Source: Rhodoferax sp. BAB1 (lineage in GTDB: Bacteria > Pseudomonadota > Gammaproteobacteria > Burkholderiales > Burkholderiaceae_C). Taken from it: a stretch of 64,000 bases of DNA. Positions 1-64,000 of the stretch are shown here, one piece after another. A program made the position numbers and the translations under genes. The stretch's first letter is position 1. Every line of letters starts with the position of its first letter. Below the pieces are notes generated by a model that worked only from the letters and a program-made list of their open reading frames with translations, did no database searches and was not told the origin of the DNA. The DNA lies in the NCBI RefSeq assembly GCF_013334205.1, contig NZ_CP054424.1, positions 2,438,001 to 2,502,000 on the forward strand. Reading direction: 5' to 3'.

Positions 1-346
1 CGACAACGATTACATGATGGACCGTGTCGCCCAGAAGGAAAAGCGCGCCTACAGCGGTATCTTCGGCTTCGCTGCGCAGGACTACTCGCTGCAGGAAAGC
101 ATGGGGACGATCCAGAACCACGAGGCCGAGCACCTGCTGCCGACCGACAAGGCGATCGTCATGGCACGGCGCATGCTGCAAGAAGCGGCGCTCGGCCTAG
201 AAGAAGGTCAGAATCCGCCGGCGCTGGACGCAAGCCAGCAGCGGGTGCGTCCGGCCGGCGTGCTACTGCCCAAGGGGCAAGACCCAGTCGAATGGGCGCG
301 AGAGAACCTTGCCGACGGAATCAGCAAGCCGGTTTTCAGCCTCTGA
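1..346 (+). CDS. iphA: Rieske non-heme iron oxygenase, C-terminal part (probable isophthalate dioxygenase oxygenase component); 5' end outside window
   Basis: Only the last 114 codons are present, read from the GAC at base 2; the gene enters from the left edge. The visible protein (DNDYMMDR ... SLQESMG ... ending PVFSL) aligns along its length with the C-terminus of the complete phthalate-family Rieske oxygenase at 11812-13098 (NDYLMDR, SLQESMG). It is therefore the C-terminal part of the catalytic domain, without the Rieske and mononuclear-iron motifs. Downstream lie a Bug receptor, an SDR dehydrogenase and a PDR-type reductase, the order known for iphA-C-B-D of Comamonas. The isophthalate assignment is inferred from this order; another phthalate-like substrate is possible. 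The family membership is secure. Confidence 0.75.
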   Translation, partial: DNDYMMDRVAQKEKRAYSGIFGFAAQDYSLQESMGTIQNHEAEHLLPTDKAIVMARRMLQEAALGLEEGQNPPALDASQQRVRPAGVLLPKGQDPVEWARENLADGISKPVFSL

Positions 347-380
347 TGCCGACCGAACCTCAATAAACAAAGGAGACAAA

Positions 381-1364
381 ATGAAAAATCTCAAACGGTT
401 CATCGCTGTAGCCGTGTTCTATGTCTGCGCGTCCGTATCGGCGTGGGCCCAAAGCGCTGGCGCCGACTGGTCGCCCAGCAAGCCGGTGCGCATCGTTGTA
501 CCCATTACCGGCAGCACCAACGACGTGCTGGCTCGCCTGGTCGCACCCAAGCTGCAGGAAGCGCTGGGCCAGCCTGTGGTGGTAGAGAACAAGCCCGGCG
601 CGGGCGGCAATATCGGTGCCAACGAGGTCGTCAGATCCGCGCCGGATGGCCATACCTTGCTGGTGGGCTACAACGGACCTCTGGCGATCAACGTCACGTT
701 GTTCGAGAAAATGCCCTACGACCCGCTCAAGGACTTGGCTCCCATCACGCTGGCCGTGAAGGCACCACAGTATCTGGTGGTCAACCCCGCCACCGGCATC
801 ACCAGCGTGAAGGACTTGGTAGCCAAAGCCAAGGCTGCACCGAGCCAGTACTCCTATGGCTCGGTTGCTCTGGGTAGCGCCTCGCACCTGACGATGGAGA
901 TGTTGAAGTCGGCCGCGGGCTTCCACATGACGCACATACCTTATCGGGGTGCCGGTCCGGCCGTCACGGACCTGATTGCAGGCAACATCCAGGCCGGCTT
1001 TTTCGTGCCAGGCAATGTGCAGCAATTCGTCAAGGAAGGACGTCTGCACCTGCTGGCCACCTCTGGCAGTAAGCGTTTTGGAAGCACGCCAGATATTCCA
1101 ACGCTTGTCGAGTCGGGTTACAAGGATTTCGAAGCCACCTCCTGGATCGGTTTTCTGGCCCCGGGCGGCACGCCGGCACCCATCATCGAGCGCTACAACC
1201 GCGAGATCGTCAAGATTCTCAACCAGCCTGACATCAGAAAGCGGTTGATCGAGATGGAATTCGATATCGTGGCCTCCAGCCCCAAGCAGTTCAGCGACTG
1301 GATCCGCACCGAGATCGGGCGTTGGGGGAAGGTCATCAAAGATACCGGCGCAAAGGCAGAATGA
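381..1364 (+). CDS. iphC: Bug/TctC-family periplasmic solute-binding protein (probable isophthalate receptor)
   Basis: A 327-aa secreted receptor of the tripartite tricarboxylate transporter (TTT) type. It would bind an aromatic carboxylate in the periplasm and deliver it to a TctA/TctB-like membrane pair. The start at 381 is set by AGGAG at 371-375 and gives a typical signal peptide (Lys/Arg then a hydrophobic stretch ending AWAQ); longer in-frame starts upstream overlap the oxygenase. Hallmarks are PSKPVRIVVP at the mature N-terminus, [11 protein letters not shown], and HIPYRGAGPAVTDL. It lies 34 bp after the oxygenase stop and its stop overlaps the next ATG (ATGA), so it is operonic. The ligand is inferred from context. 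No TTT membrane genes are in the window. Confidence 0.85.
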   Translation: MKNLKRFIAVAVFYVCASVSAWAQSAGADWSPSKPVRIVVPITGSTNDVLARLVAPKLQEALGQPVVVENKPGAGGNIGANEVVRSAPDGHTLLVGYNGPLAINVTLFEKMPYDPLKDLAPITLAVKAPQYLVVNPATGITSVKDLVAKAKAAPSQYSYGSVALGSASHLTMEMLKSAAGFHMTHIPYRGAGPAVTDLIAGNIQAGFFVPGNVQQFVKEGRLHLLATSGSKRFGSTPDIPTLVESGYKDFEATSWIGFLAPGGTPAPIIERYNREIVKILNQPDIRKRLIEMEFDIVASSPKQFSDWIRTEIGRWGKVIKDTGAKAE

Positions 1365-2146
1365 GTATGGGTCAAGCACGCTTGGGAGGCAAGACCGCCT
1401 TGATCACGGGTGGAGGTTCCGGCATTGGCGCGGCTGCCGCCAAATGTTTTGCGCAGGAAGGCGCGTCCGTTCTGCTGGTCGACGCCAACGCCGAAGCATT
1501 GCAGCGCACCTGCGAGGCTATCCGCCAGGCCGTGCCACAGGCACGCGTGGCCAGCGCCACAGCGGATGTCTCTGATACGGCGGCAGCACTTGCTGCGGTG
1601 CAGTCAACAGTAGCGCAGTTCGGTGGCCTGGACATTCTGGTGAACAACGCCGCCATGCGCAACTACAGCGCCACGGCGGCGGTCACACCAGCTGAATGGC
1701 AGGCCATAGTGGGCGTCAATTTGGTGGGTATCTCCAATTACTGTCAGGCCGCGCTGAAGTACCTACGAGCTTCGGGGGAAGGCAGTATCGTCAATGTCTC
1801 ATCGTGCTATGCCGTAACTGGCCGCAAGGGCATGGCCCTGTACGATGCGACCAAGGCGGCGCAACTGGCCTATACCCGCACGCTGGCCTTCGAGGAGGCC
1901 GAGTATGGTGTCCGTGCCAATGCGATATGCCCGGGCTCGACGCTGACCGACTTTCACGTCGGGCGTGCACAGCAGACAGGCAAATCCGTGGAGCAACTCC
2001 GGACAGAGCGTAAGGACACTTCGCTGATCGGCCGGTGGGCTAGTCCGGAGGAAATTGCCTGGCCCATCCTTTGGTTGGCGTCCCGCGAGGCATCTTTCAT
2101 CACCGGGACCACCCTGATGGTTGACGGTGGCCTTCATATCATGTAA
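1361..2146 (+). CDS. iphB: Short-chain dehydrogenase/reductase (probable cis-dihydrodiol dehydrogenase)
   Basis: A classical SDR of 261 aa. It has the NAD(P) glycine motif TGGGSGIG near the N-terminus, NNA after strand 4, a catalytic serine in VSSCYA, and YDATK as the YxxxK active site. In this position it would rearomatise the cis-dihydrodiol made by the Rieske dioxygenase. The product of the isophthalate dihydrodiol would be protocatechuate, with CO2 released and NAD(P)H formed. The start at 1361 overlaps the receptor stop by 4 bp (ATGA), indicating translational coupling; longer in-frame extensions run into the receptor gene. The SDR family is certain from motifs. The dihydrodiol substrate is an inference from operon position between receptor and reductase. 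Confidence 0.8.
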   Translation: MSMGQARLGGKTALITGGGSGIGAAAAKCFAQEGASVLLVDANAEALQRTCEAIRQAVPQARVASATADVSDTAAALAAVQSTVAQFGGLDILVNNAAMRNYSATAAVTPAEWQAIVGVNLVGISNYCQAALKYLRASGEGSIVNVSSCYAVTGRKGMALYDATKAAQLAYTRTLAFEEAEYGVRANAICPGSTLTDFHVGRAQQTGKSVEQLRTERKDTSLIGRWASPEEIAWPILWLASREASFITGTTLMVDGGLHIM

Positions 2147-2191
2147 CTCGATGGGGCCTTGCCGGCTCCATCTTTGTGGCGCGCGCTCGTC

Positions 2192-3172
2192 ATGCCCTCA
2201 CACCTCCTCCAAGCACTTGTCTTCAATATCCGATATGAGGCACGCGACATCATCAGTGTTGAGCTTCGCCCTGCCACGCCCGAGGTCGTCTTTCCAAGTG
2301 TGGAGGCCGGCGCCCACATCGATCTTCATCTGGACACCGGACTTGTAAGAAGCTACTCCCTAACCAACCCTGGCGAGTCCAACCGGTACGTGGTGGCCGT
2401 TCTCAAAGATCGAGCAAGCCGTGGTGGATCGCGCTACGTGCATGAGCAGCTGCGAGTTGGACAATTCATTGCGACAAGCGTGCCGCGGAATCACTTTCAC
2501 CTCCATGAAGACGCAAGACTGAGTGTTCTACTTGCGGGAGGTATAGGCATCACCCCTCTTGTTGCCATGCTTAAGCGCCTTTCGGCGCTTAAGCAACAAG
2601 TCCATCTTATCTACTGCGCGCGTAGTCGACTGGATGCCGCATTTATGACCGAAATCACGGAACTGGTCACTAGAAGCAAGAAGAATTCCATCACTACATT
2701 TTTCCATTTCGATGATGAAAACGGCGCTCCGCCCAACATCACTCGATTGCTCAGCAACTTTCCGCCGGACACTCACTTTTACAGTTGCGGGCCAGGGCGG
2801 ATGCTGGAAGCCTATGAAAAGGCGTGCGTTCAGCTAGGCTACAAAAATTTTCACATGGAACGCTTCGCCGCTGCTGATTTGCCAAAGGGCCGAGCCGTCG
2901 ACCAAGAAGGGTACTGGGTTGAGTTGCGAAGGTCTAACAAGACAATTCACGTTCCGTCAGACTCGACTCTGCTTGACGCATTACAGACCGCTGGCTGCAA
3001 GGTTGAGTCCAGCTGTCGGGAAGGGCTGTGCGGCGCCTGCGAAACACGCGTTTTATCGGGCGACGTCGAACACCGAGACAGTATCTTGACCAAGGAAGAA
3101 CGTGCGGCTAACAAATCGATGATGATCTGCGTTTCGAGTTGTCGATCTGGAACATTGGTACTGGATGCGTAA
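2192..3172 (+). CDS. iphD: Phthalate dioxygenase reductase-type oxidoreductase (flavin/NAD + C-terminal [2Fe-2S])
   Basis: A 326-aa electron-transfer protein of the PDR type. The flavin-binding half has RSYSL around residue 50 and the NAD-binding half GGIGITPL. A C-terminal plant-type [2Fe-2S] domain has SCREGLCGAC and a fourth cysteine in MICVSSC. It would pass electrons from NADH to the Rieske oxygenase ending at 346. ATG 2192 is preferred because the alignable protein begins just after it; an in-frame TTG at 2159 is an alternative. The base composition is visibly more AT-rich than the tph genes next to it, and similar to the other PDR-type reductase at 15220. Last gene of the plus-strand module. 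Confidence 0.85.
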   Translation: MPSHLLQALVFNIRYEARDIISVELRPATPEVVFPSVEAGAHIDLHLDTGLVRSYSLTNPGESNRYVVAVLKDRASRGGSRYVHEQLRVGQFIATSVPRNHFHLHEDARLSVLLAGGIGITPLVAMLKRLSALKQQVHLIYCARSRLDAAFMTEITELVTRSKKNSITTFFHFDDENGAPPNITRLLSNFPPDTHFYSCGPGRMLEAYEKACVQLGYKNFHMERFAAADLPKGRAVDQEGYWVELRRSNKTIHVPSDSTLLDALQTAGCKVESSCREGLCGACETRVLSGDVEHRDSILTKEERAANKSMMICVSSCRSGTLVLDA

Positions 3173-3286
3173 AGAGGCCTGGATTTGGCGAGCTTCTATT
3201 TTTTTGAAAAGCCGAACCCGAATCCGGATACGCTGTCGCGCTCACTACTATGAATGCCGCTTAGGGCGAAGGACAACCTGTTGACT

Positions 3287-4069
3287 TCAGGACAACCTTG
3301 AGCGTACCCACGCCTGGCTACGAAGCATGGCTGGCAGCAATTGCTCGGCCATTTCACTTGCGGTCATGCGGTCGGCGCGACTGGAAAGACTCAGAGCGCC
3401 GACAACCAGGCCCCCCATGTTGTACAGAGGGACAGCGATCGACCTGACCCCTATTTCAATTTCCTCGTTACTTAATGCATAGCCATTTTCGGCGCAGGCC
3501 TTGAGCAGCTTGCGCAGACGAATCGGGTCCGTGAGAGTGTGTGGAGTCAACCTGTGCAGAGACATGGCATTGAAGAGGATCTCAAACTCCGCCGCTGGAC
3601 GCGAACTTAGAAGCACACGGCCGGTGGCCGAGCAGTGCAGAGGAAGGCGCGACCCCACCCCCAGACCTACGGTCAGACTTTTACGGGCCGTCGATCGCGC
3701 GGCGACCATGACTTCCGTCCCGTGCAGAACGGCCACGGATGCCGACTCACGTGTGCGTTCGCTCAAGGCGTCCAGAGTGGGCTGCAGAAGGCGCGGTAGA
3801 CGAGTGGATGCCGAGTAGGCGTAGGACAGCCGCAGTATTCCGTGGTTCAACCAGAAGCGCTTGCCGTCGGTCTGGGCGTAGCCGCCCTGGCACAGAGTCA
3901 GTAGGCAACGTCGGGCCGCAGCCGGGCTTATGCCGACTCGGCGAGCTGCCTCGGACGAGGTCAGTCGGGAGTGCATTTCATCAAAGGCCTCGATCAGACG
4001 CAAGCCTTTGGCCAGGCCGGCGATCAGGTCCTTGTCATTGACAAGTGGAACTGGAGGGTGTGTGTCCAT
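3287..4069 (-). CDS. tphR: IclR-family transcriptional regulator, probable terephthalate operon regulator
   Basis: A 260-aa IclR-type protein. It has an N-terminal winged helix-turn-helix (EAFDEMHSRLTSSEAARRVGIS region, residues about 27-50) followed by the effector domain with CSATGRVLL and the late segment ENGYALSNEEIEIGVRSIAVPLYN typical of the PcaR/PobR branch. It is transcribed divergently from tphC, with 159 bp between starts. This is the position of tphR in known terephthalate clusters. A perfect 10-bp inverted repeat (4110-4134) in the divergent region is a likely operator. As the only regulator between the iph-like and tph operons it might serve both. The effector is inferred, not read from sequence. 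Confidence 0.75.
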   Translation of the reverse strand: MDTHPPVPLVNDKDLIAGLAKGLRLIEAFDEMHSRLTSSEAARRVGISPAAARRCLLTLCQGGYAQTDGKRFWLNHGILRLSYAYSASTRLPRLLQPTLDALSERTRESASVAVLHGTEVMVAARSTARKSLTVGLGVGSRLPLHCSATGRVLLSSRPAAEFEILFNAMSLHRLTPHTLTDPIRLRKLLKACAENGYALSNEEIEIGVRSIAVPLYNMGGLVVGALSLSSRADRMTASEMAEQLLPAMLRSQAWVRSRLS

Positions 4070-4109
4070 CGCATCGATTCTGCATTGATGGTGGTCAAAA
4101 GAATTTCAC

Positions 4110-4134
4110 CAATTTTGCGCTATTCGCAAAATTG
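4110..4134. promoter_or_regulatory. Perfect inverted repeat in the tphR-tphC divergent promoter, candidate IclR operator
   Basis: CAATTTTGCG (4110-4119), spacer CTATT, CGCAAAATTG (4125-4134): perfect 10-bp arms with a 5-bp spacer. It lies 41 bp upstream of the tphR start and 95 bp upstream of tphC. A TTGACT hexamer at 4132-4137 overlaps the right edge and could be a -35 for tphC, although no convincing -10 follows at standard spacing. The AT-rich palindrome stands out against GC-rich flanks. Confidence 0.6.
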
Positions 4135-4228
4135 ACTTTATCAAACTGAGGCCGGAGCCACACACTTCCCCCCTGTTTTCGCCATCCGTCTGGTTCATCC
4201 GGACAGTCATTACCCGAGGAGAAGAGAC

Positions 4229-5185
4229 TTGAGACAACTGATGATTTGGCTGTGCGCCGCTTTCGCCTGGACCAGCCTTCACGCCGCCGACTTTCCGAGC
4301 AAGCCGATCCGCCTGATCGTGCCCTTCCCCGCGGGGGGCACAGCCGACGTGCTACCGCGCATCCTGGCCGAAAAAATACGCCACCGCTTTCCGGCCGGCG
4401 TGATCGTGGAAAACAAGCCGGGCGCCGGCGGCAATATCGGCGCCGATATCGTCGCCAAATCCGAACCGGACGGCCACACCTTGCTGGTTGCGCCGCCCGG
4501 CCCCCTTGTGATCAATCAAAGCCTCTACCCCAAACTGCCCTACGACGCCACCAAGTGGGTGCCGGTGACCGTGCTGGCCGCCGTGCCCAACGTCCTGGCC
4601 GTCAGCAACCAGTTGCCGGTGAAAAATGTGCAGGAGTTCATTGCCTACCTCAAGGCCAACCCCGGCAAGGTGTCCTATGCCTCGCAGGGCAACGGATCGA
4701 CCTCGCACTTGACGGCCAATCTGTTCCAGCTGCTCACCGGGACACAGATGACCCACATTCCCTACAAGGGCACGGCACCGGCGCTGACCGACCTTGCCGG
4801 CGGTCAGGTCGACGTCTTCTTTGACAATCTCGGCGCCTCCGCCCCGCTCCACAAAGGCGGAAAGATACGCATCTTCGCCGTGGCCGACAGCAAGCGCTCG
4901 CCGGCTGTCAAAGAAGTGCCGAGTTTCGCCGAAGCCGGTCTACCGGGCATGCAGGCGGTGACCTGGTTCGCGGTTGTCGCACCGCCTGGCACCCCGGCTG
5001 CCGCGGTGAAATCTCTCAACAACGCCCTGGTCGAAGCGCTCAATCAGCCTGATGTCCAGTCGCGCTTCGCCGAGCAGGGCGCCGAAGTCATCGGCAACAC
5101 GCCCGAAGAAATGGGCCGTTTCATGCACAGCGAAGCCATACGCTGGGCCAAGGTCATCAAGGACGCTCACGTCACGGTCGACTGA
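4229..5185 (+). CDS. tphC: TphC, Bug-type periplasmic terephthalate-binding protein
   Basis: A 318-aa TTT-type receptor and first gene of the terephthalate operon. TphC captures terephthalate in the periplasm for uptake through TctAB-like (TpiBA) membrane proteins encoded elsewhere. It has a signal peptide ([16 protein letters not shown]), the Bug hallmark [27 protein letters not shown] and [17 protein letters not shown]. The start is taken as TTG 4229, because GAGGAG (4215-4220) sits about 8 bp upstream of it. The in-frame ATG at 4241 has a poorer ribosome site. It is followed after 35 bp by tphA2. Identification rests mostly on the diagnostic gene order tphC-A2-A3-B-A1. Confidence 0.88.
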
Positions 5186-5220
5186 TCGACGCGCAGATCC
5201 CCCAACGCAAGGTAACCATC

Positions 5221-6459
5221 ATGAGCCAGATTCACCCCATCCAGTGGGTGCGGGGGCAGCACACCCGCGTGCCCTACGCTGTCTACCAAAACCAGGATGT
5301 TCTCGAACAGGAGCAGAAGCGTGTCTACGAAGGACCGGCCTGGAATTACCTTTGCCTGGAAGCCGAGCTTCCGGAGCCGGGTAGTTACCGCACGACCTTC
5401 GTCGGGCGGGCGCCCATCGTCGTGGCGCGCGACAACGATGGCGAGATCTACGCCTTCGAAAACCGCTGCAGCCACCGCGGCGCGCTGATCTGCCTGGAAA
5501 AGGCCGGCACGGCCAAAGACTTTCAGTGCGTCTACCATGCCTGGACCTACGATCTGCAGGGCTCGCTCAAGGGCGTGGCCTTTGAGGCCGGCCTCAATGG
5601 CGCCGGCGGCATGCCGGCCACCTTCTGCAAGGAAGACCATTCGCCGCGCAAGCTTCGCATCGCCACCTTCTGCGGCCTGGTGTTCGGCAGCTTCAGCGAC
5701 GAGGTGGACGGCATCGAGGACTACCTCGGCCCCGAGATCTGCGCGCGTATCGAGCGGGTGCTGCACAAGCCCGTGGAGGTGATCGGGCGCTTCACGCAGG
5801 CGCTCCCCAACAACTGGAAGCTCTACTTCGAGAACGTCAAGGACAGCTACCATGCCAGCCTGCTGCACCTGTTCTTCACCACCTTCCGCCTCAACCGCCT
5901 GTCGCAACGCGGCGCGGTCATCGTGAGCGAGTCAGGCGGACACCACGTCAGCTATTCGATGGTGGATGCACCGCAGGCCGAGGCCGGCAAGCAGTACCAG
6001 GAACAGGGCCTGCGCTCCGACCAGGAAGGCTACAAGCTGGCCGACCCGACGCTGCTGGCGGGCTTCAAGGAATTCGAGGACGGCATCACGCTGCAGATCC
6101 TCTCGGTCTTTCCGGGCTTCGTGCTGCAGCAGATCCAGAACTGCCTGGCCATCCGCCAGGTACTGCCGCGCAGCGTGGAAAAGACGGATCTGAACTGGAC
6201 CTACCTCGGTTACGCCGACGACACAAGCGAACAACGCAACGTACGCCTCAAGCAGGCCAACCTGATTGGCCCGGCCGGCTTCGTTTCCATGGAAGACGGC
6301 GCGGTCGGCGGCTTCGTGCAGCGCGGCATTGCAGCGGCTGGTGAAGATCAGGCCGTGATCGAAATGGGAGGCGACAGCACCTCGTCGAGCCCGTCACGGG
6401 TGACAGAAGCCTCGGTGCGGGGCTTCTGGAAACTCTACCGCCGCCTCATGGACATCTAG
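5221..6459 (+). CDS. tphA2: TphA2, terephthalate 1,2-dioxygenase oxygenase alpha subunit
   Basis: A 412-aa Rieske oxygenase large subunit that dihydroxylates terephthalate to 1,2-dihydroxy-3,5-cyclohexadiene-1,4-dicarboxylate. The Rieske cluster ligands are CSHRG and CVYHAW (residues about 81-104). The mononuclear iron ligands are in DSYHASLLH (Asp-x2-His-x4-His). The sequence closely follows the known Comamonas TphA2, including [15 protein letters not shown] and the late [21 protein letters not shown] segments, and the length is the usual one (about 413 aa). It is preceded by AAGG 11 bp upstream and followed 11 bp later by the beta subunit. Electrons come from TphA1 at the operon end. Confidence 0.95.
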
Positions 6460-6470
6460 GAGCCAGATTG

Positions 6471-6944
6471 ATGGACACCGCTACCCTACGCGAAAAGATC
6501 GCGGCTTTTCAGGCTGCCTACATCCGCTGCATCGACAACAATGAACTCGAGAGCTGGCCGGACTTCTTCCTGCCGCAATGCCAGTACACCGTCACCACCG
6601 CTGACAACCAGCGCGACGGTCTGGCCGCCGGCCTGATCTGGGCCAGCAACCGCGCCATGCTGCAGGACCGCATCTCCGCCCTGCGCCACGCCAACATCTA
6701 CGAGCGGCACAGCTACCGGCACATCGTCGGCTTGCCCTTCGTCACGGACAGCCAGGCGAAGACGGCCAGTGCCGAAACTCCCTTCATGGTGGCGCGCATC
6801 ATGCACGACGGAGAGACCAGTCTGTACTGCACGGGGGTCTACCACGACGTGTACGACACGGGCACCGATACGCTACGCCTGCAAAGCCGCATCGTGGTGT
6901 GCGACAGCAGCCGGATCGACACCTTGCTGGCCGTGCCGCTGTGA
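6471..6944 (+). CDS. tphA3: TphA3, terephthalate 1,2-dioxygenase oxygenase beta subunit
   Basis: A 157-aa small subunit of the SnoaL/NTF2-like fold that assembles with TphA2. Characteristic segments are the DGLAAGLIWA stretch, RISALRHANIYERHSYRHIVGLP and the C-terminal VCDSSRIDTLLAVPL, all matching the known family. ATG 6471 is chosen because AGGAG (6458-6462) lies 8 bp before it; a TTG immediately upstream (6468) adds only one residue. The SD overlaps the tphA2 stop, and the tphA3 stop overlaps the tphB start (GTGA), so the subunits and dehydrogenase are translationally coupled. Confidence 0.93.
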   Translation: MDTATLREKIAAFQAAYIRCIDNNELESWPDFFLPQCQYTVTTADNQRDGLAAGLIWASNRAMLQDRISALRHANIYERHSYRHIVGLPFVTDSQAKTASAETPFMVARIMHDGETSLYCTGVYHDVYDTGTDTLRLQSRIVVCDSSRIDTLLAVPL

Positions 6945-7897
6945 GCCGGAAGGTCGTCCGCATCGCGCTGCCTGTCGGCGATCCGAACGGTATCGGGCCG
7001 GAAATCGCCCTCAAGACCGTTGCCGCCTATGCCGGACGCGATGACGTGCAGATCACGTTGTTCGGACCCCAGGCGGTGCTCCAACGCACGGCGTCCCAGC
7101 TGGGACTCGGCCCCCTGCTGGACGCCTGCGCGGTCGTTCCGACTGAGGCGGGGGTCAGCAGCACCTTTGTGCCGGGGCAGGTCTGTGCCGAAGCCGGTGC
7201 CGCCATGATCGCTGCGGCCAGTGCTGCCATCGCGGCCGCACGGCGCGGCGAGTTCGACGCCGTGGTCGCCGCGCCGCACCACGAGACGGCCGTGCACCTG
7301 GCCGGCATTGCCTTTTCCGGTTACCCCTCACTGGTCGCACGCGTCTGTGGGCAGCCCGAAGACAGCGTATTCCTGCTGTTGGTCGGGGGTGGCCTGCACA
7401 TCGTGCATGCCACCTTGCACGAGAGCGTGCAGCACGCTCTGGACCGACTCAGTCCCGAGCTGGTCGAGCAGGCCACGCGGGCTGGGGTGCGCGCCATGCA
7501 GCGCTTGGGCGTGGCAGCACCGCGCATTGGCCTGTTTGGCATCAATCCACATGCCGGTGAGAACGGCTTGTTCGGCGATGCGGACGAGCGCATCACCCGA
7601 CCTGCCGCTGAGCGTCTGCGTGCGACCGGCCTGCAAGTGGACGGTCCCGTGGGTGCCGATGCCTTGCTGGCGGATCGTCGCCACGACCTCTATGTCGCCA
7701 TGCTGCATGACCAGGGCCATATCCCGGTCAAGCTGCTGAGTCCCAAGCAGGCCAGCGCCCTGTCCATCGGCGCCGATGTGATCCTCTCCAGCGTGGGCCA
7801 TGGCTGTGCCATGGATATCGCCGGACAAGGCATCGCCGACGCAAGGGCCATGATCCATACCGTCGCGCGGCTCGCCGCCGTGCCGGTACCTCTTTGA
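6941..7897 (+). CDS. tphB: TphB, 1,2-dihydroxy-3,5-cyclohexadiene-1,4-dicarboxylate dehydrogenase
   Basis: A 318-aa member of the PdxA (4-hydroxythreonine-4-phosphate dehydrogenase) superfamily. In this operon it oxidatively decarboxylates the terephthalate cis-dihydrodiol to protocatechuate. It has GDPNGIGPEIAL at the N-terminus, APHHETAVHLAGIAFSGYPSL, INPHAGENGLFG and the metal-ligand region MLHDQGHIPVKLL. GTG 6941 overlaps the tphA3 stop by 4 bp and leaves the expected short N-terminus; more upstream starts would extend into tphA3. It ends 8 bp before tphA1. A vitamin B6 role is rejected because the gene is embedded in the tph operon and matches TphB segment by segment. Confidence 0.92.
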   Translation: MSRKVVRIALPVGDPNGIGPEIALKTVAAYAGRDDVQITLFGPQAVLQRTASQLGLGPLLDACAVVPTEAGVSSTFVPGQVCAEAGAAMIAAASAAIAAARRGEFDAVVAAPHHETAVHLAGIAFSGYPSLVARVCGQPEDSVFLLLVGGGLHIVHATLHESVQHALDRLSPELVEQATRAGVRAMQRLGVAAPRIGLFGINPHAGENGLFGDADERITRPAAERLRATGLQVDGPVGADALLADRRHDLYVAMLHDQGHIPVKLLSPKQASALSIGADVILSSVGHGCAMDIAGQGIADARAMIHTVARLAAVPVPL

Positions 7898-7905
7898 ATA
7901 TTTGA

Positions 7906-8937
7906 ATGACGCATCAGATCAAGATCGACGGCAGCGAAATCGCCTTCTCCTGCGAGCACGGCGAAACCGTGCTCGACGCCGCCGTGCGTAACGGCATCGA
8001 ACTGCCATACTCCTGCCGCAAGGGCGTGTGCGGCAACTGTCGCGGCGTGGTACTCGAAGGCCAGTTGGTGCCCGGCACCGCCGGCGGCAGTGCCGAGGCC
8101 GGCATCCACGCCGACAACGAGCACCTTTTCTGCCATGCCCAGGCCGCCAGCGACCTGTTGATCCGCCCGCGCAGTTGGCAGCGCGTCGACCCCCATGCCC
8201 GCAAGATATTGCCGGCCAAGATATTCCGCATCACACAGCCGGCCAGCGATGTGACCGTGCTGCAGCTGCGTTTTGCCGCCGGCCAGCGCGCCAAGTTCCA
8301 GGCCGGCCAGTACCTGCAGGTGATCCTGCCTGACGGCCAGCGCCGCTCCTTTTCCATGGCCAACGCCCCGCATGAAAGCGACGGCGTGCAGTTGCATATT
8401 CGTCACGTACCGGGTGGCCACTTCAGCATGGGTGTTCTGCCCGGCCTCAAGGCTGGCGACCTGCTGCAGCTCGAACTGCCGCACGGCGACTTCTGGCTGC
8501 GCGAGGATGGTGAACGACCGCTGATCATGGTAGCCGGGGGCACCGGTTTCGCCCCTATCAAGTCCATCATCGACCACATGGTGCGGCGCAAGATCAGCCG
8601 TCCGCTGGTGCTGTACTGGGGCTCGCGGCAAGTGGAGGGACTATACGCGTCGGAGGTGATAACCAAATGGCAGCAGATACTGCCGGGATTGCATTACGTG
8701 CCGGTGGTCAGCGATGCCCCCGCAGGTACGTGGCCCGGCCGCACCGGCTTGGTCCACGAGGCTCTGCTTGCCGACCATGTTGACCTGTCCAGCCACGATG
8801 TCTACGCCTGCGGAGCGCCGGCTATGGTGGCGGCGTTACGACGTGTCTGCGTTGAGCAGATTGGGCTTCCCGAGGACAGATTCTTTTGTGACGCGTTCGT
8901 TAGTCATGCTCCACGAAATGTCACGGAGAAGATCTGA
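7906..8937 (+). CDS. tphA1: TphA1, terephthalate 1,2-dioxygenase reductase component
   Basis: A 343-aa NADH-dependent reductase with an N-terminal plant-type [2Fe-2S] ferredoxin domain (SCRKGVCGNC and LFCHA supply the cysteines). It is followed by the FAD-binding (RRSFSMAN) and NAD-binding (GGTGFAPIKS, CGAPAM) domains. This domain order, ferredoxin first, is typical of TphA1 and opposite to the PDR-type reductases at 2192 and 15220. It transfers electrons from NADH to the TphA2A3 Rieske centre. It starts 8 bp after tphB and ends the operon. Downstream the strand switches to the phthalate-type module. Confidence 0.93.
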   Translation: MTHQIKIDGSEIAFSCEHGETVLDAAVRNGIELPYSCRKGVCGNCRGVVLEGQLVPGTAGGSAEAGIHADNEHLFCHAQAASDLLIRPRSWQRVDPHARKILPAKIFRITQPASDVTVLQLRFAAGQRAKFQAGQYLQVILPDGQRRSFSMANAPHESDGVQLHIRHVPGGHFSMGVLPGLKAGDLLQLELPHGDFWLREDGERPLIMVAGGTGFAPIKSIIDHMVRRKISRPLVLYWGSRQVEGLYASEVITKWQQILPGLHYVPVVSDAPAGTWPGRTGLVHEALLADHVDLSSHDVYACGAPAMVAALRRVCVEQIGLPEDRFFCDAFVSHAPRNVTEKI

Positions 8938-8995
8938 TTGAGAGTCAGCGAAGCCGAGTCCACGGAGCCGGCAGCAGCGCAGTCGAACAACCCGT

Positions 8996-9889
8996 CTATC
9001 TATTGCCCTTGATACAGGTGAGACCGAGCGGTGGCAAACTGCCAACATAGGGTGTGAGGGCGATGTCTGTGTCGCCTGAAGCCCACTGAACCGCATGGTG
9101 CTGACCATCTTCCAGTGCCACGACCCCTTTCAGCCTCAGTAACGCTCCATCGCACAATGCATCTACTTGGGCCTTCAAGGCCGGTGTTGACATGGGATTT
9201 GCGAGCGGAATAAAACTAGCTTCAGCATGGTGATGGTGCCCGTCCGCGCCACGCGGCGATGGCTTCGTAGAACCGGCCAGGCCGGAGACAAGCGCTTGGA
9301 CCTGCGACCACGCTAGTGACGCTTGGGCCGACTCTGCGATGCCTGCGTGCGGATTCAATCGATTCAGTGCGTTAGCCAAGAATGCGCCGGATGCCCGATC
9401 GACTTTGGTGATGATCACCGCATCGGCCGCCTCGATCTGCGCGCGCGCTTCAGGCTGCGCCTCGATCAGGGCCAGACCGGCCGGCGCACTGGCGGTGGTC
9501 AGCACGCCGGCCAGCCGATAGCGCTCGCGCAAGAAGGGTACTGTTTCAAACGCAGCGATGATCGGCCGGGGATCAGCCAGGCCGGTTGTCTCGATCAGCA
9601 CGGAAGAAAACGCCGGGCGTCGCCGGTGCAGGCGGTCCCACCAGAGTTCGGTGAGCGCCTCTTCCAGCCCGGGCAGGCCGGTGCAGCAGACGCAGCTGTT
9701 GGACAGCAGCATGGCGCTGTCCATGGCGCTGGCCAGCAGGCGGTCGTCAAAACCGATCTCGCCGATCTCGTTCACCACCAGCGCGGCATCGGCCAGCGCA
9801 GGATCGCGCAGCCAGCGTTTCAATAGCGTGGTCTTGCCGCTGCCCAGGTAGCCGGTCACGATCCAGACAGGGGTCCGGCGGCTGGTCAT
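8996..9889 (-). CDS. CobW/COG0523-family G3E GTPase (putative metallochaperone)
   Basis: A 297-aa P-loop GTPase: Walker A GYLGSGKTT at the N-terminus, the family metal-binding motif CVCC (residues about 67-70), ETTGLADP as switch II, and TKVD as guanine specificity. A His-rich HHHHAE stretch around residue 220 precedes a short C-terminal CobW domain. Such proteins insert or ration metals, often zinc. The gene is last in a minus-strand operon with a Rieske oxygenase, a zinc-dependent dehydrogenase and an IclR regulator. Its start overlaps the IclR stop by 4 bp, so it is co-translated with a catabolic regulator. The metal and client are unknown; the zinc dehydrogenase or the iron oxygenase are candidates by position only. 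Confidence 0.85.
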   Translation of the reverse strand: MTSRRTPVWIVTGYLGSGKTTLLKRWLRDPALADAALVVNEIGEIGFDDRLLASAMDSAMLLSNSCVCCTGLPGLEEALTELWWDRLHRRRPAFSSVLIETTGLADPRPIIAAFETVPFLRERYRLAGVLTTASAPAGLALIEAQPEARAQIEAADAVIITKVDRASGAFLANALNRLNPHAGIAESAQASLAWSQVQALVSGLAGSTKPSPRGADGHHHHAEASFIPLANPMSTPALKAQVDALCDGALLRLKGVVALEDGQHHAVQWASGDTDIALTPYVGSLPPLGLTCIKGNR

Positions 9890-10677
9890 TTGTAGCCAGG
9901 CTGATGACCCAGGCGGGCAGAAATGGCGTGGCCGGCTTGCACCACCAGGGCGGAGAATTTGCGCAAGCCGGTCTTGCTGACCCGCTGCGCGGGCCCGGCC
10001 AGTCCCACGGCGGCCACCACCGCGCCACTGGCATCGAAGATCGGTGCTGCCACGCCGCGCATGCCGTCTTCAGACTCCTCGTCGTCGATGGCATAACCGC
10101 TTTCACGCACCTGCGCCAGGATTTTCGTGAGCTTGGCCTTGTCGGTCACCGTGTGCTCGGTGCGCGGCTGCAGTTTGGCCCGCATGATGTGGGCCACCAC
10201 CAGTGGCGGGCTGTAGGCCAGCAGGGCCCGCCCTTCGCTGGTGCAATACGCCGGCATGCGTACACCGAGGTAGGAGCGGGTGCGGATGGCGTGGGGACTG
10301 TCGATGTTGCGCAGGTAGAGGATTTCGGCGTCGTGCAGCACCGCCAGGTGCACCGTCTCGCCGCTTTGGGTGCTCAGCGCGTGCAGGTGCGGCACCGCCT
10401 GCTCCGACACGTCCATGCGCCGGCGTACCTGGGCACCCAGAGAAAACAGCAGTAGTCCGAGCCGGTAGCGGCCATCGACCGGGTTCTGTTCCAGAAAACC
10501 TTCGGCCACCAGCGTGCTGGCCAGCCGGTGAGCCGTGCTCTTGGCCACGCCCAGGCGTTTGGCCAGGGCCGTGATGCCCAGCTCCGGCTCTTCCGGGGTG
10601 AAGGTCTTAAGCAGGCGCAGTGCGCCGCCGACAGACGAGAGGCGGCGCGACGGGCTGTCCGGGTCCGGGGTCGTCAC
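9886..10677 (-). CDS. IclR-family transcriptional regulator of the phthalate-type module
   Basis: A 263-aa IclR protein. It has an N-terminal winged HTH (GITALAKRLGVAKSTAHRLASTLVAEGFLEQ, residues about 34-64) and an effector domain ending with GYAIDDEESEDGMRGVAAPIFDASG. It is more like general IclR/KdgR repressors than the PcaR branch seen in tphR. It overlaps its upstream gene (dehydrogenase) and downstream gene (GTPase) by 4 bp each, so the regulator is made together with the catabolic enzymes. The probable target is the divergent promoter at 13099-13193. The effector is unknown, presumably the substrate or an intermediate of this module. Confidence 0.85.
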   Translation of the reverse strand: MTTPDPDSPSRRLSSVGGALRLLKTFTPEEPELGITALAKRLGVAKSTAHRLASTLVAEGFLEQNPVDGRYRLGLLLFSLGAQVRRRMDVSEQAVPHLHALSTQSGETVHLAVLHDAEILYLRNIDSPHAIRTRSYLGVRMPAYCTSEGRALLAYSPPLVVAHIMRAKLQPRTEHTVTDKAKLTKILAQVRESGYAIDDEESEDGMRGVAAPIFDASGAVVAAVGLAGPAQRVSKTGLRKFSALVVQAGHAISARLGHQPGYK

Positions 10678-11771
10678 CGTTGGGGCTCGATGGTCATGTG
10701 GATGGGACCTTCCACCCCTTGTCCGACCAGAGAGCGCAAGGCCAGGTCGGTTTCCTGCAGGCTGAAGGTGTGGGTGCTCATGGAGGTGACATTATGGCGA
10801 TTGCCGCCGATGAGCTGCAGCGCCAGTTCCACCGACTCGTAGGAATGCCCGCGCATGCCCTTGACGGTCAGGAAGTTGGCGATGATGCGGTCGCTGTCGA
10901 AGGCCGGGATCTTCTGCCGCTTCTGTCCGCCCAAGATGACACGGCCGCGCTTGCGCGCCAGCTCGATCGCGCTGAGCACCGAGGCAGGCCCGCCGGCCGC
11001 GCAGTCGATCACCAGGTCGGCCATGCGCCCGCCGGTAAGGTCGGCCACGGTCTCCAGCAGGTCCTGCGCCTCGATGTCGATGGTGTGGTGCGCGCCCAGC
11101 TGCCGGGCCAGCACCATGCGCTGGCGGTCGGTCTCGCTGCCCAGGCCGGTGAGGATGATCTGCTCGGCCCCCGCCTCGCGCGCAGCCACCACGCAGGCCA
11201 GGCCTTGCTGGCCGGGCCCCTGGATCAGCACCGTCTGCCCCGGCCCGGCGCCGCCCTGCAGATAGGTCCACTCGATGCCATTGGACAGGGGCAGGGCCAG
11301 GGCCGCGTGGCGTGCCGAGACACCGGGCGGCACATGGTGGAACACCGTGTTGAAGTGCAGGTGCTGCTGCTGCGCAAAACCGCCCCACAGGCCGGGCGCC
11401 ACCGACAGCCCGGTGGCGCCGTAGCGCAGCCCGCCCAAGCGCCAGTCGGTGGCATTGCACAGCCGGAACTCGCCCGAGCGGCAGTACTCGCAATGGCCGC
11501 AGGGCAGGTACTCCTCCAGCGCGACCAGATCGCCTTCTTTCACGTTCCAGTGCCGGGCCGCGAATGCGCCGATCTGCTCGACATGGCCCACGGTCTCATG
11601 GCCCAGGATCAGTGGGCCGCGCGCCTGAGGCAGGTTCTGGTAATAGCCCCAGTCGCTGCCGCAGACTCCCGTGCTGGCTACGCGCAGCACGCCGGATGCA
11701 GCATCCGGAGGCGGCACCTCAATGTCGCGGATCTCCGTAGTTCCAGGCGCAATTGCAACCGCCGCCTTCAT
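10674..11771 (-). CDS. Zinc-dependent medium-chain (alcohol dehydrogenase-like) dehydrogenase
   Basis: A 365-aa MDR protein. Catalytic zinc ligands are expected at CGSD and GHE near residues 38-62. The structural zinc site is the four-cysteine run CGHCEYCRSGEFRLC. The Rossmann part has LIQGPGQQGLACV. The start is ATG 11771, preceded by GAGGG at a good distance; the open frame extends further up to 11870 but that part overlaps the oxygenase gene. It is sandwiched between oxygenase and regulator, so a dihydrodiol or alcohol intermediate is a plausible substrate. Known phthalate dihydrodiol dehydrogenases belong to the Gfo/Idh family, so this would be a different enzyme class for that step, or it acts on another compound. 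Confidence 0.82.
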   Translation of the reverse strand: MKAAVAIAPGTTEIRDIEVPPPDAASGVLRVASTGVCGSDWGYYQNLPQARGPLILGHETVGHVEQIGAFAARHWNVKEGDLVALEEYLPCGHCEYCRSGEFRLCNATDWRLGGLRYGATGLSVAPGLWGGFAQQQHLHFNTVFHHVPPGVSARHAALALPLSNGIEWTYLQGGAGPGQTVLIQGPGQQGLACVVAAREAGAEQIILTGLGSETDRQRMVLARQLGAHHTIDIEAQDLLETVADLTGGRMADLVIDCAAGGPASVLSAIELARKRGRVILGGQKRQKIPAFDSDRIIANFLTVKGMRGHSYESVELALQLIGGNRHNVTSMSTHTFSLQETDLALRSLVGQGVEGPIHMTIEPQR

Positions 11772-11811
11772 CGAATGCCCTCGGTGACAGTCATCGGGTA
11801 TGGCGTTGTAC

Positions 11812-13098
11812 TCATACCGAGTCGTGCGGCTTGTTAGGCTCAGCCCGCAACGCATCTTTCGCCGCCTCATGGAAGGGCTGGCCTTCAGGCAGAACGATCG
11901 CCACGGAGCGCACCTTCTGGACCCGTGGTTCGGTGCCAGGCGGGGGCGTCCCGCGCTCGGCCAGCGCCGTCGCCGCGGCCATCAGACGACGGCGTGCTTG
12001 CACAATGCCGCGGTCCGTCCCGGTGAGATGCTCGCGGGTGCGGTTCTGGATTGGCCCCATGCTTTCCTGCAGGGAGGAGTCCTGCACGGCAATGCCTTCG
12101 ATGCCGCTGTAGAGTTCGCCGGAGCGCTGCTTCTCGCGGTCCATCAGGTAATCGTTCGACTTGTTGGCCAGGGGAATGTAAGTGCCGGGCACGTACTTGC
12201 AATGGATGCCGTGGCCCTCCTGCATGGCCTGGCGCTCGGTCGTGCTGAGCGCGCGCGTGGGATGGTAGTCGAAGCTCCAGGCCCAGCAGTTCTCGTCGTC
12301 GATCGGCACCCAGAAATGACCATGCACCGGATGATCGCCGCGCGGCGGCACCATGGTGAAGCAGGGCATGATCCAGGGCGTGATGCGCCAGTACAGCTTG
12401 CCGGCCTCGGCCTTGCGGCGCGCCCCGATCAGCAGCCCGCCCTCGGCGTCGACCACTTCGAACTGCGGCCGCAGGTCCTGCATGTTGTAGTCATTGCCCT
12501 TGGCGCCCTTGAAGAGCGGGTCACGGCTCAGGCCGCCGCGATGCAGGAAGGAGACGTGGCTGGAATCGATGCCGCCTTCGAGCGCCTGCAGCCAGTTGCA
12601 TTCCTGCAGCCGCTTGGACATGAAGCTCTGCTCGGCGGGCACGGTGGCAAATTCCCACTCGGGCGCCGGCGGCTGGTGCTCGGGCGGGCCCATGTAGATC
12701 CAGATCACGCCGCCGCGCTCGATCAGCGGATAGGACTTGAGCTTGACCTTGTCGCACAGGCGGCTGCCCTCCGGTTCCGAGGGCACGTCCACGCACTGGC
12801 CGTTGACGTCGAACTTCCAGCCGTGGTACGGGCAGCGCAGGCCGTTCTCCTCGTTGCGGCCGAACCAGAGCGAGACCCCGCGGTGCGCGCAGAACTCGTC
12901 CATCACGCCAAGCCGGCCCTGCGTATCGCGGATGGCGATCAGGCGTTCGCCCAGCAGCTGGACGCGCACCGGCGCGCAGTCGGGCGCGGGCAGCTCCTCG
13001 GACAGGAGCGCCGGCAGCCAGTAGCGACGGAAGAGCTCACCCATGGGCGTGCCCGCATCCGTCCGGGTTACGAGTTCGTTTTGTTCCTTGTTCAACAT
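11812..13098 (-). CDS. Rieske oxygenase, phthalate 4,5-dioxygenase family, oxygenase component
   Basis: A 428-aa Rieske oxygenase beginning MLNKEQNELVTRTDAGTPMG, the N-terminus typical of phthalate 4,5-dioxygenase (Pht3/OphA2) relatives. The Rieske cluster is CAHRG plus CPYHGW (residues about 70-92). The mononuclear iron site is DSSHVSFLH. The C-terminus parallels the partial oxygenase at base 1, so the two are paralogues. RBS AGGAG lies just upstream of ATG 13098. It is first in a four-gene minus-strand operon and divergent from a Bug receptor, a 4,5-dihydroxyphthalate decarboxylase family gene and a PDR-type reductase. ortho-Phthalate or a substituted phthalate is the likely substrate. The exact substrate is inferred. 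Confidence 0.85.
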   Translation of the reverse strand: MLNKEQNELVTRTDAGTPMGELFRRYWLPALLSEELPAPDCAPVRVQLLGERLIAIRDTQGRLGVMDEFCAHRGVSLWFGRNEENGLRCPYHGWKFDVNGQCVDVPSEPEGSRLCDKVKLKSYPLIERGGVIWIYMGPPEHQPPAPEWEFATVPAEQSFMSKRLQECNWLQALEGGIDSSHVSFLHRGGLSRDPLFKGAKGNDYNMQDLRPQFEVVDAEGGLLIGARRKAEAGKLYWRITPWIMPCFTMVPPRGDHPVHGHFWVPIDDENCWAWSFDYHPTRALSTTERQAMQEGHGIHCKYVPGTYIPLANKSNDYLMDREKQRSGELYSGIEGIAVQDSSLQESMGPIQNRTREHLTGTDRGIVQARRRLMAAATALAERGTPPPGTEPRVQKVRSVAIVLPEGQPFHEAAKDALRAEPNKPHDSV

Positions 13099-13193
13099 TC
13101 TGATCTCCTGTTCCGTATAGAAGAATGATTTTCCTTTTGGAGGAACAACGATACCATACCGTCAAACAATTCTGCAACCCACAGGAGACATCA
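13099..13193. promoter_or_regulatory. Divergent promoter region of the phthalate-type module
   Basis: The 95 bp between the oxygenase (minus) and the Bug receptor (plus) must carry both promoters. Both genes have clear SD sequences inside it: AGGAG on the minus strand and AGGAGA at 13183-13188 on the plus strand. Weak dyads are visible: TGTTCC near 13113 is mirrored by GGAACA near 13141, and ACGATA-CCA-TACCGT near 13148-13162 has one mismatch. Either could bind the IclR protein of this module, but neither is as good as the tph palindrome. Confidence 0.4.
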
Positions 13194-14171
13194 GTGATCA
13201 GGAAACTTTTCCCCATCGTCGCGCTTATCGGGCTCTCAACCTTCGCTCTGGCTCAGGCCCAACCCAAAAACGGCGACTGGCCCAGCAAGCCAGTTCGCGT
13301 CGTCGTTCCCTACGCCCCGGGCGGCTCCGCGGATACGCTGGGGCGCATGATCGCTCAACAACTACAGTCATCTCTAAAGCAGACTTTTGTAGTCGAGAAC
13401 AAGGGTGGCGGTGGCGGCACCATCGGCTCAGCTATGGTGGTCAAAGCCCAACCAGACGGCTATAGCCTGGTGGTATCGGGCATCGGCTCGCATGTCATTG
13501 CGCCGATCGGCATCAAGGCCTTCAATCCGATGAAAGATTTCACGCATATCGCACTGTTGGGCGGACCGCCTACTGTCTTGGTAGTTCATCCGTCGCTCCC
13601 AGTAAACACTCTCAACGAGCTGATTACCCATGCGCAAAGGATGAAGGAAGGCTTGAGCTGGGGCTCTCCTGGACAGGGCACACACGGCCACCTGATAGGC
13701 GAATTGTTCGCCAAGCAAACCAAGGTGCAGCAGACGCACATCAGTTACAGGGGTGCGGCCCCGGCCGTGACAGATCTGGTGAGCGGCCAGATTCCGGCGG
13801 CCTTCGTAACCTACTCTTCGGCCAATGCATTCATCGCGAGCGGAAAGCTCAAAGCCTTGGCGGTTACGGCCAGCAAGCGCCTGGCTGATATGCCCAACGT
13901 ACCCACCTTCACCGAACTGGGTTACCCCGCCCTCACGGCCACGACATGGTTCGCCCTGTCCGGCCCGCCAGGCATGTCGCCAGCGCTGGTCAAAAAGATC
14001 AATGAAGAAGTGCGTCACAACTTGAAGACCGAGGCCGCACAGAAGCAGATGGGCTTTGAAGGCATGGAGACGCAAGACTGGGACGCCGACACCTTCACGC
14101 GCTTCGTCGACAGTGAGATCCAGCGCTGGACGCCGTTGGTGCAGTCGATCGAAAGACCGAAAAGCCCCTGA
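13194..14171 (+). CDS. Bug/TctC-family periplasmic solute-binding protein
   Basis: A 325-aa receptor, third of its type in the catabolic region. GTG 13194 follows AGGAGA (13183-13188) and gives a clean signal peptide (MIRKLFPIVALIGLSTFALAQAQ). The longer frame from 13125 lacks an SD. Family signatures are PSKPVRVVVPYAPGGSADTLGR, the GGGGGTIGS loop, HISYRGAAPAVTDLVSG and the DWDADTF-EIQRWTPL C-terminus. It is the first gene of the plus-strand operon with the decarboxylase and reductase genes. It presumably captures the module's substrate (phthalate-like). No TctA/TctB membrane partners are present here. Confidence 0.85.
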   Translation: MIRKLFPIVALIGLSTFALAQAQPKNGDWPSKPVRVVVPYAPGGSADTLGRMIAQQLQSSLKQTFVVENKGGGGGTIGSAMVVKAQPDGYSLVVSGIGSHVIAPIGIKAFNPMKDFTHIALLGGPPTVLVVHPSLPVNTLNELITHAQRMKEGLSWGSPGQGTHGHLIGELFAKQTKVQQTHISYRGAAPAVTDLVSGQIPAAFVTYSSANAFIASGKLKALAVTASKRLADMPNVPTFTELGYPALTATTWFALSGPPGMSPALVKKINEEVRHNLKTEAAQKQMGFEGMETQDWDADTFTRFVDSEIQRWTPLVQSIERPKSP

Positions 14172-14187
14172 ACGGGATCTCGCAACC

Positions 14188-15177
14188 ATGACCAAACTAC
14201 AACTTTCCGTCGCCATGGGCGACTACGACCGCACCCGCGCGCTCTATGACGGCCGGGTCCAGATCGACGGCGTCGACCCGGTCTACATGCTGCTCAACCC
14301 GGAGGAGATGTTTTTCCGGGCCATGCGCAGCCGCGACTTCGACATCGCCGAACTGTCCTTCTCCAGCTACCTGGTCAAGCACTCGCAGGGGGATTGTCCC
14401 TACATCGCGGTACCGGTGTTCCTGTCGCGCGCGTTTCGCCACACCTCGATCTATGTGCGCAAGGACCGCATCAAGCACCCGGCCGACCTCAAGGGCCGGC
14501 GCGTGGGCCTGCCCGAATACCAGCTCACGGCCAATGTCTGGGCCCGTGCCATCCTGCAGGATGACTATGGCGTGCGGCCCGAGGACATCACCTGGGTGCG
14601 CGGCGGCATCGACACGCCGGGACGGCCGGAGAAGATAACGCTGCAATTGCCGCCGGGCGTGAAGGTGGAAGCCGCGCCCGAAGGCAGCACCATCTCGGAA
14701 CTGCTGGACCGTGGCGAGATCGACGGTTTCATCGGGCCGCGCCCGCCCAACCGCGTGGCCCTGCGCAACCCGAACATCGGCTGGCTGTTCGACGACCCCA
14801 CGGCCGAGGCCAAGGACTACTACCGCCGCACCGGGGTGTTTCCCATCATGCATGTGGTGGGCATCCGCAAGGAACTGGCGCAGGCCCATCCCTGGCTGCC
14901 CGCGGCGGTCGTGAAAGCTTTCACGGCGTCCAAGGCGGAGGCGCTGGAGCTGCTGTCCGACACTTCGGCCACCAAGGTGACCCTGCCCTTCGTGGAAGAG
15001 CAGCTGAAGGCGGCACGCGAATCTTTGGGCGAGGACTATTGGTCCTACGGCGTGCAGGCGGCGCGCAAGACGCTGGAGACCTTTGTCCGACACCACCACG
15101 CCCAAGGCCTGTCGAAGCGGCTCATGGCGGTGGAGGAACTGTTCCACCCCGCCACCTACGAGACCTACTCAATCTAA
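14188..15177 (+). CDS. 4,5-dihydroxyphthalate decarboxylase family protein
   Basis: A 329-aa cytoplasmic protein: no signal peptide follows ATG 14188 (MTKLQLSVAMGDYDRT). It resembles the phthalate pathway decarboxylase Pht5/OphC, a family with a periplasmic-binding-protein-like fold often mislabelled as ABC substrate-binding. Recognisable segments are DGRVQIDGVDPVY, RAMRSRDFDIAELSFSSYL, the HTSIYVRKD stretch, GRRVGLPEYQLTANVWARAIL, and DGFIGPRPPN. It would convert 4,5-dihydroxyphthalate to protocatechuate. It starts 16 bp after the receptor stop. Longer in-frame starts at 14056 lie inside the receptor gene. The family is well supported; the exact substrate follows from context. Confidence 0.82.
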   Translation: MTKLQLSVAMGDYDRTRALYDGRVQIDGVDPVYMLLNPEEMFFRAMRSRDFDIAELSFSSYLVKHSQGDCPYIAVPVFLSRAFRHTSIYVRKDRIKHPADLKGRRVGLPEYQLTANVWARAILQDDYGVRPEDITWVRGGIDTPGRPEKITLQLPPGVKVEAAPEGSTISELLDRGEIDGFIGPRPPNRVALRNPNIGWLFDDPTAEAKDYYRRTGVFPIMHVVGIRKELAQAHPWLPAAVVKAFTASKAEALELLSDTSATKVTLPFVEEQLKAARESLGEDYWSYGVQAARKTLETFVRHHHAQGLSKRLMAVEELFHPATYETYSI

Positions 15178-15219
15178 TTTCGCCTCACATTCCGACTCAA
15201 ACGAGCAACGTCGAATCGT

Positions 15220-16179
15220 ATGCATCTTGACAAAATTCCCGTACAGATCAATCAAATCCGGCTGGAAAGCCCAGACACAGCTTCCTTTGACCTGGTCCCG
15301 CTTGACACCGATTTCTTGCCTCCGTATGGCGCAGGTGCACATGTCGACATCGAAATTCCTGGGGGACTGCAACGATCCTATTCACTACTGCTTGCCTCGT
15401 CTAGACCGCACTACTACCGGATTGCCATCAAGCGCGAAAATGACAGCCGCGGCGGCTCTGCCTGGTTCCACGACACAGCGCGTGTCGGCGCCCGGATTCA
15501 AATCTCGCCGCCCGTCAACGACTTTGCCCTGATCGAGAATGCTCAGCATAGCGTGTTCATTGCCGGAGGGATCGGCATCACCCCGTTCTTGTCTATGGCA
15601 GAACGCCTGAACGAACTCGGGCGCACATGGGACCTGCACTATTCCGCGCGCCGCCAGACGCATATGCCATTCCTGGAAAGCTTGGACAGACTTGCAAGCA
15701 AAGGATTCGGAACAGTTCTGAAGCATGTGACTGGCGACACAGGCAGGCGGATGGACTTGGAGAGCGTCATCCAGTCCACCCCGGCAGGGGCACACCTCTA
15801 CTGTTGCGGCCCCAGCGGGCTGATCGATGCCTTCATTGTCAACACTCAACGCCGTCTTTCCAACTGCGTTCACTACGAGCGATTCAACTCAAGTCAGGAG
15901 GCAGCCGTTGATGGAGGGTTTGATGTGCAATTGATACGAACCGGTCGGACACTGCCTGTCCCGCAAGGCAAATCCATCCTTGACGTCTTATTGGATGCCG
16001 GAATCAATGCCCCCTTCGCCTGCACGCAGGGAATCTGTGGAACATGTAAGGTCAAAGTTGTGAGCGGCACTCCAGACCACCGAGATGACTGCCTGACGGA
16101 TGAAGAGCGTGCGGCAGGAGATGTCATCATTACTTGCTGCTCGGGCTCGTCTTCGCGTGTCCTATCCCTTGATCTCTAG
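15220..16179 (+). CDS. Phthalate dioxygenase reductase-type oxidoreductase
   Basis: A 319-aa PDR-type reductase. It has RSYSLLL in the flavin domain, GGIGITPFLSMAERL in the nucleotide domain, and CTQGICGTC plus a late cysteine pair (ITCCSG) in the C-terminal [2Fe-2S] domain. It is the electron donor expected for the oxygenase at 11812-13098. It has the same architecture as the reductase at 2192-3172 but is clearly diverged from it. The spacing to the decarboxylase is 42 bp and the SD before ATG 15220 is weak. Base composition is lower in GC than the decarboxylase gene next to it, as in the other PDR-type reductase. Confidence 0.86.
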   Translation: MHLDKIPVQINQIRLESPDTASFDLVPLDTDFLPPYGAGAHVDIEIPGGLQRSYSLLLASSRPHYYRIAIKRENDSRGGSAWFHDTARVGARIQISPPVNDFALIENAQHSVFIAGGIGITPFLSMAERLNELGRTWDLHYSARRQTHMPFLESLDRLASKGFGTVLKHVTGDTGRRMDLESVIQSTPAGAHLYCCGPSGLIDAFIVNTQRRLSNCVHYERFNSSQEAAVDGGFDVQLIRTGRTLPVPQGKSILDVLLDAGINAPFACTQGICGTCKVKVVSGTPDHRDDCLTDEERAAGDVIITCCSGSSSRVLSLDL

Positions 16180-16337
16180 GTGTTGATGCCGACGCCAGTA
16201 CGGCTAAGGGACCGAGGATCATTAATTGGGCGTGGCTGGATCGGAAAGTTGAAGCCCGTCGCTGAAGCGAACGCCTCGATCCACGACGTCTGGTTCTGAT
16301 CGGTGGTCAGCACTTGGCCGTTGGCGTCGAAAAGGGC
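16176..16337 (-). pseudogene. Possible remnant of a coding sequence, C-terminal 53 codons
   Basis: Read on the minus strand, 16337 to 16176 is open without a start. It encodes 53 residues (ALFDANGQVL ... TTDQNQTSWIEAF ... ending RTGVGINT) and ends with a TAG that overlaps the reductase stop in convergent orientation. A stop codon (TGA at 16338-16340) immediately precedes it. The composition looks protein-like, but I do not recognise the family. It may be the tail of a gene destroyed when this junction formed. Confidence 0.25.
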
Positions 16338-16399
16338 TCAGGTGGCTGACTCATCTAAGCCTCACACGTTGAGCAGTTGCTTCCGTGGCCGGAGAGTGT

Positions 16400-16620
16400 C
16401 CCCTTCGGGACGGCAGCACCAGTTCGTGGACCGCGATAGCGGCCACCCGCTGGTCCAAGTAGGGCCGTCATGACCATCTGCGGCAAAAAGTGCCTTGAAC
16501 GGCCGCTTCGCGCTCTGAAGCGGCCGGCCATTCTGCGAGCTGCTCAATGACTGGTACCAGCGACAGCAGTCATTGGCGCCCCGAAACCAAACGACGGCAG
16601 CCAGCCTCAAGCAGGCGTTC
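16400..16620. repeat. Dispersed intergenic repeat, copy 1
   Basis: About 200 bp similar to 23840-24055. Shared blocks include GTGGACCGCGATAGCGG, CTGGTCCAAGT, the CCTTGAACG run before a hairpin, ATTGGCGC-CCGAAACCAA and GCAGCCAGCCT. A perfect hairpin, GGCCGCTTC / GCGCTCT / GAAGCGGCC, lies at 16501-16525. The rest of 16180-16746 shows no gene I can support apart from the possible remnant at 16176-16337. Confidence 0.7.
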
Positions 16621-16746
16621 GTCCGCCGCCGGCCGGTTGGCAGCGATAGCAGTCGACCGGGACCATTCAGCGCCAATGCTGTTGATTCATCACCCAAACT
16701 GAGCCACTGTGTGTCCCTGGAAGCGTAAGCGTGCCGCTTTGGCCGC

Positions 16747-18315
16747 TTATGCCCGGATGAGGAAGTTGCGCATCATGCCCATGTCCTCGTGCTCGAGGTT
16801 GTGGCAGTGATAGAGAAACAGGCCTGGATGATCGGCAAAGCGCAGCAGCAGACGCACACGTTCGCCGGGCATGAGCAGCACGGTGTCTTTCCAGCCTTCG
16901 TCCACCAGGCCGGCGCTCAGGCTGCGCCAGGCCGATGTCGCCTGCGGATGCACACGCCGGTCCATGACGCGAAACTGCACGCCATGGATGTGCAAGGGGT
17001 GCGGCAAGCTGCCCATCATGCCCATGCCGGCTTCGTTGACGAACTGCCACACCTCGGTGCTGCCCAGGCGCACGACTTCATCGTCCGCCACGCGCTCCAT
17101 CTCGAAGACACGGCCGTTGAGGCCCCAGACCATGCCGCCGGCGGTGACGTGGAAGGTGCGCGGATTGTTGAGATTGCCCGCCTGCTCCGGCTGCAGTGGC
17201 GCGATGCGCGCCAGCCGCGCAGGCAATTTGCCGGCCACGGCAGCCCCCGGCCCCATGTGCAGCCTGAGCACGGAAAACGCTGCGCCCTGATCCAGCGCGC
17301 CTGCGCCGCCGCCCATGCGCCCCATGCCGCCCATCATGGAGCCGCCTTGTGCGGCAAAGGCCAGACTTTGCAGGCGCAACTCGTCTCCGGCAGCACGTAC
17401 CGAGAAATCGACCCACAGTTCCACGCGCTCGGCCGGCGCCAGCGTGACATAGGGGCGCGTCACGGGTTCGGCCAGCAGGCCGCCGTCGGTGCCGATCACG
17501 GTCATGGGCGTGCCGTCGTTCCAGGCCAGTTTGTAGATGCGCGAATTGGAGCCGTTCAGCAAGCGCAGCCGGTAGGCTCGCCGCTCGACATCCAGTGCGG
17601 CATCGGGCCGGCCATTGACCAGAATCTGCCCGCCCAGAAAGCCGGCCATGCGCGCCATCATGCCGCCCATGCCGCCACCGCCGCTGACGTAGTGCAGCTG
17701 GTTGTCGGTGCCGAAGCTGCGGTCCTGAATGACCAGCGCGAGATCGTGCTCGCCGCCGGGCAGGTCCAGGGCGCGCTCTTCCTCGTCGCTGACGATCAGC
17801 AGACCCGCCAGCCCGCCGTACACCTGGGTGCCCGTCAGGCCATGCGGATGCGGGTGGAACCAGTAGGTGCCGGCGCGGTTGGTGATCTCGAACTCGTAGA
17901 CAATCTGCCCGCCCGGCGGCACCGCGAAACGCGGGTGGCCGTCCATGGACTCGGGCACCAGCATGCCGTGCCAGTGCACCACACTGGGCTGGGGCAGCTG
18001 GTTGATGAAATGGATGCGCACCCGCATGCCGCGGCGCACCCGGATGATGGGGCCCAGGTAGCTGTCGGTCAGTGTGGTGACCGCGCTGGCATCGCCCTTG
18101 ATCACCTTGGCGTGGTAGCGCCAGACCCGCGTGGCCGGCCCACGGAAAATGCCTACCTGATCGGGCGCGGCGCGCAACGCCAGCTCAAGATCGGGGACGA
18201 AGTTGGCGCTGCTGCCTTGCGCTGCATGTGCCAGCGCAGGCACGGCACCCAGCAGGGCCGCGGCGCCCGCGCTGCCCAGAAACTGCCGGCGGCCCGGGGC
18301 GTGGAAGGCATGCAT
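16747..18315 (-). CDS. Multicopper oxidase (CueO/laccase-like), Tat-exported
   Basis: A 522-aa periplasmic three-domain copper oxidase. The N-terminus PGRRQFLGSAGAAALLG is a twin-arginine signal. Copper-binding motifs appear in order: HWHG, HPHPHG, HPLHIHG and HCHNLEHEDMGMM, the last including the type 1 Cys, His and Met. A Met/Gly-rich insertion (GGSMMGGMGRMGGG) in the middle resembles the methionine-rich segments of cuprous oxidases. It probably oxidises Cu(I) to the less toxic Cu(II) in the periplasm. It is last in the copper operon, its ATG directly abutting the stop of the Spy-like gene. Confidence 0.9.
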   Translation of the reverse strand: MHAFHAPGRRQFLGSAGAAALLGAVPALAHAAQGSSANFVPDLELALRAAPDQVGIFRGPATRVWRYHAKVIKGDASAVTTLTDSYLGPIIRVRRGMRVRIHFINQLPQPSVVHWHGMLVPESMDGHPRFAVPPGGQIVYEFEITNRAGTYWFHPHPHGLTGTQVYGGLAGLLIVSDEEERALDLPGGEHDLALVIQDRSFGTDNQLHYVSGGGGMGGMMARMAGFLGGQILVNGRPDAALDVERRAYRLRLLNGSNSRIYKLAWNDGTPMTVIGTDGGLLAEPVTRPYVTLAPAERVELWVDFSVRAAGDELRLQSLAFAAQGGSMMGGMGRMGGGAGALDQGAAFSVLRLHMGPGAAVAGKLPARLARIAPLQPEQAGNLNNPRTFHVTAGGMVWGLNGRVFEMERVADDEVVRLGSTEVWQFVNEAGMGMMGSLPHPLHIHGVQFRVMDRRVHPQATSAWRSLSAGLVDEGWKDTVLLMPGERVRLLLRFADHPGLFLYHCHNLEHEDMGMMRNFLIRA

Positions 18316-18990
18316 CTATGGTGCTCCCATCCAGCCCAGACCGCGCTGGGCGCGCGCCAGTTCCCTGCGCTGGCTGTCTGTCAGAAGTGCATCGGTCTTC
18401 TGCTGCAGGTCGATGGCGGCCAAGATGTGCTGGCGCTGGACATCGTGCAAGGCAAGGGCCGCCGCGCGGATGGCGGGCCAATCACGTTTTTCTGCAGCGT
18501 ACAGACGGCTCAGGCTGGCCTGGGACGCCCAGACCTGCTGCATGAGCGCGCGCTGGCGGTTCTGCGGCTCGCCGTGCAGTTGTACCAACTTCTGCTCCTG
18601 CTCGGGCGTGAGGTCGGGCAAGGCCCAGGGCATCGTGCCGTAGAAGCCCCCCGGCATGCCCATGCCATAGCCCATGCCGGGCGCACCGTAGGCGCCACCC
18701 ATCATGCCCCAGCCCGGGCCGTAGCCATCACGCCCCATCATGTCCGGCCCCATGCCGCGCCAGGCCGGGCCGACATCGCCCCGGTAGCCCTCGCCGCGGT
18801 AGCCGCGCTCACCCCGATACCCCTCACCCCAGTTGCCCATGTGACCCCAGCCGCCCATGTGTCCCCAGCCGGGTCCCGCACCACCGTCGTAGTAACCCAT
18901 GCCGCCGCGTCCGTGCCCGAAGGCCAGAAAACCGGTGACCACCACCAGGACCACCCACGCGGCGATCCAATACCAATGTCTGCGATTCAT
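18316..18990 (-). CDS. Spy/CpxP-like periplasmic protein with Met/Gly/Tyr-rich region
   Basis: A 224-aa protein. ATG 18990 follows AGGAG and starts a hydrophobic signal or anchor (MNRRHWYWIAAWVVLVVVTGFLA). A long region rich in Gly, Met, Tyr and Arg follows, with repeated GYRGE units and several MG pairs. The C-terminal helical part carries two LTxxQ motifs (LTPEQEQKL and LTDSQRREL) as in Spy/CpxP. Related proteins scavenge metals or chaperone proteins in the periplasm under copper stress. An upstream in-frame extension to 19365 overlaps the SHOCT gene antiparallel in frame and is not real. Confidence 0.75.
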   Translation of the reverse strand: MNRRHWYWIAAWVVLVVVTGFLAFGHGRGGMGYYDGGAGPGWGHMGGWGHMGNWGEGYRGERGYRGEGYRGDVGPAWRGMGPDMMGRDGYGPGWGMMGGAYGAPGMGYGMGMPGGFYGTMPWALPDLTPEQEQKLVQLHGEPQNRQRALMQQVWASQASLSRLYAAEKRDWPAIRAAALALHDVQRQHILAAIDLQQKTDALLTDSQRRELARAQRGLGWMGAP

Positions 18991-19073
18991 GATTGACTCC
19001 TTTGAGCTGTGTGCGCCACGCCGGCACGGCACAGGGGCCGCGTGAGCTGGCAAGTGCCTGCTGCCTGGTCTGT

Positions 19074-19328
19074 CTACTGCGTCAGTTCGCGTTTGATCTT
19101 GAGGTACTCGGCCTCGTCGATCTCGCCGCGCGCGTAGCGTTCCTTGAGGATGTCCATGGCCGAGCGTGAACCGCCGACGCTGTGACCGTGGCCCGGGCTG
19201 CCCGGGGGCTGGCCCAGCCATCGCACTACGGCGATGACGCCCACGATGATGATGACCCACCACAGGATCATGAAGATCCCGCCGAAACCGAAACCGAAGC
19301 CGAAAGGCATGCCGTATCCGTCCATCAT
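19074..19328 (-). CDS. Small SHOCT-domain membrane protein
   Basis: An 84-aa protein. It has a Gly/Phe-rich N-terminus ([17 protein letters not shown]), one transmembrane helix ([21 protein letters not shown]), then a C-terminal SHOCT motif ([26 protein letters not shown]). SHOCT proteins of this size commonly accompany copper P-type ATPases in beta-proteobacteria. Their exact role is unknown; regulation or oligomerisation at the membrane is a guess. Preceded by AAGGAGAAC just upstream of ATG 19328. It sits between the ATPase and Spy-like genes in the same direction. Confidence 0.8.
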
Positions 19329-19413
19329 GTGCGTTCTCCTTGTTGTTGAACTGTGTACGAGTCATGCGAAACGGGCGAGTTCCGTGGCGCGCCGAGTTCG
19401 CGCGCCTGGTGAC

Positions 19414-21768
19414 TCAAAGCTTGATCTGCCTCAAACGCAGCGCATTGCCGATCACCGACACGGAACTGAAGCTCATGGCCAGCGCCGCAATCAGCGGCGA
19501 CAGCAGCCAGCCCGTGAGCGGGTACAGCACCCCTGCTGCCACCGGGATGCCCATGGCGTTGTACAGCAGCGCGAACAACAGGTTCTGCTTCATGTTGGCC
19601 ACCGTGTCTTGCGAGAGCTTGCGCGCGACAACCATGCCGCGCAGATCACCCTTGACCAGGGTCACCTGCGCGCTGTTCATCGCCACGTCGGTTCCGGTAC
19701 CCATGGCCACGCCCACATCGGCGCGGGCCAGCGCGGGCGCATCGTTGATGCCGTCACCCGCCATGGCGACGATGCAGCCTTCCTTCTGCAAACGCTCGAC
19801 CAGCAGTAGCTTGTCCGCGGGTTTGACTTCTCCGTGCACCTCGTCGATACCCAGCCGCGCACCCACCGCCCTGGCGGTGGTGTGTCCGTCGCCCGTGGCC
19901 ATGACGATGCGCAAGCCGGCGGCCTTGAGGGTGGCCAGCGCCTCAGGGGTGCTCGCCTTGACCGGGTCGGACACGGCCAGCAGGCCTGCCAACTGGCCAT
20001 CAACGGCCAGGTGCATCACGCTGGCCCCTTCGGCGCGCAAGGCCTCGGCCTGATCCAGCAAGGACGTGACGGACACGCCGATTTGCTGCATCAGGCGGGT
20101 GTTGCCCAAGGCGAGCTGTCGCCCGCCGACCTGGCCGCGCACGCCGATGCCCGAGCCTGACTCGAAATTCTCCGGCTTGTCCAGCGCCAGGCCCTGCTCG
20201 CGTGCGGCGCGCACAATGGCATCGGCCAGCGGGTGCTCGCTGCCCTGGTCCAGACTGGCGGCGAGGCGCAGCACTTCCGTGGCGTCAAAGCCGGTGGCGG
20301 GCACCGCCCGGTCGAACGCCGGGCGGCCTTCGGTCAGGGTGCCGGTCTTGTCGATGATGAGCGTGTCGACCTTGCGGAAGTTCTCGATGGCTGCGGCGTC
20401 GCGAAACAGAACGCCCTGCGTGGCACCGCGCCCGGTGGCCACCATGATCGACATGGGCGTGGCCAGCCCGAGTGCGCAAGGGCAGGCGATGATCAGCACC
20501 GCCACCGCGTTGATCAGGCCATAGACCCAGCGCGGTTCGGGGCCGAACAGGCCCCAGGCAAAGAAGGTCAGCACGGCAATGGCCACGACGGACACCACGA
20601 AGTAGCCCGCCACCACGTCGGCCATGCGCTGCATGGGCGCGCGCGAGCGCTGGGCCTGCGCCACCATCTGCACGATCTGCGACAGCACCGTGGCCGCGCC
20701 AACGCGCTCGGAGCGCATGACCAGCGAGCCCGAGGTGTTCAGCGTGGCGCCGATCACCTTATCGCCCACGCGCTTGGTCACGGGCATGGGCTCGCCGGTG
20801 AGCATGGACTCGTCCACCGAACTGCTGCCCTCGACCACCTCGCCGTCCACCGGCACCTTCTCGCCGGGACGAATGCGCAAGCTGTCGCCCACGTGCACGT
20901 GACTCAGGGGCACGTCTTCCTCGCTGCCGTCGTCCTTGATGCGGCGCGCCGTCTTGGGCGCCAGGCCGAGCAGCGACTTGATGGCGGCCGAGGTTTGTGA
21001 CCGCGCCTTGAGTTCGAGCATCTGGCCCAGCAGCGTGAGCGAGATGATGACGGCCGCGGCCTCGAAGTAGACAGCCACCCGCCCCATGGAGACAAAGGAA
21101 TCCGGAAACACCTGGGGTGCCGCCGTGGCCACCACGCTGTACACAAAGGCGGCGCCGGTTCCCAGGCCGATCAGCGTCCACATATTGGGGTTGCGCGTGA
21201 CGACCGATTGCCAGCCCCGCACGAAGAAGGGCATGCCGGCCCACAAGGCAATCGGCAGGGACAGCACCAGCTCCACCCAGCTTTGCGTGCCCATGTCCAT
21301 CCACCGCAGGCGGTGGCCGAACATGGCCAGCACGAAAACCGCCGCCGTCAGGGGCAGGGTCCACCAGAAGCGACGCGAGAAGTCTTTCAGCTCGGGGTTC
21401 TCGTCATCGTCCAGGTTGGGCAGTACGGGCTCCAGCGCCATGCCGCACTTGGGGCAGTGGCCCGGGTGATTCTGGCGCACCTCGGGGTGCATGGGGCAGG
21501 TGTAGATGGTGCCTGCGGCTGGGGCGTCTGTCGCGGCCGCGCTGGATTGCGCCGGTGCCAGATACTTTTGCGGGTCGGCCGAGAACTTGCCTTCGCACTT
21601 CGCGCTGCAAAAGTAATAGGGCCGACCCTCGTGTACCAGCTTGTATTTCGCCTGCTCGGTGACCGTCATCCCGCATACGGGGTCTTTCAGGGAGTCAGGT
21701 GAAATCGCGGCGACATGCCGGGCGTGAGGGGTGTGATCGCCAGCTGAATGGTGGGTGGTGTTGGCCAT
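19414..21768 (-). CDS. copA: Copper-translocating P1B-type ATPase with N-terminal YHS and metal-binding domains
   Basis: A 784-aa heavy-metal exporter. The N-terminus carries a YHS domain ([10 protein letters not shown] ... [12 protein letters not shown]) and a heavy-metal-binding motif ([26 protein letters not shown]) instead of the usual CxxC ferredoxin-like HMA domains. Transmembrane copper site [10 protein letters not shown], phosphorylation site DKTGTLTEG, nucleotide-domain HP (SEHPLAD) and hinge GDGINDAP are all present. It pumps Cu(I) out of the cytoplasm and is first in the copper operon. The promoter would lie in 21769-22050, where I see no clear CueR-type dyad. The gene symbol is by function class; silver transport is also possible. 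Confidence 0.9.
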
Positions 21769-22050
21769 ACGGTGACTCCCTTCCCGTTAGATCTGGATGG
21801 GTATCGCGCCTCATCATTTCGCCCACTCGATGAGGCGACAGGGGCGCGGCCGGTCATGCTGCACGAACCATTGGACGCCAGATTCAGACCATTCGCAACA
21901 GCAACTGTGATGAATCATGCATCGGGCGCGGGTTGGCGCTCGTAAAAAGGCCTGCTCCAGCGCATCGAGCACGAAGCATTGACGAATGCGGCCAGGCTGA
22001 TGTCCACTCGGGTATCTTGGCCGAAACGGTCAGAATCAGGAGCGCCTGCC

Positions 22051-22422
22051 ATGACACAAACTGCCACCGTCTCCATCAACGGCCGGGACGTTCTGGTCGA
22101 ATGGAGCCCTGCTGCGGCGAAGGCACTGGCCGCGCGGAACACACCGCTCATCGTCGAGCTTGAACTGTATTTTTCCTGCCTGGTGAAGAAGTTCGTGCAC
22201 TTCCATGACGATGCGCCGGGCCGCAGCACCGTGGCGGTTGGCAGCAAGCTGCGGCTCTACTTTCGCCCCGTCACGTCGACGGCTTGCCATATGGAGCAGG
22301 CTGAAGCCCTGGGTCGGCAGCCTGAAGTCGAACTGGACACCGATGCAGTACGCAAGATGGCGCCGAAGAAGGTCAGCATCGACCACGTGAAAGGCGCATG
22401 GCGGGGCAGCTACAGCCTTTGA
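22051..22422 (+). CDS. Conserved hypothetical protein
   Basis: A 123-aa soluble protein starting at ATG 22051, with AGGAG at 22038-22042. There is no signal peptide or membrane segment. The central part (LELYFSCLVKKFVHFHDD) and the basic C-terminus (KMAPKKVSIDHVKGAWRGSYSL) suggest a compact folded protein, but I do not recognise a domain. Longer in-frame starts upstream (from 21979) lack an SD. It stands alone on the plus strand next to the copper operon, with no obvious operon partner. Confidence 0.6.
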   Translation: MTQTATVSINGRDVLVEWSPAAAKALAARNTPLIVELELYFSCLVKKFVHFHDDAPGRSTVAVGSKLRLYFRPVTSTACHMEQAEALGRQPEVELDTDAVRKMAPKKVSIDHVKGAWRGSYSL

Positions 22423-22444
22423 AGACTGCCGAATGACTGCTTTT

Positions 22445-22565
22445 GTGAGGGGGTTGCTTCCGCTATGGGCCGGGAACATCTGCCTTGAACAGCGGCTTCA
22501 CGCTCTGCAGCAGTCATCAGGGCTCCGACACCGAGTGACTGCAGACAGCCTTGAACGGACATCGG
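22445..22565. repeat. Dispersed intergenic repeat, degraded copy 3
   Basis: Contains CCGCTATGGGCCGGGA, CATCTGCCTTGAAC and AGCGGCTTCACGCTCTGCAGCAG, which track the corresponding blocks of the repeat at 16400-16620 and 23840-24055. The central hairpin has decayed. The remainder of 22566-22928 is non-coding as far as I can see; it contains a small hairpin (CCGCA-CTTTTT-TGCGG) just upstream of the next gene. Confidence 0.45.
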
Positions 22566-22928
22566 CCACGATTGAGTGAACTACCGCCCCTGGCCGCCAG
22601 CGTGAGTACCAGGCGTCGCCAGGGAGCTGATCTTCAGCGCGGCGGCCCTGCCGGCCAGAGTCTGCTTGCGACATACCCCGGGGAGACCCGGTCCCGGCCA
22701 AAAGCGGTCACTGAGTGATCCTTTTTGGGGGATAGACGTTCCGTGGCGCTCGTAGCGGCAGCCGGCCGTTACATTGCGGGGTTTCACGGTTTGTTATGAG
22801 CGCGGCTCTGCGCTATATTCGTGAGAATTCTTCAGACAAAACAAGCACTTAGCTTGCAGCAAGGGAGGCGCCAGGATGAACGTCCGTCCATGTAATTCCG
22901 CACTTTTTTGCGGTCCATATCACGTTAG

Positions 22929-23801
22929 ATGACAGACGCCGCCCCATCCGTCGCCTCACCATTGCTAGCTCTCGCCGAGCAAGTAGGGAAAGCCGTGGCC
23001 GTAATTGCTTCGCTGCTTCTTGTCGTCTCGGTCTTCTTCGACTACAGCTTCTTGCTTGCCATCGGCCTTTCCTTTGACGAGATTCCAAGCTCATTGTCTG
23101 AGCATGTCAGAAGCGCAATCCTGTGGGCGCCAAAAGTGCTTCTGACGGCCCTTGCATTTTTCATGTACGGGTTATTCCTTCGGAGGGTGGAAGGCGGAAA
23201 GTCCGAAGAAGAACTTATTGCGAGTTCGCCAACGCCCCGGTTTACACGGGCATTCCGAAAGTTCGGAGACTTGGTTGTCCCCGTTGTCGGCTCACTTGCA
23301 GCCTTGGTTGGACCATTCCTATCCAACGACCTACAGTGGGCCTACCTGCTCTTTATCCTGCTGTGGGGGTTTCTTGCGTTATCGGTAATCAATCACCCTC
23401 GCTTGGGAGCTTCGCTTTTGGGCCTACGCGCTCGACTGTTCGTCATGATCCCAATACTGCTTTCTATGGCTGGACTTCACGGCTATCAATCTGGTACTCG
23501 TATGCTCACAACGGCAACGCCGAAATGGGAGATGGTTCTCCGTGATGGATCAACGACGACGAAACAGACTCTATTGGGCATTCGTCGATTTGGTGGCTTC
23601 GCAATCGTTGTCGACCAAGCAAGGCTCGTCAGTGTCATTCCAAACGACGCCATAGTCTCTGTTAAGAATCTTGTGTCTCCGGTGCAGAGCGAACTAAATG
23701 CCTGCCGCTGGTTTGGCGTTTTATGCCAGTCTGCACAGAATCTGTCATCTAACCCTGCGGTCCAGGGGACGCTGCGCGATAAAGCCGCGCAGCGCCCCTG
23801 A
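22929..23801 (+). CDS. Hypothetical membrane protein whose 3' end runs into a repeat
   Basis: A 290-aa protein with four or five hydrophobic segments: VAVIASLLLVVSVFFDYSFLL; a second around LLTALAFFMYGLFL; two around VVPVVGSLAALVGPF and AYLLFILLWGFLALSVI; and one near FVMIPILLSMAG. A soluble tail of about 90 residues follows. The last 16 residues (NPAVQGTLRDKAAQRP) are encoded by a GC-rich hairpin repeat, so the natural C-terminus was probably replaced when the repeat landed. GC content is lower than the core genome. I do not recognise a family and the neighbours give no function. Confidence 0.6.
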   Translation: MTDAAPSVASPLLALAEQVGKAVAVIASLLLVVSVFFDYSFLLAIGLSFDEIPSSLSEHVRSAILWAPKVLLTALAFFMYGLFLRRVEGGKSEEELIASSPTPRFTRAFRKFGDLVVPVVGSLAALVGPFLSNDLQWAYLLFILLWGFLALSVINHPRLGASLLGLRARLFVMIPILLSMAGLHGYQSGTRMLTTATPKWEMVLRDGSTTTKQTLLGIRRFGGFAIVVDQARLVSVIPNDAIVSVKNLVSPVQSELNACRWFGVLCQSAQNLSSNPAVQGTLRDKAAQRP

Positions 23802-24055
23802 CCTCCACGTTGAGAGTCCGCTTTCGCTGTCGACGACGGTCCGCTATGGGTCGAAATCGCCAGTTAATGGACCGCGATAGCGGTAGATCGTTGGTCCAAG
23901 TCGGGCAGTCTTGGCCATCTTTGGCGGCCGATCCCTTGAACGTCCGCTTCGCGTTGTGAAGCGGCCCGTCAGCCTGAGAGCCCTTCAGTGGCTGGTATCG
24001 ATAGGAGCGGACATTGGCGCTCCGAAACCAATTGGCAGCAGCCAGCCTTTAGTGG
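23755..24055. repeat. Dispersed intergenic repeat, copy 2, with hairpin at its left end
   Basis: The left end has a perfect stem CGCTGCGCG (23770-23778) / ATAAAGC / CGCGCAGCG (23786-23794), extended by AGGGG and CCCCT. The stretch 23840-24055 matches copy 1 at 16400-16620, with a second hairpin CCGCTTC / GCGTTGT / GAAGCGG at 23944-23964. This accounts for nearly all of the non-coding gap before the polymerase gene. Confidence 0.7.
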
Positions 24056-24116
24056 GTGTTGGAATTACCTTTGGCGTTGATCAAAGGACTCGGCAAACAG
24101 AAGCGCGGTGAACTGG

Positions 24117-25400
24117 CTAAAACAATTGCCCCGTGCGAGCTTGCGCATGCAAGTCCTGCGTCATTTCTATCACGTTGGCCGATGTTTCGATCTCCTCCCA
24201 TTCGGCAAGGCGGATTAAGGTGCCAATACGCACGCCAAGCAATCGCAAACGACGCTCAAGTGGCGCGCGCTTTAGGCATTTCCCAGCAGCAGCGCGAATG
24301 ACTTTTGAGTTGTCTGTGTAATGCGGAAGCGTCAAGTCACGGGTGACGCTCCTGAAGTCATCGTAGCGCAGCTTGATGCCGATGGTGCGCCCCACGTAGC
24401 CCTTGCGCTGGAGGTCGTCGGCCACGCTCTCGCAAAGGGCGGTGAAGATAGCACCGAGCTCGGACTTGTCGCGCACGGCGTGCAGGTCGCGCTCAAAGGT
24501 GGTCTCACGGCTGATCGAGACCGGCTCGCTCTCCGTCATAACGGGCCTCTCGTCGCGTCCCCAGGATGCCTCATGCAGCCAAGCGCCGTTACTTTTTCCG
24601 AAGTGGGCAATGAGCCAGTCGCGCTCACGTCCTGCGAGCTGCCCAATAGTTTCGATGCCGTAGCTCCGGAGCTTCTCATCCATCTTGGGACCAACCCCGT
24701 TGATCTTGCGGCATGCAAGAGGCCAGATTATGGACTCCAGATCCTCGCCGTGCACGATCGAGATGCCGTTCGGTTTGTTGAACTCACTGGCCATCTTTGC
24801 AAGTAGTTTGTTGGGCGCAACTCCGATGGAGCAAGTCAATCCCGTGCCTTCGAAAATTTCCTTTTGAATGAGCCGGGCCAGTACTCGTCCACCAGAGCGC
24901 TGACCACCAGGCACTTCGGAAAAATCAATAAACACCTCATCAATGCCCCGGTTCTCCATGACGGGCGCAATGTCTTTAATGATGGATTTGAAGCGTTGGG
25001 AATAGCTTCGATACTCTATAAAATCCGTTGGCAGCATGATGGCTTCGGGGCAAAGCTTTGCTGCCTTCATCATGCCCATTGCCGATCCCACACCGAATTT
25101 GCGCGCCATATATGTGGCAGTGGTTATTACGCCGCGCCCGGTGTAATCCCTAAGTCGTCCAAATCCGCTGACAGGGATTTGACTCAATGCAGCCCGCTCT
25201 GTGGCCGCATCCCACGCAGTGTTGGGGTTCATTTGCAGCTTATCTTCACGAATCCGCTGCAACGCCAGATCAATGGCGCCGCGCCCGCCGCCAACTACCA
25301 CGGGAAGTCCTTTGAGTTGAGGATACCTTAGCAACTCCACAGATGCGAAAAACGCGTCCATGTCGAGGTGTGCGATGCGTCGAATTGTGGGAGAGGCCAT
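24117..25400 (-). CDS. dinB: Y-family DNA polymerase (DinB/Pol IV-like), associated with the recombinase element
   Basis: A complete 427-aa translesion polymerase. It has DMDAFFASVE (metal ligands), YTGRGVITTATYMARKFGVGSAMGMMKAAKLCP, the catalytic RGIDEVFIDFSEV, GVAPNKLLAKMAS, the helix-hairpin-helix KINGVGPKM, and a little-finger domain ending in ARTGQLF. It bypasses lesions in an error-prone way. It shares a long N-terminal similarity with the truncated, GC-richer dinB fragment at 31685-32125 on the other side of the recombinase genes. The 5' half is clearly AT-richer than parts of the 3' half (24340-24500), which may mean a mosaic gene. No LexA box is evident upstream. Confidence 0.9.
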   Translation of the reverse strand: MASPTIRRIAHLDMDAFFASVELLRYPQLKGLPVVVGGGRGAIDLALQRIREDKLQMNPNTAWDAATERAALSQIPVSGFGRLRDYTGRGVITTATYMARKFGVGSAMGMMKAAKLCPEAIMLPTDFIEYRSYSQRFKSIIKDIAPVMENRGIDEVFIDFSEVPGGQRSGGRVLARLIQKEIFEGTGLTCSIGVAPNKLLAKMASEFNKPNGISIVHGEDLESIIWPLACRKINGVGPKMDEKLRSYGIETIGQLAGRERDWLIAHFGKSNGAWLHEASWGRDERPVMTESEPVSISRETTFERDLHAVRDKSELGAIFTALCESVADDLQRKGYVGRTIGIKLRYDDFRSVTRDLTLPHYTDNSKVIRAAAGKCLKRAPLERRLRLLGVRIGTLIRLAEWEEIETSANVIEMTQDLHAQARTGQLF

Positions 25401-25750
25401 TTCTGCGATCTATGACAAAGGACCGTCTTTGGAACGTTTGTAGTCTATGGAGTTCGCGCGACTCGCCGGCACCTTTTCGGAGGCTGAATGAGACCCCTTA
25501 TATACAAGGGGAAAGAAATGGCCGAATACTGCGACGGGGGCGTCTGCCTAGCCCTACTTCAGTTCAAACTAGATTAGTCAGCAAAGCTTGTGGTCAGAAC
25601 TTGGGGGTTTTATCCACAGTGCCATGTCATTTCGACATGTTTACACTGTACCGCAAGAAAATGCCGAGGTATTTCTGCGAAAAATGGCGTAGCCAATCGA
25701 GCGCAATGCAACTTCCGCGCGCCGAGGAGATCGAGCGTCGGCTACGCCTA
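25401..25750. other. Non-coding stretch with several palindromes inside the mobile element
   Basis: 350 bp between the small coiled-coil gene and dinB without a credible gene. It contains CCCCTT-ATATAC-AAGGGG at 25494-25511 and CATGTC-ATTTC-GACATG at 25623-25639, both with perfect 6-bp arms, plus a sequence matching a DnaA box (TTATCCACA, 25610-25618). This is a candidate recombinase-binding or regulatory region; nothing here proves a function. Confidence 0.45.
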
Positions 25751-26212
25751 TTATTTTTCTATTGTGTCATCAAGTAGCCTACTCAGCGGCGTATTGCGTG
25801 TCCAAAGCACACTCAATTCATCGTATTGACGCTCACGAGTCGCATTCAATTCAGTTTGAAGACTGAGGATTTTGGCCTCTAGCTCCATGATGCGCGCTCT
25901 TAAAACTGCGCGAGAACTGTCTGCGTATTTTGACGAAGACTGGCGCTGCATGCGCCTTTCTACCTCGCACGCCTCCTCGTACGCCTCCCGGATCAGCCTC
26001 CGTCCGCCCCATGCCTTGGTCGATAGGGCATTGCGCTTGGGCGCAATTCGGAACTTCTTCTTGACGTGCGCCTCGATGTTCTTCCATGTAACAGGTACTT
26101 CGGCGTCGGGCAGCAGCCGCACCATCTCCACAATTTTCTTGGCGACTTCAAGCGTCAGAGTTTCCTTGCGCCCACCCTTCCGGACGCCCTTGGGCGCATT
26201 CGTACTATTCAT
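25751..26212 (-). CDS. Small basic/coiled-coil accessory protein of the recombinase operon
   Basis: A 153-aa protein. The N-terminus is basic (NAPKGVRKGGRKETLT), followed by a possible DNA-binding part (TWKNIEAHVKKKFRIAPKRNALSTKAWGGRRLIREAYEEA). A C-terminal coiled coil follows (AVLRARIMELEAKILSLQTELNATRERQ). ATG 26212 overlaps the stop of the 830-aa gene by 8 bp, as expected for a coupled operon; the open frame upstream to 26257 lies inside that gene. Size, position and coiled coil recall TnpC of Tn554-like transposons, which aids recombination. That is an analogy, not a demonstrated homology. Confidence 0.65.
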   Translation of the reverse strand: MNSTNAPKGVRKGGRKETLTLEVAKKIVEMVRLLPDAEVPVTWKNIEAHVKKKFRIAPKRNALSTKAWGGRRLIREAYEEACEVERRMQRQSSSKYADSSRAVLRARIMELEAKILSLQTELNATRERQYDELSVLWTRNTPLSRLLDDTIEK

Positions 26213-28697
26213 TGCCGGCCTCGTGGTCATCGTCTCCGTCCACTTCCAACAGGTCACGCTGGTCCTGCTTACCTAACTCCGTTTGCACAAACTGCGGATA
26301 CTTCAGCTCGAAAGCTTGAATACTTTCCTTCACCCCGGCCCTGCCACCGAGCCTCGCCTCTAACGCTCGCTCGTGTCCGGGGGCACCGTGGTACGAGGGG
26401 TTGTGGTACTTAATCAGGGCACCCGAACGATTGCTCTCCTTATTCAGCTGTTCAGCGAAACCAGTAAGTGCGAACGCTTCACCTAGCTTGTTGGCGAAAG
26501 ATCGGTCCTTGATCTGATCATTGATTTCATGGAATCTCGCGATCAGCTCCTTGGCCATCTGCTCAGGGTTTAAGCCTTCGCGCACGAGAGTCAAGATGTG
26601 TCCGTCTAGTGTCTCAGGATTGTCAGCCAATTGCCGATGACGAGCAATCAGCAGTGCCTCCAACTGGTTCACAATACTGCGGAACACAAGATCGGCATCC
26701 TTCTTGACTCTTTCATTGGTCGGCAGATGGCCCTTCACTACCAAACCTTCATTACACGGCGCGCATTTGTAAGACCGGCACGGTCGTTCGTGGTGCTGAT
26801 GAAGGCAGACCCCGTAGCGCTGCGGGTAAAGGACGATGATCTGATTCGCTGTACGTGCAACGGGCCGGTCTTCGGTTGCCTGCATGATGTCGTTCATGCT
26901 CGTGACAGCGATGTTCGCTTCACCAAGCGCCACAATCTGTGTTTTTAGCCCGTACTCATTTTCAATTGCCCCGAGCCTTTGCAGGCCCTGAGTCATGTCC
27001 CACAACTCCTTGACGTCCGGCATGGCGGCCTGATCGGCCTTGTGCTCAGCGCCTCTCAAGTCGTAGGCTTTGAGCTGATTGATGCTGAGGCGGTTGGCCC
27101 ACTTGTTCGCAAGCACATCCGGTAAGCCTGAATCAAGCGCCTGTGAAGTTAACCACCGCCGCGGATCATGGGTGTTTATGTATGCCGTCTCTACGACCCC
27201 GTCCACCACCATCTTGATATCCAGCTTTTCAAACAGTGTTGGCTCTTTCTTCCAGTCACTCCGGTATTGTTTACCTGAAGATGGCTTTCTGTCATTTTCG
27301 GTCTGCCGCAAGCGAAGGACTAGCGAGTTGTATTTAATAGAACCAGGTAGGTAGGGCGTTTGCGCGCTGTCAAACAGCATCAGCATGTTAGACAAACGCC
27401 CCTGGTAGTGATTGCCACGCGTCACTCTCCGAAGGTCCTCCATCGCCTGCTTCACCCTTGCCAACAAGACAGGCTCTAGGTCGGACCATCCAACTGCCAG
27501 GATTGATTCTCTTGTGTACTTTGCGCCAGCGTACCTGTGAGTCCCGGAGTTAGTTGTCTTCTTTATGAAGCCCTTTCGGCGCAGCTCTTCCCAAATCGGT
27601 TTCACATTAGATTCTTTTTTTGCAGTCGGTTCTTGGCTTTCCAAGTTCGTGATCTTCCAAAGCGCTTTCTTATTGATATCGGTTCCTCGCAGATGCTCAA
27701 GCTCAGCGGGCAGGTACAGAACGTCAGGGCGCTCCGAGTACCAGTTCACCAGCATTCGGGAACGTTCGCCGTGCTGCCTAATGACGTCGATACACAAGTC
27801 GGCGAAGGCGATCATGAAATTGAGGATCGGTTTCCCGCCCCACGCCGCCCCTTTGGATCCTTTGACCAGCAGCATCTGATGCACCCGCTCCAAGGATTGA
27901 CCATCACTGCCAACATCAGGTTCAGATGTGCGCATCATGTAATCCTCCAAAGTGAAGCGATCGTCCGCTGCCATGCAGAGCGGCTCGTTCACCCGGTTGG
28001 GACAGCACATATTGAGTCCCATCACCGCCAAGGCTACACGGTCATAAGCAGACAGCCGGTCATCGCCTCGAAACATAGCCGTCTGCGCATCTGACAGGGC
28101 TTCAATTTGCCGCTCCAGGATTGCCACTTTCTTGGCCCTGAAGTTCCTACTTGTGCTCTTGCTGAGTGCCCAAAGCTGCGATTTGGTCTGCGGCGCAATG
28201 TTCCATGCCAACCGGTCTGTGACGCCAGCAGCACCAACCAGATCGATTTGAGCACGAAGGGCCAAAAGGTTCCCGTACAGCCCGCCTGCAGTGCCTGGTG
28301 ATGCTTTGGCTCGTTCAACCACGACGTCTTCAAGCTCGGTCAGATGCACCCGCCTGAGTTGGTACAGCGGCGCGTCGATTTGGGACAGGAGCCGCCATCC
28401 AGGTAACTGGCCGTATGGGTCCTTGATTTCACCCTTCAGGGCGATCTCAGCCATGATGCATTTGAGCGCCAGTGCATAGGCAGGATCCTTGCCTTCAAAG
28501 TCGGCGAGGGCTGGGGCGAAGCTAACGTCCAGGAGCTTTGTTTTGTAGCGGGTCCAAAGAGGCCAGTGGTCCGAGTCGAAGTCGATTTCTGGCCAGCGCG
28601 CATTCATGCGTGTCCTGCAGTCCTCAAGCCAGGCTTTCTGCGCCGAGCCGCGCTGCGCGATGTCCAGTTCGACGAAAACGTCTTGCCTTGCATTCAA
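26205..28697 (-). CDS. Large tyrosine-recombinase-like protein (third of the trio)
   Basis: About 830 aa. The start is taken as TTG 28697: it overlaps the upstream stop (TTGA) and has GGAG 7 bp before it; the open frame continues to 28739 and an ATG lies at 28607. Catalytic-type residues are CCPNRVNEPL (box I Arg), HDPRRW (HxxR), and a downstream KWANRLSINQLKAYDLRG that places a Trp and a candidate nucleophile Tyr. Long unclassified N- and C-terminal regions flank this core. A cysteine/histidine cluster (CLHQHHERPCRSYKCAPC) near residue 660 could bind zinc. It probably takes part in integration and excision of the element. Confidence 0.7.
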   Translation of the reverse strand: MNARQDVFVELDIAQRGSAQKAWLEDCRTRMNARWPEIDFDSDHWPLWTRYKTKLLDVSFAPALADFEGKDPAYALALKCIMAEIALKGEIKDPYGQLPGWRLLSQIDAPLYQLRRVHLTELEDVVVERAKASPGTAGGLYGNLLALRAQIDLVGAAGVTDRLAWNIAPQTKSQLWALSKSTSRNFRAKKVAILERQIEALSDAQTAMFRGDDRLSAYDRVALAVMGLNMCCPNRVNEPLCMAADDRFTLEDYMMRTSEPDVGSDGQSLERVHQMLLVKGSKGAAWGGKPILNFMIAFADLCIDVIRQHGERSRMLVNWYSERPDVLYLPAELEHLRGTDINKKALWKITNLESQEPTAKKESNVKPIWEELRRKGFIKKTTNSGTHRYAGAKYTRESILAVGWSDLEPVLLARVKQAMEDLRRVTRGNHYQGRLSNMLMLFDSAQTPYLPGSIKYNSLVLRLRQTENDRKPSSGKQYRSDWKKEPTLFEKLDIKMVVDGVVETAYINTHDPRRWLTSQALDSGLPDVLANKWANRLSINQLKAYDLRGAEHKADQAAMPDVKELWDMTQGLQRLGAIENEYGLKTQIVALGEANIAVTSMNDIMQATEDRPVARTANQIIVLYPQRYGVCLHQHHERPCRSYKCAPCNEGLVVKGHLPTNERVKKDADLVFRSIVNQLEALLIARHRQLADNPETLDGHILTLVREGLNPEQMAKELIARFHEINDQIKDRSFANKLGEAFALTGFAEQLNKESNRSGALIKYHNPSYHGAPGHERALEARLGGRAGVKESIQAFELKYPQFVQTELGKQDQRDLLEVDGDDDHEAGNE

Positions 28698-30238
28698 GAA
28701 CTTTCTCCTAGCCCGGCAGCCGGATTCTTCAACTGGCAAATACTGATCACCACGCGGATCGCATTTCTAAGTTGCTTGTACTTTTGAACCTCGTGTTGCA
28801 GGGCGAGCCCCTGCCCCTCGAAATCGGCGATCTCCCGATTTACCAGATCCAGGTTGATCGTGTGGTCGGCATCCCAGCACGGCCGGAACTTGTTGCAGTC
28901 GTAGCAGGCAAGTGGCGCGTACCCGCACAAGCTTTGCCTACCGCACGCCGCAGTCACCTCACGGCGTCCTGTGGCAAGGTCTTCACTGACAATGGGATTG
29001 TCCTTCGCGATCTGGTCGTGCCTGCTGATCGCCCGCGCCATTACGTCTTTGTAGACAGGAAAGTGCTGATCGAATGCCGGTTGAATTGCGTCGCTAATTC
29101 GGTCGAGAACCCCTTGAAAAAAGAGATCGACGTATCGCTGGCATGCGGCATCTGTAGCGTGTCTTAAAACTACAGCGATACTTGATGCAGAGAGCCCAGA
29201 GAGCGCGAGCTGGGTTCCTACAGTGTGCCGCAGTGCGTTGAAACTTAGGCTGCGGCGACCAAGCGTAGCGATGGGGTTTAAGTAGCTTACTCTGAAGGAC
29301 CCGGAGCTCCCAGACATTCCATGATTCGCATTCGCGTGGTCATGGTGCCATGTTCCGTCGGCTTTCAGTCGTCTTGCTGGAAAGAGTGCTAGTTTGCTGA
29401 GGTCGGCTTCGTCAACCAAGTGGCCGTATCGCTGAACGACGTGCTCTCTCTGAAGTTGAAGAATCTCGCCGAGATCGGCGGTGATTTTGATGGCGAGACG
29501 GTACGGGCTGTCTACCCGAGTTTTGACGGGCAGCATGTCGAGGAACCAGGTCAACTGGCCGGTCACCTTGTTTTCATCTCGGGTTAGATCCATGAGCCTC
29601 AGCTTGCGGTAAGTCTCCGGCCGGAAGAAGACTTGGAAAGCGAGCATCGCAAACGCGTAAATCCCAATTTCGACTTCCCCGGCCTCATATGCATTTTCAA
29701 CTGCAGTAAGGGTCTGGGCTACCGCAGCACGACTCAATGCTTGCGACAAAATCCGCTTGATCGCCTCGCCTCGCTCACCCCTCGCCGAGACCAAGAGAGG
29801 AAAGTCTTCTGGCCGCAAGGCTGATTCGAAGATCGACTCATTGCCTCGGTTCGCCTGAAAGAAGCGCTTGAAGCCCTGCAGATTTGATTGGGATTGTTCC
29901 TGCTTGAGGCTCTCAAGCGCAGCAAGGTACGCGAGGTCGATTTGCTCAACAACGGCAGTCGTTATCCCGGCATCCTGGCACTTGAGCAGAATGGTCCTTA
30001 TGCGGGAGTACTCGTTAAATATCGTTTTAATCGATACACGGTTACGGCTGTTGATCAATGCTGTCTTCACTGCAATAAGGAAGGGCCGAGAATATCCCTT
30101 GGCAAGCATGGTGAGATCGAAGCTGAATTCTTCTGAACTCTGGTCCCTGCCATCACTCACCACGCGGGTCATAGTCCACAGCAACTCATCCTCAGTGCGG
30201 AATTGGTCCCCAGTGCTATTTGCTGCAGCCGTGTTCAC
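28694..30238 (-). CDS. Tyrosine recombinase/integrase-like protein (second of the trio)
   Basis: About 514 aa if started at GTG 30238, which overlaps the upstream stop by 4 bp (GTGA); the open frame extends to 30292 inside the previous gene. The catalytic domain shows a box I Arg (FFRPETYRKLRLMDL), NALRHTVGTQLALSG (HxxR-type motif with Asn in place of the first His) and LRHATDAACQRYVDL with the nucleophile Tyr. The tail holds five cysteines (CGRQSLCGYAPLACYDCNKFRPC), a possible zinc knuckle. Its stop overlaps the start of the 830-aa gene. It likely works jointly with the other two recombinases. Confidence 0.75.
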   Translation of the reverse strand: MNTAAANSTGDQFRTEDELLWTMTRVVSDGRDQSSEEFSFDLTMLAKGYSRPFLIAVKTALINSRNRVSIKTIFNEYSRIRTILLKCQDAGITTAVVEQIDLAYLAALESLKQEQSQSNLQGFKRFFQANRGNESIFESALRPEDFPLLVSARGERGEAIKRILSQALSRAAVAQTLTAVENAYEAGEVEIGIYAFAMLAFQVFFRPETYRKLRLMDLTRDENKVTGQLTWFLDMLPVKTRVDSPYRLAIKITADLGEILQLQREHVVQRYGHLVDEADLSKLALFPARRLKADGTWHHDHANANHGMSGSSGSFRVSYLNPIATLGRRSLSFNALRHTVGTQLALSGLSASSIAVVLRHATDAACQRYVDLFFQGVLDRISDAIQPAFDQHFPVYKDVMARAISRHDQIAKDNPIVSEDLATGRREVTAACGRQSLCGYAPLACYDCNKFRPCWDADHTINLDLVNREIADFEGQGLALQHEVQKYKQLRNAIRVVISICQLKNPAAGLGESS

Positions 30239-31545
30239 GTATCCGCCTTTCGCTGCAATTTGAGACGTTCGGCTCTCATGCTTTCCCACCAATCAGCGAT
30301 GTCAATGGCTGCCGCGTCGAAGGCTGCCCGGCGCGCATACAAATCCGGCATAGCGCTGTTGTTGGTCCAGCCGAAGCGATCTTTCATTTCACTCTTGGTT
30401 TGGTCACTGCCGCCTTTTTCTGCGACATAGAGTGTGGCGGCTGAGTGCCGCAATGTGTAGGCCACTAGCTCATATTCTTCGGCTTTCACATATGCATCTC
30501 CGGACTCCCTTGTCAGCATGCCCTGTTCTTGCATCCTTACCTCCGCCTCATTGAAGACGAGGCTGATGGTTTTCCTGTTTCGGATCGGACCGGCCCCCAG
30601 CACCTCAAGAAATAGGAAGCCCTTGGATTGGTTTTTTAGCCGGCGTGCCAGCAATTCGGCTCGCTCTGAACGGATGTAGTCCGATATTGCCTCCGATGTC
30701 CAAGGCCACAGCGTTATGGTGTACTGAGAGTTGTAATTGACAGAGTTGGACCGGGCTCCTTTTTGCACAGGCGTTCCTGAGGTAGGTGCCTCGTCTCTCC
30801 TGGCAATGTTGTCCTTAATCTCAAGGTAGCGGCCCTTGAAGTCCTCCAACTGAAGGTTCCCAATCGCTCCCGGTCGCAGACCTTCACAGGCGAGCAAGAA
30901 CACTGCCCGATTTCGCTTCATGGTGGAACTGGCGCCCTTACCACGACCGAAGATTGCTTCTGGGTTTGAATAGGCAGCAGTCATCAGTTGCTTAAAACGC
31001 ATCGTCGGAAGGGATCTCACCTGCGTCGGGTGCTTGCTTCCGGATCCCTTGATTTTGCTTTTCAAGTCATTGATGGAGGCTGCGTACCTGTCCTTCAACT
31101 CGCGGCGTGTTTGGGCAGATCGGATGCGTGGATCTAGGACAGCCACAAAGTACCAGTCGAGGAAGGTCGCGATCTGCACCAGTCGTGCACTGGCAGTAGC
31201 GCGCGTCACCGCCCCGGGTCGGTCTCTGTGAGCAACAACTTCGGTCTTGGCCAAACGAGAGAGCATTTGCGGAGTCATTGACTCGATCTCCTCCATCGGT
31301 CGATACGCCAAGTTCGCCAGCCACCCCACCTCCTGCGAGTGAAGACAGTGCCCTTCAAGTGCTCGGTGGGGCAGAGTCACTCTGAAAGCTTGTACAAAAG
31401 CTTGCAGCAGCCTTAGACCCCCGGTGACAGCCGTCCGGGTGTTGGGGTTGTCGTACTTTAAGTTGATGAATAGAGTGAATGGACCATGGAGTTCTCCAGC
31501 GTGGGTCAGTACAAGCGAGCGTCCGTTTGCTTCAACGAGTCTCAT
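30235..31545 (-). CDS. Tyrosine recombinase/integrase-like protein (first of the trio)
   Basis: A 436-aa protein starting at ATG 31545, first gene of the element's operon. It has an N-terminal SAM-like DNA-binding region (about residues 60-190). The catalytic domain shows CEGLRPGAIGNLQ (box I Arg), YTLRHSAATLYV (box II with Tyr replacing the usual His before LRH), and FGWTNNSAMPDLYARR with the nucleophile Tyr. The promoter must lie within 31546-31689, between this gene and the element's right end. Organisation as three overlapping recombinase genes recalls Tn554 and recombinase-in-trio elements, though these proteins are larger. Confidence 0.8.
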   Translation of the reverse strand: MRLVEANGRSLVLTHAGELHGPFTLFINLKYDNPNTRTAVTGGLRLLQAFVQAFRVTLPHRALEGHCLHSQEVGWLANLAYRPMEEIESMTPQMLSRLAKTEVVAHRDRPGAVTRATASARLVQIATFLDWYFVAVLDPRIRSAQTRRELKDRYAASINDLKSKIKGSGSKHPTQVRSLPTMRFKQLMTAAYSNPEAIFGRGKGASSTMKRNRAVFLLACEGLRPGAIGNLQLEDFKGRYLEIKDNIARRDEAPTSGTPVQKGARSNSVNYNSQYTITLWPWTSEAISDYIRSERAELLARRLKNQSKGFLFLEVLGAGPIRNRKTISLVFNEAEVRMQEQGMLTRESGDAYVKAEEYELVAYTLRHSAATLYVAEKGGSDQTKSEMKDRFGWTNNSAMPDLYARRAAFDAAAIDIADWWESMRAERLKLQRKADT

Positions 31546-31684
31546 TTGAAATACTCAAAATAGATAGTCACTCATCAGCACAATGCATTGTCGATAGGAT
31601 ACAAACCTGCACCACATGCAAGGTCATCACTCTACCGTTTTTCGAGGTATCTGATGATTAAATACAAATGTGGGATTTGATGAC

Positions 31685-32125
31685 TCATTGGACCTCGTCC
31701 ACACCGCGGTCCTCCATCACCGGCGCGATCTCGGTGATGAGCTCCTTGAAACGGCGTGAGTACTTGCGGTATTCGTCGAAGTCCACCGGCAGCAGGATGG
31801 CCTGCGGGCATAACTTCGCAGCCTTCATCAGGCCCATGGCCGAGCCCACGCCGTACTGGCGCGCCGCATAGGTGGCGGTGGTGATGACACCGCGGCCGGT
31901 GTAGTCCTTGAGCAGGGGAAATTCCGCCACCGGGATCTCCGACAAGGGCAGATCGGCATGTTTCAGCAGCAGCGCATCGTCGGGCCGGCGCCGCGCGCCG
32001 CCGATGACCACCGGCAGGCCCTGCAGCTGCGGGTAACGCAGCAGTTCAACCGAGGCGTAGAACGCATCCATGTCGAGGTGCGCGATGCGGCGCATCGGCT
32101 GCGGAGCGGCGGAAGAGGGAGCCAT
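31685..32125 (-). pseudogene. dinB: Resident dinB, 5' fragment truncated by the element
   Basis: From ATG 32125 the frame encodes the N-terminal third of a Pol IV: RRIAHLDMDAFYASVE, YTGRGVITTATYAARQYGVGSAMGLMKAAKLCP, then PVMEDRGVDEV. It runs into element DNA after DEV and ends two codons later (Gln, stop). The Asp-Glu pair is the second catalytic carboxylate motif, so the fragment cannot be an active polymerase. GC is high, as in the core genome, unlike the complete dinB at 24117-25400. Upstream of 32125 is a short gap before the divergent molybdopterin-domain gene. Confidence 0.85.
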
Positions 32126-32211
32126 CACCCGGCAAGCATAGCGTGCTGCCGCCCGGCACGGCACCTCGGCACCCGATGCAGAATGCAGGCTGCACCCGCT
32201 GCGGAGACCCC

Positions 32212-32805
32212 ATGCAAAAACGCCATTTCCTTGCCACGGCCCTGGGTGCCAGCACACTGTCCGCGACCGCCTTCGCGGCGTCTGCCGGCCAGCGCGGCCC
32301 CACCCTGTTGACGGTGACGGGCGCCATCGGCCGCGGCAACCGCGGCCCGCTGGACCTGGCCCTGGACCAGATGATGGTCAAGCAGCAGCTGGCCTTCGAC
32401 CGGGCCCACACCTTCGACTTCGAAGCCCTGCGCGCACTGCCGGCCGTGACCATCCGCCCGACCCTGGAGTACGACGCCAGGGTCCACACCCTGCGCGGGC
32501 CGCTGTTGGGCCAGGTGGTGGAGGCCACCGGCACCCGGATGGACCCCACCCTCAGGCTCGTGCTGCGCGCCATCGACGGCTACAGCGTCACGCTGACGCT
32601 GGCCCAGGTGCGCCGTTACCGCTTCATCGTGGCCACCCACCTGGACGGCCAGCCCCTGCCGCTGGGCGGCCTGGGCCCGCTGTGGGCCGTGTTCGACACC
32701 GACCGGCATGCGGATGTGATGGCCCGGCCGTTGGCCGAGCGCTACGCCCAGTGCCCCTGGGGCCTGTACCACCTGGACGTGCAGGCCACTCAGGCCGTCG
32801 GGTAG
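32212..32805 (+). CDS. Exported molybdopterin-binding-domain (oxidoreductase-like) protein
   Basis: A 197-aa protein. ATG 32212 follows GGAGA and gives a signal peptide (MQKRHFLATALGASTLSATAFAASA). The mature part (TLLTVTGAIGRGNRGPLD, VTIRPTLEYD, HTLRGPLLGQVVEATG, and a late GGLGPLWAVFD) fits the small periplasmic relatives of the oxidoreductase molybdopterin-binding domain. The usual cofactor cysteine is not visible, so it may not bind molybdopterin. The 3' end overlaps the convergent hydroxyacid dehydrogenase gene by 16 bp. It is the first core gene right of the disrupted dinB. The function is unknown. Confidence 0.6.
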   Translation: MQKRHFLATALGASTLSATAFAASAGQRGPTLLTVTGAIGRGNRGPLDLALDQMMVKQQLAFDRAHTFDFEALRALPAVTIRPTLEYDARVHTLRGPLLGQVVEATGTRMDPTLRLVLRAIDGYSVTLTLAQVRRYRFIVATHLDGQPLPLGGLGPLWAVFDTDRHADVMARPLAERYAQCPWGLYHLDVQATQAVG

Positions 32806-33944
32806 GTCCCCGGCAGCAGGATGCTGCGGTCCACCTTGTTGAGATCGGTGTGGCCGCAGAAGGCCATGGTGATGTCCAGTTCCTTGTGGATGATCTGCAG
32901 CGCCTTGCTGACGCCGGCCTCGCCCATGGCGCCCAGGCCGTAGGCCATGGCGCGGCCGATCATGGTGCCTTTCGCGCCCAGAGCCCAGGCCTTGAGCACG
33001 TCCTGGCCGGAGCGGATGCCGCCGTCCATCCAGACCTCGATCTGGCTGCCCACCTCGGCCACGATGGCCGGCAGGGCCTCGATGCTGCTTTGCGCGCCAT
33101 CGAGCTGGCGGCCGCCGTGGTTGCTGACCACGATGGCATCGGCGCCGCTGGCCACGGCCAGCTTGGCATCTTCCACGTCCTGGATGCCCTTGAGGATGAG
33201 CTTGCCGCCCCACTGCTCCTTGACCCAGGCCACATCGGGCCAGGACAGGCGCGGGTCAAACTGCTCGTTGGTCCAGGCCGCGAGCGAGCGCATGTCGCTC
33301 ACGCCCTTCACATGCCCCACCAGGTTGCGGAAGGTGTGGCGGCGCGTACCGGCCATGCCCAGGCACCAGCGCGGTTTGGTCATCAGGTTGAGGATGTTGG
33401 CCAGGGTGGGCTTAGGCGGTGCGGTCAGGCCGTTTTTCAGGTCCTTGTGGCGCTGGCCGATCACCTGCAGGTCCAGCGTCAGCACCAGCGCGCTGCACTT
33501 GGCGTCCTTGGCGCGCTGGATCATGCGGGCCATGGCCTCGCGGTCGCGCATCATGTAAAGCTGGAACCAGAAGGGCGCACTCGTGTTTTCCGCGATGTCC
33601 TCGATGGAGCAGATGCTCATGGTCGAGAGCGTGAAGGGGATGCCGAACTTCTCGGCCGCGCGCGCCGCGTGGATCTCGCCGTCGGCGTGCTGCATGCCCG
33701 TCAGGCCCACGGGGGCGATGGCCACCGGCATCTTGAAGTCCATGCCGATCATCTTCACCGCCGTGCTGCGGTTGTCCATGTTGACGGCCACGCGCTGGCG
33801 CAGCTTGATCTTCTGGAAATCGCTCTCGTTGGCGCGGTAGGTGCTCTCGGTCCAGGAGCCGCTGTCGGCGTAGTCGTAGAACATGCGCGGCACGCGCTTC
33901 TGGGCCAGGACCCGCAGGTCTTCGATGTTGGTGATGACGGGCAT
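32790..33944 (-). CDS. lldD: FMN-dependent alpha-hydroxy acid dehydrogenase, L-lactate dehydrogenase type
   Basis: A 384-aa TIM-barrel flavoprotein that oxidises an L-2-hydroxy acid, most likely L-lactate to pyruvate, passing electrons to the respiratory chain. Typical motifs are RMFYDYADSGSWTE at the N-terminus, PVAIAPVGLTGM, FWFQLYMMRDR, VLTLDLQ, LILKGI (the conserved Lys), and SNHGGRQLDG with the catalytic His and an Arg. It ends with DLNKVDRSIL. The start at 33944 follows GGAGAGATC. It stands alone on the minus strand; a large inverted repeat separates it from pfk. Other hydroxy acids (glycolate, mandelate) cannot be excluded. Confidence 0.88.
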   Translation of the reverse strand: MPVITNIEDLRVLAQKRVPRMFYDYADSGSWTESTYRANESDFQKIKLRQRVAVNMDNRSTAVKMIGMDFKMPVAIAPVGLTGMQHADGEIHAARAAEKFGIPFTLSTMSICSIEDIAENTSAPFWFQLYMMRDREAMARMIQRAKDAKCSALVLTLDLQVIGQRHKDLKNGLTAPPKPTLANILNLMTKPRWCLGMAGTRRHTFRNLVGHVKGVSDMRSLAAWTNEQFDPRLSWPDVAWVKEQWGGKLILKGIQDVEDAKLAVASGADAIVVSNHGGRQLDGAQSSIEALPAIVAEVGSQIEVWMDGGIRSGQDVLKAWALGAKGTMIGRAMAYGLGAMGEAGVSKALQIIHKELDITMAFCGHTDLNKVDRSILLPGTYPTA

Positions 33945-34001
33945 GTTGATCTCTCCGGAAAATTTGTGGTTATGGTACTTGTCAATGCGTTGAGTCTATG
34001 A

Positions 34002-34061
34002 CCGTTCGCCCTGAGCTTGTCGAAGGGCTCTCCCAGGCTTCGACAGGTTCAGCCCGAACGG
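34002..34061. repeat. Intergenic inverted repeat (TTCGACAGGCTCAG-type)
   Basis: The left arm at 34002-34025 begins CCGTTCGCCCTGAGC; the right arm at 34038-34061 ends CAGCCCGAACGG. They pair over 24 bp with about four mismatches. This is a repeat type scattered through many proteobacterial genomes. Located after the pfk gene end, it could act as a terminator or mRNA 3' stabiliser. Confidence 0.75.
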
Positions 34062-34077
34062 GAAACCTTGCACACCA

Positions 34078-35193
34078 TCAGTCGCCAAGGCAGATGCCCA
34101 GGTCGCGCGCGGTCTGTACGGTGTCGCCATCCAGCGGCACGGCCTTCATGCGGCCGGCCACCTCGGTCAGCGGCACGTAGATGACGTTGGGATGGGACAG
34201 CGCCACCATCACACCCGAGTGCCCCTCGTCCAGCGCACGCACGGCCGCCGTGCCGAAACGCTTGGCCGCCAGCCGGTCGAAGGTGGTGGGGCTGCCACCG
34301 CGCAGCAGGTGCCCCAGCACCACCACGCGTGCGTCCTTGCCCGTGCGCTGCGCCAGTTCTCTGGCCACCTGCTCGCCGATGCCGCCCAGGCGCTCGGCGT
34401 GGCCCGCCTCGGCCGCGGCCAGCAGGGCACGCTGGCCCTTGCGGGCTTGCGCGCCTTCGGCCACCACCACCAGCGAGTAGAGGCGGCCGTGGGCCTCGCG
34501 CTCGCGGATGGCGGCCGCCACCTTCTCGATGTCGTACGGGATCTCGGGCATCAGGATGGCATGCGCGCCGCCCGAGATGCCCGCGTGCAGGGCAATCCAG
34601 CCCGCGTAGCGCCCCATCACCTCCACCACCATCACGCGCTGGTGGCTCTCGGCCGTGCTGTGCAGGCGGTCCAGGCACTCGGTGGCAAAGGACACCGCGG
34701 TGTCGAAACCGAAGGTGGTGTGCGTCTTGTCCAGGTCGTTGTCGATGGTCTTGGGCACACCCACCACGCGCAGACCACGCCGGTGCAGCTCGTGGCCGAT
34801 GGTCAGCGTGCCGTCGCCGCCCGCGATGACCAGGGCGTCGATGCCCTCGCGTTGAAAATAGTCCAGGATCTCGCCGGAGCGGTCCACCTCGACCACGCTG
34901 CCGTCGGCCTGGCGCACGGGGAAGTGGAAAGGGTCGCCCTTGTTGGTGGTGCCCAGGATGGTGCCGCCCAGATGGGCAATGCCGCGCACCCGGTCGCGGG
35001 TGAGCAGCTCCACGCCGCCCTGGGCGTAGTGCTGCGGCGCCAGGATGCCGTTGAATCCGTCGCGTATGCCCACGCACTCCCAGCCGCGGTTGGCCGCGGC
35101 CCAGACCACGGAACTGATGACGGCGTTCAGGCCCGGGGCGTCACCGCCCCCGGTGCTGATGGCGATGCGTCGGATGGGCTGTTTCATGGGCAT
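34078..35193 (-). CDS. pfkA: 6-phosphofructokinase
   Basis: About 371 aa. It phosphorylates fructose 6-phosphate to the 1,6-bisphosphate. It has STGGGDAPGLNAVI at the N-terminus, GGDGTLTIG for the phosphoryl donor site, PKTIDNDLDKT with the catalytic Asp, VMGRYAGWIAL, and LRGGSPTTFDRLAAKRFG. The donor-site combination, Gly in GGDG with Lys in PKTIDND, is found in ATP-dependent group III enzymes. PPi-dependent ones have Asp at the first position, so ATP use is likelier but not proven. ATG 35193 (MPMKQ) is used; ATG 35187 is equally possible. A longer start overlaps the hemerythrin gene. Confidence 0.88.
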   Translation of the reverse strand: MPMKQPIRRIAISTGGGDAPGLNAVISSVVWAAANRGWECVGIRDGFNGILAPQHYAQGGVELLTRDRVRGIAHLGGTILGTTNKGDPFHFPVRQADGSVVEVDRSGEILDYFQREGIDALVIAGGDGTLTIGHELHRRGLRVVGVPKTIDNDLDKTHTTFGFDTAVSFATECLDRLHSTAESHQRVMVVEVMGRYAGWIALHAGISGGAHAILMPEIPYDIEKVAAAIREREAHGRLYSLVVVAEGAQARKGQRALLAAAEAGHAERLGGIGEQVARELAQRTGKDARVVVLGHLLRGGSPTTFDRLAAKRFGTAAVRALDEGHSGVMVALSHPNVIYVPLTEVAGRMKAVPLDGDTVQTARDLGICLGD

Positions 35194-35227
35194 CTCGCTG
35201 AGGATCCTGAAATGCCCTGGAGCTGCA

Positions 35228-35719
35228 TCAGGCGCAGGCCTGGCCGGGTTCATGCCCGCAGGACGGCACAGCTGCTTGCGTCGCGGCGGGCGCGCCGTCC
35301 CTGAAAGTCTCGGTCGTGGTGTCGTAGCCCTTTTCCTGCAGGTAGCTCACCAGGCCGGCGTCCATGCTGTTGGCATGCGAGGGAAACCACTCGACCAGGG
35401 CCTCGATCATGCTGCCGATGTATTCCATTTCGCCATTCAGTGCGCGGCGCTCGACTTCCTGCATCACCTGCAACACGCTGGCGTGCTGGCCGAAGTGGCA
35501 AAAGTCGGGCTGGATGCCGCAGGCGAGCATCCAGCGCTCTTCCTGGGCGAAGTGCTCGACGGTGTGCGCCAGCAGTTCCTGGTAGACGGCGAGCTTGCGC
35601 TCCAGGGGGGCGGCCGTGGTCGCGTTCACCAGGGCTATGAACTCCTGGTGGGTGTGGTCGGTGCGCGCGTCACCGAGCACCAGTTCTTCGGTCCAGCTCA
35701 GGGTATGGGTGGCAGACAT
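35228..35719 (-). CDS. Bacteriohemerythrin
   Basis: A 163-aa di-iron oxygen-binding protein. The histidine/carboxylate ligands fall in the family pattern: LSWTEELVLGD and HTHQEF, HTVEHFAQEERWM, HFGQHASVLQ, and WFPSHANSMDAGLV. A short C-terminal extension with two cysteines (SCGHEPGQACA) is not part of the core fold. Such proteins buffer or sense oxygen. It sits between pfk and argH on the same strand, 18 bp from the argH stop, with which it may be co-transcribed. Confidence 0.87.
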   Translation of the reverse strand: MSATHTLSWTEELVLGDARTDHTHQEFIALVNATTAAPLERKLAVYQELLAHTVEHFAQEERWMLACGIQPDFCHFGQHASVLQVMQEVERRALNGEMEYIGSMIEALVEWFPSHANSMDAGLVSYLQEKGYDTTTETFRDGAPAATQAAVPSCGHEPGQACA

Positions 35720-35736
35720 CGTGGCTCTTTCGGGGT

Positions 35737-37194
35737 TCAGAGGGCCGCCAGGCGGGCCTGGTGGCGCTCGATCTGCGCCTTGACCTGGACCGGCGCGGTG
35801 CCGCCCAGGGTGTGGCGCGCGTTGAGCGAGCCGCGCAGCGAGAGCACGTCGTAGACGTCCTTCTCGATGTTCTTGTTGAACTGCTGCAGCACGGTGAGCG
35901 GCAGTTCGGACAGGTCGCAGGCGTGGCTGATGGCGGCCTTCACGGCGTGGGCCACGGTCTCGTGCGCGTCACGGAAGGGCAGGCCCTTTTTGACCAGGTA
36001 GTCGGCCAGGTCGGTGGCGGTGGCGTAGCCCTTGAGGGCGGCCTGTTCCATGGCGGGGGCGTTGACGGTGATGCCGCCTTCGAGCTGGCCGGTTTCTGGA
36101 TTGAGCTGGCCACCCACCATCTCGGTGAAAATGCGCAGCGTGTCCTTCAGGGTGTCCACCGTGTCGAACAGCGGCTCCTTGTCTTCCTGGTTGTCCTTGT
36201 TGTAGGCCAGGGGCTGGCCCTTCATCAGGGTGATCAGACCCATGAGGTGGCCGACCACACGGCCGGTCTTGCCGCGCGCGAGTTCGGGCACGTCCGGGTT
36301 CTTCTTCTGCGGCATGATGGAACTGCCGGTGGTGAAGCGGTCTGCGATTTTGATGAAACCGAAGTTCTGGCTCATCCAGAGGATCAGTTCTTCGCTCAGG
36401 CGGCTGATGTGCACCATGACCAGCGAGGCCGCGGCCGTGAATTCGATGGCGAAGTCGCGGTCGCTCACCGCGTCCAGGCTGTTCTGGCAGACGCAGGCAT
36501 CACCGTTCTCATCCACCATGCCCAGGGTGCGGGCCACGCGCTCGCGGTCCAGCGGGTAGCTCGTTCCCGCCAGGGCGGCTGCCCCGAGGGGCAGGCGATT
36601 GACGCGGCGGCGCACGTCGGCCATGCGCTCGGCGTCGCGCGCGAACATTTCCACATAGGCCAGCATGTGGTGGCCAAAGCTCACGGGCTGGGCCACCTGC
36701 AGGTGGGTGAAACCGGGCAGGATGACGTCCACGTTCTGCCCGGCCACCGTGACCAGGGCTTTCTGCAGGTCGGTCAGCAGGTCGCTGATGAGGTCGATCT
36801 CGGTGCGCAGCCACAGGCGCACGTCGGTGGCCACCTGGTCATTGCGGCTGCGGCCGGTGTGCAGGCGCTTGCCGGCGTCGCCGACCAGCTGGGTCAGGCG
36901 CGCCTCGATGTTGAGGTGCACGTCTTCCAGGTCCAGCTTCCACTCGAACTTGCCGGTCTCGATCTCGGCCACGATCTGGGCCATGCCGTCGCGGATGGCG
37001 GCCAGGTCGGCCGCGCCGATGATGCCCTGGGCGGCCAGCATCTCGGCGTGCGCCAGGCTGCCCGTGATGTCGGCATGCCACAGGCGTTTGTCGAAAAAGA
37101 CGCTGGCCGTGTAACGCTTGACCAGATCGCTCATGGGCTCGGAGAACAGCGCCGACCAGGCTTGTGATTTCTTGTCGAGTTGGTTTTGTGACAT
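35737..37194 (-). CDS. argH: Argininosuccinate lyase
   Basis: 485 aa. The last enzyme of arginine biosynthesis, splitting argininosuccinate into arginine and fumarate. It has the fumarase/aspartase superfamily signature [16 protein letters not shown] with the flexible catalytic loop, plus [49 protein letters not shown] and [19 protein letters not shown]. The length is close to the usual 460-490 aa. It is divergent from the AlgZ/AlgR-like genes, an arrangement also seen near algR in other beta- and gamma-proteobacteria. Confidence 0.96.
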
Positions 37195-37305
37195 GGCGGG
37201 CGGGCGTTTAAGGCAAAGGTGGGCAGGGCTGGCGTGATAGCCATTGTGCGACCACGGTCATTTCACCAATAATGGGGGCGGCCCCAGGGCCGATCCCCAT
37301 CATCC

Positions 37306-38343
37306 ATGAAAGACACCCAGATTTTATCGGCCTTCCAGGAGCTGGCTCCGGAAAGCCCGGCCAGCGCCGCGCCCGCCGTACTCCTGTACGACGCCTGCCA
37401 GGTGGGCGTGGCCCTGCGCGCCGTGCTTTTCGTGGAGGCCGTGGTGGCCGTGGGTGCCATGTACGGCACCAGCACGGCGCTGGACTGGATCGTGCGCCTG
37501 GCCCTGCTGACCGGCAGTGCCCTGCCCGCCACGGTGTTCTGGCTGGTCGTGGCCTGCCTGTTCAAACAACCCCTGGGGCGCCTGCCGCGCCCGGCCCAGT
37601 ACGCCGCGGGCGTGCTGCTGGGCGCGCTGGCCGGTCTCTACGGCTGCGGCATGCTTTTGCTGGCCGGCCTGCTCAGCCCCGCGCCCTGGCTGGCCAGTGC
37701 CAGCAGCGGCGCCCTGCTGGCCGGCGTGCTGGTGGCCGTGCTGGCCCTGCGCGCGCGCGGGCGCATGCCGGCCGATACGGCGGCGCGCCTGTCCGAGCTG
37801 CAGTCGCGCATCCGGCCCCATTTCCTCTTCAACACCCTCAATAGCGCGATTGCCCTGGTGCGCGCCGAACCGGCCAAGGCCGAGGCCCTGCTGGAAGACC
37901 TGAGCGACCTGTTCCGCCATGCCCTGGTCGACCAGGGCGAATCGGTCACGCTGGGCGACGAGATCGCGCTGGCGCGGCGTTACCTGGACATCGAGCAGGT
38001 GCGCTTCGGTGACCGCCTGCAGCTCGAATGGGCCCTCGACCCGCGAGCCGACGGCGCCCGCCTGCCGCCCCTGCTGCTGCAGCCGCTGCTGGAAAACGCC
38101 GTGCGCCACGGCGTGGAACCCAGCCCCAGCGGGGCGCAGGTGCGCATCTCCACCCAGCGCCGCGGCTCCACCGTGGTGATCAAGGTGACCAACACCGTGC
38201 CATCCGGCCCGGGCCCACACGGCCACGGCGTGGCGCTGGACAATGTACGCGACCGCCTGCGCCTGCTGCACGACGTGCAATGCAGCTTCCAGACCATCCA
38301 CAAGGACGGCATCTACCAGGTGCGCATGGAGGTGCCGGCATGA
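37306..38343 (+). CDS. LytS/AlgZ-type sensor histidine kinase
   Basis: 345 aa. The N-terminal half has four predicted membrane helices (around residues 38-150). The kinase half has the His_kinase family phosphoacceptor motif RIRPHFLFNTLNSA and the ATP-binding N box LLLQPLLENAVRHG, followed by a GHGVALDNVRDRL glycine region. No extracytoplasmic sensor domain is seen, so the signal is probably read in the membrane. It is paired with the LytTR response regulator that starts 31 bp downstream. The algZ/fimS-like assignment rests on architecture and on the neighbouring argH. Confidence 0.88.
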   Translation: MKDTQILSAFQELAPESPASAAPAVLLYDACQVGVALRAVLFVEAVVAVGAMYGTSTALDWIVRLALLTGSALPATVFWLVVACLFKQPLGRLPRPAQYAAGVLLGALAGLYGCGMLLLAGLLSPAPWLASASSGALLAGVLVAVLALRARGRMPADTAARLSELQSRIRPHFLFNTLNSAIALVRAEPAKAEALLEDLSDLFRHALVDQGESVTLGDEIALARRYLDIEQVRFGDRLQLEWALDPRADGARLPPLLLQPLLENAVRHGVEPSPSGAQVRISTQRRGSTVVIKVTNTVPSGPGPHGHGVALDNVRDRLRLLHDVQCSFQTIHKDGIYQVRMEVPA

Positions 38344-38374
38344 GTGTCACGGTGCGCAGCACGGAGGTTTTCTC

Positions 38375-39124
38375 ATGAGCATGGGTCTGCGCACGCTCAT
38401 CGTCGACGACGAGTCCCTGGCCCGCAGCCGCCTGCGCACCCTGCTGGGCGACTGCAAGGCGCCGCTGATCAGCATCGAAGGCGAGGCCGCCAACGCCACC
38501 CAGGCCATCGAACTGCTGCGCCGCCAGCCCTATGACCTGGCCCTGCTGGACATCCACATGCCCGGCGCCGACGGCCTGACGCTGGCGCAGACCCTGCGCA
38601 GCCTGCCGCACCCCCCGGCCGTGATCTTCGTGACGGCGCACGCCGAACACGCTGTGCAGGCTTTCGAACTGGAGGCGGTGGACTACCTGACCAAGCCGGT
38701 GCGGCTGGAGCGCCTGCAGCAGGCCCTGCAGAAGGTGGAACGGCTGCTGCGCGGCCGCCAGGAGGCCGGCACGGCGGCGCCCGAAGAGGTGCTGCTGATC
38801 CAGGAACGCGGGCGGACCGAGCGCGTGCCCCTGGCCGAGGTGCTGTACTTCAAGGCCGAGCTCAAGTACGTCACCGTGCGCACGGCGGCCAAGACCTACA
38901 TCCTGGATGGCGCCCTGAGCGAGCTGGAGGAAAAGTACGCCCTGCGTTTCATGCGGGTGCACCGCAATGCCCTGGTGGCCCGGCGGGCCGTGCGGGCGCT
39001 GGAGAAACACTACGACCCCGAGGAGGGCGAGGGCTGGGCGGTGCGCCTGAGCGGCACGGACGAACTGCTCTCGGTCTCGCGCCGGCAGCTGAGCGCCGTG
39101 CGCGAGGCCATCGCCGCCAACTGA
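38375..39124 (+). CDS. algR: LytTR-family response regulator, AlgR-like
   Basis: 249 aa. The receiver domain contains IVDDESLAR, the phosphoacceptor Asp in LALLDIHMPGADG, VTAHAEHAVQAFE and a YLTKPVR lysine. The C-terminal LytTR DNA-binding domain has VLYFKAELKYVTVRT and the closing FMRVHRNALVARRAV stretch. ATG 38375 has GGAGG 8 bp upstream; the longer open frame from 38243 lies inside the kinase gene. It is the cognate regulator of the kinase at 37306-38343. Target genes are not visible here. Confidence 0.9.
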   Translation: MSMGLRTLIVDDESLARSRLRTLLGDCKAPLISIEGEAANATQAIELLRRQPYDLALLDIHMPGADGLTLAQTLRSLPHPPAVIFVTAHAEHAVQAFELEAVDYLTKPVRLERLQQALQKVERLLRGRQEAGTAAPEEVLLIQERGRTERVPLAEVLYFKAELKYVTVRTAAKTYILDGALSELEEKYALRFMRVHRNALVARRAVRALEKHYDPEEGEGWAVRLSGTDELLSVSRRQLSAVREAIAAN

Positions 39125-39781
39125 TTACTGACGGATCACGTCGGCGCCGGCCGGCGGCTTGAAGCGGAAGGTCTCGGGCGGCAGGCTCACATTGAGCTGC
39201 ACACGGCTGAAGCTCAGCAGGGATCGCTGGCCGAAGCTGTCGACGATCTCCAGCGCGGCCAGTTCGGCCGTCTTCTTGCCGCCCTGCTCCACCTCGCGCA
39301 GGCCCACACGCACGCTCTGCACCTGGCCGTCGCGCGCACGCGGTGTCGCCACCACCCACTGCAGGCCCTCGCGCTCGGGCCCGTTGGCCAGCTGGTAGTC
39401 GGCCTGCAGGGCCCGCATGTCGGGCGCCGCAGCGATCAGCGCGGCCGGCGTGCTACCCAGGGCACTGGCCTGCGAGCGCGCCGTCACCTGGTTCAGGTCC
39501 AGGTCATGCAACCAGAGGGTCTGGCCATCGGCCACGATGGTCTGGGCCAGGGGTTTGCCGTAGACGAAGCGGAAACGCCCGGGACGCTGGAACTCGAAGG
39601 TCCCGCTGGAGTTGCGCGTGCGTGCCACCTGGCCCTCGCGTGGCGGCGCCGTCACCACCTGGGTGAATTCGGCGCGACCGCTGGAGGCGGTCTTGAGGAA
39701 AAGCTCGAGCGCACCCAGGCCATCGGCCCGGGCCGCCATGGCGCAGACAGCTATCGAAAGAATAGCAAACAGTTTTTTCAT
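39125..39781 (-). CDS. lolA: Outer-membrane lipoprotein carrier protein LolA
   Basis: About 218 aa, a periplasmic chaperone that carries lipoproteins from LolCDE to LolB. ATG 39781 begins a signal peptide (MKKLFAILSIAVCAMAARA). LolA features are FTQVV, SSGTFEFQRPGRFRFVYGKPLAQTIVADGQTLWLHDLDLNQVT and a late FRFKPPAGADVIRQ. The GTG at 39790 is in frame but lies across the ftsK stop, so the ATG is preferred. It follows ftsK directly (5 bp between the ftsK stop and this ATG), a common beta-proteobacterial arrangement. Confidence 0.93.
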   Translation of the reverse strand: MKKLFAILSIAVCAMAARADGLGALELFLKTASSGRAEFTQVVTAPPREGQVARTRNSSGTFEFQRPGRFRFVYGKPLAQTIVADGQTLWLHDLDLNQVTARSQASALGSTPAALIAAAPDMRALQADYQLANGPEREGLQWVVATPRARDGQVQSVRVGLREVEQGGKKTAELAALEIVDSFGQRSLLSFSRVQLNVSLPPETFRFKPPAGADVIRQ

Positions 39782-39786
39782 GGGGT

Positions 39787-42132
39787 TCACTCCGCGCGCG
39801 CCGGCACCAGGATGTCGCGCTGGCCGTTGGTGCTCATGGCGCTGACGAGACCCGCCTTTTCCATGTCTTCCACCAGGCGTGCCGCGCGGTTGTAGCCGAT
39901 CTTCAAATGGCGCTGTACCAGCGAGATGCTGGCCTTGCGGTTCTTCAGGACGATTTCCACCGCCTGGTCGTACATGGGGTCCTTCTCGCCACTGGGGCCG
40001 CCTTCGCCCAGCGGGCCGTCCTCGCCATCGACCGTGCCGCCTTCGAGCACGCCCTCGATGTAATCAGGCTCGCCCTGGCTCTTGAGGTACTTCACCACAC
40101 GGTGCACTTCCTCGTCGCTGACAAAGGCGCCGTGCACACGGATGGGCAGGCCGGTGCCGCTGGCCATGTAGAGCATGTCGCCCATGCCCAGCAGGGCCTC
40201 GGCACCCATCTGGTCCAGGATGGTGCGGCTGTCGATCTTGCTGCTGACCTGGAAGGCGATGCGGGTGGGGATGTTGGCCTTGATCAGGCCGGTGATCACG
40301 TCCACGCTGGGGCGCTGGGTGGCCAGGATCAGGTGGATGCCGGCGGCGCGCGCCTTCTGCGCCAGGCGGGCGATGAGTTCTTCGATCTTCTTGCCCACCA
40401 CCATCATCAGGTCGGCCAGCTCGTCGATGACCACCACGATGTGCGGCAGCCGGTCCAGCGGCTCAGGCGCCTCGGGTGTCAGGCTGAAGGGGTTGTAGAT
40501 GAACTGTTCCCTGGCCTTGGCCTCGTCGATCTTGTGGTTGTAGCCGGCCAGGTTGCGCACGCCCAGCTTGCTCATGAGTTTGTAACGGCGCTCCATCTCG
40601 GCCACGCACCAGGTCAGGCCATGCGCGGCCTGTTTCATGTCGGTCACCACGGGGGCCAGCAGGTGCGGGATGCCTTCGTAGACCGACATCTCCAGCATCT
40701 TGGGGTCGATCATGAGCAGGCGCACGTCACGCGCCTCGGCCTTGTACAGCAGGCTCAAAATCATGGCGTTGATGCCGACCGACTTGCCCGAGCCGGTGGT
40801 ACCGGCCACCAGCACGTGCGGCATCTTGGCCAGGTCGGCCACCACCGGGTTGCCCACGATGTCCTTGCCCAGGCCCATGGTCAGCATGGACTTGGCCTCG
40901 TTGTAGACCTGCGAACCCAGGATCTCGGACAGCTTGATGGACTGGCGCTTGGCATTGGGCAGCTCCAGCGCCATGAAGTTCTTGCCCGGGATGGTCTCGA
41001 CCACACGGATGGACACCAGGCTCAGGGAGCGCGCCAGGTCCTTGGCCAGGCCCACGATCTGCGAGCCCTTGACGCCGGTGGCGGGTTCGATCTCGTAGCG
41101 CGTGATCACCGGGCCGGGCTGGGCCAGCACCACACGCACCTCGACGCCGAAGTCCTTGAGCTTCTTCTCGATCATGCGGCTGGTCATCTCCAGCGTTTCG
41201 GGCGCCACGGTTTCCTGCCGAGTCTGCGCGCCGTCGAGCAGGTCGACCTGGGGCAGCTTGGAGTCGGGCATGTCGCTGAACAGCGGCTTCTGGCGCTCCT
41301 TGGCCACGCGCGTGCTCTGCGGCACCTCCACCAGCACCGGCTCGATCAGCACGGGCGGCGTGTGGTGTTCGATGAAGTCCTCGCGCTCCTCCAGCACGCC
41401 CTCCTCGCGCTCGCGGGCGGCCTGCTGGCCCAGGGCCAGGTCCTGCGCCATTTCGCGGCGTGCGCGGCGCGATTCGAGAAAACCGTGGACCCAGCCGCCG
41501 ATGCGCTCGGCCACATGGCCCCAGGAAAAACGGAACACCAGGCCCATGGCCAGCACCCACAGGCCGATGGCCAGCAGCGCCGAGCCGGTGACACCCAGCC
41601 AGCGCACCGCCAGCGGCCCGACCAGATACCCCAGCACGCCACCGGCATGCCCCGGCAGGCGCGGCTCCAGGCTGTAGAAACGTGCCCACTCGATCGCCGT
41701 GCTGGCCAGCATCAGCAGGGCCAGGCCGACCCAGAAACTGGCGCGGCTGGCCACGAAGCGCGCCAGCCACGAAGGGGAGCTTGCAGGTTCGACAGGCAAT
41801 TCCGGGCCGCGCAGCCAGCGCGCCAGCGCCGACAGCCAGCCCCGCACCGCCGCAGCAAAACACCACCAGACCGAGAAGCCGAAGAGGTAGTAGCTGGCAT
41901 CGGCCAGCCAGGCGCCGAGCTGGCCACCCCGGTTGCGCACGGGGGCGCCGTCACCCGAGGTGGATCCGGCGGCATCGAGCAGGTTGTGACTGCTCAGGAC
42001 CAGCAGCCAGTAGGCCAACAGCACGAAACTGATGAAAAGCAGCACCTCGCCTGCGAAGCGGCCGCGGCCGGAGCGCGAAGGCGCCGCGGCGCCGGAGTCT
42101 TCGGAATTGAGCGTGTGGAGTCGGTAGGTCAT
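39787..42132 (-). CDS. ftsK: DNA translocase FtsK
   Basis: 781 aa, the septal DNA pump that clears chromosomes before division. Four N-terminal membrane helices (about residues 28-200) are followed by a fairly short linker. The RecA-like motor has Walker [13 protein letters not shown] and Walker [13 protein letters not shown]. The C-terminal gamma winged helix reads [32 protein letters not shown] and would recognise KOPS. The length is typical for the short-linker beta-proteobacterial form. It heads the lolA transcription unit and is separated from the upstream Crp/Fnr gene by a terminator. Confidence 0.96.
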
Positions 42133-42140
42133 GTAGACAG

Positions 42141-42172
42141 AAAAAGGGCGCCTTCACGCGAGGTGAAGCGCC
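42141..42172 (-). terminator. Rho-independent terminator of the Crp/Fnr-type regulator gene
   Basis: On the minus strand, GGCGCTTCAC / CTCGC / GTGAAGGCGCC forms a stem (one bulged base) followed directly by CCTTTTTC. It lies between the end of the regulator gene (42177) and the ftsK start (42132). Confidence 0.75.
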
Positions 42173-42176
42173 GCAT

Positions 42177-42854
42177 TCAGCGCGGCTTGGAGCGGCGTTC
42201 CTTGACGAGCATGGCGCCGCCCTCGAGCGGGGTCACGAAGCCCTGCTCCTCGAAATCCTTCATGACGCGGCTGACCATCTCGCGCGAGGCGCCCACCATC
42301 TTGGCGATATCCTGGCGCGAGAGCTTGTCATGGATGGTCATGTCGCCCTGCGGACTGGCCTTGGCGGCATCCAGCAGCACATTGGCCACGCGGCCATAGA
42401 CACTCATCAGGGCCAGCGAGCCGATCTTGCGGTCGGCGTGGCGCAGGCGCTGCACCAGGCCGCGCATGATGCCGTAGGCCATCGGGGCGCTCTCGGCCAG
42501 GCTGCGCAGGAACTCGGACCGGCCCAGCTCCAGCACGTCGGTCTGGGTCTCGGCTTCCACCGAGGCGGAGTGCACGTCGTTGTCGATCAGGCTCATCTCG
42601 CCGAAGTAGTCGCCCGACTGCAGGGTGGCCAGGATGACTTCGCGCCCGTTGCCGGTGTCGGTCATGAGCACGCGGGCACGCCCCGAGAGGATGATGGACA
42701 GGGCGTCCGATTTTTCCCCTTGCTGGACGATGCGTTCCCCGCGCTTGACGCGGCGCTTCACCACCGCAGCCGCGAGCGCATGCAGCTGGTCGTCCGACAG
42801 CATGGAAAACAGCGGAACCCGGCGCAACAAATCCTGATTGGTCAGCATTGACAT
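42177..42854 (-). CDS. Crp/Fnr-family transcriptional regulator
   Basis: 225 aa if started at ATG 42854 (MSMLTNQDLLRRVPLFSML), the usual N-terminus of this beta-proteobacterial subgroup; in-frame ATGs at 42878 and 42890 are possible. The cyclic-nucleotide-binding fold contains RGERIVQQGEKSDALSIILSGRARVL and GDYFGEMSLIDNDVHSASVEA. The C-terminal helix-turn-helix is LSRQDIAKMVGASREMVSRVMKDFEEQGFV. There is no Fnr-type cysteine cluster, so it is not an oxygen sensor of that kind. Divergent from trxB. The effector is unknown. Confidence 0.88.
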   Translation of the reverse strand: MSMLTNQDLLRRVPLFSMLSDDQLHALAAAVVKRRVKRGERIVQQGEKSDALSIILSGRARVLMTDTGNGREVILATLQSGDYFGEMSLIDNDVHSASVEAETQTDVLELGRSEFLRSLAESAPMAYGIMRGLVQRLRHADRKIGSLALMSVYGRVANVLLDAAKASPQGDMTIHDKLSRQDIAKMVGASREMVSRVMKDFEEQGFVTPLEGGAMLVKERRSKPR

Positions 42855-42856
42855 AG

Positions 42857-44072
<1,216 letters not shown>

Positions 44073-44099
44073 CCGTTTTGAAGAAAGCGAAGTGTCCTC

Positions 44100-44333
44100 A
44101 TGGCACGCGTCTGTCAAGTAACGGGTAAAGGCCCGATGGTCGGAAACAATGTTTCCCACGCCAACAACAAAACCAAGCGCCGGTTCCTGCCGAACCTGCA
44201 ATATCGCCGTTTCTGGGTCGAGACCGAGAACCGCTGGGTCCGCCTGCGCGTGTCCGGCGCCGCCCTGCGTCTGATCGACAAGAATGGTATCGACTCCGTG
44301 CTCGCCGACCTGCGCGCACGTGGCCAAGCTTAA
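44100..44333 (+). CDS. rpmB: 50S ribosomal protein L28
   Basis: 77 aa, a large-subunit ribosomal protein. The sequence [23 protein letters not shown] and the segment [16 protein letters not shown] are diagnostic. The length is standard. It forms a two-gene operon with rpmG, 11 bp downstream. The cysteine-containing N-terminus has a single Cys (ARVCQV) rather than the full CxxC zinc ribbon, which is normal for many proteobacterial L28 proteins. Confidence 0.97.
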
Positions 44334-44344
44334 GGAGCTGAATC

Positions 44345-44515
44345 ATGGCAACCAAAGGCGGACGCGAAAAGATCAAGCTGGAATCCACGGCCGGCACCGG
44401 TCACTTCTACACGACCAGCAAGAACAAGAAGACCATGCCCGAGAAGATGGCGATCATGAAGTTTGATCCCAAGGCTCGCAAGCATGTGGAATACAAGGAA
44501 ACCAAGCTGAAGTAA
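44345..44515 (+). CDS. rpmG: 50S ribosomal protein L33
   Basis: 56 aa, too short for many gene finders. [20 protein letters not shown] and [15 protein letters not shown] match the family, and the end [11 protein letters not shown] is typical. AAGGAG at 44332-44337 precedes ATG 44345, partly overlapping the rpmB stop. There are no CxxC motifs, so this is the zinc-free C-minus form. A strong terminator follows at 44536. Confidence 0.96.
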
Positions 44516-44535
44516 TTCAGCCCGGCTCCCGACCG

Positions 44536-44560
44536 AAAGCCCGCCTCGTGCGGGCTTTTC
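44536..44560 (+). terminator. Rho-independent terminator after rpmG
   Basis: AAAGCCCGC / CTCGT / GCGGGCTTT followed by TTC: a perfect 9-bp stem with a short T-run, 21 bp after the rpmG stop. Confidence 0.9.
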
Positions 44561-44605
44561 TGTTTCCGGCACCAGGACAAGACCCTGAGGGGATAGGTGT
44601 TGAAT

Positions 44606-44634
44606 ATTGTAATGAGAATTATTCTCATTACAAT
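44606..44634 (+). promoter_or_regulatory. Fur box (perfect 29-bp palindrome)
   Basis: ATTGTAATGAGAAT, central T, ATTCTCATTACAAT: perfect 14-bp arms. The core AATGAGAATTATTCTCATT is the classical Fur-box form. It is 46 bp upstream of the small gene at 44681 and thus well placed to repress the two-gene operon 44681-46250 when iron is plentiful. Confidence 0.85.
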
Positions 44635-44680
44635 CAACGCACGGTTGCACCGCAATCACCCCACCCCGTCTGGAGAGCCC

Positions 44681-45004
44681 ATGTCCTGTGCCGACAACGA
44701 CCTGAACCCGCCCTGCCTGGAAGCCCTGGTGGCCGGCACCTTCGCCCTGATGACCTGCTGGGCCGCCCCGGCCGGCGACGCCAAACTGCCCAGCAGCCGC
44801 CAGCGCACGCTGATGGCACGCAAGATCGTCTCGAATCTCTTTTTCCTCAAGAACCATCCGCACGCCAGCCCCGGCCTGCGCCAGGTCATGGCCCGCCCCC
44901 ACGAACGCTGGGTGCTGCTGACCGAATCGGCTGGCGACGGCTCGGTGGTCACCCGCGCCTCGGACCCGCTGGCCGCCCTGCCCGGCGGCGGCCTGCTGCA
45001 TTGA
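44681..45004 (+). CDS. Small conserved hypothetical protein, Fur-box-controlled
   Basis: 107 aa from ATG 44681 (GGAGA at 44672-44676); an in-frame start at 44597 would read through the Fur box and is rejected. Soluble; the notable parts are an N-terminal cysteine pair (MSCADNDLNPPC), a helical stretch AGTFALMTCWAAPAG and the RKIVSNLFFLKNHPHASPGLRQVMARPHERW region. I do not recognise a named domain. The downstream DUF2325 gene starts 13 bp later with its own strong SD. Expression under iron limitation is inferred from the palindrome upstream. Confidence 0.7.
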   Translation: MSCADNDLNPPCLEALVAGTFALMTCWAAPAGDAKLPSSRQRTLMARKIVSNLFFLKNHPHASPGLRQVMARPHERWVLLTESAGDGSVVTRASDPLAALPGGGLLH

Positions 45005-45017
45005 GGAGGCGCGTCCC

Positions 45018-46250
45018 ATGTGCCAGCTGCAAGCCAAACCGGACGTCGTCCACCTCGGCCCCCTGGCCGTCGAACCGGCCATGACGGTCCCGCACCCCGG
45101 CAACAGTTCACGCCGGCGCCGCCTGTGGGAGCTCGACGGCCATGCCTACTGCCCGGTCATCGGGGTCTGCCTGCCCCTGCCCCTGCTGCGCCGCCTGGCC
45201 GAGAAAACCCTGGGCAAACTGGGCCCGTACAGCGACTACGAGGTGCATTGCACCGTCGTCACCGAATGCCGGCGCCGCTCGCCCCTGTCCGAAACCCTGC
45301 ACAAGGAACTCGAGAACCGTTATGCGCTGGTGCTGCGGGCCGCGCAGCAGCTCAAGAGCACCGAAGCCCTGGGCGCCTGGTGGACGGACTGCCGCGCCAG
45401 CGCCGACTGGGCCGGCGCCCTGTGGGCCGCACTCACCCACCCGCGCTGTGACGCCGAGCTGGAGCAGCGCATCCTGGGCGAGGTCCACATGCTGCAGCAC
45501 CAGGTCGGCATGGTCACGCGTGCCGACCTGACCCGGCTGGAAACCCTGCACGACGAGAACGCCATCCTGGCGCGTGAACTGGCCCATGCCCAGCAGCGCA
45601 GCCTGCAGCAGGCCAGCCTGCACAGCGCCCGCCTGGAACAGCAGCAGGCCGAAACCCTGCGCCTGCGCGCCGAGCTGGTCCAGGCCCAGACCCGGCTGCA
45701 CCAGCAGCAGGAAGCGCTGGAGCAGTTGCAGGCCAACGTGCCAGGGCTGGCCGGGCGCATGGAACTGACGCAGCAGGGCCGGCAGCAGGCGGAGGAGATC
45801 CGCGCCCTGCAACGCCAGCTGGCCCAGGCCCGCTCCGAGGCACAAAGGCAGGGCGAGCGCGCGGACCAGCTGCAAAACCGGCTGGACGAGCTGCCGCTAC
45901 AGCAACGCAGCGCGCCCCAGACATCTGGCACGCCCGACCTGGAGCAGCGCGCCGTCCTGTGCGTGGGCGGCCGCACGGCCAGCGTGCCCATCTACCGCCA
46001 GGTGATCGAGCACACCGGCGCGCGTTTCCTGCACCACGACGGCGGCACGGAAGACAACAGCAGCCAGCTCGACGCCACCCTGGCCGCGGCCGACCTGGTG
46101 ATCTGCCAGAGCGGCTGCATCAGCCACAACGCCTACTGGCGTGTGAAGGATCACTGCAAACGCACCGGTAAACAGTGTGTTTTCATCGAGACGCCCAGCC
46201 GTTCGGCGCTGGAGCGCGCGCTCAGCGGCATCGATGTGAGCACGAACTGA
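45018..46250 (+). CDS. DUF2325-domain protein with central coiled coil
   Basis: 410 aa. The N-terminal region (about 1-150) is of unknown fold and includes YCPVIGVCLPLPLLRRLAEK. A long Gln/Leu/Glu-rich coiled coil follows (about residues 165-300). The C-terminal DUF2325 domain reads VLCVGGRTASVPIYRQVIEHTGARFLHHDGG through VICQSGCISHNAYWRVKDHCKRTGKQCVFI. The start at 45018 follows GAGGAGG. Second gene of the Fur-box operon, so an iron-starvation role is likely, but the biochemical function of DUF2325 proteins is not known to me. Confidence 0.8.
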   Translation: MCQLQAKPDVVHLGPLAVEPAMTVPHPGNSSRRRRLWELDGHAYCPVIGVCLPLPLLRRLAEKTLGKLGPYSDYEVHCTVVTECRRRSPLSETLHKELENRYALVLRAAQQLKSTEALGAWWTDCRASADWAGALWAALTHPRCDAELEQRILGEVHMLQHQVGMVTRADLTRLETLHDENAILARELAHAQQRSLQQASLHSARLEQQQAETLRLRAELVQAQTRLHQQQEALEQLQANVPGLAGRMELTQQGRQQAEEIRALQRQLAQARSEAQRQGERADQLQNRLDELPLQQRSAPQTSGTPDLEQRAVLCVGGRTASVPIYRQVIEHTGARFLHHDGGTEDNSSQLDATLAAADLVICQSGCISHNAYWRVKDHCKRTGKQCVFIETPSRSALERALSGIDVSTN

Positions 46251-46265
46251 GGCGACGGGACCGGC

Positions 46266-47351
46266 TCAGACCACCACCGGCTCGGGTTCAAGCCGGATGC
46301 CGAAACGCTCGTAGACGCTGGTCTGGATGGCCTTGGCCAGGGTCATGACCTCGCCGCCCGTGGCCCCGCGGGGGCCACTTCCATCCTCGCCCTGGTCGCC
46401 GCCGCCGCGGTTGACCAGCACCAGGGCCTGCTTCTCGTAGACCCCGGCCTGGCCGATGGACTTGCCCTTCCAGCCGCAGGCATCGATCAGCCAGCCGGCG
46501 GCCAGTTTCACGGTGCCGTCGTCCAGGTGGTAGTACACGATCTTGGGTTCGCGCGCGATGATGTCGGCGCACTGCTCGGGGCTGACGGTGGGGTTCTTGA
46601 AGAAGCTGCCGGCATTGCCGATCACGGCCGGGTCGGGCAGCTTGGCGCGGCGGATCTCGCAGATCCAGTCGTAAATCTGGCGAGGGGTGGGCTCGGCGAT
46701 GCCGCTGTCCGCCATCTTGCGCTCCAGGTCCAGATAACCCAGCACCGGCTTCCAGGCTTTGGGCAGGCGCAGCCTGACCCGGGTGATCAGGGCACGCCCG
46801 GCCAGGCCCAGGCCGCCCGCCTGGCCACCGGCCGCAGCAGCATGCTTGAACACCGAATCGCGGTAGCCAAAACCGCACTGGGCGGCGTCCAGGCGCAGCG
46901 CCTGGCCGGTCTGCAGGTCGATGGCGTCCAGCGACTCGAAGCGGTCCTGCAGTTCGACGCCGTAGGCACCGATGTTCTGCACCGGCGCGGCGCCCATGGT
47001 GCCGGGAATCAGCGCCATGTTCTCCAGGCCGGGCCAGCCCTGCGCCAGCGTCCAGCTCACAAAATCATGCCAGTTCTCGCCAGCACCGGCCTCGACGATC
47101 CAGGCCCTGGGCGTCTCCTCGACCAGGCGGCGGCCCATGATCTCCACCTTCAGCACCACCGGCTTCACGTCCCCGGTCAGCACGATGTTGCTGCCCCCGC
47201 CCAGAACGAACTTCGGGGCCGGGCCGAGTTCGGGGTCGGCCAGCACGGCGGACACGTCGGCCTCCTGCAACACCCGGACCAGGGTATGGGCCCGGGCAAC
47301 GATGCGGAAGGTGTTGTACGGCTGGAGCGGGACGTTTTTCTCGACTAACAT
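46266..47351 (-). CDS. murB: UDP-N-acetylenolpyruvoylglucosamine reductase
   Basis: 361 aa, FAD-dependent, making UDP-MurNAc for peptidoglycan. Motifs are NTFRIVARA at the N-terminus, KFVLGGGSNIVLTGD, EAGAGENWHDFV, LIPGTMGAAPVQNIGAYGVE, and the late GNAGSFFKNPTVS and LIDACGWKGKSIGQAGVYEKQALVLVN. The form with the C-terminal extension is the type I enzyme of Gram-negatives. It is convergent with the DUF2325 gene and divergent from yajQ by 44 bp. Confidence 0.96.
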   Translation of the reverse strand: MLVEKNVPLQPYNTFRIVARAHTLVRVLQEADVSAVLADPELGPAPKFVLGGGSNIVLTGDVKPVVLKVEIMGRRLVEETPRAWIVEAGAGENWHDFVSWTLAQGWPGLENMALIPGTMGAAPVQNIGAYGVELQDRFESLDAIDLQTGQALRLDAAQCGFGYRDSVFKHAAAAGGQAGGLGLAGRALITRVRLRLPKAWKPVLGYLDLERKMADSGIAEPTPRQIYDWICEIRRAKLPDPAVIGNAGSFFKNPTVSPEQCADIIAREPKIVYYHLDDGTVKLAAGWLIDACGWKGKSIGQAGVYEKQALVLVNRGGGDQGEDGSGPRGATGGEVMTLAKAIQTSVYERFGIRLEPEPVVV

Positions 47352-47395
47352 CGGTCTGATTCTCTCATTTGCACCAGTCCCGGAAAAATACCGTC

Positions 47396-47881
47396 ATGCC
47401 TTCTTTCGACACCGTCTGCGAAGCCGATATGGTCAAGGTGAAAAACGGCGTGGAGAACTCCGCCAAGGAGATCAGCACCCGCTTCGACTTCAAGGGAACC
47501 TCGGCCAGCATCGAGATCAAGGACAAGGAGATCACCGTGGTCGGCGACGCCGACTTCCAGATCGATCAGATCCTCGAAGTGCTGCGCAACAAGCTGACCA
47601 AACAGGCGGTAGACGTGCGCTTCCTGGACATCGGGGAGCTGCAGAAGATCGGCGGTGACAAGGTCAAGAAGCTCATCAAGGTGCGCAACGGCATCGAAGC
47701 CGAACTGGCCAAGAAGATCCAGCGCCTGGTCAAGGACAGCAAGATCAAGGTCCAGGCCGCGATCCAGGAAGACAAGCTGCGGGTTTCCGGCGCCAAGCGC
47801 GATGACCTGCAGGCCGTCATGGCCCTGCTGCGCAAGGACATCACCGACGTGCCCATCAGCTTCAACAACTTCCGCGACTGA
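47396..47881 (+). CDS. yajQ: YajQ-family nucleotide-binding protein
   Basis: 161 aa. [33 protein letters not shown] at the start and the C-terminal [14 protein letters not shown] ending ([10 protein letters not shown]) are diagnostic. Two ferredoxin-like folds bind nucleotides; some members bind cyclic di-GMP. ATG 47396 is chosen as the family start; the frame extends 9 codons upstream without an SD. It is followed after 10 bp by the protease gene. Confidence 0.94.
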
Positions 47882-47891
47882 GGCCGGCACC

Positions 47892-48539
47892 ATGATCAGC
47901 CGCCTCTTCCTGCTGCTGTGCGCCCTCGTCCTGACGGGCGCAGTGCAGGCGCAGACCGTGGTGCTGTCGGGCATCCTGGGCAGCAAGGCCCTGCTGGTGG
48001 TCGACGGCGGGCCGCCCAAGAGCGTGGCCGTGGGCCAGAGCCACCAGGGCGTGACGCTCATCGGCCTGCAGGCCGGCCAGGCCACGGTGGAAATCGGCGG
48101 TGCGCGCCAGACCCTGCGCCTCGGCGACGGGCCGGTCAGCGCCCCCCCCTCGGCTGGCGAGGCCGGTGACCAGCGCCGCATCGTGCTGCACGCCGGCAGC
48201 AACGGGCATTTCCGCACGCCGGGGCAGATCAACGGCCGATCGGTGACCTTTTTGGTCGACACAGGAGCATCCGTGGTCGGTCTGAGTGCAGCAGATGCCG
48301 ACCGGATCGGCATCAACTACAAAGCAGGCCAACCCGTCCAGATGCAAACGGCCAACGGCAGCACGACAGGCTGGATCGTCAAGCTGAGTTCAGTACGACT
48401 TGGCAGCGTCGAGATCTATGACGTCGAAGGCATCGTCAGCCCGGCCCCCATGCCTTACGTGCTGCTGGGCAACAGCTACCTCACGCGTTTCCAGATGACG
48501 CGCACCAACGACCAGTTGGTGCTGGAGCGGCGCTATTGA
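47892..48539 (+). CDS. Retropepsin-like aspartic protease (clan AA, TIGR02281-like)
   Basis: 215 aa. ATG 47892 starts a signal peptide (MISRLFLLLCALVLTGAVQAQ). The protease domain has a single active-site motif FLVDTGASVVGLS (about residue 120), a flap region VQMQTANGSTTGW and a C-terminal hydrophobic-Gly motif VLLGNSYLTRF. It would act as a dimer in the periplasm. The N-terminal part (about 25-90) is a small extra domain found in these beta-proteobacterial proteins. Probably co-transcribed with yajQ. Confidence 0.85.
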   Translation: MISRLFLLLCALVLTGAVQAQTVVLSGILGSKALLVVDGGPPKSVAVGQSHQGVTLIGLQAGQATVEIGGARQTLRLGDGPVSAPPSAGEAGDQRRIVLHAGSNGHFRTPGQINGRSVTFLVDTGASVVGLSAADADRIGINYKAGQPVQMQTANGSTTGWIVKLSSVRLGSVEIYDVEGIVSPAPMPYVLLGNSYLTRFQMTRTNDQLVLERRY

Positions 48540-48579
48540 AGCTGCTGGTATCCTAGGCTCAAATTCCGGATCGCGCGCC

Positions 48580-49539
48580 GTGACTGTCCAAAACGAAAAC
48601 GAGTACGAAGACCTGCTGAGCCTGTGGTCGGACCTGGAGTCCGGCCTGGGCATCCTGCTGGGCAGTCCGCTGAGCGTGCAGGAGTTCGAACAGCGCGTCT
48701 GGCAATACGACCGCTGGATGCAGGCCCTGCTGCAGCGCGATGCGGATGTGGGCCTGTACCTGCTGTTCCAGCTCGCCACCAATTCCTCGGTGGGTTACAG
48801 CGCCTCGCACAGCCTGGTCTGCGCCACCCTGAGCCACCTGCTGGCGACCGAGCTCAAGCTCGACCCCAAGGAACGCGACAGCCTGGTCCATGCGGCGCTG
48901 ACCATGAACATTGCCATGACCGAACTGCAGGACCAGCTGGCCCTGCAGACCGAGAAACTCAGCCAGCCCCAGCTCGAAGCCATCCGCCTGCACGCGCCCA
49001 AGGGCGGCCTGATGCTGGCCAACAGCCTGGGCGTGAACGACCCGCTGTGGATCGAGGTGGTGTCCTCGCACCACGACGAATACACCGAAAAGATCGAGCT
49101 GCGCCAGCTGCCCGCCCACAAGCGGCTGATCCGCATCCTGCGGGTGGTGGACCGCTACGCCGCCATGATCTCGCCGCGCAAGTCACGGGAAGGTCGCAGC
49201 GCCACCGAGTCCGTGCGCACCATCATGACGGGCGCCAATGCCTACAACGACGAAGTGGGCCACGCCCTGGTACGCGCCGTGGGCCTGTGCCCGCCCGGCA
49301 CCTATGTCCGGCTGGAGGACAGCACCCTGGCCGTGGTGATGCGCCGCAGCGACCGCGCCAACCTGCCCCATGTGGCCGTGGTCACCGGCACCGACGGCCA
49401 GGTGCTGCCGCAACCCCGCCTGCATCGCACCATGGGAGGCCGTCCGGCCATCCAGGCGGCCCTGGCCACCTCGCTGGTGCGGCTGCGCCTGAACCACCAC
49501 ATGATCCTGCAACTGGCAGCCCACGCCGCCCAGGGCTGA
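48580..49539 (+). CDS. HD-GYP-like phosphohydrolase domain protein, catalytically degenerate
   Basis: 319 aa from GTG 48580. The middle resembles HD-GYP domains in pattern: ASHSLVCATLSHLLATELKL, then ALTMNIAMTELQ where an HD motif would be, LHAPKGGLMLANSLGV, SSHHDEY and VDRYAAMISPRKSREGRSATESVRTI. The His-Asp metal ligands at the MN position appear to be missing, so cyclic di-GMP hydrolysis is doubtful. No membrane segment. Convergent with plsY. The role is unknown; signalling or scaffold is a guess. Confidence 0.7.
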   Translation: MTVQNENEYEDLLSLWSDLESGLGILLGSPLSVQEFEQRVWQYDRWMQALLQRDADVGLYLLFQLATNSSVGYSASHSLVCATLSHLLATELKLDPKERDSLVHAALTMNIAMTELQDQLALQTEKLSQPQLEAIRLHAPKGGLMLANSLGVNDPLWIEVVSSHHDEYTEKIELRQLPAHKRLIRILRVVDRYAAMISPRKSREGRSATESVRTIMTGANAYNDEVGHALVRAVGLCPPGTYVRLEDSTLAVVMRRSDRANLPHVAVVTGTDGQVLPQPRLHRTMGGRPAIQAALATSLVRLRLNHHMILQLAAHAAQG

Positions 49540-49559
49540 CGCCGGCGGGGCCCGGCGGC

Positions 49560-50198
49560 TCAGGATTTCTTCTTGCCGAGCCTGGACTCGGTGCCACGCG
49601 CCAGCCGGCCGATGTTCTCGGCATGGCGGTAGATCAGCAGCAGCGACATCAGGCTGATCGCCATCAGCAGCGCTCCTTCCATATACCAGGCCAGGCCGTC
49701 GCCGAAGATGTAATACAGCGGCGCGAACACGGCGGCTACCAGGGCAGCCAGGGAGGAATAACGGAAGAAAAAGGCGATCAGGATCCAGGTCAGCAGGGTG
49801 GCCAGACCCAGCGCCCAGTGCACCCCCATCAGGACGCCCAGGGCCGTCGCCACGCCCTTGCCCCCTGCGAAGCGGAAGAACACCGGATACAGATGGCCGA
49901 GGAAGGCGCCCAGGCCCACCAGCGCCACCGTGCCGGCCTCCAGCCCGTAGGGCTTGCCATACCACTGCACCAGGGCCACCGGCAGCCAGCCCTTGGCGGC
50001 ATCCAGCAGCAGGGTGACCACGGCAGCCGCCTTCGAGCCCGAGCGCAGCACATTGGTGGCCCCCGGGTTCTTGCTGCCATAGCTGCGTGGGTCGTTCAGG
50101 CCCATGACGCGGCTGACGATGACGGCAAAGGACAGGGAGCCCAGCAGATAGGCAGCCACGGCGGCCAGGACGGGATAGGCGAGCGACAGGGAATCCAA
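49560..50198 (-). CDS. plsY: Glycerol-3-phosphate acyltransferase PlsY
   Basis: 212 aa, integral membrane enzyme that acylates glycerol 3-phosphate from acyl-phosphate. It has [17 protein letters not shown], the first active-site motif [12 protein letters not shown], and the second [10 protein letters not shown], with five hydrophobic helices. The short charged C-terminus (ESRLGKKKS) is cytoplasmic. Convergent with the HD-like gene and downstream of the diguanylate cyclase on the same strand. Confidence 0.95.
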
Positions 50199-50258
50199 GA
50201 CTTTTTCCTCTTCGAGCGGCCCGGCATGCGGCCGGGGCCTGTTGATTGGTGCTGGCCG

Positions 50259-51638
50259 CTATTCTGCCAGTGGCGCCGGCCGGGACGGGCCGTTCTTGCG
50301 CGCCGTCTTGTCGCCATACATCTGGCCATCGGCCGCGTGCAGCAGCTGGTCCAGATCGCTGCCGTCCTCCGGGTAGATCGCCACCCCGATGGAAACGCCC
50401 ACCTGCAAGGTGCGCCCCTCGAAGTCGATGGCCTCCTGGATGGCGCTGCGCAGGCGCCGGGCGATGGTCTCCAGCATGTCCCGGGACACATGCTCGAGCA
50501 GCACGATGAGCTCATCGCCACCCCAGCGGGCCACCGTGTCGTTCTGCCGCACGGCCGCCAGCGCCCGGCGGGCCACGGCCATGAGCACGGCATCGCCCGC
50601 CTTGTGGCCGTGCAGGTCGTTCACGCACTTGAAGTCGTCCAGGTCCAGGAACAGCAGGGCGCACAGTTGCTCGGGCTGGCGCTGCTGGCGGGAAAAGGCC
50701 ATCAGGGCGCGGTCCTCGAACAGGCGCCGGTTCGGCAGACGCGTCAGGTCGTCGTACATGGCCCGGTGTGCCATCAGGCCGCGGTTGCGGACCAGCATGT
50801 AGAGCATGGTCGCCACCAGCAGGCCACCGCCCCCCGAAGCTGCGCGCACCCAGGCGCGCAGGCTGCGGGTGTCGTCGGCCAGGCGCGGACGCACGGCGAT
50901 GGCCCAGCGCCCCCCGGGCACGTCCATCTCCTGGACCAGCACCTCCGGCTGATCGAACAGGCCCAGTGCCCCCCAGACCGCCCCTCCTGTCAGCCCTTGT
51001 CCGTCACGGCCACGGATCGCAAACTCGTAGCGATCGTCTTCCGATTCGGCCTGTACCGCCTGGAACAGCGAGTCGGAGTCGATCACGGTCGACAGCAGGC
51101 CCCAGTAGCGTCCATGCAGCATCAGCGGCATGCGGTACACCAGACCCCGGCCCCCCTGCACCAGTTCCACCGGTCCGGCCAGCAAGGCCAGGCCGCTCTG
51201 GGCGATCTTCTGGATCATGGGCCATTGGGTCGGCTGATCCGGGTAGTACAAGCCGATCGCCCTTTCATTGCCCAGCAAGGGATAGACATAAAGCAGGCGG
51301 TAGCCAACCGCCACCCCGAAATTCCGGATGTGCCGGCTGCTGCGATGCAGGACGGCCAGGATGTCCTGGATCTCGCTGGCCTGCATGCTGCTGTTGCGCA
51401 CGACCAGATAGGCGCCCAGGCCGCTATTGAGATAGAGCAGGGCGTTGAGTTCACGCTCCAGGCGTACACGCAGGGTGGTGGCGTAGGACAGCGTTTCGAT
51501 ATGGCGTTTGTTCAGGCGGTCCTGCAACTGGGAACGCAGGACCACTTCCCCGCCCGCCAACAGCAAGGCGAATGCGATCGCTGAGCTGGCCAGCGCCCCG
51601 GCGCGCCGGGAGAAAAATGCAGTGCCCGGGAATCGCAT
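50259..51638 (-). CDS. Membrane CHASE-GGDEF diguanylate cyclase
   Basis: 459 aa. One membrane helix near residue 20 and one near 270 bracket a periplasmic CHASE-like sensor (LNALLYLNSGLGAYLVVR ... YPLLGNERAIGLYYP). The C-terminal GGDEF domain starts YDDLTRLPNRRLFEDR. Its active-site loop reads RWGGDELIVLLE, with Leu where Phe is usual, a tolerated variant. An RxxD inhibitory site is not obvious. It should make cyclic di-GMP in response to an external signal. The first residues show charged MRFPGTAFFSRR before the helix. Confidence 0.85.
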   Translation of the reverse strand: MRFPGTAFFSRRAGALASSAIAFALLLAGGEVVLRSQLQDRLNKRHIETLSYATTLRVRLERELNALLYLNSGLGAYLVVRNSSMQASEIQDILAVLHRSSRHIRNFGVAVGYRLLYVYPLLGNERAIGLYYPDQPTQWPMIQKIAQSGLALLAGPVELVQGGRGLVYRMPLMLHGRYWGLLSTVIDSDSLFQAVQAESEDDRYEFAIRGRDGQGLTGGAVWGALGLFDQPEVLVQEMDVPGGRWAIAVRPRLADDTRSLRAWVRAASGGGGLLVATMLYMLVRNRGLMAHRAMYDDLTRLPNRRLFEDRALMAFSRQQRQPEQLCALLFLDLDDFKCVNDLHGHKAGDAVLMAVARRALAAVRQNDTVARWGGDELIVLLEHVSRDMLETIARRLRSAIQEAIDFEGRTLQVGVSIGVAIYPEDGSDLDQLLHAADGQMYGDKTARKNGPSRPAPLAE

Positions 51639-51705
51639 GCAACAAACTCCGGTAGTGCGTTCATTCTCTCAGAGTCCGCTGCCGGGCGTGGTGGCGCCCC
51701 CGTCG

Positions 51706-52197
51706 CTATTCGGCCAGCGCGCACTGCACCGGTGTGGCCCCCAGCAACTGCACGCAGACCTGCGGCGAGATGCCCACCAGGTAACCGCGTCGTCCGCCGT
51801 TGATCAGGATGCGCGGCAGCGCCAGGATGCCTTCCTCGATGTAGACCGGCATCTCGCGTCGCGTACCGAAAGGCGAGGTGCCGCCCACCAGGTAGCCGCT
51901 GTGGCGGTTGGCCACCTCGGGCTTGCAGGGCTCCACGGATTTGGCGCCGATCTGCCGCGCCAGGTTCTTGGTGGACACCTTGCGGTTGCCGTGCATCAGC
52001 ACCACCAGCGGCCTGGCGTCCTGGTCCTGCATGATCAGCGTCTTCACCACCGTGTACGGATCCCAGCCCAGCACCTGCGCGCTGTGCTGCGCCCCGCCGT
52101 GCTCCAGATACTCGTAGGGGTGCTCGGTGTAGTCCACCTTGTTTGCCTTGAGCAGCTGGGTGGCAGGGGTTTCGGAAACGTGTTCTTTCTTGGCCAT
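51706..52197 (-). CDS. ybaK: Cys-tRNA(Pro)/Cys-tRNA(Cys) deacylase, YbaK/EbsC family
   Basis: 163 aa from ATG 52197 (MAKKEHVSETPATQLLKANKVDY). The fold signatures are HGGAQHSAQVLGWDPYTVVKTLI, VVLMHGNRKVSTKNLAR, the catalytic-loop GYLVGGTSPFGTRREMPVYIEE, and INGGRRGYLVGISP near the end. It edits mischarged tRNA in trans. The open frame upstream to 52281 overlaps the divergent YitT gene and has no SD. Confidence 0.9.
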   Translation of the reverse strand: MAKKEHVSETPATQLLKANKVDYTEHPYEYLEHGGAQHSAQVLGWDPYTVVKTLIMQDQDARPLVVLMHGNRKVSTKNLARQIGAKSVEPCKPEVANRHSGYLVGGTSPFGTRREMPVYIEEGILALPRILINGGRRGYLVGISPQVCVQLLGATPVQCALAE

Positions 52198-52259
52198 GCG
52201 TGAATTTTCTCTCAGGGGAGCAGGCCAGGCGTCAGAAGGCGGTGCCACAATTCCAGGAC

Positions 52260-52877
52260 ATGAATGCGCCCCAAGACACACCGCCCCTGCGCCACAGCCA
52301 TGCCGAGGATGCGCTGGCCCTGCTCTCGGGCACCGCGCTGATTGCGCTGGCCGTGGCGCTGTTCCAGCACGCGCAGTTGCTCAGCGGCGGCACGGCCGGC
52401 ATCGCCTTCCTGCTGCACTACGGCACGGGCTGGGGTTTCGGGCCGGTGTTCTTCGTGCTCAACCTGCCCTTTTACGTGCTGGCCTGGCGCCGGCTGGACC
52501 GCGCCTTCCTGTTCAAGACCATGATCGCCGTGGCCCTGCTGTCCGTCCAGACCGAACTGATGCCGTATCTCATCGTCTTCGAGCAGGTGCGCCCGCTCTA
52601 CGCCGCACTGCTGGGCGGCGTGCTGCTGGGCGTGGGTTTTCTGATCCTGTTTCGCCACCGCGCCAGCCTGGGCGGCGTCGGCATCCTGGCTTTCTGGCTG
52701 CAGGAAACCCGGGGCTGGCGGGCCGGCCACGTGCAAATGGCCGTGGATACGCTCATACTGCTGCTGGCGCTGGCCACGGCGCCGCTGCTGCAGGTAGCCC
52801 TGTCCGTGGCCGGGGCCGTGGTGCTGAACCTCACGCTGGCCATCAACCACCGCGCCGGCCGCTACATGGCCACCTGA
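52260..52877 (+). CDS. YitT-family membrane protein
   Basis: About 205 aa from ATG 52260. Five or six hydrophobic segments span most of the protein: ALALLSGTALIALAVALF; then LSGGTAGIAFLLHYGTG, the typical GGxxGI family segment; FGPVFFVLNLPFYVLAW; LLGGVLLGVGFLILF; and LLLALATAPLLQVALSVAGAVVLNL. Function unknown for the family; membrane transport is suspected. A longer frame from 52200 has no SD. It is followed 30 bp later by the aldehyde dehydrogenase gene on the same strand. Confidence 0.82.
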   Translation: MNAPQDTPPLRHSHAEDALALLSGTALIALAVALFQHAQLLSGGTAGIAFLLHYGTGWGFGPVFFVLNLPFYVLAWRRLDRAFLFKTMIAVALLSVQTELMPYLIVFEQVRPLYAALLGGVLLGVGFLILFRHRASLGGVGILAFWLQETRGWRAGHVQMAVDTLILLLALATAPLLQVALSVAGAVVLNLTLAINHRAGRYMAT

Positions 52878-52907
52878 AGAACAACATCAAGATCAAGGAG
52901 AGTGACG

Positions 52908-54344
52908 ATGAACGCTGTCAATGATTCCGCCCATGCCGTGCTGCGCACCACCCTGGAGGCCGCACTCAAACGCCAGCGCGCCGCCTACCTGGCCAGCCCG
53001 GAGCCCGACTATGCAAGCCGCTGCGCCGACCTGCGCAAGCTCGAGCGTTTCGTGCGCGAGCACCAGGACGCCATCTGTGAGGCCATCAGCGCCGACTACG
53101 GCAACCGCTCGCGCCACGAGACGCTGCTGACCGAGATCATGCCGGTGCTCAAGGGCATCCACCACACGCTCAAGCAGCTCAAGCGCTGGATGAAGCCGCA
53201 GCGCCGCGGCATCGACCGCATGGCCTTCGGCCTGGCCAGCAACCGCGTGATCCCGCAGCCCCTGGGCGTGGTGGGCGTCATCGTGCCCTGGAACTTCCCG
53301 CTCAACCTCAGCCTGCTGCCACTGACGGCCATCTTCGCGGCCGGCAACCGTGCCATGGTCAAGATGAGCGAGAACTCGCGCCACCTCGCCAAACTGCTGA
53401 TCAAGGAGATGCCCGACTATTTCCCCGAGGAAAAGCTGCAGTTCTTCGACGAAACCGGCGGTGTGGGCATCGAATTCTCCAGCCTGCCCTTCGACCACCT
53501 GCTCTTCACCGGCTCGGGCCAGACCGGCCGCGCCGTCATGGCCGCGGCTGCGGCCAACCTTTGCCCGGTGACGCTGGAGCTGGGCGGCAAGTCACCCGCC
53601 ATCGTCTGCGAGGACTTCCCGCTGCGCACGGCGGCCGAGCGCCTGCTCTACGTCAAGTACCTCAACGCCGGCCAGATCTGCACCACGGTGGACCACGTCT
53701 ACGTGCCCGAGCGCCGCATCAAGGAATTCGTGCGGCTGGCGCAGGAGATCATGCCCAGGCGCTACCCCAAGCTGGACACGCCGGACTACACGGCTATCAT
53801 CGACGAGATCGCCTATGCCCGCCTGCTGCACGCCCTGGACGAAGCCAAACAGCGTGGCGCGCAGGTGATCCCGCTGATCCCGGGCAAGCCCTTCGACATC
53901 AAGCTGCGCAAGATCGCGCCGCACCTGGTACTCAATGCCCCGGCCGACTGCCTGCTGATGCAGCGCGAGATCTTCGGCCCCATCCTGCCGGTGATCAGCT
54001 ACGAGGACCTGGAAGACGATGTGATCAAGCGCATCAACGCCGGAGCGCGGCCGCTGGCGCTTTATCCCTTCACGAATGACAAGACCGTGCAGCAAGAGCT
54101 GCTCACGCGCGTGATGTCGGGCGGTGTCTCCATCAACGATGCGCTGTTCCACGTCGGGCAGGAAGAGCTGCCCTTCGGCGGCGTGGGCGCCTCGGGCATG
54201 GGCCACTACCACGGCTACGAGGGTTTCCTGACCTTCTCCAAGCTGCGTCCCGTCTTCAAGCAGGCGCGCTTCTCTACGGCAAAATTGCTGGCGCCGCCCT
54301 ATGGGCCGCTGACGGACAAGCTGCTGAAGTTCCTGCTGAAGTAG
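52908..54344 (+). CDS. Coniferyl-aldehyde-dehydrogenase-type aldehyde dehydrogenase
   Basis: 478 aa. NAD(P)-dependent oxidation of an aldehyde to the acid. The active-site Glu is in LELGGKSPAIV and the Cys in YLNAGQICTTVDHVYVP. The cofactor loop is FTGSGQTGRAVM, and VPWNFPLNL is present. Closest in style to coniferyl aldehyde dehydrogenase (CalB) and related membrane-associated class 3 enzymes; the hydrophobic-basic C-terminus (LLKFLLK) fits. ATG 52908 has AAGGAGAG upstream. Substrate not determinable from sequence. Confidence 0.88.
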   Translation: MNAVNDSAHAVLRTTLEAALKRQRAAYLASPEPDYASRCADLRKLERFVREHQDAICEAISADYGNRSRHETLLTEIMPVLKGIHHTLKQLKRWMKPQRRGIDRMAFGLASNRVIPQPLGVVGVIVPWNFPLNLSLLPLTAIFAAGNRAMVKMSENSRHLAKLLIKEMPDYFPEEKLQFFDETGGVGIEFSSLPFDHLLFTGSGQTGRAVMAAAAANLCPVTLELGGKSPAIVCEDFPLRTAAERLLYVKYLNAGQICTTVDHVYVPERRIKEFVRLAQEIMPRRYPKLDTPDYTAIIDEIAYARLLHALDEAKQRGAQVIPLIPGKPFDIKLRKIAPHLVLNAPADCLLMQREIFGPILPVISYEDLEDDVIKRINAGARPLALYPFTNDKTVQQELLTRVMSGGVSINDALFHVGQEELPFGGVGASGMGHYHGYEGFLTFSKLRPVFKQARFSTAKLLAPPYGPLTDKLLKFLLK

Positions 54345-54359
54345 GCAAGTGCGGCGTGA

Positions 54360-54445
54360 GTCGCCGCCGGGCCGCCCCAAGGCGACGAGGGCCCCCAGTG
54401 GGGGCAGCGGCGACACGCAGTGCGCAAGCGTGGGGGCGTCCTAGT
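54360..54445. repeat. GC-rich intergenic repeat of a Comamonadaceae type
   Basis: Carries GCCGCCGGGCCGCCCCAAGG, GAGGGCCCCCAGTGGGGGC and CACGCAGTGCGCAAGCGTGGGGGC, blocks I recognise from a repeat family common between genes in this bacterial family. It sits between the convergent aldehyde dehydrogenase and aldo-keto reductase genes and may act as a bidirectional terminator. Confidence 0.6.
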
Positions 54446-54446
54446 T

Positions 54447-55514
54447 CTAGACGGCCGGGTCGCGCAGTTCCTTGCGGATCGCGTCGATGGCCTTGAGCAG
54501 TTCCGGGGCCAGCGTGGTGCCCCAGGCATCGAGGTCCTCGTCCAGTTGCGCCACCGAGGTCACGCCGATGATGGTGCTGGTGACCTGCCACTTCGTGTAG
54601 CAGAAGGCCAGGGCCATCTGGGTCGGCGTCAGGCCATGTTCGCGCGCCAGCGCGTTGTAACGACGCGCTGCCTCCAGCGACTCGGCGCGGCCCCAGCGCT
54701 GCTTGCGCACGCTCTCGAACTTGGCAATGCGGCCGTCCTGGGGTGCATCGGCACCGGTGAAGCCGCTGCTGTCGTACTTGCCGGTGAGCAAGCCGAAACC
54801 CAGCGGCGAATAGGCCAACAGGGAAACGCCCAGGCGGTACAGGGTCTCGTCCAGCCCGTTCTCGACGGTGCGGTTCACCAGGCAATAGGGGTTCTGCACC
54901 GTGGCCACACGCGGCAAGTTGTGCAACTCGGCCAGGCGCACGAACTCGTGCACGCCATAGGGTGACTCGTTCGAGAGGCCAATCGCCCGCACCTTGCCGG
55001 CCTGCACCAGCTGGCCCAGGGCCTCCAGTTGCTGATGGATGGGCGTGACCGTGGCGTCATCCTTGGCCGGGTCGAAATACATCTGGCCGAACATGGGCAC
55101 ATGGCGTACCGGCCAGTGGATCTGGTAGAGGTCGATCACGTCGATCTTCAGCCGCCTGAGGCTGTCGTCGCAGGCGGCCACGATGTCGGCCGGCGTCAGG
55201 TTGGGGCTGCCCTTGCGCACCCAGTCCATGCCGCGCGAGGGGCCTGCCACCTTGGTGGCCACCTGCATCTTCTGGCGCGCGCCCGGCCGGCTGGCGAACC
55301 AGTTGCCGATGATCTTCTCGGTCAGGTTGAAGGTCTCGGCCCGCGTCGGCACCGAATACATCTCGGCCGTGTCCAGGAAGTTGATGCCGCGCTCCAGCGC
55401 GCGGTCCAGGATGGCATGGGCGTCGGCCTCGCTGACCTGTTCGCCGAAAGTCATGGTGCCCAGGCAGATGGGCGTGACGTGGAGGTCGCTGCGACCGAGT
55501 TGTACTTGGTTCAT
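54447..55514 (-). CDS. Tas-like NAD(P)H-dependent aldo-keto reductase
   Basis: 355 aa, TIM-barrel reductase. Active-site residues: Asp in FLDTAEMY with Tyr, Lys in VATKVAGP, His in YQIHWP. The segment AEMYSVPTRAETFNLTEKIIGNW is characteristic of the Tas group. Later come NPYCLVNRTVENGLDE, LLAYSPLGFGLLTGKYD and the C-terminal LDEDLDAWGTTL. The physiological substrate is unknown. It follows the glycine-rich-domain gene's opposite edge with about 70 bp spacing, same strand. Confidence 0.9.
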   Translation of the reverse strand: MNQVQLGRSDLHVTPICLGTMTFGEQVSEADAHAILDRALERGINFLDTAEMYSVPTRAETFNLTEKIIGNWFASRPGARQKMQVATKVAGPSRGMDWVRKGSPNLTPADIVAACDDSLRRLKIDVIDLYQIHWPVRHVPMFGQMYFDPAKDDATVTPIHQQLEALGQLVQAGKVRAIGLSNESPYGVHEFVRLAELHNLPRVATVQNPYCLVNRTVENGLDETLYRLGVSLLAYSPLGFGLLTGKYDSSGFTGADAPQDGRIAKFESVRKQRWGRAESLEAARRYNALAREHGLTPTQMALAFCYTKWQVTSTIIGVTSVAQLDEDLDAWGTTLAPELLKAIDAIRKELRDPAV

Positions 55515-55586
55515 GGGGAGACAGTGCAGGTGGTACAGGAAGAAAAGCGTAAACGCGGCGCGCCATCGTAGCGCGACTTGAAAAAC

Positions 55587-56399
55587 CTAGTCACCACCGC
55601 CCCCACAACCACCACCGTCCCCACCGCTGTCCCCGCCCGCGCTGCTGTCCGCACCGCCAAAACCCGCGGTATCACCGGGCGCGTCGCCACCACCGTCGCT
55701 CCCGCCAAAGCTGGTCCCGCAATAGGCGTCGGAACCACTCTGGCGATCGATCTCGCGGCAGTCCGGCACATAGTGGAAACCGCCGGGAATCCCGAACTTG
55801 CGGTCCAGCGCAAACAGCAGCGGCAGGCGGCTGGGCTGGCGCGGGTCGATGCTCTCCTCCTTGCAGGCCCAGAACCAGACGCGGCGCAGGCCGTCGTTGC
55901 GCCGTGCATCCCGGCCCAGCACCTCGGCCGGACTGTGGTGCAGGAGCCGGCCGAAAGCCGTGTCGCACCATGACTCGTAGCCACGCGTGTGCAGGATGAA
56001 TTCGTGCCAGGCCGCGTCCACCACACGCGAAGGCATGGCCACGAAGGCGCGGCCGCTGCGCAGATGGGCCATGAAGAACTGGCGCAGGCCGCGCAGCACC
56101 AGCTCGGTATCGCGCGGACTGAGCTGGGGATAGCGTTCGCACAACTTGGTCCCCAGAAAGCGCGGCAGCGGCGCCTCGCGCACGAACTGGCGGCGCAGAC
56201 TCTTCTCCCAGGCGCGCAAGGCCAGCAGCAGGCCCAGCCCCGGCACCAGCGCGAACAAGAGGGCCACGACCGGCCTGCCCCCCTGGGAAACGGCACCCCA
56301 GGCCAGCAGCGCCATGGCGGGCAGCAGCAGCCACTGCGACAAGGACAGCAGCGCCACGCGCCGCGCCAGCCCGGGCTTAAACCGCACGGTGCTGGGCAT
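55587..56399 (-). CDS. Glycine-rich-domain-like membrane protein
   Basis: 270 aa. Two N-terminal hydrophobic helices (about residues 15-65) precede a domain with VVDAAWHEFILHTRGYESWCDTAFGRLLHHSP, the conserved His/Tyr/Cys pattern of the glycine-rich domain-containing family. The last 40 residues are Gly/Ser/Asp-rich, ending in CGGGGD. Function unknown. It overlaps the 3' end of the broken acyl-CoA synthetase gene by 23 bp, which suggests they were once co-transcribed. Confidence 0.75.
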   Translation of the reverse strand: MPSTVRFKPGLARRVALLSLSQWLLLPAMALLAWGAVSQGGRPVVALLFALVPGLGLLLALRAWEKSLRRQFVREAPLPRFLGTKLCERYPQLSPRDTELVLRGLRQFFMAHLRSGRAFVAMPSRVVDAAWHEFILHTRGYESWCDTAFGRLLHHSPAEVLGRDARRNDGLRRVWFWACKEESIDPRQPSRLPLLFALDRKFGIPGGFHYVPDCREIDRQSGSDAYCGTSFGGSDGGGDAPGDTAGFGGADSSAGGDSGGDGGGCGGGGD

Positions 56400-58214
56400 G
56401 GCGTGCCTCTTCCTGCAGCCGCAGCACGCGGCGCTGCACCTTGCCGGTGGTCGTCATGGGCAGGGCATCGAGGAACTCGATCTCCTTGGGGTATTCGTAA
56501 GGCGCCAGCTTGCCCTTCACATGGCGCTGGAGATCGATCATCAGACGCCGCTCCCACTCGTTGCGCGAGACCGGCTCGTCCCCACGCTCGGCTGCGGCCT
56601 CTGCCGTCAGCACCACATAGGCCTTCACCAGCGCGCCGCGCTCGGCATCGGGCTTGGGCACCACGGCCGCATTGGCCACGGCCGGATGCTTGAGCAGGCA
56701 GTTCTCGATCTCGCCCGGGCCGATGCGGTAACCCGCAGCCTTGAACATGTCGTCCGCGCGCCCCTGGTACCAGAGGTAGCCATCCTTGTCGCGCAGCGCC
56801 AGGTCACCGGTGCGGCACCAGTCCCCCGTGTACTTGTCGCGCGTGCCGGCCTCGTTCTTCCAGTACCCCAGGAAAAAGATGGGATCGGGGTCGCCGTGCA
56901 CGTCGCGGCGATGGATCGCCACTTCGCCGATCGAACCGGCGGCGCATTCCCGCCCCTGCTCGTCGATCACGGCCACGCGGTGGCCCGGGTAGCCCTTGCC
57001 CATGCTGCCGGGTCTGGCCGGGTAGAAGATGGCGCAGTTGCCGACGATGTAGTTGACCTCGGTCTGGCCGAACATCTCGTTCACCGTCACGCCCAGTTCC
57101 TTCTGACAATAGCCGAACACGGCGTCGCCCACCGCCTCGCCCGCGCTCATGATGGCCTGCAGCCCGAGCTGGAAGAATTTCTTCGGCTGCGGGAAGGCCT
57201 TCATCATCGCCTTGAGCGCCGTGGGGAAGAGGAAGGTGTGCGTGACTTCGTATTTCTGCAGCAGCTCGAAGGCGGTCTGCGCACTGAAACGGCCGTTCCA
57301 GGCCACGATGGGGCGGCCAAAATAAAGCGTCGGCAACAAGGCGTCCATCAGCCCGCCGGTCCAGCTCCAGTCTGCCGGAGACCAGAAAACGCTTTGCGTT
57401 TTCGGTTCCGGTAGCCTGAAGCTGGACTTTGTCCTTTCCGTGCTCGCCCCTACCCCAACCCTCCCCGCACGGGGGAGGGAGCCGGAAAAGGATCAAAGCC
57501 GAACCAGTTCTGGCTGCAGACAAAACCGGTCAGGTTGCCGATCAATGCGCGATGCGGGATCAAGGCGCCCTTGGGGTTGCCCGTGGTGCCGCTGGTGTAG
57601 ATGAGCACGGCCGGGTCGTCGGCACGCGTGGCCACGGGCAGGTATTGCGGCGGGTGTTCGGCCAGCAGGGCGCTGTAATCCAGGTCGGCCATGCCGGCCG
57701 CACCGCCCCCCACCTCACCGCTGGCGCTGTCGCCCACGCCGATCACATGGCGCAAGGCCTCGCACTCACCGCGAATGTTCTGGATGTTGACGATGGCCGC
57801 GTCGTCGCAGATCAGGACCGCGGCCCCGCTGTCGTTCAGGCGGAATTCCAGCGCCTCGGGCCCGAACAGCGTGGACAGGGGCATGGCCACCGCGCCCATC
57901 TGCAGCACGGCCATATAGGCCACGGCCGTCTCGAAACGCTGCGGCAGCACGATGGCCACGCGGTCGCCCGGCTTCACGCGTAACTGGACCAGCGCGTTCG
58001 ACAGGCGGTTGGCCTGCTGCTGCAGTTCGGCGTAGCTGTGGGCGCGCGCCTGCAGGCCGGGCCCGTCGGCATGGATGGCGATGCGCTGGCCGGCATCGGC
58101 CGCCTGTGCCCAGCGCCGGCAGCACACCTCGGCGATATTGAATTCATCGGGCACCTGCCAGCGGAACTGGCCGTGTAAAGACTCGTAACTGTCACGGTGT
58201 CGACTGGTCGCCAT
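56377..58214 (-). pseudogene. Acyl-CoA synthetase (AMP-binding) gene interrupted by a GC-rich repeat
   Basis: The 5' part starts at ATG 58214 (MATSRHRDSYESL) and includes VLIYTSGTTGNPKGALIPHRAL (AMP-binding P-loop motif). It reaches CSQNWFGFDPFP and then enters repeat DNA, stopping at 57450. The 3' part, in another frame, resumes as TQSVFWSPADWSWTGGLMDALLPTLYFGRP. It continues through MFGQTEVNY, YTGDWCRTGDLALRDKDGYLWYQGRADDMFKAAGYRIGP and TTTGKVQRRVLR to 56377. Both halves are well preserved, so the break is recent or due to assembly. As read, no full-length acetyl/medium-chain acyl-CoA ligase can be made. Confidence 0.82.
57435..57490. repeat. GC-rich hairpin repeat inside the acyl-CoA synthetase gene
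   Basis: CCCCTACCCCAACCCTCCCC followed by GCACGGGGGAGGGAGCCGG, with CCCTCCCC / GCAC / GGGGGAGGG forming a strong stem. Repeats of this kind (CCCTCCCC...GGGGAGGGTTGGGG) are scattered between genes in Burkholderiales. Here the repeat lies within an otherwise conserved open frame. Confidence 0.7.
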
Positions 58215-58280
58215 GCTGTGTCTCCGTATGATGAGGGCCGGCCCACACCCATTCCGCGTGTGACCCCAGACCCTGAGCAA

Positions 58281-59231
58281 ATGTACCAAGTCCGTCGTAG
58301 CGCCCACAGCGAATTTACCCCCGTCCGCCAGCTGAAGTACCACGTCCTGCGCTGGGGCCAGGCCGAAACCACCCTGCCCCCGCTGGTGCTCATGCACGGC
58401 TGGATGGACGTGGCCGCGTCCTGGCAGTTCATGGTGGACGCCTTCAGCCCGGCCTTTTTCGAGAACCGGACCGTCATCGCCGCCGACTGGCGCGGTTTTG
58501 GCCTGACCGGGCTGGACACCAGCGAACCGGGTGCGGGCGCCAGCTACCCCGGGCATGACAACTACTGGTTCCCCGACTACCTGGCCGACCTGGACTTCCT
58601 GCTCGACCATTACGCCGGGGACAGGGCTGTGGACCTGGTGGGCCACAGCATGGGTGGCAACGTGGTCATGCTCTACGCCGGCGTGCGCCCCCAGCGCATC
58701 CGCCGCCTCGTCAACCTGGAGGGTTTCGGCATGCCGGCCACGCAAGCGGCACAAGCCCCTCGCCGTTATGCCAAGTGGATGGACGAGCTCAAAAGCCTGC
58801 ACCGCGGCGAACTGGCGCTCAAGAGTTATGCCGACGCCGACGGCGTGGCGCGCCGCCTCATGAAAACCAACCCGCGCCTGGGCGAGGACAAGGCACTCTG
58901 GCTGGCCCGCCACTGGGCCCGTCCCAATGCGCAAGGCCAGTGGAACATCCTGGGCGACGCGGCGCACAAGATCGTCAACGCCCAGCTCTACCGCGTGGAC
59001 GAGGTGCTGGCCGCCTTTGCCGCCATCACGGCGCCCGTGCTCTCGGTGGAAGCCAGCCACAACCAGATGGAGCAGTGGTGGGAGGGCAAATACACCCTGG
59101 CCGAGTTCCACCAGCGCCTGCAAAGCGTGCCCCGGCTGCAGCAGGCCCAGATCCAGGACGCCGGCCACATGCTGCACCACGACCAGCCCGAACAACTGGC
59201 CCGCCTGATCGAGAACTTTCTGGCCGATTAG
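58281..59231 (+). CDS. Alpha/beta-hydrolase-fold protein
   Basis: 316 aa from ATG 58281 (MYQVRRSAHSEF); upstream in-frame starts lie in the divergent synthetase promoter. Fold markers: VLMHGWMDVAASWQFMVDAF with the oxyanion hole, AADWRGFGLT, the nucleophile elbow VGHSMGGNVV (Ser), and a C-terminal QIQDAGHMLHHDQPEQLARLIENFL with the catalytic His. Possible esterase, haloalkane-type or epoxide hydrolase activity; the substrate is not evident. Divergent from the broken acyl-CoA synthetase by 66 bp. Confidence 0.85.
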   Translation: MYQVRRSAHSEFTPVRQLKYHVLRWGQAETTLPPLVLMHGWMDVAASWQFMVDAFSPAFFENRTVIAADWRGFGLTGLDTSEPGAGASYPGHDNYWFPDYLADLDFLLDHYAGDRAVDLVGHSMGGNVVMLYAGVRPQRIRRLVNLEGFGMPATQAAQAPRRYAKWMDELKSLHRGELALKSYADADGVARRLMKTNPRLGEDKALWLARHWARPNAQGQWNILGDAAHKIVNAQLYRVDEVLAAFAAITAPVLSVEASHNQMEQWWEGKYTLAEFHQRLQSVPRLQQAQIQDAGHMLHHDQPEQLARLIENFLAD

Positions 59232-59246
59232 GGCTCTACCAGCCCC

Positions 59247-59830
59247 ATGCACCTGCTACCGCACACCTTCGTCCTGGCCCTGACCCTGCTGTGGACCGGC
59301 AACAGCCTGGCCCAGACGGTCGACACCCAGGCCGGCACCACGCCAACGACCACCGACACCCCCCCACGACAGGCACTCCGCCGGACACGCCCGGCAGCGA
59401 GGCGCCCATCACGCGCCCCCTCACCCTCACGATTGCGCCCATCGTCTACCACTGGACCAGCGATCCCGAGCACAAGTACTCCTTTGTTTTCACGCTGGAA
59501 CAGCATCTGGACCGCCAGCGCCTGGCAGGGCTGGCCCTGTTCCGCAACTCCTTCGGCCAGCCATCGGCCTACGCCTACGCGGGTTACCACTGGCATGAGG
59601 TGCTGGGGAACTCCCGGCTCAGCGTCAAGGTGTCGGCCGGCATCATCTACGGCTACACGGATGAATACGAGGACAAAGTGCCCTTGAACTGGCGCGGTTT
59701 TGCGCCCGCCATCATCCCTTCGCTCAGCTACCAGACCAGCACCAACGGCTCGATCAACCTGATGGTGCTGGGGACGGCCGGGGTGGTTCTGGGCTACAGC
59801 CACAGCTTCCAGGGGCTGCTCGGCCCCTGA
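59247..59830 (+). pseudogene. Putative envelope protein gene with a frameshift at a C7 tract
   Basis: ATG 59247 starts a convincing signal peptide (MHLLPHTFVLALTLLWTGNSLAQ) followed by a Thr/Pro-rich linker. After seven C residues at 59359-59365 the frame is lost. The next frame continues as GTPPDTPGSEAPITRPLTLTIAPIVYHWTSDPEHKY and on to LGYSHSFQGLLGP, stop 59828-59830. One more C would give a single protein of about 194 aa. The mature part alternates polar and aromatic/hydrophobic residues (YAYAGYHWHE, VSAGIIYGYTD), suggesting an outer-membrane beta-barrel or beta-sandwich. Family not recognised. Confidence 0.65.
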
Positions 59831-59934
59831 GGCGCCCGCCCGACTTTGAGGGAGGGCCTAAAATCGAGGGTTCCGGGCCCTCAACACTGCCACCGGCAGA
59901 CCGCCCCCACAGAACCCAGACAGGATCCCCCATC

Positions 59935-61039
59935 ATGGACGCAGAACAAATCAATGCCATCGGTAGCAAACTGGCCGACCTGAGCCAGCGCACGGTCGAG
60001 CTCCGGAGGTATCTTTGACTACGATGCCAAAGCTGAACGGCTGAGGACGGTCAACGCCTCGCTGGAAGACCCCACGGTCTGGAACGACCCCAAGCGCGCC
60101 CAGGAACTGGGCAAGGAGAAGAAGGCGCTGGACGACGTGGTCGTCACGCTGGACAAGCTGACCAGCGAACTCTCCGACAACTCCGAGCTCTACGAGATGA
60201 GCAAGGAAGAAGGCGACGAGGCCGGCCTCAAGACCATCTCGGCCGAAGAAGCCAAGCTCTCCGAAATCGTGGAGAAGCTGGAATTCCGCCGCATGTTCAA
60301 CAACCCGGCCGACCCGTTGCCCGCCTTCCTGGACATCCAGGCCGGCGCCGGCGGCACCGAGGCCTGCGACTGGGCCAGCATGCTGCTGCGCCAGTACCTG
60401 AAGTACGCCGAGCGCAAGGGCTTCAAGGCCACGGTGGAAGAAGAAACCCCGGGGGACACCGCCGGCATCAAGAGCGCCTCCATCAAGATCGAGGGTGACT
60501 ACGCCTTCGGCCTGCTGCGCACCGAGACCGGCGTGCACCGCCTGGTGCGCAAGTCGCCCTTCGACAGTTCGGGTGGCCGCCACACCAGCTTTGCCAGCGT
60601 CTTCGTCTACCCGGAGATCGACGACACCATCGAGATCGACATCAACCCGGCCGATGTGCGCACCGACACCTTCCGCGCCAGCGGCGCCGGCGGCCAGCAC
60701 ATCAACAAGACCGACTCGGCCGTGCGCCTCACGCACATCCCCACCGGCATCGTGGTGCAGTGCCAGGACGGCCGCAGCCAGCACAGCAACCGCGACGTGG
60801 CGTGGAAACGCCTGCGCAGCCGCCTGTACGACCACGAGATGCGCAAGCGCCAGGAAGAACAGCAGAAGCTGGAAGACAGCAAGACCGACGTGGGCTGGGG
60901 CCACCAGATCCGCTCTTACGTGCTGGACCAGAGCCGCATCAAGGACCTGCGCACCAACTACGAGACCTCGGCCACCCAGAAGGTTCTGGACGGCGACCTC
61001 GACCCCTTCATCGAAGCCTCGCTGAAACAAGGCGTTTAA
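59935..61039 (+). CDS. prfB: Peptide chain release factor 2, with programmed +1 frameshift
   Basis: RF2, 367 aa. ATG 59935 reads 27 codons to an in-frame TGA at 60016-60018, in the context GGAGG-TAT-CTT-TGA-C. The ribosome shifts +1 at CTT and continues from GAC at 60017 to the stop at 61037-61039. This is the conserved autoregulatory site: when RF2 is scarce, the shift wins over termination. The body has the tripeptide anticodon [11 protein letters not shown] (SPF) and the catalytic GGQ in [19 protein letters not shown]. It is followed by pepN after 9 bp. Confidence 0.96.
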
Positions 61040-61048
61040 GGAATCACC

Positions 61049-63739
61049 ATGCGTGAAGGACAAGCCCACGTCATCCGGCGCGAAGACTACACCGCCCCCG
61101 CCTACTGGATCGACACCGTCGACCTGAGTTTCGACCTCGACCCGGCCAAGACCCGCGTCCTCAACAGGATGACGCTGCGTCGCAACCCGGCGGTGGCGGC
61201 CCAGCCCCTGCGCCTGGACGGCGAGGAGCTGAACCTGGCGCGCGTGCTCGTCAACGGCCAGGGCACCAGCTTCAAGATGGACGGCGGCCAGCTGGTGCTG
61301 GAGAACCTGCCCGAGGGCGAGGCGCCTTTCGAACTGGAGATCTTCACCACCTGCGCCCCGGTGAAAAACACCAAGCTCATGGGCCTGTACGTAAGCAACG
61401 ACTCCTTCTTCACGCAATGTGAAGCAGAGGGCTTCCGTCGTATCACCTACTTCCTGGATCGCCCGGACGTGATGGCCAGCTACACGGTGACCCTGCGCGC
61501 CGACAAGCAGAAGTATCCGGTGCTGCTGTCCAACGGCAATCTGGTGGAACAGGGTGCGCTGGAAGACGGCCGCCACTACGCCAAGTGGGTCGACCCGCAC
61601 CGCAAGCCCTGCTACCTGTTTGCGCTGGTGGCCGGCCAGCTGGTGGCGCGCGAACAGCGCATCACCGCGCGCAACGGCCAGGACCACCTGCTGCAGGTCT
61701 ATGTGCGCCCGGGCGACCTGGACAAGACCGAACACGCCATGAACTCCCTCATGGCCTCCGTGGCCTGGGACGAGGCGCGCTTCAAGCTGCCGCTGGACCT
61801 GGAACGTTTCATGATCGTCGCCACCAGCGACTTCAACATGGGCGCCATGGAGAACAAGGGCCTGAACATCTTCAACACGAAGTACGTTCTGGCCAACCAG
61901 GCCACCGCCACCGACGCCGACTACGCCAACATCGAAAGTGTGGTGGGCCACGAGTACTTCCACAACTGGACCGGCAACCGCGTCACCTGCCGCGACTGGT
62001 TCCAGCTCAGCCTCAAGGAAGGCCTGACCGTCTTCCGCGACCAGGAGTTCAGCCAGGACCTGGCGGGCGACCTCTCGGCGCGCGCCGTCAAGCGCATCGA
62101 GGACGTGCGCGTGCTGCGCACCGCCCAGTTCCCCGAGGACGCCGGCCCCATGGCCCACCCGGTGCGGCCCGACAGCTACATCGAGATCAACAACTTCTAC
62201 ACCGTTACCGTCTACGAGAAGGGCGCCGAAGTCGTGCGCATGCAGCAGACGCTGACCAGCCGCGAAGGTTTTGCCAAGGGCATGGCGCTGTACTTCCAGC
62301 GCCATGACGGCCAGGCCGTGACCTGCGACGATTTCGCCCAGGCCATCGCCGACGCCAACCCCGGCTCCGAGCTGGCACGCCTGCTGCCGCAGTTCAAGCG
62401 CTGGTACAGCCAGGCCGGCACACCCCGCCTGAACGCCAGCGCCCAGTACGACGCCGCAGCCCGCAGCTACACGCTGACGCTGGCCCAGTCCTGTGCCCCC
62501 ACCCCGGGCCAGGCGGTGAAAGAGCCTTTCGTCATCCCGGTCAGCCTGGGCCTGATCACGGCCGACGGCCGCGCGCTGCCGCTGCAATTGGATGGCGAGG
62601 CCGAACCCGGCCCCAGCTCGCGCACCATCGTGCTGACCGAAGCCTCGCAGACGCTGCGCTTCGTCAACGTCGATGCCGAGCCCGTGCCTTCCCTGCTGCG
62701 CGGTTTCAGTGCCCCCGTGGTGCTCGAGTTCGACTACAGCGACGAGCAGCTGCTGGCCCTGCTGGCCCATGACACCGACCCCTTCAACCGCTGGGAAGCC
62801 GGTCAGCGCCTGGCCGTCAAGCGCGCACTGGCCTTCATCCGTGGCCACGCCCAGCCGGGCGAGGCCAAGGTGCTGGACGCTGCCTACATCGACGCCATGC
62901 GCCAGGTGCTGCGCCACCCCACGCTGGACGCCGCCTTCAAGGAACTGGTGCTCACCCTGCCCGCCGAGACCTATATGGCCGAGCAGCTGGACGTGGTGGA
63001 CCCGCAGCGTGTGCATGCCGTGCGCGAGTCCATGCGCCAGCAACTGGCGCTGGAACTGCGCCACGACTGGGCCTGGGCCTACGAGGAACACCAGGCCACC
63101 GGCGCCTACCGCCCGGACGCCGCATCCGCCGGCCGCCGCGCCCTGACTGGCCTGGCGCTCACCATGCTGTGTCTTGCCGCACGCGAGACCGGTGACGTGA
63201 TCTGGCCCGGCAAGACCTACCAGCGCTTCAAGGACGCGGGCAACATGACCGACCGCTTCAATGCGCTGGCCGCCCTGGTCCACAGCGGGCACGAACTGGC
63301 CAAAGCTGCGCTGGAACGCTTCCATGCCCTGTTCAAGGACGAGGCCCTGGTGCTGGACAAGTGGTTCGCCCTGCAGGCCGGCGCCTGCGACCGCGGCGGC
63401 CAGGTGCTGCCCGCCGTGCGCCAGCTCATGAGCCACCCGGACTTCAACCTGCGCAACCCGAATCGCGCGCGCAGCCTGATCTTCAGCTACTGCAGTGCCA
63501 ACCCGGGCGCCTTCCACCGCGCCGACGCCGCCGGTTATGTCTACTGGAGCGAACGCGTGCTAGAGCTGGACGGGATCAACCCGCAGGTGGCCGCCCGCCT
63601 GGCACGTGCGCTGGACCGCTGGAAGAAGCTGGCCGAGCCCTACCGCACCGCCGCGCGCGAGGCCATCGCCCGCGTGGCGACCAAACCCGAGCTGAGCAAC
63701 GACGTGCGCGAGGTCGTGACCCGCGCCCTCGCCGACTGA
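61049..63739 (+). CDS. pepN: Aminopeptidase N
   Basis: 896 aa, M1 zinc metallopeptidase removing N-terminal residues from peptides. It has [12 protein letters not shown] (substrate anchoring), the zinc site [12 protein letters not shown] with the second Glu in [13 protein letters not shown], and a long C-terminal alpha-solenoid ending in VVTRALAD. The domain arrangement is of the E. coli PepN type. The start at 61049 follows AAGGA (61038-61042), overlapping the prfB stop. It is probably co-transcribed with prfB and fbp. Confidence 0.96.
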
Positions 63740-63758
63740 ACCCAACGAGAGGACCGAC

Positions 63759-64000
63759 ATGAGTTCCAAGATCTCCCTCACCCGCTACCTGGTCGAACAG
63801 CAGCGCGTACACGGCCACATTCCGTCGGAGCTGCGCCTGCTGCTGGAAGTGGTGGCCCGCGCCTGCAAGAGCATCAGCCAGGCCGTCAATAAGGGCGCCC
63901 TGGGCGGCGTGCTGGGCAGCGCCGGCAGCGAGAATGTGCAGGGTGAGGTGCAGAAGAAGCTGGACATCATCGCCAACGAGGTCCTGATCGAAGCCAATGA
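63759..64000 (+). CDS. fbp: Fructose-1,6-bisphosphatase class 1, N-terminal part; 3' end outside window
   Basis: The first 80 codons are visible: [19 protein letters not shown], then [30 protein letters not shown], and [19 protein letters not shown], typical of class 1 FBPase, with the early regulatory/metal helix. The start at 63759 has GAGAGGA upstream (63747-63753) and lies 19 bp after pepN. The enzyme hydrolyses fructose 1,6-bisphosphate in gluconeogenesis, the reverse of the phosphofructokinase step encoded at 34078. The gene runs off the right edge. Confidence 0.93.

Follow-up and report, generated by a model that had tools for sequence, protein, structure and literature searches.

Introduction

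Integrating elements usually avoid harm to their hosts by inserting at gene ends or by restoring the interrupted gene across the attachment site. Tn554 inserts in radC; to our knowledge it is smaller than the element considered here, and we know of no copy of its target that it carries. An earlier note on the locus described below likened it to Tn554, and the resemblance is fair, since both have several tyrosine recombinases, a small protein and a 6-bp footprint, with the difference that Tn554 has no Tfp-type counterpart (PMC10214605; this paper, PMC5385486 and PMC4542609 are cited throughout for the portions of their text that were available).

GInts (PMC5385486) are a closer match: the genes run ginABCD in an operon at one end beside the target, cargo is large and variable, and insertion is site-specific. 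Direct imperfect repeats of 10-17 nt flank them, and their published sites are gene ends, intergenic positions and 5' ends of genes (ssb, ribonucleotide reductase, an ABC transporter). GinC is said to be without the first catalytic arginine or motif (PMC5385486, PMC10214605), and strand bias in GInts has been called elusive (PMC10214605). SEs, whose proteins and those of GInts form separate clusters, have the gene order IntA, Tfp, IntB, Srap and imperfect inverted ends, with a native 6-bp spacer at one end and a 6-bp footprint at the other, a rule common to Tn554 (PMC10214605). The RIT archetype has three recombinases of 315-410 aa and no fourth gene (PMC10214605). The nearest precedent for a carried copy of a target gene is found in the rulB integron-like elements (PMC4542609), with three recombinases and a fourth gene inserted, as here, in a Y-family polymerase gene; their target differs, being rulB, 123 bp into the gene. 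One of them, ILEFH4, carries a 160-aa RulB-like ORF which, being short and in opposite orientation, is no full replacement. The available text of PMC5385486 makes no mention of internal-codon cutting or of a carried homologue of the cut gene, and the literature searched, with most subscription papers outside it, held neither a dinB-splitting GInt nor a GInt carrying a copy of the gene it splits.

A 50-kb island inside dinB

The element in the window (the whole stretch of 64,000 nucleotides of Rhodoferax sp. BAB1 that was analysed) is a GInt, a known genomic island type (Bardaji 2017, PMC5385486), as judged from gene architecture and from 15 more distant operons, the GInts of that paper being compared by description only. 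The earlier note knew of no described family that fits; GInt does, in gene order and in its one-ended operon. The four genes and two dinB sequences lie where that note placed them, and are read from the minus strand in the order dinB 5' part, 436-aa, 532-aa and 844-aa genes, small gene, complete dinB. The features of the island as a whole are these:

1..31690, minus strand: portion of the GInt in the window (from the two junctions within dinB and the uninterrupted site at 15 same-genus loci)
5221..8937, plus strand: cargo, Rieske ring-hydroxylating dioxygenase alpha and beta subunits, PdxA-like protein, ferredoxin reductase (Pfam)
19414..21768, minus strand: cargo, heavy-metal P-type ATPase (Pfam)
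24117..25400, minus strand: carried complete dinB, DNA polymerase IV, 427 aa (IMS 1.1e-43, IMS_C 4.5e-25; genome search; tree)
31691..32125, minus strand: resident dinB 5' part, 145 codons ending ...GVDEV (junction, relatives, tree)

The total length is 50,022 bp, foreign 6-bp spacer counted in (genome 2419669-2469690), of which ~31.7 kb lie inside the window and the remaining 18,332 bp (genome 2419669-2438000) before position 1. The 7.6-kb element first proposed (24117..31690) had its right limit, 31690, exactly placed but its left limit wrong: the 3' part of the resident dinB is found at genome 2418922-2419668, ~43 kb to the left of the carried dinB. The gin operon stands at one end of the island adjoining the target gene, with the ginA start 145 bp from the junction; variable cargo follows, and then a short far end, AT-rich as judged by eye, before attR.

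The resident dinB is cut after codon 145, between the DEV and YID codons of its catalytic motif. Positions 31685-32257 annotate as the 5' part of an IMS polymerase in a family search, and the genome search returned four dinB-like matches: the complete gene, the 5' part, the 3' part and a distant 36% relative. Comparison of empty dinB sites in relatives, which the earlier note had proposed, defines the ends: the left and right flanks of the island meet in an uninterrupted dinB in 15/15 loci read, these being taken from 25 same-genus genomes searched, with a few junction bases unaligned at locus L070 and dinB in two overlapping frames at L059. The 18-bp target is identical in 13 of the 15. Since the junction is exact to the base in relatives, chance is excluded, and sequence comparison demonstrates both the split gene and its exact uninterrupted site. 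When 9.5-12 kb stretches of 15 relatives were compared with the island, dinB alone found a match; none of the 15 has an intact resident dinB beside the same left-hand genes, an arrangement that the earlier note had set against its own reading.

The carried dinB begins 350 bp after ginD, is full length with both polymerase domains and shares the strand of the split gene; the genome search found no second intact dinB. Its identity to the genus copies is 68-77%; the split dinB reaches 93%. In a tree of 50 DinB proteins, with bootstrap not fully settled, the split dinB is sister to the same-genus gene of L055, to which it is 93% identical; the partner of the carried dinB (support 93/91) comes from the same family but from outside the genus, and the dinB carried by a Piscinibacter island is placed away from this pair. 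Junctions, relatives and tree all bear out the earlier reading of an insertion in dinB with a complete dinB brought along, which by its sequence is foreign and intact. Its GC content is 0.560, with 0.546 for ginABCD and 0.66-0.68 for the resident dinB. Values as low (0.538-0.560) occur in three further cargo genes of the window, low GC not being unique to gin and dinB. A search of the 360-400 bp preceding the carried dinB, both in the window and in Piscinibacter, found no LexA-type box (CTG-N10-CAG).

The gin operon

The operon at the dinB junction comprises four genes:

30235..31545, minus strand: ginA, tyrosine recombinase, 436 aa (alignment to nine other islands)
28694..30292, minus strand: ginB, tyrosine recombinase, up to 532 aa (Phage_integrase, NF041502, alignment)
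26205..28739, minus strand: ginC, large GinC, up to 844 aa (alignment to nine other GinC)
25751..26212, minus strand: ginD, small protein, ATG at 26212, longest frame from 26257 (homologues, overlap)

The coupling by 4-nt overlaps reported earlier holds at ginA/ginB and ginB/ginC (GTGA and TTGA; that of ginB needs the GTG at 30238) but not at ginC/ginD, which overlap by 8 nt, ATGAATAG. GinB alone among the four proteins matches a family at E < 0.001 in Pfam and NCBIfam (Phage_integrase, 2.8e-5; NCBIfam site-specific integrase NF041502, 3.2e-28; both below curated cut-offs), and GinA (436 aa) and GinC (844 aa) have no match in either. Homology across islands is clearer: GinA shares 34-44% identity with its positional counterparts in nine other islands, GinC is 32-49% identical to nine other GinC, and ginD has homologues at the same position in 9/9 other islands. 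Alignment of the ten large-GinC islands reveals conserved R224, R366/H367, W393 and Y403 in GinA, R224, R355/H356, H378 and Y387 in GinB, and R249, K296, H524xxR527, W547 and Y559 in GinC; all 13 GinC aligned (10 large, 3 of a more distant kind) keep R249, H524, R527 and Y559, with W or F at position 547. These residues look like those of tyrosine recombinases, an assignment of our own. AlphaFold, run on GinC with 7 sequences, gave a mean pLDDT of 61, with the stretches holding R249, K296, W547 and Y559 under 50, and a PDB fold search with this poor prediction returned nothing at E <= 0.001, so that any fold assigned to GinC is putative.

Attachment sites and ends

The uninterrupted dinB target, GTGGAC-GAGGTC-TACATC, is divided between attR, outside the window (GCATAC GGCCAG TACATC), and attL:

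31685..31702, minus strand: attL, chromosome arm GTGGAC, native 6-bp spacer GAGGTC, element end CAATGA (junction comparison)

The same arrangement recurs in six islands, each with six native bases kept at the gin-side junction and six of the island's own at the far junction. With the spacer position set by eye, the gin-side/far pairs are GAGGTC/GGCCAG, GAGATC/GAGATC, GAAATC/GATTGG, GTAGTC/AAAATC, GGAACG/TTTTTC and CGATCT/CCAGTT, unequal in 5/6 islands. Native status of the spacer was checked in relatives for the window and lrp islands, and for the others was deduced from the reading frame of the interrupted gene. In the relatives, 14 loci fit the search pattern for the window site and 12 of these have GAGGTC. 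Since strand bias in GInts has been called elusive, the pattern in these six islands is a comparative hint of it. By the SE spacer rule, the window island would have come from a site with a different spacer, and the Piscinibacter island from one with the same spacer, for example another dinB.

The far ends finish in CATAC in 5/6 islands. Inverted ends are marginal taken singly, shifted controls being as good in a fraction of 0.02-0.07 in 4 islands, and no clear 10-nt direct repeat was seen at the ends of the window island. Two other assignments were considered and rejected. An SE would have the order intA, tfp, intB, srap, and here the large protein (GinC) is third, not second; the likeness to SEs is in the working only. 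A RIT element does not fit proteins of 436, 532 and 844 aa with a fourth gene, nor ends that lack 34-bp terminal inverted repeats and agree at 6/15 positions compared.

Related islands and their targets

The GinC search gave nine further large-GinC islands, at three plasmid or megaplasmid loci (one in two records) and six genome loci. A recognisable gene is cut in 8/10 of the islands, window included, a count that leaves out the targets of two enterobacterial plasmid islands. dinB is cut in three (the window, a Piscinibacter MAG and Duganella flavida); the others are recJ, cut at VGD/YDADG, hsp20, lrp and, identified by eye, a radical-SAM gene and a hydrolase. We take DEV/YID in dinB and VGD/YDADG in recJ to be conserved motifs with catalytic roles. 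Two of the islands, those of Janthinobacterium (hsp20) and Duganella, are each spread over two contigs, joined via the two halves of the split gene.

Strong full-length large-GinC matches are rare. Outside the element's own genome none was found among relatives, in the order sample or in the class sample (369 genomes), and the family sample (399 genomes) held one, by its coordinates the Piscinibacter genome again (G609). Scans with GinC found no relative in 111 candidate stretches of viral contigs, and a scan of genome contigs with a single GinC found none in 16. Two GinC profiles found the 15 more distant operons (2 + 11 + 2), all with four genes of gin layout; eight of these sit behind ssb, two of them with an ssb match that ends at residue 108 of 160, and another two, read by eye, behind ribonucleotide reductase, both being reported GInt sites (PMC5385486).

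Could the element instead be a stand-alone three-recombinase transposon of a new, dinB-specific family? Three distinct gin lineages do occupy the same dinB site, but the GinABC tree does not join the three dinB islands in one clade, so that the site was either reached more than once or is ancestral. The same operon also fits the described ginABCD and sits in recJ, hsp20, lrp and radical-SAM genes; the earlier note had asked whether the trio always sits beside dinB, and had named unrelated sites as evidence against its reading. As stated, this explanation is refuted, and we give it almost no credence: dinB is a recurrent target, not an exclusive one.

Carried homologues of the split genes

Both ends were located for six gene-splitting GInts with a large GinC, a small sample chosen along the way. 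Four of the six carry a full-length homologue of the gene that they interrupt (dinB in two, recJ and hsp20 in one each), and in none of these four genomes was another intact close homologue found. The proposal that the element brings a replacement dinB thereby holds for two of three dinB islands, and for recJ and hsp20 islands besides, but not for Duganella flavida, which has the same dinB split and in whose draft genome no intact dinB was found.

In Piscinibacter, 311 bp separate the stop codon of the carried dinB from the far att site, and the GC of this gene (0.604) is near that of gin (0.583) and not of the resident dinB (0.717). The carried recJ, starting 329 bp from the far end, encodes DHH, DHHA1 and RecJ_OB domains in a protein only 31% identical to the split RecJ, again with GC near gin (carried 0.379, gin 0.352, resident 0.496). 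In the hsp20 island, the genome search found a second hsp20 (about 79-80% identical) on the contig with the missing 5' piece of the split gene, 261 bp away start to start; its start is about 225 bp from the far end, and there is little contrast in GC (carried 0.583, gin 0.555, resident 0.603). Three islands thus have their carried homologue no more than about 330 bp from the far end; that of the window instead adjoins ginD.

Downstream homologues of gin-side flanking ORFs were also sought at 22 loci (16 fetched regions with the window, L009, Piscinibacter, G438, L016 and L019), Duganella and two enterobacterial loci being left out. Four loci had matches: the window dinB, the Piscinibacter dinB, the G438 recJ and G437. 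The last match, judged by eye, falls in the heavy-metal domain of an adjacent gene and not in the split one, and was left uncounted; the hsp20 copy was missed because its contig ends. The 15 distant operons gave no carried homologues, with under 60 kb to scan in four (13, 31, 38 and 42 kb). The Paraburkholderia lrp island (146,087 bp), with Duganella the second of the six that lack a carried copy, holds no Lrp homologue beyond the two split pieces. No homologue was found in the 60 kb scanned of the radical-SAM island, whose far end was not located and in whose genome other matches to the 40 residues searched are weak, at most 45% identical, nor in the 20 kb scanned of the hydrolase island.

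Two other explanations of the carried gene bear on these counts. The dinB of the GInt may be one of many cargo genes, there by chance and unlinked to the target: the cargo of GInts is indeed variable, the carried gene of the window is placed unlike those of the other three islands, and 2/6 islands are without a homologue. A close full-length dinB is found about once per genus genome, however, so that 50 kb drawn from a 3.8-Mb genome would include one in ~1% of cases; with a homologue of the split gene in four of six islands, and within about 330 bp of the far end in three, chance seems a poor explanation. Alternatively, insertion broke dinB first, and selection later favoured the uptake of a foreign dinB by the island. 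The two carried dinB differ in lineage and in location, and Duganella could be the not-yet-repaired state, which makes this order of events somewhat less improbable than chance cargo, though still unlikely, given the position shared by three carried genes and, for the recJ island and two of the dinB islands, a carried-gene GC close to that of gin. This closeness to gin, and not to the resident gene, was also counted in favour of the main explanation, set out in the Discussion. That the island brings a copy of the gene it breaks has survived testing by sequence comparison, and appears to extend to other genes.

Are the carried copies themselves poor targets? The carried dinB of the window differs at 7 of the 18 att-target positions (genus genes, 0-5, n=15; order-level genes, 0-8, n=31), and the carried recJ and hsp20 have 7 mismatches each; the 4/18 of the Piscinibacter dinB are ordinary among dinB genes. 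Resistance of the carried copies to their own recombinase, or to re-insertion, is weakly suggested by these mismatches.

Discussion

The GInt cuts dinB, and we consider it probable that the diverged dinB it carries supplies polymerase IV, so that the island costs its host no function. GinABCD would bind the short imperfect inverted ends of the island and recombine them with the 18-bp target in the dinB catalytic motif, so that the gin end keeps the native 6-bp spacer and the far end receives a foreign 6-bp footprint, steps proposed by analogy with published GInts and SEs. Insertion cuts the resident polymerase IV gene after codon 145 and would inactivate it, and the carried dinB, as the first cargo gene, would take over in place of the split gene; with seven target bases different, it may be a poor target and escape re-insertion. 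The gin operon is plain from its sequence; expression of the carried dinB, its replacement of the split gene and its retention for that reason are what we infer from the arrangement.

Compared with published GInts, those of this clade have a larger GinC, cut genes at internal codons and often carry a homologue of the cut gene. More tentatively, and with rather less than even confidence, the large-GinC clade as a whole may have evolved self-compensating insertion: its recombinases would target catalytic-motif codons that hosts hardly change, and each island would bring a complete, diverged copy of the cut gene, usually near the far end, keeping the host fit and maybe sparing the carried copy as a target.

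Cutting an enzyme at its active-site codons and bringing a whole substitute would be a different answer to the harm of insertion. If true, it would explain the use of the most conserved, and hence most widely shared, sequences as targets. It would also offer a sequence-only route to finding gene-replacing islands, in which a seemingly duplicated repair gene can mark a mobile element.

Conserved residues of GinC

The third recombinase of the GInt operon, GinC, is described in PMC5385486 and PMC10214605 as being without the first arginine or without the motif. Contrary to that view, a putative counterpart of this arginine is conserved in all 13 GinC proteins aligned here (10 large, including that encoded at window 26205-28739, and three of the distant kind), as are HxxR and Y; judged from the alignment, these residues look like the tyrosine-recombinase set.

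Composition and cargo of the island

Most of the cargo in window 1-24000 is host-like in GC (0.57-0.68 in 2-kb windows), whereas the value is 0.54-0.56 for the gin genes and for the carried dinB. The cargo includes, by Pfam:

Window 1-24000: Rieske dioxygenases
Window 1-24000: TctC receptor
Window 1-24000: metal ATPase

In a genome of the same genus (G003, one contig), the dinB at the uninterrupted site (L059, G003:C1:1865150-1866279) spans two overlapping frames, reading as if frameshifted.

Related islands

The recJ-splitting island (L126-L128, G438) carries apparent metal efflux genes, judged by eye. Near its far end, Pfam identifies an N-terminal MmeI fragment together with a TIR protein of the CAP12/Pycsar type. 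In Paraburkholderia caribensis, an lrp gene is split by a 146-kb GInt (NZ_CP012748 2001348-2147434; L009/L134/L186), roughly double the maximum that PMC5385486 reports for GInts (at least 70-76 kb).

Immediately 3' of ginD, several GInts (regions G731, G454, G617 and G711, and L009 at 18.1-21.0 kb) have a recurring gene pair, encoding proteins of ~150-220 aa and ~750 aa, the latter RecD/TraA-type helicase-like by eye. Possibly, these are further core genes of the GInts.
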